From positions 1 through 26,096 of IMG/VR virus record IMGVR_UViG_3300042448_000030: DNA of 26,096 nt, one strand, 5' to 3'. Each line of letters starts with the position of its first letter. Position 1 is the stretch's first letter. The notes beneath the pieces are model-generated. The model was not told the DNA's origin. It was given only the letters and a program-made list of their open reading frames with translations, and searched no databases. The translations under genes and the position numbers were made by a program. Source of the stretch: a virus. Positions 1-26,096 of the stretch are shown here, one piece after another.

Positions 1-76
1 CTACATATTCTTGCGGTGTCGCAATTCCATCGAAAAGCGAATAGTGTGTGTGAACGTGAAGTCCAGCGTAACTCAT
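1..76 (-). CDS. dnaE: DNA polymerase III alpha subunit (DnaE-type), N-terminus only
   Basis: This partial gene runs off the left edge of the window. The 25 visible codons read MSYAGLHVHTHYSLFDGIAT followed by PQEYV. The HVHTH-YSLFDG pattern is the first metal-binding motif of the PHP domain that opens bacterial DnaE polymerases, so the product is most likely the phage's own replicative C-family DNA polymerase. The start is supported by an AAGGA ribosome binding site about 6 bases upstream and by a good promoter at 105-133. It is the last replication gene in the window, after helicase, primase and a probable single-stranded DNA binding protein, which fits a replisome operon. A stand-alone PHP phosphoesterase would have a similar N-terminus, so the call rests on context as well as motif. 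Confidence 0.75.
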   Translation of the reverse strand, partial: MSYAGLHVHTHYSLFDGIATPQEYV

Positions 77-104
77 AGTGTCCTTAATGTTTTGGTGTGT
101 AAAA

Positions 105-133
105 ATTATGACATACTTTGGTGGCGATGTCAA
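105..133 (-). promoter_or_regulatory. Sigma-70-like promoter for the DNA polymerase gene
   Basis: On the minus strand there is a perfect TTGACA (128-133), a 17-base spacer and CATAAT (105-110). A TG dinucleotide one base before the -10 makes it an extended -10. It lies downstream of the terminator-like hairpin at 152-169 and leaves a leader of roughly 20-25 bases with a Shine-Dalgarno sequence before the polymerase start at 76. This suggests the polymerase is transcribed independently of the upstream genes. Confidence 0.65.
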
Positions 134-151
134 TACCGTAAAACAAATGTA

Positions 152-169
152 GGGGTACCGAAGTACCCC
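152..169 (-). terminator. UUCG-loop hairpin, probable intrinsic terminator
   Basis: The minus strand reads GGGGTAC-TTCG-GTACCCC, a 7-bp perfect stem closed by C-G around a UUCG tetraloop, which is an exceptionally stable loop. It sits 15 bases after the stop codon of the 185-838 gene. The following bases (TACATTTGTTTTAC) are T-rich but not a clean T tract, so termination may be partial. The perfect symmetry would also allow a structure on the other strand, but no plus-strand gene needs it. Confidence 0.6.
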
Positions 170-184
170 CACAAGTGTTAATTA

Positions 185-838
185 TTACCAGTCCATATTT
201 GCTGAAGTGACTGATGGAGAGTCGAAGCCAAGGTAGAATGCTTCCTGCTCTGCATATGGAACGTGGCGAACCACAGTGTCCAAGTTGAATGGCTCAATGC
301 CAGTCCAGTCAAATGGCTCTGAGTCTGGCTTGGTTGGTAGAAGCGTGTAGTTGGTTTCAGTTCCCTGACCATTACGCTTGATCTTCCACTCAAGGTTTGA
401 GATTGAGCCAGTCTCTAGTGCATACTCACGAAGAGTGTTGAATGCAGACTGCTTTGAAATGCCCTGCGACCATACGGCTACATATGGAGGCTCTAGTCCG
501 TCATCAACTAGAACGTTGCAGTAGAAACGAAGACGAGCCTTCCAGCCAGCCTTTGGGTCCTTGCGGTGCATCTCTTCTGCCCAGTCACGACCCTCGCTGT
601 CCATAGTGTCTACAGCCTTACGCTTGTAGTCCTTTGGGTTGGTGTGTTCCTTGACTACGATTGCAAGGCCACGGTCAGCACTGTAACTAGCCGAGTCCTG
701 ATCAAGTTCCTCAATGAAACGAATTTTTGCAGACTGTCCGTCTGCTAGTTTTACCCAACGAACCTTTGGTCCATTGCTTTCATACTTTGGCTTATCCATT
801 AGTGCATTGATATTTGTTAGCCCTCTGATGATACTCAT
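185..838 (-). CDS. Probable single-stranded DNA binding protein
   Basis: This 217-residue protein most resembles the phage single-stranded DNA binding proteins that play the part of T4 gp32. A basic, aromatic core (residues about 95-175, containing ARLRFYCNVLVDDG and LEWKIKRNGQGTETNYTLLP) would form an OB-like fold. The usual gp32 zinc-binding cysteines are absent, since only one cysteine is visible (FYCN). The protein ends in a short tail with an aspartate and a terminal aromatic residue (NMDW), a common form of the protein-docking tip in this class. The start has a strong AAAAGGAG site 6-7 bases upstream. It lies between primase and DNA polymerase, has its own promoter at 866-895 and is followed by a terminator, so it can be expressed at a high level on its own, as such a stoichiometric protein requires. 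Identity is by general resemblance and context, not by a diagnostic motif. Confidence 0.65.
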   Translation of the reverse strand: MSIIRGLTNINALMDKPKYESNGPKVRWVKLADGQSAKIRFIEELDQDSASYSADRGLAIVVKEHTNPKDYKRKAVDTMDSEGRDWAEEMHRKDPKAGWKARLRFYCNVLVDDGLEPPYVAVWSQGISKQSAFNTLREYALETGSISNLEWKIKRNGQGTETNYTLLPTKPDSEPFDWTGIEPFNLDTVVRHVPYAEQEAFYLGFDSPSVTSANMDW

Positions 839-863
839 GTTGCTCTCCTTTTATATTGGTTTA

Positions 864-1808
864 TTATTGTAGCATAGCAGCGATACTCTTGTCAAACGAT
901 TCATCAAGATTCTTGATATCTTCATCAGACATATCGCCAATATCCTTATATTGTTTATCTAGTTTAACTACGTTAACACGAGAGCCAAGTCTTTCGACTA
1001 TCTTGTCTTTCATGTTACCGCCTGCTTCATCATTATCTGCAATAACTATAATGTTATTGAAGTATTTTTGTAGTAGGTCTGTTTGGAAATTAGATACGTT
1101 AGCACCTAATGTCGCTACCGCTGGAAAGCCACACTGGTCAAGGCGGATGGCATCGAATGATGATTCGACAACATAGACCTTGCTTGATGTCTTTACACGG
1201 TGTAGGTTAAATAGGACTTTGCTCTTGGGAAGTCCTGGAGTATTTTTAAAGTCTTTGCCTTCGATTGATCTTCCAACAAAGCCAACCTCTGTGCCGTCAG
1301 GCGAGTGGACTGGGATAGTCACCATGTCCTGCTTTTCGGAGAACCCTAGACCAAACTTCTTTACGGAATCTTCTGAGACAAGTCTGCCAGAGTAGTAACG
1401 CATGGCACGTGGTGAATCTAATGCTTGTTGGTTTAAACGCTTAATTAAAACTTGATCATACTGCGTGTATTCTGGTTTAGTGACCAGAGCCTTACTAACT
1501 ATCTGCTCAATGTTAGTTTCTGTTTCTTTAGACTTGATATATCGGATTGCTTCGAAATAAGATCTTCCAGATGTGTGCATGATGAACTCTGGTAGGCTAG
1601 CAACGTGGTGGCAAGAAAAGCAAAAGAATGTTCCGTTTACCTTGTCGATTTCTCCAGCAGGCGAACGGTAATTGTTGTGGTATGGGCAAAAGATAATGTA
1701 ATCAGAATCTACTTCTGATTCAATGTCGATTCCTGACCCAATAAGAATTCGCTGGATTTGCTCGGCTGTGTATAAATCACTGTTGTGCCGTCTATCCCCA
1801 CTACGCAT
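864..1808 (-). CDS. DnaG-type DNA primase
   Basis: This protein makes RNA primers for phage DNA synthesis and should act with the DnaB-type helicase encoded just upstream. It is 314 residues, about half of bacterial DnaG. An N-terminal zinc-binding region (CPYH at residues about 41-44 and CFSCH about 25 residues later) is followed by a TOPRIM domain near residues 210-290. The TOPRIM glutamate is seen in VYVVESSFDAI and the acidic DxD-like motif in VIADNDEAGG. No C-terminal helicase-binding domain is visible after residue 314, so the helicase contact must differ from that of DnaG. The ATG at 1808 is the only usable in-frame start before the zinc motif, but it overlaps the preceding gene by 100 bases and its ribosome binding site (AGGAAAGAAGAAG) is weak. 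Either the overlap is real and the two genes are translationally coupled, or the first dozen residues are annotated wrongly. Confidence 0.88.
   Translation of the reverse strand: MRSGDRRHNSDLYTAEQIQRILIGSGIDIESEVDSDYIIFCPYHNNYRSPAGEIDKVNGTFFCFSCHHVASLPEFIMHTSGRSYFEAIRYIKSKETETNIEQIVSKALVTKPEYTQYDQVLIKRLNQQALDSPRAMRYYSGRLVSEDSVKKFGLGFSEKQDMVTIPVHSPDGTEVGFVGRSIEGKDFKNTPGLPKSKVLFNLHRVKTSSKVYVVESSFDAIRLDQCGFPAVATLGANVSNFQTDLLQKYFNNIIVIADNDEAGGNMKDKIVERLGSRVNVVKLDKQYKDIGDMSDEDIKNLDESFDKSIAAMLQ
866..895 (-). promoter_or_regulatory. Sigma-70-like promoter inside the end of the primase gene
   Basis: The minus strand shows TTGACA (890-895), an 18-base spacer and TACAAT (866-871) preceded by TGC, an extended -10. 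The -10 overlaps the primase stop codon. The expected start point leaves a leader of about 20 bases containing AAAAGGAGAGCAAC just before the ATG at 838, so this promoter would drive the single-stranded DNA binding protein gene separately from the helicase-primase genes. Confidence 0.65.
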
Positions 1809-2053
1809 TCAATCTTCTTCTTTCCTATGTATGTTCCGTATACTGATATTTTAAATATAAAGGTTTCTGTTTTTCTATTATACCTGATCGTAAAGTCTGA
1901 GTCAATGTCAAGCCTTTCAGCATATCCAGAGTCTCGCATTTGTTGTCTCAACAACCTAGTATATTCTGTTTTTAATCTTGGAATTGCCGAATCATCGTGA
2001 ATCTCTCCACTAAATGAAAACCGCTTAATAGACTTATGGTGTAAATTTTCCAC
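1709..2053 (-). CDS. Conserved-looking phage protein of unknown function
   Basis: I do not recognise a family for this 114-residue protein. The middle part (LDIDSDFTIRYN, then FKISVYGTYIGKKK and a VVGIDGT turn) has the alternating pattern of a small beta-sheet domain and looks like genuine coding sequence. The last about 33 residues overlap the start of the primase gene and look less constrained. The start is a GTG at 2051-2053. No Shine-Dalgarno sequence is visible, but TATAAT lies at 2059-2064, five bases before the GTG, so the gene may be read from a leaderless mRNA. It sits between helicase and primase genes, which suggests a replication-associated role by context only. Confidence 0.6.
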   Translation of the reverse strand: MENLHHKSIKRFSFSGEIHDDSAIPRLKTEYTRLLRQQMRDSGYAERLDIDSDFTIRYNRKTETFIFKISVYGTYIGKKKIECVVGIDGTTVIYTQPSKSSEFLLGQESTLNQK

Positions 2054-2058
2054 ACTCT

Positions 2059-2064
2059 ATTATA
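2059..2064 (-). promoter_or_regulatory. Possible -10 box for a leaderless GTG-start gene
   Basis: A perfect TATAAT on the minus strand ends five bases before the GTG at 2051-2053. The nearest -35-like sequence is TTGAAG with a 20-base spacer, which is poor. The case rests on the absence of a ribosome binding site and on the same arrangement before two other genes in the window. Confidence 0.35.
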
Positions 2065-2076
2065 ACCAATTTTCTT

Positions 2077-3297
2077 TTAGTTATCTTCAAAGTCCTTGTA
2101 CTTGTACCAGCCCTTGTCAAAGTCTACCTGCACCAAGAACTCGCCCATAAAGCCATTACGGTTCTTACGGAAGACACACTCTAGAATGTCTGAGTTGGTA
2201 GCACGGCCCAGTGCTAGAACCCAGTCAGCATCATAGGCGATCTGGCGAGACCATGCGGTCTGGCCTAGCGTAGGAACTGTGTCTAGTTTAGTAACGTCAT
2301 CTGGCGTAGCAGACGAGATAGCAATGATAGGCATCTCTTCGCTAATAGCCATAAGTTTAAGTTCACGAGATAGGTTCTTCATGCGTACCGTTTCGTTATC
2401 TGACTTCTGGTTAGGCGACATCAACTGTAGGTAGTCTACAATAACTAGGTCTGGCTTATACTGATCAATCTTTCCACGAATAACTGATGGGTTTACTTCT
2501 CCACCAGAATCGTTTGAGATGATGTGGAACTCTGGCTTGCCAGCAAGTTCCTTAGAGTGCCAACGCTTTAGGTCTTCAATCTCAACCTGACCGTTAGACA
2601 GTTTGCGATGTGACCAAAGGCCCTCGCCCATAATTGCAAACACACGATTACGAACTTCTGTCTCGCTCATTTCAAGAGAGATAATGAGTGGCGATCTACC
2701 CTGCTTCCATGCCTGTACCGCCATGTAAAGAGCAAACCAAGACTTGCCGATACCTGGATACGCTAGGAAGACACCCAATTGTCCTGGAGTAATTCCAGCA
2801 GGTAGGTAGTTGTCAAAGCCTGGTAGGCCAGTCTTAATACCGATTGAGCCAAGTGCTTGCTGTCTTGCTAGGTTCTCAAAGTATGCCACTGCTGAATCAA
2901 GATCGGTGGCATCAATGTCACGGATAGTTGCGGTGTTCTTCTTGAGTTCTGAAGTCTTGGCAATAATTGTTTCTAGGGCTTCTGCACTGTGACCAGCCTG
3001 AACGTCAGAGGCAGCATTGCGAAGAAGTTCTTTGACGCTGTCGTTTAGGAATTCCTTTTGGAGTTCTTCTAGGTGATACTTGGTAGCACCAATGTTCTCG
3101 GCTGGGGTGAAGTCACGAAACTTTTCGATCACTAGGGATACTGGTGGCACTGAAGAGTTGGCCTCTGAATAGTTTCTGATAAACTGCCAAATGTCTTTGT
3201 GGGTACGCAAAAGATTCTCTACGTTTGCCTGTAGCAATACGTGAACCTGCTTGTCCTGTAGGACTGCTGTTAGTAGTCTAGCCTCTGTATTACTCAT
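2077..3297 (-). CDS. dnaB: DnaB-type replicative DNA helicase
   Basis: This is a hexameric 5'-3' helicase that unwinds the phage replication fork and should recruit the primase encoded two genes downstream. The 406-residue protein has an N-terminal helical domain (about 1-110), a linker and a RecA-like motor domain. The Walker A is AYPGIGKSW (about residues 179-187), with alanine in place of the usual first glycine of the P-loop. IISLEMSETEV follows as the H1a region, the Walker B is DLVIVDYLQLMSP, and a later motif is SRQIAYDADWVLAL. It is somewhat shorter than bacterial DnaB (about 470), mainly in the N-terminal domain. Its ATG overlaps the last codons of the preceding 103-residue gene by 8 bases (ATGAGTAA), indicating coupled translation. 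A RecA-type recombinase is excluded by the DYLQLM-type Walker B and the ISLEM motif. Confidence 0.92.
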   Translation of the reverse strand: MSNTEARLLTAVLQDKQVHVLLQANVENLLRTHKDIWQFIRNYSEANSSVPPVSLVIEKFRDFTPAENIGATKYHLEELQKEFLNDSVKELLRNAASDVQAGHSAEALETIIAKTSELKKNTATIRDIDATDLDSAVAYFENLARQQALGSIGIKTGLPGFDNYLPAGITPGQLGVFLAYPGIGKSWFALYMAVQAWKQGRSPLIISLEMSETEVRNRVFAIMGEGLWSHRKLSNGQVEIEDLKRWHSKELAGKPEFHIISNDSGGEVNPSVIRGKIDQYKPDLVIVDYLQLMSPNQKSDNETVRMKNLSRELKLMAISEEMPIIAISSATPDDVTKLDTVPTLGQTAWSRQIAYDADWVLALGRATNSDILECVFRKNRNGFMGEFLVQVDFDKGWYKYKDFEDN

Positions 3298-3601
3298 TGT
3301 TTAACCATTCCTTAGCCAGTCTACGGCGTTCGGCTCTCTCTTTATTGTCTAGTTCTAGTTGTTCACGTTTGGTAATTATGTCGTGAGCATAGTTTGCAAA
3401 ATATTTCCATGTTGGATTTTGTGCAACACTAAAGTAATATTCTAGCAGGTCGTAGCAGAAAGGTAAAGTGTAAGATTCGATTAGGGCATCTGATGCCCAC
3501 TGCTCTACGTTTAAATTCAATAATGGCTTTGCCTCAAACTTTTGGGTATGTAGTTTAGAGTATCTTGAAAGCAAAGCCATTCGGTCTTTGCGATCTGCCA
3601 T
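3290..3601 (-). CDS. Small protein of unknown function upstream of helicase
   Basis: This 103-residue protein is not recognised by family. The middle (QWASDALIESYTLPFCYDLLEY) and the end (a highly charged helix rich in R, E and K ending in EWLNNE) predict an all-helical protein. It starts within the stop codon of the preceding gene (TAATG overlap) and its end overlaps the helicase start by 8 bases, so the three genes are likely translated as a coupled group. Small helical proteins next to phage DnaB helicases are sometimes helicase loaders, and that is a reasonable but untested guess here. No ATPase motif of the DnaC type is present. Confidence 0.8.
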   Translation of the reverse strand: MADRKDRMALLSRYSKLHTQKFEAKPLLNLNVEQWASDALIESYTLPFCYDLLEYYFSVAQNPTWKYFANYAHDIITKREQLELDNKERAERRRLAKEWLNNE

Positions 3602-3810
3602 TACTTGCTTTCGATCTCGCCTTGAGCCTCGTTAACCTTTTCCTGAAGTTTGGCTTCAACAAAAGAGTATACACGATCGAATGCTTCGTTGGTGTTCTCA
3701 CCATCACGCTTGTTATCTGTAACAGATACATCAATTCTCAATGATTGAAAATTGCCTAGGTTGAGCGTATAGCCTAGCCCAACAGTTACCTTGGTGTCTT
3801 CGTTATTCAT
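3601..3810 (-). CDS. Small conserved-type phage protein of unknown function
   Basis: This 69-residue protein opens with a beta-rich half (TVGLGYTLNLGNFQSLRIDVSV) and closes with an amphipathic helix (FDRVYSFVEAKLQEKVNEAQ). Both halves have the regular spacing of a folded small domain, so the gene is convincing, but I cannot assign a function. A good ribosome binding site (AAAGGAAC) lies about 8 bases before the ATG. It begins the coupled group that runs into the 103-residue gene and the helicase, and so is probably expressed with replication functions. Confidence 0.8.
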   Translation of the reverse strand: MNNEDTKVTVGLGYTLNLGNFQSLRIDVSVTDNKRDGENTNEAFDRVYSFVEAKLQEKVNEAQGEIESK

Positions 3811-3832
3811 ACCCTGTTCCTTTCAAGAACAA

Positions 3833-4375
3833 TTAAATTGATTCGGACCAGATAGGGATAAACCGTCCATCTTCAGTCCTTGTATATGTAAGTATACCAT
3901 CTCCCATACGCCGTGTCAACTCTTGTCTTGTAGGCGTAATGTCGTTAGTAATTAACTTATCATTTCTTGGTCTACCAATATGGTAGGTAGCAAGTATATC
4001 ACGAATCTCTAAAACTTGCGACTCTGAATAATAACTTCTTACCTGCCATCCTGTGCTACCCCCCTTTTGAGAACCTGTGGGGTGAGGAATGATTCCTCGT
4101 TTCATTAGTGATGGCATATACTTCTTGTGTCTGTTGACTAGGTCTGCAGTTTGACCTACAGTATAAGCACGTTCTCTATTCTTTTTAAAATCGCTAATTA
4201 GACAACTTTCAATCTGATCTTTTACAATGTTATAAACAGACATAATTCCATTAGATTTGTTAAGGTGGTGAACACGAACAAGGTCTCCGTTTAAGAACCA
4301 GACTTTTTTATTGCCAGAAATTACTGGTTTACTATTATATCCAACAGCAGCAAGGTTGTTGTTTTTGGTTGACAC
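3833..4375 (-). CDS. MerR-like helix-turn-helix DNA-binding protein
   Basis: The central part of this 180-residue protein (residues about 70-130) reads AYTVGQTADLVNRHKKYMPS, then LMKRGIIPHP, a basic turn and RSYYSESQVLEIRDIL. This is the usual order of a MerR or excisionase-type winged helix-turn-helix: a helix-turn-helix with a Y-S/T-V start, a wing containing RSYY, and a following helix. No effector-binding domain or cysteine metal site is seen. The N-terminal 65 residues form a separate small beta-rich region (VWFLNGDLVRVHHL). The start is a GTG with AGGAG seven bases upstream. It lies exactly at the boundary between tail genes and replication genes, where a transcriptional regulator of one of the two blocks would make sense. 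That role is inferred from position. Confidence 0.65.
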   Translation of the reverse strand: MSTKNNNLAAVGYNSKPVISGNKKVWFLNGDLVRVHHLNKSNGIMSVYNIVKDQIESCLISDFKKNRERAYTVGQTADLVNRHKKYMPSLMKRGIIPHPTGSQKGGSTGWQVRSYYSESQVLEIRDILATYHIGRPRNDKLITNDITPTRQELTRRMGDGILTYTRTEDGRFIPIWSESI

Positions 4376-4383
4376 TATTGCTC

Positions 4384-4845
4384 CTAGGCTATGATGCCAA
4401 CTGCAATAACCTGGACGTGAAGATTTCTAACTGTCCCAGGTGCAGCAAATCTAACGTTGATCTTGCAGCCTGCTTTTGTAATGTCAGAGATGGTGACAAT
4501 AGCGGTCTGCGTTGCGTCTGTAACGTCTCCAAAGATAACTGGTGTTGCAGTTACAACTGGTGGTCCATCAAATGCAATCTCAGAAAACTTAACGTCTGCC
4601 TCGCCCTTGCTGTCTAGAGTAATGTTTTCTGACTCTAGTTTTACCTTAACGGTAGATGCAAAGAATGATGTATTTGATGTTGCCTTAGTTGAAACAAGAG
4701 ACTCGGTATTGGTTGGCTTAATGTGCGTCTTGCCTTTTCTTTGATCGACAGCCTTGATTAGATCGTTTACTGCGTTGGTTAGTTCAAAAAGAAAGGCTGC
4801 GTCAATAGGCTGGCCTCTAGATGGTGTCGGTAGTATTTTTGCCAT
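4384..4845 (-). CDS. Minor tail or fibre protein with H-type-lectin-like C-terminus
   Basis: In this 153-residue protein a short helical N-terminal part (DAAFLFELTNAVNDLIKAVD, about residues 15-35) could trimerise or anchor it. A beta-rich C-terminal domain (about 70-153) has a FSEIAFDGPPVVTATP segment, then AIVTISDITKAGCKINVRF, and closes with LHVQVIAVGII. The F-x-PP-V motif, central strand pattern and hydrophobic closing strand resemble H-type lectin-like domains that cap some phage tail fibres, so binding of a host-surface sugar is plausible but unproven. It is the last gene of the tail tip cluster. No Shine-Dalgarno sequence precedes the ATG. Instead TGCTATAAT sits 9 bases upstream (4855-4863), so translation from a nearly leaderless mRNA is likely. 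Confidence 0.65.
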   Translation of the reverse strand: MAKILPTPSRGQPIDAAFLFELTNAVNDLIKAVDQRKGKTHIKPTNTESLVSTKATSNTSFFASTVKVKLESENITLDSKGEADVKFSEIAFDGPPVVTATPVIFGDVTDATQTAIVTISDITKAGCKINVRFAAPGTVRNLHVQVIAVGIIA

Positions 4846-4854
4846 AGTAATACA

Positions 4855-4863
4855 ATTATAGCA
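4855..4863 (-). promoter_or_regulatory. Extended -10 (TGCTATAAT) for a near-leaderless fibre gene
   Basis: TGCTATAAT on the minus strand lies directly after the stop codon of the 191-residue gene and nine bases before the ATG at 4845. The -35 region is weak (GAAACA at an 18-base spacing), which an extended -10 can tolerate. The expected start point falls within about three bases of the ATG. Confidence 0.5.
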
Positions 4864-5439
4864 TTAAAGTGTAAAGTCTGTTTCTACAAGCAAAACTGAT
4901 TTTGGGTATAAGGTCTCTGGCGAGACTGTTGAGGTTGTGGCTGCATCTAGTCCACGATATGTTGGGACTAGAACTGCAACATCTACCTTATTTTTGCCAG
5001 ATGGGGCAACCGTTGAAAAGTTTGTGGATGTCGTCTCACCCATAAAAGACCATGGAGCAGCAGTTTCTGTTTCATTATTGTGAAATCTTACATAAACGTG
5101 AAATCTGTTTGTAAAAATTTTTTTGTTTAGAAATAGCCTATCTACGTTCCAAGTAATAGAAAGAATCTTTGGGGATCCACTACCCTTTGTAACACTATAT
5201 TCTGCAGGCTGCCCCACCACGTCTCCAGTATAAAGGGCAATCTGTGTTCCATCAATTTCTGTAGCAACTTCAAAGTTAGGAGACCATCGTGAAGAAAGTT
5301 TGCCGTCTTCTGAAACTACACGATATCTAGCAAAATAAACATTCTTTCCACCATCTTCTGGGGCGGTGATATCATCTGGAAGATAGAATAGGTCTGGCAA
5401 ATCTTTGGCAGGTATCCTGACAAATTTTCTGCTTGCCAT
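4864..5439 (-). CDS. Minor tail protein (unknown subtype)
   Basis: This 191-residue, beta-rich protein has a fibronectin-type feel in its first half (NVYFARYRVVSEDGKLSSRW) and a second sandwich-like half around TNRFHVYVRFHNNETE. No enzymatic motif is seen. It starts inside the stop codon of the preceding tail gene (TAATG), so the two products are probably made in fixed ratio and may contact each other at the tail tip. Assignment as a structural tail protein comes from its place in an unbroken run of tail genes and from its composition. Confidence 0.65.
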   Translation of the reverse strand: MASRKFVRIPAKDLPDLFYLPDDITAPEDGGKNVYFARYRVVSEDGKLSSRWSPNFEVATEIDGTQIALYTGDVVGQPAEYSVTKGSGSPKILSITWNVDRLFLNKKIFTNRFHVYVRFHNNETETAAPWSFMGETTSTNFSTVAPSGKNKVDVAVLVPTYRGLDAATTSTVSPETLYPKSVLLVETDFTL

Positions 5440-6659
5440 TATACATCCACCGCAAATCTAAACTCTACATAGTTAGTTGAGTTTGGAGATTTAATGATTG
5501 TTCGTGGCTGACCGTTTACGTTATTTGTAACAACAGTGTAACCTGTCATGCCGTATAGTGGATTTGGAGTTGACACATTTTCAAACCTAAGTCCGTCAAG
5601 GCATACGTAGTATAGGTCTGTTGGCTCTGCGTTATCATCCAATACGCTTACATAAACTTTTACATTCTTTACGATCTCCCAAGAAAATCCTGGAGACTTT
5701 GTGAGGTCTTCTATCTTTTTGTTAATTACAAAATATCTATTTAAAGATAGGTCAGCGACTGTTACGTTCTTTCTGGCGGTGGCATTGTTTGCAACGCCAA
5801 TTGTAGTATTAGAGTCATATAGATCTACCTCAAGTCTAGCGTATTGTCCTTCGTCATAGGTATCGTTAGATGTAAACTCAACCATAATCCTTACGTTTGA
5901 TGGAATGTCATTTAGTTCTGGGTCTTCGTTTTTTGATACCACTGAAAAGGCAAGTCTGATCTCGTCTGTAACTGCATTGTTGTCGAAGTTAAGTCTTGCA
6001 TTTGTTAGGTGGATGTGATTAGACTTGAAGGTGCCTCCATCTGTCCATTCTGCGTCCACAGAAAGAACTCCAGTTTGCGAAGTCACATCTAGTTTTGCAG
6101 ACTTGCCAGACATAAAAATTGTATTATCTAGGAATCTTGGTTGCTCAAATCTTTTAGTTCTGTAATCGCTTAGAAATATGCTGTTACTTGCAGGTGCCTG
6201 AAAGACAGGCTCTGTTCTTGCAATACTGTTGTTTGCACCACCTTCATCCAGCCTTCCTGCAATTGGTGGAATTACAACTGCTGAGTTGTCGGTTGCTGAG
6301 TGATATGCCCAGCCCTCATTTCCAGAAAATGAATACAAAGATCTGCTATCTGAACTTGTTGCCAGAGAGTTCCCCAGTGCAGAAAACAATCCAATCTCAC
6401 TTATTTCGTATCGATCTGCTGTTGGAAGTTCGGCTGTTAAAACTACTTTTGCTGTATCGTTTTCATTGACAAAGCCACGAGAGATAATTGGAACACGAAA
6501 CATTTCAAAGTCTAATGACTGCTTATCTGAGTAGTCCCCAAGGTCTTCGTTAGTTGGCAAGGGTTTTGCCCCACACCCAATAGCAATGTAGGATGCATAG
6601 GCTGGTGCCTGACCAATCAGGTATTTAGCCATAATTTCTTTTCCAGTATTTGTAATCAT
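5439..6659 (-). CDS. Minor tail protein with fibre-like N-terminus
   Basis: The opening of this 406-residue protein (MITNTGKEIMAKYLIGQAPA, then SYIAIGCG) and the downstream ELPTADRYEISEIGLFSA segment match the N-terminal domain found on many phage tail fibre and baseplate-attached proteins, which joins a fibre to the tail tip. The remaining about 270 residues are beta-rich. The section FKSNHIHLTNARLNFDN to LYYVCLDGLRFENV resembles a carbohydrate-binding jelly-roll sandwich, which would fit a role in host adsorption. The start is supported by GAGGAGA about 6 bases upstream. A TGGTACAAT motif at 6673-6681 just before it may be a -10. Confidence 0.7.
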   Translation of the reverse strand: MITNTGKEIMAKYLIGQAPAYASYIAIGCGAKPLPTNEDLGDYSDKQSLDFEMFRVPIISRGFVNENDTAKVVLTAELPTADRYEISEIGLFSALGNSLATSSDSRSLYSFSGNEGWAYHSATDNSAVVIPPIAGRLDEGGANNSIARTEPVFQAPASNSIFLSDYRTKRFEQPRFLDNTIFMSGKSAKLDVTSQTGVLSVDAEWTDGGTFKSNHIHLTNARLNFDNNAVTDEIRLAFSVVSKNEDPELNDIPSNVRIMVEFTSNDTYDEGQYARLEVDLYDSNTTIGVANNATARKNVTVADLSLNRYFVINKKIEDLTKSPGFSWEIVKNVKVYVSVLDDNAEPTDLYYVCLDGLRFENVSTPNPLYGMTGYTVVTNNVNGQPRTIIKSPNSTNYVEFRFAVDV

Positions 6660-6672
6660 AAGTATCTCCTCT

Positions 6673-6681
6673 ATTGTACCA
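6673..6681 (-). promoter_or_regulatory. Possible extended -10 (TGGTACAAT)
   Basis: The same TGnTAyAAT pattern as at other gene boundaries occurs here, right after the stop codon of the 204-residue gene. No convincing -35 exists. If used, the start point would fall inside the Shine-Dalgarno sequence of the next gene, which argues against it. It is listed because the motif recurs. Confidence 0.25.
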
Positions 6682-7296
6682 TTAACTGTCTTGAATTTCT
6701 ACGCCTAGGTCTTGAATTTCTCCGCCAGAAAGCATTTCAACCTGAACCACAAAACCATCTTTGATATTGTCAACGGCAACAACTAGGTCTCCTGTCGCAC
6801 TGTCAAAATATACCGCTCCGTCTACCGAATACTGTCCAATGTCTAGTGCTGACGAAACGTCTACAGAAGTTCCAGATAGGGCTAGGAGTCTTTTAGGGCT
6901 GTAGATAAAATATATGTCTGACAGGTTCTTTATTGGCTGGTAGGTTATGTTTAGTCCAAGTACCGCTTCGCTTCTGCCTAGATCCATCAATTCAAATAGG
7001 GAAAGGTCTTCGAAAAGTTCTTCGACAAGTAGTGATTCCGAGCCAGCAAGTTCTTCAGTAATAATGTTTCCTGGAACAGATATTGCAATTGGCAAATTTC
7101 TTCGATTTTGTGATTGACTAGTGACCTTTACTACCTCTGGTGTTGCTGCTACTGGAAGTTTTCCATTAACAAGGTTGTTTGTGTCTCCATAATATTTTGT
7201 ACCGTCTGCCAAAACGTTAACTCCGCTAACACCATTATAAAGTGTTCCTACGCCATATCGCCCTGTGCCTGTTGGGTCATATCCAAAATTTGCCAT
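6682..7296 (-). CDS. Minor tail protein, unknown function
   Basis: The first about 60 residues of this 204-residue protein are rich in glycine, tyrosine and asparagine with little predicted structure (GYDPTGTGRYGVGTLYNG), typical of an extended arm. The remainder has a short acidic helix (LLVEELFEDLSLFELMDLGR) followed by beta strands (DGAVYFDSATGDLVVAV). No family is recognised. The ATG is one base after the stop of the large hub gene, and its GAGGTAG ribosome binding site is embedded in the hub's last codons, so expression is tied to the hub protein. A structural or assembly role at the tail tip is inferred. Confidence 0.65.
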   Translation of the reverse strand: MANFGYDPTGTGRYGVGTLYNGVSGVNVLADGTKYYGDTNNLVNGKLPVAATPEVVKVTSQSQNRRNLPIAISVPGNIITEELAGSESLLVEELFEDLSLFELMDLGRSEAVLGLNITYQPIKNLSDIYFIYSPKRLLALSGTSVDVSSALDIGQYSVDGAVYFDSATGDLVVAVDNIKDGFVVQVEMLSGGEIQDLGVEIQDS

Positions 7297-7297
7297 G

Positions 7298-10200
7298 CTA
7301 CACTACCTCGCTCAAGTATACAGACATTTCTGGTCCTTGGTTGCTCTTATTGTATTCTATTTGATACACAACAAATCTTGAAGACTCTGGAGCAATCTGG
7401 TCTGTTCCATTCTCATCCTTCATGTCAATGTTTACAATATCTCCTAATTGCAATGTTGGCATAGAGAATACGTTAACTCCGATAGACTTTCTTGGTCTCA
7501 TAATCTTATTAGCAATCCAGTCCATTAGTGAGTTTGCCATGTCCTGGCTTTGAATATATCTAGACTCAAGCGTGAATTCTTTTTTACCATAGGCAGATCT
7601 ACTGTTTCTAATTCTGTTATACTCCTGTGCTTCCTTTAGTGGTGATGTAACCAAAGACGATCCTGTTGGAGTCTGTGGATCTGACAGGCTTGACCTTGTT
7701 GAAAAATACTCATCTACAGTTAATTCGTGTGTTGCCTGTTGTGTAAATGTTACACCCTGAAGCCTTAAGTAGTTTCCCCCTGTTCCGTCAAGAACTAGGA
7801 CTGAGTCTGTTGAGTTGAATATCATAAACTCTGCTGAGTATGGACCAGCAATAAATCCAGAAACAACATAGCCCCTATCGTTGTTGTAGGTTGGTGCAAT
7901 CTGTGCTGTTAAGGCTGGATAAGACTTGTCGTATCTTACGTTAAAGTAGGCAGCCTCTCGCATGATAGTTCCAAACTCTTCGTAGTATATCGCCTTTCCT
8001 GTTGGGCTAGATGGGCTAACATCCTTTAGGAATGACTCATTGATAATACCACTTAGAGCATACTTACGCATTGACTCGTTAAAACTTATTGACCCAGACC
8101 CAAAGATACCGTTTTCTGGAACAGATGCACTAGAAACAATCTCGGTGCTTGAGGTTTGGCTAGGTGATGCAGAAATAGCAAACACGTGCTCAAACATACA
8201 CTTTGCTTTTCCACGAACAAATAGGGCCATGTTGTTATAGATAATTGGCTTCTTGGTGTTTGCATCTATAAACGGTTCGGCATCTGTAACTGTTCCCACA
8301 AGAACGTTATTTACGTAAAGGTAGAATCTTAGATTATTTTCATTAACAACCTCATACTCAACCGCTAGGTCGTAGACTGTGCTTGCCGAGTTAGTTGATG
8401 ACATTCTTGACTGACCAGTAAACAATCCGTTGTCAACAGACACATTTGTTAGACCTCCCCATAGTTTTACAGGGGTTGCTTTCTGTCCAGTTAGTACGGC
8501 ATTGCTTTCGTCTAGCCCAACATTCATCTTGTAAAATAACAGGTTGTGAACTGGGTCTTCAATGATCTTGTCGTCTTGAGTATACTTTGTAACCTTTCTA
8601 GATATGCTTGTGTCAGAAAGAGCAGCAATCTCAAAATAGTATCCGTTGTTTGTTACTGGGTTTAGCAATACTGCAATTCCTCCAGAAGAAGCCTTTAGAA
8701 CAGTAGTCGTTTCATTTCCAGAAGGGGTTAGTTGTTTGCTTGTGTACCAAGAATCTTCTCCAACACCAGACTGCTCCTGACCATATCCGTATTTACCAAT
8801 AAGTCTAAGTCTAGTTCCAAAGTACTTGTACTTTGCAGCATCTGCACCAAGATTTTTGTATGTGTATGAAACAAAGTCAACGCTGTTTGGATCATTAGCG
8901 TCAGTAAAGGCTGGTCCAGACATAACAAGGGCAGAAGATTGTACGCTTCCATTAGGAACTGTTTGTGGATTGGTAATTCCATTATTATTTGTAGTTGTAT
9001 CAGAACTTAGATAGTTTTTGATTACCCCAGTAATTGACGATCCCTGACCAACTGTAGAACTGTTTCTGTTTCCAGAGTCATTTGTTTTTCCACCTGCAAC
9101 TTTTGTAGAATCCAAAGACAGGAATCTTTGATCTGTAAAGTTTATAGCCTGAATATCCTTTAAAAGATTTTCTGCAGAGATTCCTTTTAATGGTACAGAA
9201 GTATCACCTTTATGCTTAATTTTAAACAGTGTGCTACTTTGAATAGACTCTACCCTAAGCATGTTTAGGTTGTCTGCATCAAACGGTTTAGTGACGGTTA
9301 AATCTGTTCCAGACTTAGACAGAGACTTTTCTATTGCGATTAAATCTACCTGCTGCCCTACCTTAATTCCGCTAGTATCTTCAACAGCAATGGTTCTGTT
9401 GTCATATGCTAAAGATGGCACTAGGTCTTCAATTACCCCACAAACAGTTCCTGGATTAACGGTTATTGTTTTTACAATTGTGCCATTAATTACCAAAGAA
9501 ATATCTGTTGCAGTATTGTTTGTTACCGTTGCTGTAAAGGTCTGATCGATAGTGGTGGCTGTTGACGTTGCTATTGTGACTAGGCCTGTACCCTGCTTAA
9601 TAAGTGTTGTGCCAACATCGTGAGTTTTTGGATTTTTCTTTGTTGGTGTTAGTGGTTTAGCGACAATGGTTCCAGAAGTTCCTCCAGAAATATTGGCCCC
9701 AACTACTGACCAACTAAATGATGATCCAGGAGATACCCCTGCTTCAATGGTGTTTTTGTAAAAAGATCTAAAAGATGGAAAGGTTGCTTTAATGCTCAGG
9801 GTCGATGTCGTTGATCCTGGAACAATATTTGAAATACTAATGTTGCCAAGTGATGTGACGGTGTCTATATTCTTTTTTGGCTGCAGGGATTGTGTAACAG
9901 AATAAACCGTTCTGCCAGCCATGGAAAGTGAATAGGTGTAGTCCTTTGAAGCCTTTAGATTAGTTGCAGTAACGCTTCCAACCCCTGTTCCACTTCCTGC
10001 AGACAGTGTGCCAGGTGCAGTTATTGTCCAGGCCAAAGATCCTGTCCCAAATGTTTTAATTGGAACTGTGGCCTTGTGTGGAATGTATGCGTTTCTTAGT
10101 TGGAAGTTTCCAATAGCACTAAAGAGGTAGTCTGAATCCATAGTAACACCAGATACATTTTGTGCCCAAGATGCTGTGTCAAGTCCTGCCTTGTGTTCTA

Positions 10201-12751
10201 CAACCTTTGTGCCAAACTGACCACGACCATGAACCTCTACTACGCCTGGGATAGGTCTTCCAGTGTCTTTGTTATAGAAAGGCTTTGAGTATATGCGAAC
10301 AAATCCTGTTGGATACATCTTGCCATTAAACGGAATCTTTGAAAAGTAGTCCTCGTATTCTTCAAGGCTGCTAATCCAAACATCTGCTGTTTCTCCTAGC
10401 ACCTTATACTGAACTGCATCATACTTAATTACTTCACCGTTGGCATAGAAGTACCCTGCGTATCTACCCATCCACTGAGCAGCGTCACCAAAGTCAATGA
10501 TGTTGTCTTGAACAATACCCTGAGCATTTACTGATGGAACCCTATTGGGCAATGCTGTTTTAAGTGGGATTGCTGTTAGTGCATAGGTAGAAAGTGATCC
10601 ATCGTTACCACCGTTTTGTGTCTTGGTGGCTTCTGATGGAGATACTTCCCAAAGAAGCGAAGGCTTGTATGTCCAGTTCTTGTCACGGTCTAGTTTGTTA
10701 GCCTGCTCTAGTGACGAGTAAGACTTTTCAATATACCGAGTTGTAAAGTTAATCTTTCCATCGTTGTAGACTTCTGTGTCCTGGCTTGCGATGCTAACAA
10801 TGTTTGCTAGTTTTGGCTTAGTTGTTGAGTTTCTTTCTACACCATTCTTGGCAGAGTCTTTAGAGCCATATAGCGTAAGGTCTATCTCTCTGTCTGTTGC
10901 TTTTGGAAGCATGTAGTTTCTTGACATCAGAACAAAGTTGTTGTATTCGTCAAAGAACATTGCTGTTTGCGTAGAACGTGCTAGTTCGTTTAGGACTTCT
11001 GCAACAGTTACATCTGGCTCAACATAGAAGAACGGTATGATTGGCTCTGGCTCTCCTGCTACCCTCTTAAAGATGTAGTTGCTAAAGCCAATGTTGTCCA
11101 AAAGAAACGACACTGCATAACTTAGAGATGCGTTTCTGACAAGTACCTGCGGTGCAGAGAACGATTCAAAGTAAGAGAACATATCTCTTAGGTTAATTCT
11201 TACAGTCCTAGAGTCTGCCGATATTTCTGGGAAGCCATCACCATACATAGTCTTGATAGGAACAAAGTAGTCATAGTATGTTCCGTTCTCAAGAACCTCT
11301 GCGATAACATCATAGATCTTAAACTGGATTTGGTTTGGTGCATATTTTGCAATAATGCTTGTTGAATTATTGATGTTAAACGAATTGTCAAAGTCAAAGA
11401 TTTCTATAGATCCTGTAGACACTAGGAGTTGTCCTACTGGCAATCCGCTTACGCCTAGATCTGATGCTGTTTTCTTTGCAGATACCGCCTTTGTTCTGTC
11501 GGTCATGTTTACAGCAAGACGAGTAGACATTTCAATAAGGTCGAAGGTAGAGTCTAACTTGTTCATGGTTTCTACAACAATCCTGAGACCCTTAAGGTAC
11601 TGCATCTCTCTGAAGGTATTTCTAAATTGATTCGTTGTGTTGATAAAGTTATCTGGGCTTGTAGTGTCTGTAACAAAGTGAGTGAATCTGTCTACAGTTT
11701 CTTCTGCAACTATCCATCCATACTCTGGAGCAAACACCTGATATTCTTCATCTGCTTCAATCCATATGTGGTATTCTCCAATGTCTGTTGCAGAACTTTT
11801 AATTAGGTAGGCATATCCGTTTACCGCCTTAACAGGCAAAAGGGCTGTTGTTGAATATGTCTCAGCCTGAACAAAAATGTCTCTGTACATATCTGGAACA
11901 ATTAGTCCATAAGATAATTCTACATATCCGTCTGCACCAATTACAGGAGAGCCATCTCTTCTTGTGGAGTTTGCGTCAAATGTTTTTAGGTCTTCCCATC
12001 CATCTCCGACGAGTCCCTGAATCTTCCATTTAACAGGAGTTGTTTTGTTTGCGTTTCCAAATAGTGGGTCTGGGATACTTCCATTTGCAGTAGCAATGCT
12101 TCCCTGATTAATTGTTCCGACATTAGTTTGCATCTTTACAACTACCCTGTTTGCTGGAACTACTTCTTTATAGACAACAAAAGGAACCGCATCGTCAATT
12201 GCGTATTCAGATAGCCCACCGATTGTTCTGTTTGCTACACCATACTCTTTGCCAGTTTCTGTTCTAAAGGATGTCCAGTATTTAAACTTATCGTTTCTAT
12301 CAGACACGTAGTATCTTGGCCTGTTTGTGTCAAGGTATGATTGACCTAGACCGTTAATCGTTGTACCGTTTACGAAGTGTGTTCCAAATGTTGTAAAGTA
12401 TCTGGCCTTGTTGATTCCAGATCTTGGTCTAAACTTGCCAAGGCAGTCGTCTAGAGAGAAGTACAGTTTTTTCTTTTCGTTTACAGTAGAGAATCTAATT
12501 GGCTCATTTGTTTCATTAAACCCATTCTCAATAGTAGTATCTGAGTTGGTGGCATTTTTGTGAAAAGGATCGTTTGGGTCAAACTGCACTGGTAGAAGTC
12601 TAAAGTCTGTAGATGTTTTACGATAGCGATAGTTTCCCACCATAGAAATGTTGTCAGGAATATTCATATTCCATTCAGCAGATATGAATGATCTGTTCTT
12701 AACGGATGAAGAAGTTTCTAGGTGCTCTTGTAGTTTTTCGTTAAAGAACAT
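7298..12751 (-). CDS. Tail hub/tip protein (Tal-like) with sugar-binding-like insertions
   Basis: This 1817-residue protein should form the distal end of the tail tube and contact the host. Residues about 170-300 look like a discoidin-type galactose-binding sandwich (VPANRVVVKMQTN, WKIQGLVGDGWEDLKTFD). Residues about 450-620 look like a gp27/Tal-type hub domain (VEPDVTVAEVLNELARSTQT, then FFDEYNNFVLMSR). Its partner half appears at the very end (1730-1817: LQLGDIVNID, RFVVYQIEYN, SVYLSEVV). Between them lie insertions: serine/threonine-rich Ig-like repeats at about 900-1190 and a concanavalin/LamG-like domain at about 1290-1530 (FGTRLRLIG, NLRFYLYVNNVLVGTV). No peptidase or lysin motif is visible. 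It starts one base after the preceding stop codon, with GAAGAGG as ribosome binding site. Domain names are fold guesses from sequence patterns; the hub call is the firmest. Confidence 0.75.
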   Translation of the reverse strand: MFFNEKLQEHLETSSSVKNRSFISAEWNMNIPDNISMVGNYRYRKTSTDFRLLPVQFDPNDPFHKNATNSDTTIENGFNETNEPIRFSTVNEKKKLYFSLDDCLGKFRPRSGINKARYFTTFGTHFVNGTTINGLGQSYLDTNRPRYYVSDRNDKFKYWTSFRTETGKEYGVANRTIGGLSEYAIDDAVPFVVYKEVVPANRVVVKMQTNVGTINQGSIATANGSIPDPLFGNANKTTPVKWKIQGLVGDGWEDLKTFDANSTRRDGSPVIGADGYVELSYGLIVPDMYRDIFVQAETYSTTALLPVKAVNGYAYLIKSSATDIGEYHIWIEADEEYQVFAPEYGWIVAEETVDRFTHFVTDTTSPDNFINTTNQFRNTFREMQYLKGLRIVVETMNKLDSTFDLIEMSTRLAVNMTDRTKAVSAKKTASDLGVSGLPVGQLLVSTGSIEIFDFDNSFNINNSTSIIAKYAPNQIQFKIYDVIAEVLENGTYYDYFVPIKTMYGDGFPEISADSRTVRINLRDMFSYFESFSAPQVLVRNASLSYAVSFLLDNIGFSNYIFKRVAGEPEPIIPFFYVEPDVTVAEVLNELARSTQTAMFFDEYNNFVLMSRNYMLPKATDREIDLTLYGSKDSAKNGVERNSTTKPKLANIVSIASQDTEVYNDGKINFTTRYIEKSYSSLEQANKLDRDKNWTYKPSLLWEVSPSEATKTQNGGNDGSLSTYALTAIPLKTALPNRVPSVNAQGIVQDNIIDFGDAAQWMGRYAGYFYANGEVIKYDAVQYKVLGETADVWISSLEEYEDYFSKIPFNGKMYPTGFVRIYSKPFYNKDTGRPIPGVVEVHGRGQFGTKVVEHKAGLDTASWAQNVSGVTMDSDYLFSAIGNFQLRNAYIPHKATVPIKTFGTGSLAWTITAPGTLSAGSGTGVGSVTATNLKASKDYTYSLSMAGRTVYSVTQSLQPKKNIDTVTSLGNISISNIVPGSTTSTLSIKATFPSFRSFYKNTIEAGVSPGSSFSWSVVGANISGGTSGTIVAKPLTPTKKNPKTHDVGTTLIKQGTGLVTIATSTATTIDQTFTATVTNNTATDISLVINGTIVKTITVNPGTVCGVIEDLVPSLAYDNRTIAVEDTSGIKVGQQVDLIAIEKSLSKSGTDLTVTKPFDADNLNMLRVESIQSSTLFKIKHKGDTSVPLKGISAENLLKDIQAINFTDQRFLSLDSTKVAGGKTNDSGNRNSSTVGQGSSITGVIKNYLSSDTTTNNNGITNPQTVPNGSVQSSALVMSGPAFTDANDPNSVDFVSYTYKNLGADAAKYKYFGTRLRLIGKYGYGQEQSGVGEDSWYTSKQLTPSGNETTTVLKASSGGIAVLLNPVTNNGYYFEIAALSDTSISRKVTKYTQDDKIIEDPVHNLLFYKMNVGLDESNAVLTGQKATPVKLWGGLTNVSVDNGLFTGQSRMSSTNSASTVYDLAVEYEVVNENNLRFYLYVNNVLVGTVTDAEPFIDANTKKPIIYNNMALFVRGKAKCMFEHVFAISASPSQTSSTEIVSSASVPENGIFGSGSISFNESMRKYALSGIINESFLKDVSPSSPTGKAIYYEEFGTIMREAAYFNVRYDKSYPALTAQIAPTYNNDRGYVVSGFIAGPYSAEFMIFNSTDSVLVLDGTGGNYLRLQGVTFTQQATHELTVDEYFSTRSSLSDPQTPTGSSLVTSPLKEAQEYNRIRNSRSAYGKKEFTLESRYIQSQDMANSLMDWIANKIMRPRKSIGVNVFSMPTLQLGDIVNIDMKDENGTDQIAPESSRFVVYQIEYNKSNQGPEMSVYLSEVV
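8162..8884 (-). other. Concanavalin/LamG-like domain inside the tail hub protein
   Basis: Residues about 1290-1530 of the hub protein show the strand pattern of a LamG/concanavalin sandwich: a strand with FGTRLRLIG, a GGIAVLLNP turn, a YYFEIAAL strand, and VEYEVVNENNLRFYLYVNNV near the end. Such domains in phage tips usually bind surface glycans. Boundaries are approximate. Confidence 0.5.
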
Positions 12752-12752
12752 G

Positions 12753-13409
12753 CTATACCTCTTCCAGGCTCAGAGACACACCCCAGAGGTCGTGCCCATA
12801 TCCTCGTTTTTCTACTGAGTATGAAAAGTCTGAAAAGAAAACTTCTATAACATCTGAGTATTTGTGTAGATTGTTATACTTGTTTTGACCAGTAAAGTTA
12901 TCGTATCTATCGTATGATAGGAATAGCCAGAATGAACCTTTGTGGTTTTCATACCAGTCAAGCAATTCAATACCGCCAGCACCTCCGTCTGCCGTATACA
13001 TCTGGCTCATGCCGTCTGATACAGTTGAGGTTGTTCTTAGAACTGCAAGACCATTCTCGTCAAACTCTGGTGATGCAGCATAGCCTCTAGATGGCAGTCT
13101 TTGCCAAGATGTAGAAATCTGTACCTTGTCTGCAATGTGATATGAACGCATACGACCATTGACCATACGCTCACGCTTTTCAATTCTTTGTGGCTTGAAA
13201 GATATTTCTCCACGGTTGTGGTCAGATAGCACTAGGAAGGTCCCAGCCTCGTCAGGAGACTCTGCAATAATATCCCCATCTGATCCTAGTTCATAACCTA
13301 CAGGGACGTAGAAGCCCTGCTCTGTGAGTGTTCCAGGGGTATCTGAAAGTAGCATGGCCTGTGGCCTGCCCCACTTCTTTCTACCTGCCATATACGCTGA
13401 TGTGGTCAT
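12753..13409 (-). CDS. Distal-tail-like minor tail protein
   Basis: This 218-residue protein lies between the tape measure and the tail hub, the canonical place of the distal tail (Dit) protein, which forms the ring joining tail tube to hub. The C-terminal half (FWLFLSYDRYDNF and YSDVIEVFFSDFSYSVEKRG) has the beta-rich character of Dit/tube-type domains. Its final residues (GVSLSLEEV) resemble the end of the hub protein (MSVYLSEVV), possibly a shared closing strand. The ATG overlaps the tape measure stop codon (TAATG), with AGGAG 13 bases upstream inside the tape measure gene, so it is translationally coupled. No sequence motif is diagnostic for Dit, so the call relies on synteny. Confidence 0.65.
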   Translation of the reverse strand: MTTSAYMAGRKKWGRPQAMLLSDTPGTLTEQGFYVPVGYELGSDGDIIAESPDEAGTFLVLSDHNRGEISFKPQRIEKRERMVNGRMRSYHIADKVQISTSWQRLPSRGYAASPEFDENGLAVLRTTSTVSDGMSQMYTADGGAGGIELLDWYENHKGSFWLFLSYDRYDNFTGQNKYNNLHKYSDVIEVFFSDFSYSVEKRGYGHDLWGVSLSLEEV

Positions 13410-16400
13410 TATAGAACATTGCTCCTAATTCGCTGTGAGTCAATCTGCTTAATCTGTGCCATTACGGTTCTTGCAATGTCATTAGCATTTGCACCTGAGT
13501 TGGCAACGTTTACGTTGACACTATAATTATACACTGAATCTCCGCCGTATGTTCCACTATTGATAGACTTTAGGTTGTCTACCCCAAAACTCTTTACCGC
13601 TGGCTGGCTTACAACGAACTCGCCTGGGGTAAGCATAGCAGGAATTGTATCTGTTCCTCTTGCAAATCCACCTGCCAGGAATCTTTGTGGCATAACCATA
13701 CCACCCATCTTAAAGCCCTGAACACCAAATGCTTTAAGTTCTGCTGTTCCGATTCCAGAACCTGCCAATGCAGAAACTAGTGGGTCGATGTTTGGCCCCT
13801 TATATTTTTGATACGCATCGTGGGCAACATCACGAGCGTCACTAAGTGCTTTGAGTTCTGCTTTTTCTGAAGCCATCGGGCTTGGACCAATCGCTTTTTC
13901 TCTGGCTGCAAGACTATTGTTTGCCTGTGTGTAATTATCTTTTAAAGTTTTGTAGGTTTCGGCATTTGCTTTTAGCAGTTCAAGGCTGTCCCTAATTGCT
14001 GGTGAAAGTAGTGAGAATGCTTTAGATGTAGATTGCTGCAAGTTTTTTGATAGAAATGACAGGGATTTTTCAGCGGTTCTGTCGTAAGTTGCTTGTAAGT
14101 TTAGTAAGTTAGTTTTTTGATCTGCTGTTAGTGTTGCCCATTTTTTCTGATCCTGCAATCTTATATTTTTGTCTAGTCCTAATTTGCCAAACTCTTCGTT
14201 TCGCCTCTGATTAGCAGTTCTAAATAGATCTTCTGCGGTATTACCAGATGCATCTGGAGTTCTAGTATATCCATATAGATTTGAAAGACTAGTGTTAGGA
14301 CCTTGTCTAAAGCGGTTACTAGTCTTTAATGCTGCCACTGCATCTTTAACAGTTGTTATTTTACCTGGGTCTGCTGGTGGACTACCTGGCACATCATCCA
14401 CGACACCAGTTCCAGTACCGCTACCAGCATTAACAACTTTTCGTGTAATAGTTTGTGTTTGAGGCTTTGATGCTTCTGCATTCTTTTTAATTTGTTCCGC
14501 TGTTTGTGCTACAAGGGTATTAAGAATCTCTCTTTGCTTTGCAAGAATAACTTCGTTCTGTACAATCTCGTCTTTTCTAATCTCAAGAACTTGTAGTTGG
14601 ATGTCGTACATCTTTTGCTCAAGGTCTGCCCTGCTTAGTTTTTGACCATTGATCTCTACGGTTAGTGCGTCTACTGCTCTCTTCTTTGCATCTTCCAAAG
14701 CCTTGACCTGTGCGTCTGCTGCAGCCTGGGCATTCTGTGCTCTAAGTTGTTGTGCAGCCTTAGCAGCAGCACCAATGTCACCACGAGATAGGGCATCGGC
14801 AATGTCTAGTTCGCCCTGCTTCTGTCTTGCAATGTCGTCATTGACAGACTTAACTTCTTGCAGTGCTTGAATCTGCTTGTCGTAGGTCTCATTAATCTTT
14901 TCTGCTTTTTTAGAGATAATGTCAAGTCCGTTTTGGTATACTCCATTCTCAGCCTCAAGAGTGTCTATCCTTACCTGTGCATCATCAATCTCGTTTTGAA
15001 CCGTGCCCTTTGATAGTCTCTCTGCTGCAAGGTTGGCAAGTTTTGCTTTTGCTAATTCGTGTACCGCTTTTTTCTGATCCTTTAGATTACCAATTAGTTT
15101 GATTCCTGAAAGAGCAAGAACCATATCGGAGTCTGCCATTAGTTCAGATGTTAGTGCAGCATTTTGATTTCCAAGAGCCAAGGCTTTTGTTGCGTCAACT
15201 CTGTCATAAATTGATTTTGTAGCCTGTAGCCCACCAACAAATTGTCCTTCAATTTTTTGTCTTGCTGATATTTCATTAAGTTGTTTTAGGAACTTTGTGG
15301 CTTTACCGCTGCTGTCAAAGAAACGTTTCATTTCTTTTTCTGCTTCTTCTTTTGGCATTCCAAGGATGTTATCAATAATGTCTTGGCTAACGTTAGCAGC
15401 AAATAGGTTGTTGGTTAATCCAGAGAACATGTTCTTAAAACTTGACCCCTTCTTGGCAAATGCTTCCAAAGCCTTTTGTGATGCACTATATCCAACTGTT
15501 AGTTTCTGTGAAGCATCTGTTAGGTCTCTAACACCCTTTACGTAATCATCTAGCCATGATGCAGATGGGCCACCCCCATTATTGTTTTGATTCCCTGCCC
15601 CGACTGTATTGTCTACAAGAATTCTATCGTTTACGGCTCTTCTGGCTACAAAGTCGGTGTACATTCCCCAACCAACAATATCAGCCTTTGCTCCGTCTTT
15701 ATTCTCTGGAGAACTTAGCCAAGCCAAAAAGTTTGGATCTTCAAAGTTCATAGTTCCAGAAAAGGTAGCAACATAAGATAAATATATTTGTTGCTCCGCT
15801 TTTGTTTTAATTGTAGAAAAGTATTTTTCATTATCTCTTAAAACATCCATTGCCTGCTCGTTCAAGATGCTTGCTCTCTGAACAATATCTACAGTTAGCA
15901 TCTTTGGCTTGAGGTTTTTAATCTCTTCAATATCTTCCATCAGGGCTTTTTCAACATCTGGTCGCTTAGAAACAAAATCAACTAGAACTGTTGCGTCAAT
16001 CCAGTTGCTGTTCATTCTTCCAAGTTCGCTATACATCTGTAGAAGTTGTTCTGCCTTTTCTCCCTTTACGGTAGACATTTTGGTCACAAACTCTGCTTGC
16101 ATCTTTTTGTTAGATTTTCCATTTTCGTCAACAAACATTCTGCTTACTTGCAAGACTTGGGCAAGTCCAGTTCCAGTAAGGTTTGTTCGAATGTCAAATG
16201 CTTTTTGCATAACATCTGCGTCATTCTTTACAAGACTTGTAAGAAGAAGCATTGAGTCTGGGTCTATAGTTGTTCCAAGATCAAGCAGTAGGTTGTATCT
16301 CTGCCCCTTATCTGTTACCGATGATCTTAGATTTTCTATTGCTATTGTCGCAAGGTCTTCCTGAGCAGTACCCTTGTATTTTTTAGTAACGACCTTTTCG

Positions 16401-19400
16401 GCACCAGATAAGAGTTGATCTTGGTAATCGCTTGCAGCAAATGAATCGCTAATTTGTTGCTGAGTTTCGGCTGTTTTGTTTAGTAGTTTCTGTCGGGCGG
16501 TGATGTATTCATTTTGTAGTCTTTCTGCTTTGGCTGCGTTGCCTGCTGCTTCGGCTACTTTAATTCTCTTTTCATAGTCTAGTTCTAGAGAGTCTAGTAG
16601 TTGCTTTTGTTGGTTTAGAGCAGCAGCCTGGATTGCTACGTTTGCACCTGCAAGTTTACCCAAGCGTTTTCCATACTCTTCAGAGGCTGTGAAGTATCCA
16701 GTAATTCCTCCAGCAACTGTTCCGATAACTGCCCCAATTCCAGCACCAATTGGACCAGCAATCATCGACCCTGCAACAGCACCTGCAGCAGCACCCACAC
16801 CAGCACCAGCAGCGATACCGCCAAGCATCATTCCAGTTTCATCGCCATTCCTCATGCCACTATTTTCTATATTTGTTGCCGCAGTAGAAATCTGTTCTTG
16901 AGATTGCTGTATGATTTTTGTTCTAATTTCTAAACCATTTTTAAGAATGTCTTCGCCGTTTGGTCCCATGAGGCTTGCTAGTTCTCCAGCAACCTTGATG
17001 CCAAGGTTTACGTTACCCATCTTTTTACCAATGCTAATGGCAATACTTCTCGCTTGCTTTGTTGTTATTGCATTAGACAAAACTGCTGTAGAAAGTTGAG
17101 CAAATAGTGCCGATTGTTGAGAGGCCCCACCCATCGCAGCACTTGCTGATCCTAGGGCTTTGGTCGTTGCTTGACCAGTTTCAGACTCAACAAAACTTTC
17201 TCCAAATGTTGATTTTCCGCTAACAACTGTAAATGGGCTAAGTTGTCCCTGCCTACGCCTATCCATAATTTCAGAGGCAGTTACCTTGCCAGCAAAGTCA
17301 GCGAGTCCTTGAATTGCTTTCGCACCAGCACCAATTGAATCAGTGAATTCAAGAACCTTGTCAATTCCGCTAGCAATCGTGTCGTTATATTTTGTCATTG
17401 AAAGCCAAGCAACGGCGACGGCTGCTGCAAGTAGGGTAATGAAACCCATAGTTTTACCCATATTTTGAAGTAGCATCGTAAGCATTGAGAAGCCACCAAG
17501 AAGTGGTGTGATTGCTTGTGCTACTTTTCCAACTTCTCCACCCATCATCGAAAGGCTACCCATAACCATAGATGCTGTCATCATGTATCCAGAAAGGTTT
17601 CTGGTGAATTTCTCCATGCCAGCACCCTTAGTCTTGGTTCCTGGACCTGCACCATCTCCACCAGGAACTCCCTTGCCCTGCTGAATGTTATTCAAAAGTT
17701 CTTTGTCAATAGCAATTCCACGCTGTTCTGCTAGGCGTAGTCTTTCCTTAATTACCTCGGACTCAAGGCCGTTGGCTTCCATATCTTGAATAAGAGCGTT
17801 TTCTTTTTCTTGCATTATCTGCATGTCTCGTGCAGCAGCATCAAGTTCTTGTTGGGTAAACTGATATCCTTGTTGGTGCTTTGCTTGAAGAATTTCTGCC
17901 TGTGTTTGAAGTGCAAGATATTCTTCATCAGTACCGAGAAGCATTTGCTGTGCTAGCATCTGTCTCTGTTCGTGGATCATGGTCCTAGACTGAACTTCTT
18001 TATCGATATTGTTTTCGAAGTGGTTCATAATCTTAGTTCCTGCTGCAACAACCTTAGCCTTTAGTTTTTCAAAGCCGTTAGAAAGCATTGTAAGGCCCTT
18101 GTCTGCAATGGCTGATGCAGCCTGTCCTGCAAGTTTTCCACCTGCTGGCCCAAAGGCTCTTGTGCCGTAGAACTGTCCAGCAGCACCAGCAGCCATGCTT
18201 GCTACCTTAATCTTTGCACGTTGTACTAGACCAAGTTTCTTCGCTGGCTGTTCTGCTGGCGGTACTGATTCAGCACCCTGATTATAAGACTGTTGATCTT
18301 GTGCACCTAGGTCAAAGGCATCGTGGTGTGGACTACTACGCTTTGCTTTATCTTGAATTAATTCAAAGGGGTCGTCCTGTGGGGCAACAACACTCTCAGC
18401 ACCGTCAATAAATTCACCCATATCTCCTGCACCAGTTGCTGAAGGAGGAACTGTGTTAGCCATTGGCACACGAGGTCTGTCATTCCTAATTCTTGATTCT
18501 CTAATTGATGATGCTGGCCTTGGCAACAGTGTTCCGTCTGGTGCAATTGAGTGTTTTCCGTCTTCGGTCGTGGGGAATCCAGCAGCATCTAACTGCTCAC
18601 GAGCATTTACTCTAACATCATAAATATTGCTCTCTAGTTGTTCGATTGTTGGACTAATTCCAGCAATCTGAGGTCCTAATTTTTCTCTTGCTTTTCCAAT
18701 AATATCTGCAACCTGAGAAGATCTTATGTTTAGTTCACCAAAGTTTTCAACAGCCCTGAGAATTTCTTGATCTAATAGTTCTATTTCTGGTAAGTGTTCT
18801 TCCCAATTTAGCCCAGCATTTTCAAACGTCTGCTTCCATTTTTCGGGACCACGCCTCTTAAAGTCTGCAGCAAAGTCTGCTGTTGGTACTGGATTGTCAA
18901 ACTTCATCTTATTGTTAAGTTGCGAATCTTGTGCAAAAGTAAATCCAGAGCCTGCTATAACTTCAAAGTTTGGGATATATTTAATATACTGTTCTAGTTG
19001 TTTTTTGAATGCTCCCTTTATTTGGTCTGTTCCTGATGCTAACAGTTCCGAGGCTAACATTGTGCCAGATTCTTTTACGTGAGCCTGATCTGTACTATAT
19101 ATCTCGCTTGGATGTAACCCTAGTGGCACTCCTGCCTGCTTTGCTGCTGGTGGATAGTAAGAAGGCCTCATGTTGACTTCTGGCCTTTGTTCTGTTCCAA
19201 GGTTTTTATTTTGAGTGAAGAATTCTGTCATACTTCTTTCAGCAACTGTTTTTGCCTGCTGTACATATATCTTAACTTGCTCTAAAAGGTCTTTTTGAAG
19301 TTCACCCTGTGTATTTTTTACAATAAGTTGAATTTCTTGTCTAAGTTTTGCTTCAAATAGGTCTGGGTTATTGCCACCATATTTTGACATTGCTTCAGAA

Positions 19401-22400
19401 ACAACGCTTTCCTCATCAAACGGTTCTTCTCCAAGAATACCGCCTTGTGATAGTTTAAGAACCTTTCCAGAAATTAGGCTTTCTACTAGGCCTCTGTTTC
19501 TTGATACGGAATCAGCAGGTATTACTGCTTCTCCATTTGAAAGCATTGCAGGGATTGAATCGCTTGTTCCTGTACCAGGGCCAGAAACCATACCGCCTCT
19601 GGCATATTTTTGAACCCCATACCCAGGATTTGTTCCAATATTCCAGTTAACATATTCTGATGGACCAATTTCAAAACCTTGATATCCTTCTTTTATTAAT
19701 GACTGAATAAATGGGTCACCTATCTTACCGCCAATACCAGAAGAGTATGGGTCTAAGCCACCTTCTTGTAGATCGTACAAAATTCCCTCTACAACATCAG
19801 ACTTGAGACCACCATTCTTTATCCAATCCATTGCTTTTTGTTTTAGAATGCCATCGTTACCCCAGCCATTTATATAACCTTTACCACCGATAGTTTGTTT
19901 GAGTGCGTCATCAGACATAGAAATCTTATACTCATTTTTACCCCATAGATTCTTTTTACCAGTAGCAAAATCTCTTTCTCCAGTGACTGCCGAAAAGTAC
20001 ATTCCTTTACCAAGGTTTGAGATTCTATAGTTACTTGGCACAGTATCTGGGTGCAAAAGTTCTGATAGTTTTGGATTGTTGGTTTGGTGTACAGCAAGTT
20101 TATCCATAATTGCAGCCTTGAGTCCAGGGGCTAGAGAGTCCCAGTTTCCTCCAGATTGCTGCACCATATCATTTAGTGTTTTTAACTGTATTGCGTCTTG
20201 TCCGTTTAGTGGCTTAACCTGTTTTAAAAATTCTAGGTATGAGTTGTCAAAACTCATAGGATTTAGTCCAAGAGATTTTCTATCTGGAAGAATACCACCC
20301 TTAGCCATCTTGAGTATTCCACCCTTAGCAAACTTATTATTGTTAACTAATGTCTTAACATATTCTTCACGTGGGTCAACAGTGTTTTTGTCACTTACCC
20401 AGTTTGTATCCCTAAGTTTAGCACCACCTACGTTGTTTCTCCAGGATATTCCGTCAGCGGATATTTCTGGAGAGTGAACTGGATGTTTAATAACTGATGG
20501 GTTTTTGAGGGCTTCTAGATTTGCTGCATGCCACATGTCTGATGCAATGCCCTGACGGCGGAATGCTTCTTCAACCCAGACCATGAGAATTTCTCCACTG
20601 TCTGGATCCCACTTAAGGTCGCCACGAGTTTGACCAGTTGCGTCTTTTGCTTCAATTGCATGCATTGGACCATTTGTCTCAATGTTCTTCATTAGGCGGT
20701 ATGTATAAGAAAGTTGGTCCTTCTTCTTAGATGGATCATTGTTCTTCATCCTGCTCTTTGCAAGTTCAATTGGGTCTGCAATTTTGCCATTAACTACCAG
20801 CCCACCCTTAGCCATCTCAAGTATTCCACCCATAGCCATTTTCTTGGGGCTTTTCTTCTTTTTAGCAGTAGGGAGTGGGTTAAGCATTGGTGGTGTGCGA
20901 CCTGGGAAGTACTGTGCCCACTCTGCAGAGATCTTAGCCTGAATCTCTTCTGGGGTCATGTCATAGTACTCGTCAGTTATTTCGCTATCCATTAGGTCGT
21001 TAGCAAATAAGTATTGTTCGTAGCGTTTACGAGCAACGGTGGTTTCTGGGCTATCATATTTACCTTCTGGCAATTTTTCATAGGCTTTTTCCATAGCAAC
21101 AAATGCTAGTGCGGTTTCGTAGAATCCTCTGGCTTCTGTTACGTCTGCTGGTTCTTGTTCTGGAACAACTTTACCCTTTCCAATGATTCCACCCTTAGCC
21201 ATCTCAAGTATTCCACCCATAGCCATTTTTAGAGGGTTAAATGCTGGTATGCCTAACAGGCCAACAGCACCACGTGTCTTATCCATATCGTCATAGAATT
21301 CTTCAATCTTGTGATCGCTCATCAACCTAGCAGTTTTTTCATACTTCATTCGTTCTGGTCTGCGATAGTCTCCGTCTTTTCTTGACATCAATCTAACCTT
21401 GGTTGTGTCAATTCCAAGTTTGGCTAGAGTTTCTAGGGTAATGTTATCAGCAGACTTGGGCCTTGCTGTCATAAGAATAATCGTGTTTCCACGTGCTTGT
21501 GCTTCGTGAAGTTTGGCAATGGTTGCAGGCATTCCAACTGGGTTCTTTGCTACCTCAGTTTTCCAGTCAAGTCTTTCTTCTACTGGAAGTTTTTCATTTG
21601 CTGCTCTGTGTCCAGGCATAAACGATCTTAGATCAAGCAGGGTGTCGTCAATGTCAAAGATTGATGTTGGTTTTCTTGGGTCAACGTTTTCTCCAACAAT
21701 ACCGCCCTCTGCCATCTTCTTTGGTGGAGTAAGTTTAAGGTTGCTGTGAAGTGCGTGATACTTTGTCCAGTCTACACCTCTTGCAGCCTCTAGACGAGCA
21801 ACCATGTTTCCGTATACTGCCTGTTCTTCTGGTGTTAGGTCTGGGAAGCCAGCAATTGTTTGTTTAAGTCTTGGAAGCGTTTGCTCAATCTCATTACGCA
21901 TTCTGTCTTGGTATTCTTGTGGTGACATGCTTGCAGCAATACCCTTAGTGCTTTCAGCAAACCATTTCTTTGCACCACCCTTTACTCCAAGAAGATTAAT
22001 AAGAGCCTGTTCTTCCATGGACTTCATGTTAGGTTCGTATTCTCTGAATCCAGATGCCTTTGCAAATACCCCTGCAGTTCCGACATCTGGAAGAATGTTT
22101 CCTCCGAGGTTTCCCTGTCCTAGGTCTTTATCTCCACGCAGTAGCGATGCCACTAGTTGTGTTGTATATTCTTCCTTTGAGAATGTTTGTGGAACTTCAG
22201 AGAACGTTGGGTCAAAGTCTGACTCAAGGGCATAGAACCTTCTGGTTCCAGTCTTGTCTGTAGGGTCGTTGATTGCAACAAGTCTTTGCTGTGGTGATCT
22301 CAGACCATGAGCACCTCTCGCAATCTCTGTTCCACGAATTTCTGCCATAGCAGACTGGAAGTCCATAACTGGCTTTACGAATACTTTACGACCATCAAAG

Positions 22401-24763
22401 GTCTCGTACATTCCACCAACTCTAAATAGTGGGAAACTGTGTCCCTTAGATACTGAAAGTTGGTGCTTGTATTTTGTTACTGGCATGTCTGCTCGTGGTG
22501 ATTCAGCAAACTTAGCATAAACCGCCTGTGCGTCTTCTTGACTACGCTGTCTAGCCTTAAACGACTGTGGCATTCCAAGGAACTGCTTTTCTCCCTTGTT
22601 AACAATTCCACCTTCAGCAAGTTTTAGAACCTTACCAGAAATAAGGTTTTCTACAAGCCCTCTGTTTTTCTTTACTGATTTTGCTGGAATAACGGCTTCA
22701 CCATTAGACAACATTGCTGGAACTGAATCTGAGGTTCCTGTTCCAGGTCCAGAAACCATTCCACCCCTAGCAAATTTTTGTGGAGCAATGTTGGTTGGAT
22801 TAGTTCCAGCAGGACTATACGCTCTCTGGGCATCTATGTTTCTTACATAAGACTGAGTTAGTTGATCTACTGCTACCGCTTCTGAAGTAAATCTTTGTGT
22901 TAGTTGTTGGTGAATCTGGTCAAGAGATGCTGCTACCGCTGCTGCCTTGATCTGTGTTTCGGTCATGTATGTGGTTGATTCTCCAAGCATACCTGTTTCT
23001 TGTGTTGTTCTGTTAATGAAAGACTTGATGTTGACAAACATCTTGACAAGGTTTGCAATACCGTTCGCTACTAGACCAACAGACATAAGAAGTAGTGGAC
23101 CAACACCAGCAACCAAACCTGTAAATGTTACCCAGAAGGCTTTTGACCCTTCTGACATTTTGTTAAATCCGTCAAGGAACTTAGAAACAAAATCTAGGAT
23201 TGGGGTTACTGCCTTAAGGAATGCCTCTCCAATTGGAGCAAGTTTAACCTTGATATCCTCAACAGCCTTTTGAAACTTAAACATTGGGGAACTTTCTACC
23301 CTCTTCAGTTCTCGCTCAGACAGGATTGCAAGTTCTTCTGTGGTTGCGTTACTTAGTTCTAGAACCTTTTGTGCCTGAGTTCCTTCTTGAATTACGTTTT
23401 GGAACAATGTCGATAGACGTGAAAACTGGAACTTACCGAACATTTGCTCAATGGCACGTGCTCGGTTTAGTGGGTCTAGGGTATCTAGTGCACTAGCAAA
23501 ATCTAGGACAAGGCCCTTTACATCGCCCTTGTTTGCCTCAACAATGCCCTTAACATTTACACCAAAACTTGCAAGGAACTCAGATGCTTTTCCTGTTGGG
23601 TTAATCAAAGATGCAAGACCAGACTTAAGTGCGTTAGCACCCTCAGATGCGTTAATTCCACCTTCCTTCATTGCTGTCAGGAAGAATGCTAGATCTTGTA
23701 CGTCTCCACCAAGTTGTTTAACAACTGGTGCAGCCTTTGGAATAGCAATGGTGAGGTCTTCGATAGATGTAACAGTTTGGTTTTCAACTGCGTTAAGGAA
23801 GTCAATCTTTCCTGCTAGGTCTTCTGCTGCAATTCCAAAAGCGTTAGTTAGAGACATTGTTGTTTCTAGTGCTTGTGCCTGTTCTACAGATCCAAGTACC
23901 GCAAGTCTTGTAGCATTTGCTACCTGCTGCATAAGGTCTGCTCCGACCTTACCTGCTGCTGCTGCCTCGGCAGCCATTTCCATTGTGTCTGCTACCGCAA
24001 CACCATACTTAGTGTATTCCTGAGCAAGAATTTTTAGGTTCTTAATCATGTCTTCTGATTCTTTTGCAGTAGTTCTAAAATCTCCGTAGACACGCTTAAA
24101 CTTGATAGAACCCTTTTCTAGTTCCATGTACATCTTTGCTGCTGCAGTACCTGCCATTGTTAGCGGTACGGTAAAACCAACCATCAACTGACGACCAGCC
24201 CACTGGGTGTTCTTACCCCAGTTGAGAAGGTTAGTTGATCCTTGCTTTAGTAGTTGGTTTAGTATCTGTTGTTTCTGGGCAGCGATGGCTGTTTTTGTTC
24301 CCAGGTCATTCATGTCAAGAACTAGAGGTCTAACTGCGATTGCCTTCATGGCACCGCTAGCGTCACGGCCTAGTTGGATGTATTGGGTTTGAAGAGTCTT
24401 GACTCTTTCACGAGCAACCTTATCAATGGTTGACATTTCGGACTTGAATAGTTTTCCGAAGTTCTTTGTTGCACCGCCAGCATACCTAAAGTATTGGCCC
24501 ATTGAGAGTTTGTTTTTCTCAAGTGCTTCTGTAAAAGACTCTGTGGTGGTCTTGATGTTTTGAATGCTTGCATTAAACTTACCTGCAGCATTAATATCAT
24601 TGATTAGATTTTGTCTAAGTTTGGCTGCTGCTGCTGCTTGTGTGGCAGAGCCACGAGCCATCTGTGTTTGGAAGGCTGATATCTGAGACTGTAACGCCTT
24701 TAAATTTGCTAAGGCCTGACTGGTATCAATATTAATATTGATATTAGTCTGAGAATCAGCCAT
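13409..24763 (-). CDS. Tape measure protein carrying an array of enzyme-like cargo domains
   Basis: This 3784-residue protein fixes tail length and fills the tail tube until DNA ejection. Residues about 215-480 match the TP901/PhageMin_Tail core (ESEDMIKNLKILAQEYTKYG, LTTAMKEGG-like FFLTAMKEGGINASEGANAL). Hydrophobic segments lie at 543-573, 2390-2456 and 2643-2692, the last a glycine zipper, and could insert in the host membrane. Residues 3180-3435 are alanine- and charge-rich coiled coil. The C-terminus holds the common GTDTIPAMLTPGEFVV motif. What is odd is the stretch 664-2110: two 57-residue repeats enclose kinase-like, HAD phosphatase, helical, GNAT-like and ADP-ribosyltransferase-like modules separated by MAxGGI linkers, and an unknown module follows. 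No lysozyme or NlpC/P60 domain is seen. The ATG at 24761-24763 has AGAGGTG about 8 bases upstream. The gene follows two tail chaperones, as expected. Confidence 0.95.
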   Translation of the reverse strand: MADSQTNININIDTSQALANLKALQSQISAFQTQMARGSATQAAAAAKLRQNLINDINAAGKFNASIQNIKTTTESFTEALEKNKLSMGQYFRYAGGATKNFGKLFKSEMSTIDKVARERVKTLQTQYIQLGRDASGAMKAIAVRPLVLDMNDLGTKTAIAAQKQQILNQLLKQGSTNLLNWGKNTQWAGRQLMVGFTVPLTMAGTAAAKMYMELEKGSIKFKRVYGDFRTTAKESEDMIKNLKILAQEYTKYGVAVADTMEMAAEAAAAGKVGADLMQQVANATRLAVLGSVEQAQALETTMSLTNAFGIAAEDLAGKIDFLNAVENQTVTSIEDLTIAIPKAAPVVKQLGGDVQDLAFFLTAMKEGGINASEGANALKSGLASLINPTGKASEFLASFGVNVKGIVEANKGDVKGLVLDFASALDTLDPLNRARAIEQMFGKFQFSRLSTLFQNVIQEGTQAQKVLELSNATTEELAILSERELKRVESSPMFKFQKAVEDIKVKLAPIGEAFLKAVTPILDFVSKFLDGFNKMSEGSKAFWVTFTGLVAGVGPLLLMSVGLVANGIANLVKMFVNIKSFINRTTQETGMLGESTTYMTETQIKAAAVAASLDQIHQQLTQRFTSEAVAVDQLTQSYVRNIDAQRAYSPAGTNPTNIAPQKFARGGMVSGPGTGTSDSVPAMLSNGEAVIPAKSVKKNRGLVENLISGKVLKLAEGGIVNKGEKQFLGMPQSFKARQRSQEDAQAVYAKFAESPRADMPVTKYKHQLSVSKGHSFPLFRVGGMYETFDGRKVFVKPVMDFQSAMAEIRGTEIARGAHGLRSPQQRLVAINDPTDKTGTRRFYALESDFDPTFSEVPQTFSKEEYTTQLVASLLRGDKDLGQGNLGGNILPDVGTAGVFAKASGFREYEPNMKSMEEQALINLLGVKGGAKKWFAESTKGIAASMSPQEYQDRMRNEIEQTLPRLKQTIAGFPDLTPEEQAVYGNMVARLEAARGVDWTKYHALHSNLKLTPPKKMAEGGIVGENVDPRKPTSIFDIDDTLLDLRSFMPGHRAANEKLPVEERLDWKTEVAKNPVGMPATIAKLHEAQARGNTIILMTARPKSADNITLETLAKLGIDTTKVRLMSRKDGDYRRPERMKYEKTARLMSDHKIEEFYDDMDKTRGAVGLLGIPAFNPLKMAMGGILEMAKGGIIGKGKVVPEQEPADVTEARGFYETALAFVAMEKAYEKLPEGKYDSPETTVARKRYEQYLFANDLMDSEITDEYYDMTPEEIQAKISAEWAQYFPGRTPPMLNPLPTAKKKKSPKKMAMGGILEMAKGGLVVNGKIADPIELAKSRMKNNDPSKKKDQLSYTYRLMKNIETNGPMHAIEAKDATGQTRGDLKWDPDSGEILMVWVEEAFRRQGIASDMWHAANLEALKNPSVIKHPVHSPEISADGISWRNNVGGAKLRDTNWVSDKNTVDPREEYVKTLVNNNKFAKGGILKMAKGGILPDRKSLGLNPMSFDNSYLEFLKQVKPLNGQDAIQLKTLNDMVQQSGGNWDSLAPGLKAAIMDKLAVHQTNNPKLSELLHPDTVPSNYRISNLGKGMYFSAVTGERDFATGKKNLWGKNEYKISMSDDALKQTIGGKGYINGWGNDGILKQKAMDWIKNGGLKSDVVEGILYDLQEGGLDPYSSGIGGKIGDPFIQSLIKEGYQGFEIGPSEYVNWNIGTNPGYGVQKYARGGMVSGPGTGTSDSIPAMLSNGEAVIPADSVSRNRGLVESLISGKVLKLSQGGILGEEPFDEESVVSEAMSKYGGNNPDLFEAKLRQEIQLIVKNTQGELQKDLLEQVKIYVQQAKTVAERSMTEFFTQNKNLGTEQRPEVNMRPSYYPPAAKQAGVPLGLHPSEIYSTDQAHVKESGTMLASELLASGTDQIKGAFKKQLEQYIKYIPNFEVIAGSGFTFAQDSQLNNKMKFDNPVPTADFAADFKRRGPEKWKQTFENAGLNWEEHLPEIELLDQEILRAVENFGELNIRSSQVADIIGKAREKLGPQIAGISPTIEQLESNIYDVRVNAREQLDAAGFPTTEDGKHSIAPDGTLLPRPASSIRESRIRNDRPRVPMANTVPPSATGAGDMGEFIDGAESVVAPQDDPFELIQDKAKRSSPHHDAFDLGAQDQQSYNQGAESVPPAEQPAKKLGLVQRAKIKVASMAAGAAGQFYGTRAFGPAGGKLAGQAASAIADKGLTMLSNGFEKLKAKVVAAGTKIMNHFENNIDKEVQSRTMIHEQRQMLAQQMLLGTDEEYLALQTQAEILQAKHQQGYQFTQQELDAAARDMQIMQEKENALIQDMEANGLESEVIKERLRLAEQRGIAIDKELLNNIQQGKGVPGGDGAGPGTKTKGAGMEKFTRNLSGYMMTASMVMGSLSMMGGEVGKVAQAITPLLGGFSMLTMLLQNMGKTMGFITLLAAAVAVAWLSMTKYNDTIASGIDKVLEFTDSIGAGAKAIQGLADFAGKVTASEIMDRRRQGQLSPFTVVSGKSTFGESFVESETGQATTKALGSASAAMGGASQQSALFAQLSTAVLSNAITTKQARSIAISIGKKMGNVNLGIKVAGELASLMGPNGEDILKNGLEIRTKIIQQSQEQISTAATNIENSGMRNGDETGMMLGGIAAGAGVGAAAGAVAGSMIAGPIGAGIGAVIGTVAGGITGYFTASEEYGKRLGKLAGANVAIQAAALNQQKQLLDSLELDYEKRIKVAEAAGNAAKAERLQNEYITARQKLLNKTAETQQQISDSFAASDYQDQLLSGAEKVVTKKYKGTAQEDLATIAIENLRSSVTDKGQRYNLLLDLGTTIDPDSMLLLTSLVKNDADVMQKAFDIRTNLTGTGLAQVLQVSRMFVDENGKSNKKMQAEFVTKMSTVKGEKAEQLLQMYSELGRMNSNWIDATVLVDFVSKRPDVEKALMEDIEEIKNLKPKMLTVDIVQRASILNEQAMDVLRDNEKYFSTIKTKAEQQIYLSYVATFSGTMNFEDPNFLAWLSSPENKDGAKADIVGWGMYTDFVARRAVNDRILVDNTVGAGNQNNNGGGPSASWLDDYVKGVRDLTDASQKLTVGYSASQKALEAFAKKGSSFKNMFSGLTNNLFAANVSQDIIDNILGMPKEEAEKEMKRFFDSSGKATKFLKQLNEISARQKIEGQFVGGLQATKSIYDRVDATKALALGNQNAALTSELMADSDMVLALSGIKLIGNLKDQKKAVHELAKAKLANLAAERLSKGTVQNEIDDAQVRIDTLEAENGVYQNGLDIISKKAEKINETYDKQIQALQEVKSVNDDIARQKQGELDIADALSRGDIGAAAKAAQQLRAQNAQAAADAQVKALEDAKKRAVDALTVEINGQKLSRADLEQKMYDIQLQVLEIRKDEIVQNEVILAKQREILNTLVAQTAEQIKKNAEASKPQTQTITRKVVNAGSGTGTGVVDDVPGSPPADPGKITTVKDAVAALKTSNRFRQGPNTSLSNLYGYTRTPDASGNTAEDLFRTANQRRNEEFGKLGLDKNIRLQDQKKWATLTADQKTNLLNLQATYDRTAEKSLSFLSKNLQQSTSKAFSLLSPAIRDSLELLKANAETYKTLKDNYTQANNSLAAREKAIGPSPMASEKAELKALSDARDVAHDAYQKYKGPNIDPLVSALAGSGIGTAELKAFGVQGFKMGGMVMPQRFLAGGFARGTDTIPAMLTPGEFVVSQPAVKSFGVDNLKSINSGTYGGDSVYNYSVNVNVANSGANANDIARTVMAQIKQIDSQRIRSNVL
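13571..13708 (-). repeat. Third (C-terminal, diverged) copy of the tape measure GG-IPAML motif
   Basis: Residues about 3686-3731 contain GGMV, then FARGTDTIPAMLTPGEFVVS and a KSFGVDNL helix. They align with the two internal 57-residue repeats over the G-T-x-D-x-IPAML-x-x-GE core. This C-terminal version is the one widely found at the ends of tape measure proteins and is probably the ancestral copy. Confidence 0.7.
16688..16837 (-). other. Glycine-zipper membrane segment of the tape measure protein
   Basis: Residues 2643-2692 are almost only G, A, I, V and M with glycines spaced three to four apart (GGIAAGAGVGAAAGAVAGSM). This is a glycine zipper like those in pore-forming and membrane-inserted proteins, and is a candidate for building a channel in the host membrane during DNA entry. 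Confidence 0.55.
18434..19435 (-). other. Tape measure cargo module 6, unknown, ending in a disordered linker
   Basis: Residues 1777-2110, after the second long repeat, form a mostly helical region. One segment, HPSEIYSTDQAHVKESGTML, and a following YIKYIPNFEVIAGSGFTFAQ stretch look like a compact fold, but I cannot name it. It passes into a proline-, glutamine- and acid-rich linker to about residue 2175. Confidence 0.4.
19436..19606 (-). repeat. 57-residue bracket repeat, copy B, of the tape measure protein
   Basis: Residues 1720-1776 begin YARGGMVSGPGTGTSDSIPA and end LKLSQGGI. They are identical to copy A (22604-22774) at 49 of 57 positions, counted by eye. The DNA of the two copies differs at many third positions, so the protein sequence has been kept while the DNA drifted. 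It marks the downstream edge of the five-module cargo array. Confidence 0.9.
19607..20287 (-). other. Tape measure cargo module 5: ADP-ribosyltransferase-like domain
   Basis: Residues 1493-1719 contain a helical lead-in, an NLGKGMYFSAV strand-turn, and at the end a GYQGFEIGPSEYVNWNIG segment. The G-x-G-x-YF signature and a late E-Y-V strand are the recognisable parts of the ADP-ribosyltransferase fold in phage polyvalent proteins, and HPDTVP before the first strand could supply the histidine of an H-Y-E triad. The fold call is inference from these short motifs and activity is not shown. Confidence 0.45.
20288..20335 (-). repeat. MAxGGI linker repeat 3 of the tape measure protein
   Basis: Residues 1477-1492 read KFAKGGILKMAKGGIL, a tandem of two (M/F)AKGGIL units. 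It separates the GNAT-like and ADP-ribosyltransferase-like modules. Its DNA is similar to the two 41-bp repeats with a few mismatches. Confidence 0.8.
20336..20794 (-). other. Tape measure cargo module 4: GNAT acetyltransferase-like domain
   Basis: Residues 1324-1476 carry the core of a GNAT N-acetyltransferase: a strand (GEILMVWVEEAF), then RRQGIAS at 1402-1408, which fits the acetyl-CoA pyrophosphate-binding R-x-x-G-x-A motif, then the helix DMWHAANLEAL. Preceding strands contain HAIEAKDATGQTRGDLKW. The domain is short for a full GNAT and the substrate cannot be predicted. Confidence 0.6.
20802..20842. repeat. 41-bp perfect direct repeat, copy 1
   Basis: These 41 bases are identical to 21189-21229. 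They encode KMAMGGILEMAKGG at the junction between the small helical module and the GNAT-like module. They lie within linker repeat 2 (residues 1308-1323). Confidence 0.9.
20846..21187 (-). other. Tape measure cargo module 3: small helical domain, unknown
   Basis: Residues 1193-1306, between two identical linkers, predict two or three helices (ARGFYETALAFVAMEKAYEK, TVARKRYEQYLFANDLMD, TPEEIQAKISAEWAQYF) and then a proline- and lysine-rich tail. I recognise no family. Its clean bracketing by the 41-bp repeats marks it as a discrete inserted unit. Confidence 0.55.
21189..21229. repeat. 41-bp perfect direct repeat, copy 2
   Basis: These 41 bases are identical to 20802-20842. They encode KMAMGGILEMAKGG at the junction between the HAD phosphatase-like module and the small helical module. 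Recombination between the copies would delete the helical module in frame, since the distance between them is 387 bases, exactly 129 codons. Confidence 0.9.
21227..21703 (-). other. Tape measure cargo module 2: HAD phosphatase, PNK 3'-phosphatase-like
   Basis: Residues 1021-1179 have the complete haloacid dehalogenase motif set: IFDIDDTLLDL (nucleophile D1037 and D1039, DxDxT), IILMTARP (T1099), a lysine in RRPERMKYEK (K1140 or K1143) and the acidic EEFYDDMDKTR. The LMSRKDGDYRRPERMK segment is very close in pattern to the phosphatase domain of T4-type polynucleotide kinase, which removes 3'-phosphates from nucleic acid ends. All catalytic residues are present, so activity is plausible. Confidence 0.75.
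21698..21718 (-). repeat. MAxGGI linker repeat 1 of the tape measure protein
   Basis: Residues 1016-1022 read KMAEGGI, a single linker unit between the kinase-like and HAD-like modules. It is the most diverged of the linkers at the DNA level. Confidence 0.7.
21719..22603 (-). other. Tape measure cargo module 1: atypical kinase-like domain
   Basis: Residues 721-1015 resemble the actin-fragmin kinase/HipA type of atypical kinase fold. A strand with a lysine (GRKVFVKP, K797) is followed by a helix with a glutamate (AMAEIRGTEIARGAHGL, E808) and later by LRGDKDLGQGNLGGNIL, where D880 and N885 have the D-x4-N spacing of a catalytic loop. The expected second metal-binding aspartate of a DFG-like motif is not obvious (AGVFAKASG), so the domain may be inactive or misassigned. 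Confidence 0.42.
22604..22774 (-). repeat. 57-residue bracket repeat, copy A, of the tape measure protein
   Basis: Residues 664-720 begin FARGGMVSGPGTGTSDSVPA and end LKLAEGGI. This copy marks the upstream edge of the cargo array; copy B at 19436-19606 marks the other edge. Its GTSDSVPAMLSNGE core matches the C-terminal tape measure motif at 13571-13708. Confidence 0.9.
23045..23137 (-). other. Hydrophobic segment of the tape measure protein
   Basis: Residues 543-573 (FWVTFTGLVAGVGPLLLMSV and on) are long and hydrophobic enough for a membrane-spanning helix. It closes the PhageMin_Tail region just before the cargo array. Confidence 0.55.
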
Positions 24764-24789
24764 CCATAAACACCTCTTTTTTTATTTTT

Positions 24790-25110
24790 TTATACTGCGA
24801 AATTTGGAGATGCGTTTTGTGCGATCTTAAGACCTGACGCTTCCTCCACGATTTCATATACAGTCGGTAGATCTAGAAGATCCTCCAATGATTCTGGCTT
24901 TTCCGCTAGTTCTGGTTTGTATTGCTTCATAGCAATAGCCACACATTCTAGAAGAAGGTCCATCGATTTTGAATTGTTGTCAGCAACCTCTGAAATCTTT
25001 TCAAACTTGTCCATGAATGGACGAAGTAGCGAGATCTTTAGTGGTCTGATTTCAATTTTTGTTCCGTCAAGCAAGGTAACTGTTCTTGCTTCTTGTACTG
25101 TTGTTGCCAT
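24790..25110 (-). CDS. Tail assembly chaperone, short form
   Basis: This 106-residue protein lies immediately before the tape measure gene, the standard place of tail assembly chaperones that coat the tape measure during tail polymerisation. It is clearly paralogous to the N-terminal half of the 227-residue protein upstream: both share PLKI-x2-LR-x-FMD-x-F, C-x2-IAM-x-QY-x-PE and ED-L-x-DLPT-x-Y. It corresponds to the short G-type chaperone. No slippery sequence is seen at its 3' end. The stop codon is followed by an A-rich run and then the tape measure ribosome binding site. A strong AAAAGGAGG lies 7 bases before the ATG, and a good promoter at 25140-25169 lies upstream, so it can be made in excess over the longer form. 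Confidence 0.8.
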   Translation of the reverse strand: MATTVQEARTVTLLDGTKIEIRPLKISLLRPFMDKFEKISEVADNNSKSMDLLLECVAIAMKQYKPELAEKPESLEDLLDLPTVYEIVEEASGLKIAQNASPNFAV

Positions 25111-25139
25111 GTGATTTCCTCCTTTTAAGGGTATACAAT

Positions 25140-25169
25140 ATTATAGCATAAACGAATTAGATTGGTCAA
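25140..25169 (-). promoter_or_regulatory. Sigma-70-like promoter for the short chaperone and tape measure
   Basis: The minus strand shows TTGACC (25164-25169), an 18-base spacer and TATAAT (25140-25145) preceded by TGC (extended -10). The -35 overlaps the stop codon region of the long chaperone gene. A leader of roughly 20 bases with AAAAGGAGG follows. The design is the same as that of the promoter at 866-895. Confidence 0.65.
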
Positions 25170-25849
25170 ACCTTTTCATAGGATAGGCCCATGCCGATTC
25201 CAAATCCAGCCTTTGCTGCTTTTTGTCCTCGGAGAGATGTAACATCATTGGGGTCTCCACCTTTATTGAACACCTTGTTTTTAAGTTTTTCCCAAGGATC
25301 TTCCTGTTTCTTTTGTTCGCTTTCCATATCAATGCCCTTTAAGGCTGCCATAAACTTTCTTTGATTATATATGTCTTCTCTTTTGGCGTTCAGGGTCTCT
25401 GATAGTTCTGGCATTGATAGCGAGGATTCTAGTTCTTCATAGTCTTTCCAGATACCCAGCAAGAATACTTCAGACTCCAGTTTTGCTAGGTCTATCTTTT
25501 CCCAAGAGTTATTCTCATCGTGATTAGCCTGCTCTGGTAGGCTCTCTCCTGCCTCTTCTGGTGCCTTCATACTAATACCTCCAGCAATTTCAAGAACCTT
25601 GTAAAGTGTTGGCAGATCGAACAAGTCTTCTATCTGGCTTACTGTCTTTATTTCTGGCTGGTATTGCATCATGGCTATCAGGGCACATCTAGATACAAAC
25701 TCAAATGCGTCTGAGTTGTCAATAGATTCACGCACGTTTTGAAACTCATCCATAAACAATCTAAGATATTTTATCTTGAGTGGAGTGATGTATATCGGTT
25801 CACCGTGGATGGTGAATATCATTGCCGAATTATATATTTTACTTGCCAT
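25166..25849 (-). CDS. Tail assembly chaperone, long form
   Basis: This is a 227-residue protein. Residues about 10-95 are the chaperone domain shared with the 106-residue protein downstream (ITPLKIKYLRLFMDEF, CALIAMMQYQPE, EDLFDLPTLYKVLEIAGG). Residues about 110-227 add an acidic, helical extension (WEKIDLAKLESEVFLLGIWK, RKFMAALKGID, a glycine-rich end). This matches the layout of the long GT-type chaperone of siphophages, where the T part binds tail tube subunits. Here it is one uninterrupted gene, not the product of a frameshift. There is no Shine-Dalgarno sequence. TGGTACAAT ends six bases before the ATG, just after the terminator at 25874-25895, so a leaderless transcript starting at the ATG is likely. 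Confidence 0.75.
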   Translation of the reverse strand: MASKIYNSAMIFTIHGEPIYITPLKIKYLRLFMDEFQNVRESIDNSDAFEFVSRCALIAMMQYQPEIKTVSQIEDLFDLPTLYKVLEIAGGISMKAPEEAGESLPEQANHDENNSWEKIDLAKLESEVFLLGIWKDYEELESSLSMPELSETLNAKREDIYNQRKFMAALKGIDMESEQKKQEDPWEKLKNKVFNKGGDPNDVTSLRGQKAAKAGFGIGMGLSYEKV

Positions 25850-25855
25850 GTATCT

Positions 25856-25864
25856 ATTGTACCA
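25856..25864 (-). promoter_or_regulatory. Extended -10 (TGGTACAAT) for a leaderless chaperone gene
   Basis: TGGTACAAT directly follows the T tract of the terminator and ends exactly six bases before the ATG, which places the expected start point on the A of the start codon. The -35 is weak: TTCACA lies in the terminator loop at a 20-base spacing. No ribosome binding site exists between this motif and the ATG. Confidence 0.5.
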
Positions 25865-25873
25865 AAAAGAAAA

Positions 25874-25895
25874 CCGCCTAGTGTGAACTAGACGG
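25874..25895 (-). terminator. Intrinsic terminator after the tail tube gene
   Basis: On the minus strand CCGTCTAG-TTCACA-CTAGGCGG forms an 8-bp stem with one G-U pair, followed by TTTTCTTTTT. This is a textbook Rho-independent terminator. It would let the abundant tail tube gene be transcribed separately from the chaperones and tape measure. Confidence 0.85.
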
Positions 25896-25915
25896 CTTTC
25901 CCCTATATTAAGTTA

Positions 25916-26096
25916 TTAAGATGCTGCTGGAATGGTGCGGTCGATGATCTTACCGTACGATGCATCGTTGTTTGGAAGCATTCTAAATGATACTTCAAAC
26001 ATTGTTGCCTCGTCACGCTTTGCTGATACTGTAACATTCTCAATTGAGAGTGCACGGTAACCAACGTAGATACGTTCGATTTGCTCTTCTGGAGAA
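25916..26096 (-). CDS. Probable major tail (tube) protein, C-terminus only
   Basis: Only the last 59 residues are in the window (…EEQIERIYVGYRALSIENVT… to IIDRTIPAAS), and the gene runs off the right edge. The fragment is beta-rich with a VSFRMLPNNDASYGKI end. Its place directly upstream of the tail chaperones and its own strong terminator are what one expects for the major tail tube protein, the most abundant tail component. The fragment itself carries no diagnostic motif, so the call is mostly by position. Confidence 0.6.
   Translation of the reverse strand, partial: SPEEQIERIYVGYRALSIENVTVSAKRDEATMFEVSFRMLPNNDASYGKIIDRTIPAAS

Follow-up and report, generated by a model that had tools for sequence, protein, structure and literature searches.

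Proteins that combine several injected enzymes and tape measure proteins that carry an enzyme have been described separately. Polyvalent proteins (Iyer et al. 2017, PMC5512222) are of large size and combine several domains, among them kinase, GNAT and ADP-ribosyltransferase (ART) domains; they presumably reach the host together with the DNA, and cassette-like recombination has been proposed for them. Phage examples in the text of that paper are MuF-, portal- or capsid-linked, and the text contains no mention of tape measures. The tape measures of TM4, T5 (pb2) and phiIPLA35 have an embedded enzyme domain, a wall hydrolase that cuts peptidoglycan (PMC6116005). The Sle1/Tme effectors of a bacterial contractile injection system consist of a tape-measure-like carrier with one variable functional domain at the C terminus and are proposed to be reconfigurable (PMC13277306). 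In a survey published in Nature Communications, tape measures stood out as mosaic on sequence grounds, with genuine recent cases unconfirmed (PMC10684548). No report of tape measures with kinase, GNAT and phosphatase arrays was found in the open-licence literature, and this absence is not proof.

The window, which is the whole stretch of 26,096 nucleotides analysed here, is a 26-kb virus record encoding a giant tape measure protein (TMP). Like polyvalent proteins, the TMP holds several unrelated enzyme domains within one large protein, but the carrier is a tape measure rather than a head, MuF or portal protein or a conjugative element. Like the three lysin-bearing tape measures it contains embedded enzymes, whereas Pfam gave no peptidoglycan hydrolase domain in it, and its folds are several, suited to the cytoplasm and located in an N-terminal slot between two hydrophobic segments (TM1 and TM2). 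It resembles Sle1/Tme in its carrier and variable domains, and differs in belonging to a phage and in having an internal enzyme array. Since enzyme-bearing tape measures and injected multi-enzyme proteins were each known, the distinct payload system of the preliminary description is not wholly distinct; the combination is the new part. We propose, with a probability of about 0.6, that the TMP contains an exchangeable, hook-bracketed cargo slot between TM1 and TM2, whose enzymes would act on cytoplasmic targets after delivery by the tail. The assignment to the phage tape measure proteins was based on the PhageMin_Tail core, on PHROG matches spanning residues 1-640 and on the tail-gene neighbourhood. 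The general features of the protein are as follows.

13409..24763 (-): giant TMP, 3784 aa, a single ORF; PF10145 above cut-off; core similar to PHROGs of tail length tape measures, with E as low as 1.4e-94
23435..24016 (-): PhageMin_Tail core (PF10145), residues 250-443; Pfam E=3.7e-24
23033..23140 (-): first hydrophobic segment (TM1), residues 542-577; seen in the hydropathy profile and conserved across 64 TMPs
17390..17461 (-): second hydrophobic segment (TM2), residues 2435-2458; hydropathy
16700..16834 (-): glycine zipper, residues 2644-2688; hydropathy and a Pfam Gly-zipper match that stays below cut-off (E 4e-4)

The slot is bounded by the hook, a conserved motif of tape measures of about 43 residues (GG...GPGTGTSDSIPAMLSNGEAVIPA). 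In the TMP of phage JBD30, the segment 1022-1066 is predicted to fold into a hook, made up of two helices and a beta-hairpin, which anchors the TMP in the baseplate (PMC11445458). Our hook HMM matched JBD30 gp46 at 1023-1063, which coincides with the published segment, and we therefore regard the motif as the equivalent of the JBD30 hook. Three copies were found in the window, and the first two form a direct repeat.

22634..22762 (-): hook copy 1 (MOT), residues 668-710; HMM; DNA similarity to close relatives stops inside it
19466..19594 (-): hook copy 2, residues 1724-1766, closing the cargo array; HMM
13553..13672 (-): C-terminal hook, residues 3698-3737, placed like the hook of JBD30; HMM
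22601..22780 (-): 180-nt direct repeat (family D1), upstream copy, 76% identical to 19433-19612
19433..19612 (-): 180-nt direct repeat (family D1), downstream copy, 76% identical to 22601-22780

Hooks were present on both sides of the slot in 33 of 39 cargo-bearing TMPs, the other six being without one or both brackets as scored, and of the 25 TMPs in which no cargo is known, 19 had exactly one hook within the slot. The association between at least two hook copies and cargo was significant (Fisher p=1e-7; 1.7e-5 in the core-selected set alone). Among cultured phages the motif was found in 1,367 records, and almost all of the matches listed are tape measures. Being so widespread, the hook could serve as a signpost for cargo in cultured phages, and it may mark, as a general landmark, where TMPs are anchored and carry cargo. 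In Gordonia phage Kita a hook copy follows immediately after an SLT transglycosylase, and the M23 peptidase of Streptomyces phage LilMartin is flanked by two hook-like matches, of which one is weak; wall hydrolases thus appear to use a similar arrangement. If the slot proposed here is real, tape measure lysins and the tape-measure-like effectors of injection systems may have a common origin in one modular slot.

Between hook copies 1 and 2, discrete modules occupy residues 717-1719. The pattern [AS]xGG[ILMV] occurs 11 times, each time at a module edge and never within a module core, against an average of 1.1 occurrences, and never more than 5, in 1,000 composition shuffles. The cargo ends at the second hook, at about residue 1720-1772. 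The preliminary description had placed about 1450 residues of modules with Gly-rich spacers at 18434-22774 (residues 664-2110). Its linkers are real and its modules were found at 717-1719, while residues 1773-2175 were rejected as cargo, because part of this region recurs in family TMPs with and without known cargo; on the same grounds residues 1780-2110 are assigned to the TMP proper. The modules, and the segment that follows them, are listed below.

21710..22615 (-): kinase-like module, residues 717-1018; 56-sequence alignment, AF2 model, kinase/HipA fold matches, phage matches, dN/dS
21221..21709 (-): HAD module, residues 1019-1181, a phosphatase resembling polynucleotide 3'-phosphatases; Pfam, PHROG, motifs
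20834..21196 (-): small helical module, residues 1190-1310; also beside HAD in another TMP (L108/L175)
20330..20812 (-): GNAT acetyltransferase-like module, residues 1318-1478; Pfam; relatives of 47-84% in L181 and L182
19607..20305 (-): module 5, residues 1487-1719, ART-like by pattern alone (a His followed by GxGxYF); its family has 10 members in TMPs
18224..19447 (-): segment of the TMP proper that follows the cargo, residues 1773-2180; part recurs in other family TMPs

Judged from these patterns, the slot opens with a hook, continues with xAxGGI-linked modules, and is closed by a second hook in most cargo-bearing proteins. The base composition of the modules carried no foreign signature, with the exception of a somewhat lower GC in module 5. 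Independent modules, rather than a continuous coiled coil or disorder over residues 721-2110, were found as the preliminary description had anticipated, with enzyme folds for three of the five. Among them are a kinase-like domain, a GNAT and a HAD resembling polynucleotide 3'-phosphatases, and their conserved active-site residues are intact.

The sequence search with the kinase-like module gave no family match, and its profile had no meaningful match to PDB sequences. The AF2 model was of high quality (pLDDT 91, pTM 0.88), and all 50 PDB fold matches listed were kinases or kinase-fold enzymes. These matches were modest (E of at least 5e-3, TM-score below 0.4), the one of highest probability being HipA (0.94, E 9e-3). 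K797, E808, D878, D880, N885, D893 and G895 were invariant in the alignment of 56 relatives, and a median dN/dS of 0.17 in relatives indicated purifying selection. A protein-kinase-like (HipA-like) fold with its catalytic residues is thus present, with weak TM-scores, and the kinase identity of residues 717-1018 is well supported, activity being predicted. The polyvalent-protein kinase family has no C-lobe (PMC5512222), whereas here the helices after the catalytic loop were modelled as a helical C-terminal lobe. Against viral models the best matches (E 3e-6) were giant phage proteins annotated as ADP-ribosyltransferase, portal or PI3/4-kinase-like, which connects the fold to other multi-domain, possibly virion-borne proteins. 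No cellular or prophage relative was found in the genome contigs searched, and none in cultured phages. The search found 295 loci, chosen by this module so that their frequencies are not population estimates; all 80 examined lay in TMP reading frames and none was free-standing.

Residues 1019-1181 are, on sequence criteria, certainly a HAD phosphatase of the polynucleotide 3'-phosphatase-like type, with predicted activity. The module matched Pfam Acid_phosphat_B (E=3.6e-12) and the polynucleotide kinase PHROG (E=3.4e-11), and the superfamily motifs (DxDxT, Thr, Lys, DD) are complete as D1037xD1039DT, T1099, K1140 and D1158D1159; they were intact in 10 relatives. Its sequence family is that of T4 Pnkp-type polynucleotide 3'-phosphatases and class C acid phosphatases, which are free-standing, whereas here the domain lies within a TMP; its matches in cultured phages were likewise free-standing polynucleotide kinase/phosphatase genes or similar. 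The GNAT module scored 21.9 bits against Acetyltransf_1 (cut-off 20.7) and has the acetyl-CoA loop (R/QxxGxG/A) as RRQGIA at 1402-1407, and one relative exceeded the Acetyltransf_10 cut-off. For module 5, the His and GxGxYF pattern is common to 10 members in TMPs, two copies being present in each of L118 and L145. Its model was of low confidence (pLDDT 64), neither Foldseek nor Pfam gave a match, and the PDB profile search returned tankyrases below threshold (E about 0.5). None of these four approaches confirmed an ART identity, and ART-like is an unproven description of the pattern. Hence the HAD phosphatase, GNAT acetyltransferase and atypical kinase that had been read from motifs were upheld, and the ADP-ribosyltransferase-like fold was not.

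Related TMPs were compared among the 80 most similar relatives, which were found by TMP core, so the frequencies are not population estimates. The core (residues 1-712) was 60-89% identical and the helical part about 30%, and residues 720-2390 were present, absent or rearranged between relatives. The array was absent from some TMPs with 75-89% identical cores, and L003 (87% core) had none of the five modules. Other combinations were kinase-HAD-ART-like (L163), kinase-HAD with two ART-like copies (L173) and kinase-GNAT (L181). A further module is common to L005 and L181 and has a cytidylyltransferase family match in L005, and a DUF3626-like module, just below its cut-off, was found in L035. Among 48 dereplicated TMPs from the core scan with both hydrophobic segments, 14 carry module types of the window, and 6 more have a two-hook insert without module assignment. 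DNA similarity broke off at residues 697-701, inside hook copy 1, in L003, L004, L005 and L007. Between L095 and L181 the GNAT cassette DNA is 84% identical and the adjoining hook 91%, compared to 75% for the core, which suggests that the cassette was recently exchanged. The comparisons indicate that modules are gained, lost, duplicated and exchanged between related phages, with breakpoints in the hook, and the module turnover that the preliminary description had called for is strong.

Some arrangements in these relatives deserve mention. In L005 the cytidylyltransferase-like module (12137-12697) lies between two hooks, in a TMP whose core is about 80% identical to that of the window. In L077 a GNAT module near the C terminus marks a second cargo site (locus 16973-20482); the segment before it, which had no Pfam match, has repeated units and LHGS...FGANFF, reminiscent of ADP-ribosyltransferases by eye only. 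The TMP of L145 contains an OmpA peptidoglycan-binding domain (about 10207-11259, E 1e-17), followed by its two ART-like copies in a second, C-terminal cargo position.

In other phages, TMPs are reported or proposed to fill the tail tube as trimers, to leave first, to enter the membrane and to form a DNA channel (PMC11445458). In the delivery that we propose, the TMP would be an extended oligomer in the tube that is ejected ahead of the DNA. Its hydrophobic segments would then insert in the membrane, and the cargo between TM1 and TM2 would be exposed on one face and refold on the cytoplasmic side. TM1 (about 540-577), which may be a hairpin, and TM2 (after the cargo) flank the slot in 64 TMPs. 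The mean net charge is -1.3 before TM1 and +1.7 after it, that is, positive on the cargo side on average. Under the positive-inside rule this weakly favors the cytoplasmic side, and it is from this charge bias that we infer the placement of the cargo. The refolded enzymes would modify host proteins or nucleic-acid ends at DNA entry, in takeover or counter-defence; host proteins would suit the kinase and GNAT, and nucleic-acid ends the HAD. T4 Pnkp, for comparison, repairs tRNA cut by host defence. Counting against delivery, the TMP trimer density in the tube lumen is about 20 A wide (PMC11445458), so folded domains of 150-300 residues would need unfolding or extension. If the proposal is right, tape measures would, in one large phage group, be more than rulers and channels and form a tail-borne route for several enzymes, parallel to head-packaged polyvalent proteins. 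The wider version has an even chance in our estimate: that across a large uncultured phage group the hook-bracketed slot is a tail-borne effector platform, which brings an enzyme array into the cytoplasm ahead of the genome and is swapped by recombination at the hooks.

The same array could instead be an assembly-time polyprotein. TMP processing is known in other phages, and linkers lie at every module edge. Excised from the TMP inside the producing cell, by cleavage at xAxGG linkers or at hooks, the modules could act there late in infection, with phage proteins or tRNA/DNA ends as possible targets, without ever being in the virion; a cleavage site adjoining the hook has indeed been proposed for the JBD30 TMP (PMC11445458). 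However, separate genes would be a simpler route to the same job, the kinase-like module was confined to TMPs at every locus examined, and no obvious protease gene was recognized in the window, which makes this explanation rather unlikely. It is also improbable, to a somewhat greater degree, that the cargo has an extracytoplasmic role like that of tape measure lysins, with the wall or envelope as its target during penetration. The wall hydrolases adjoining hooks in the cultured actinophages Kita and LilMartin, and the OmpA-type domain of L145, speak for such a role, but no window module was recognized as a wall hydrolase, and kinases, acetyltransferases, polynucleotide phosphatases and cytidylyltransferases normally need intracellular ATP, acetyl-CoA, NTP or nucleic acid.

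The modules might also be catalytically irrelevant, being either neutral insertions at a permissive site or a component of the length ruler. Tape measures accommodate changes in length and the middle region is poorly conserved overall, yet the invariant kinase residues, the low dN/dS and the intact HAD motifs are not expected of passengers. In addition, the stretch C-terminal to TM2 measures about 1,350-1,420 residues in each of the window, L003 and L005, although their slots range from 696 to 1,858, so it is not obvious that the cargo belongs to the ruler. We consider this reading very unlikely, and tail delivery of the enzymes remains our preferred explanation.

Among cultured phages, those of Streptomyces have the most closely related TMP core, with an identity of about 31%, and the host is therefore probably an actinobacterium. 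The TMP gene is flanked by two small ORFs on one side and by tail-like genes on the other. The small ORFs (24790-25110 and 25166-25849) are adjacent, lie directly upstream of the TMP gene and have similar N-terminal parts. Neither had a Pfam match, and they are possibly duplicated tail assembly chaperones, which they resemble by position alone. Downstream of the tail genes, on the same strand, the region 185-3297, in which the ORF at 185-838 had no Pfam match, encodes a DnaG-type primase and a DnaB-type helicase.
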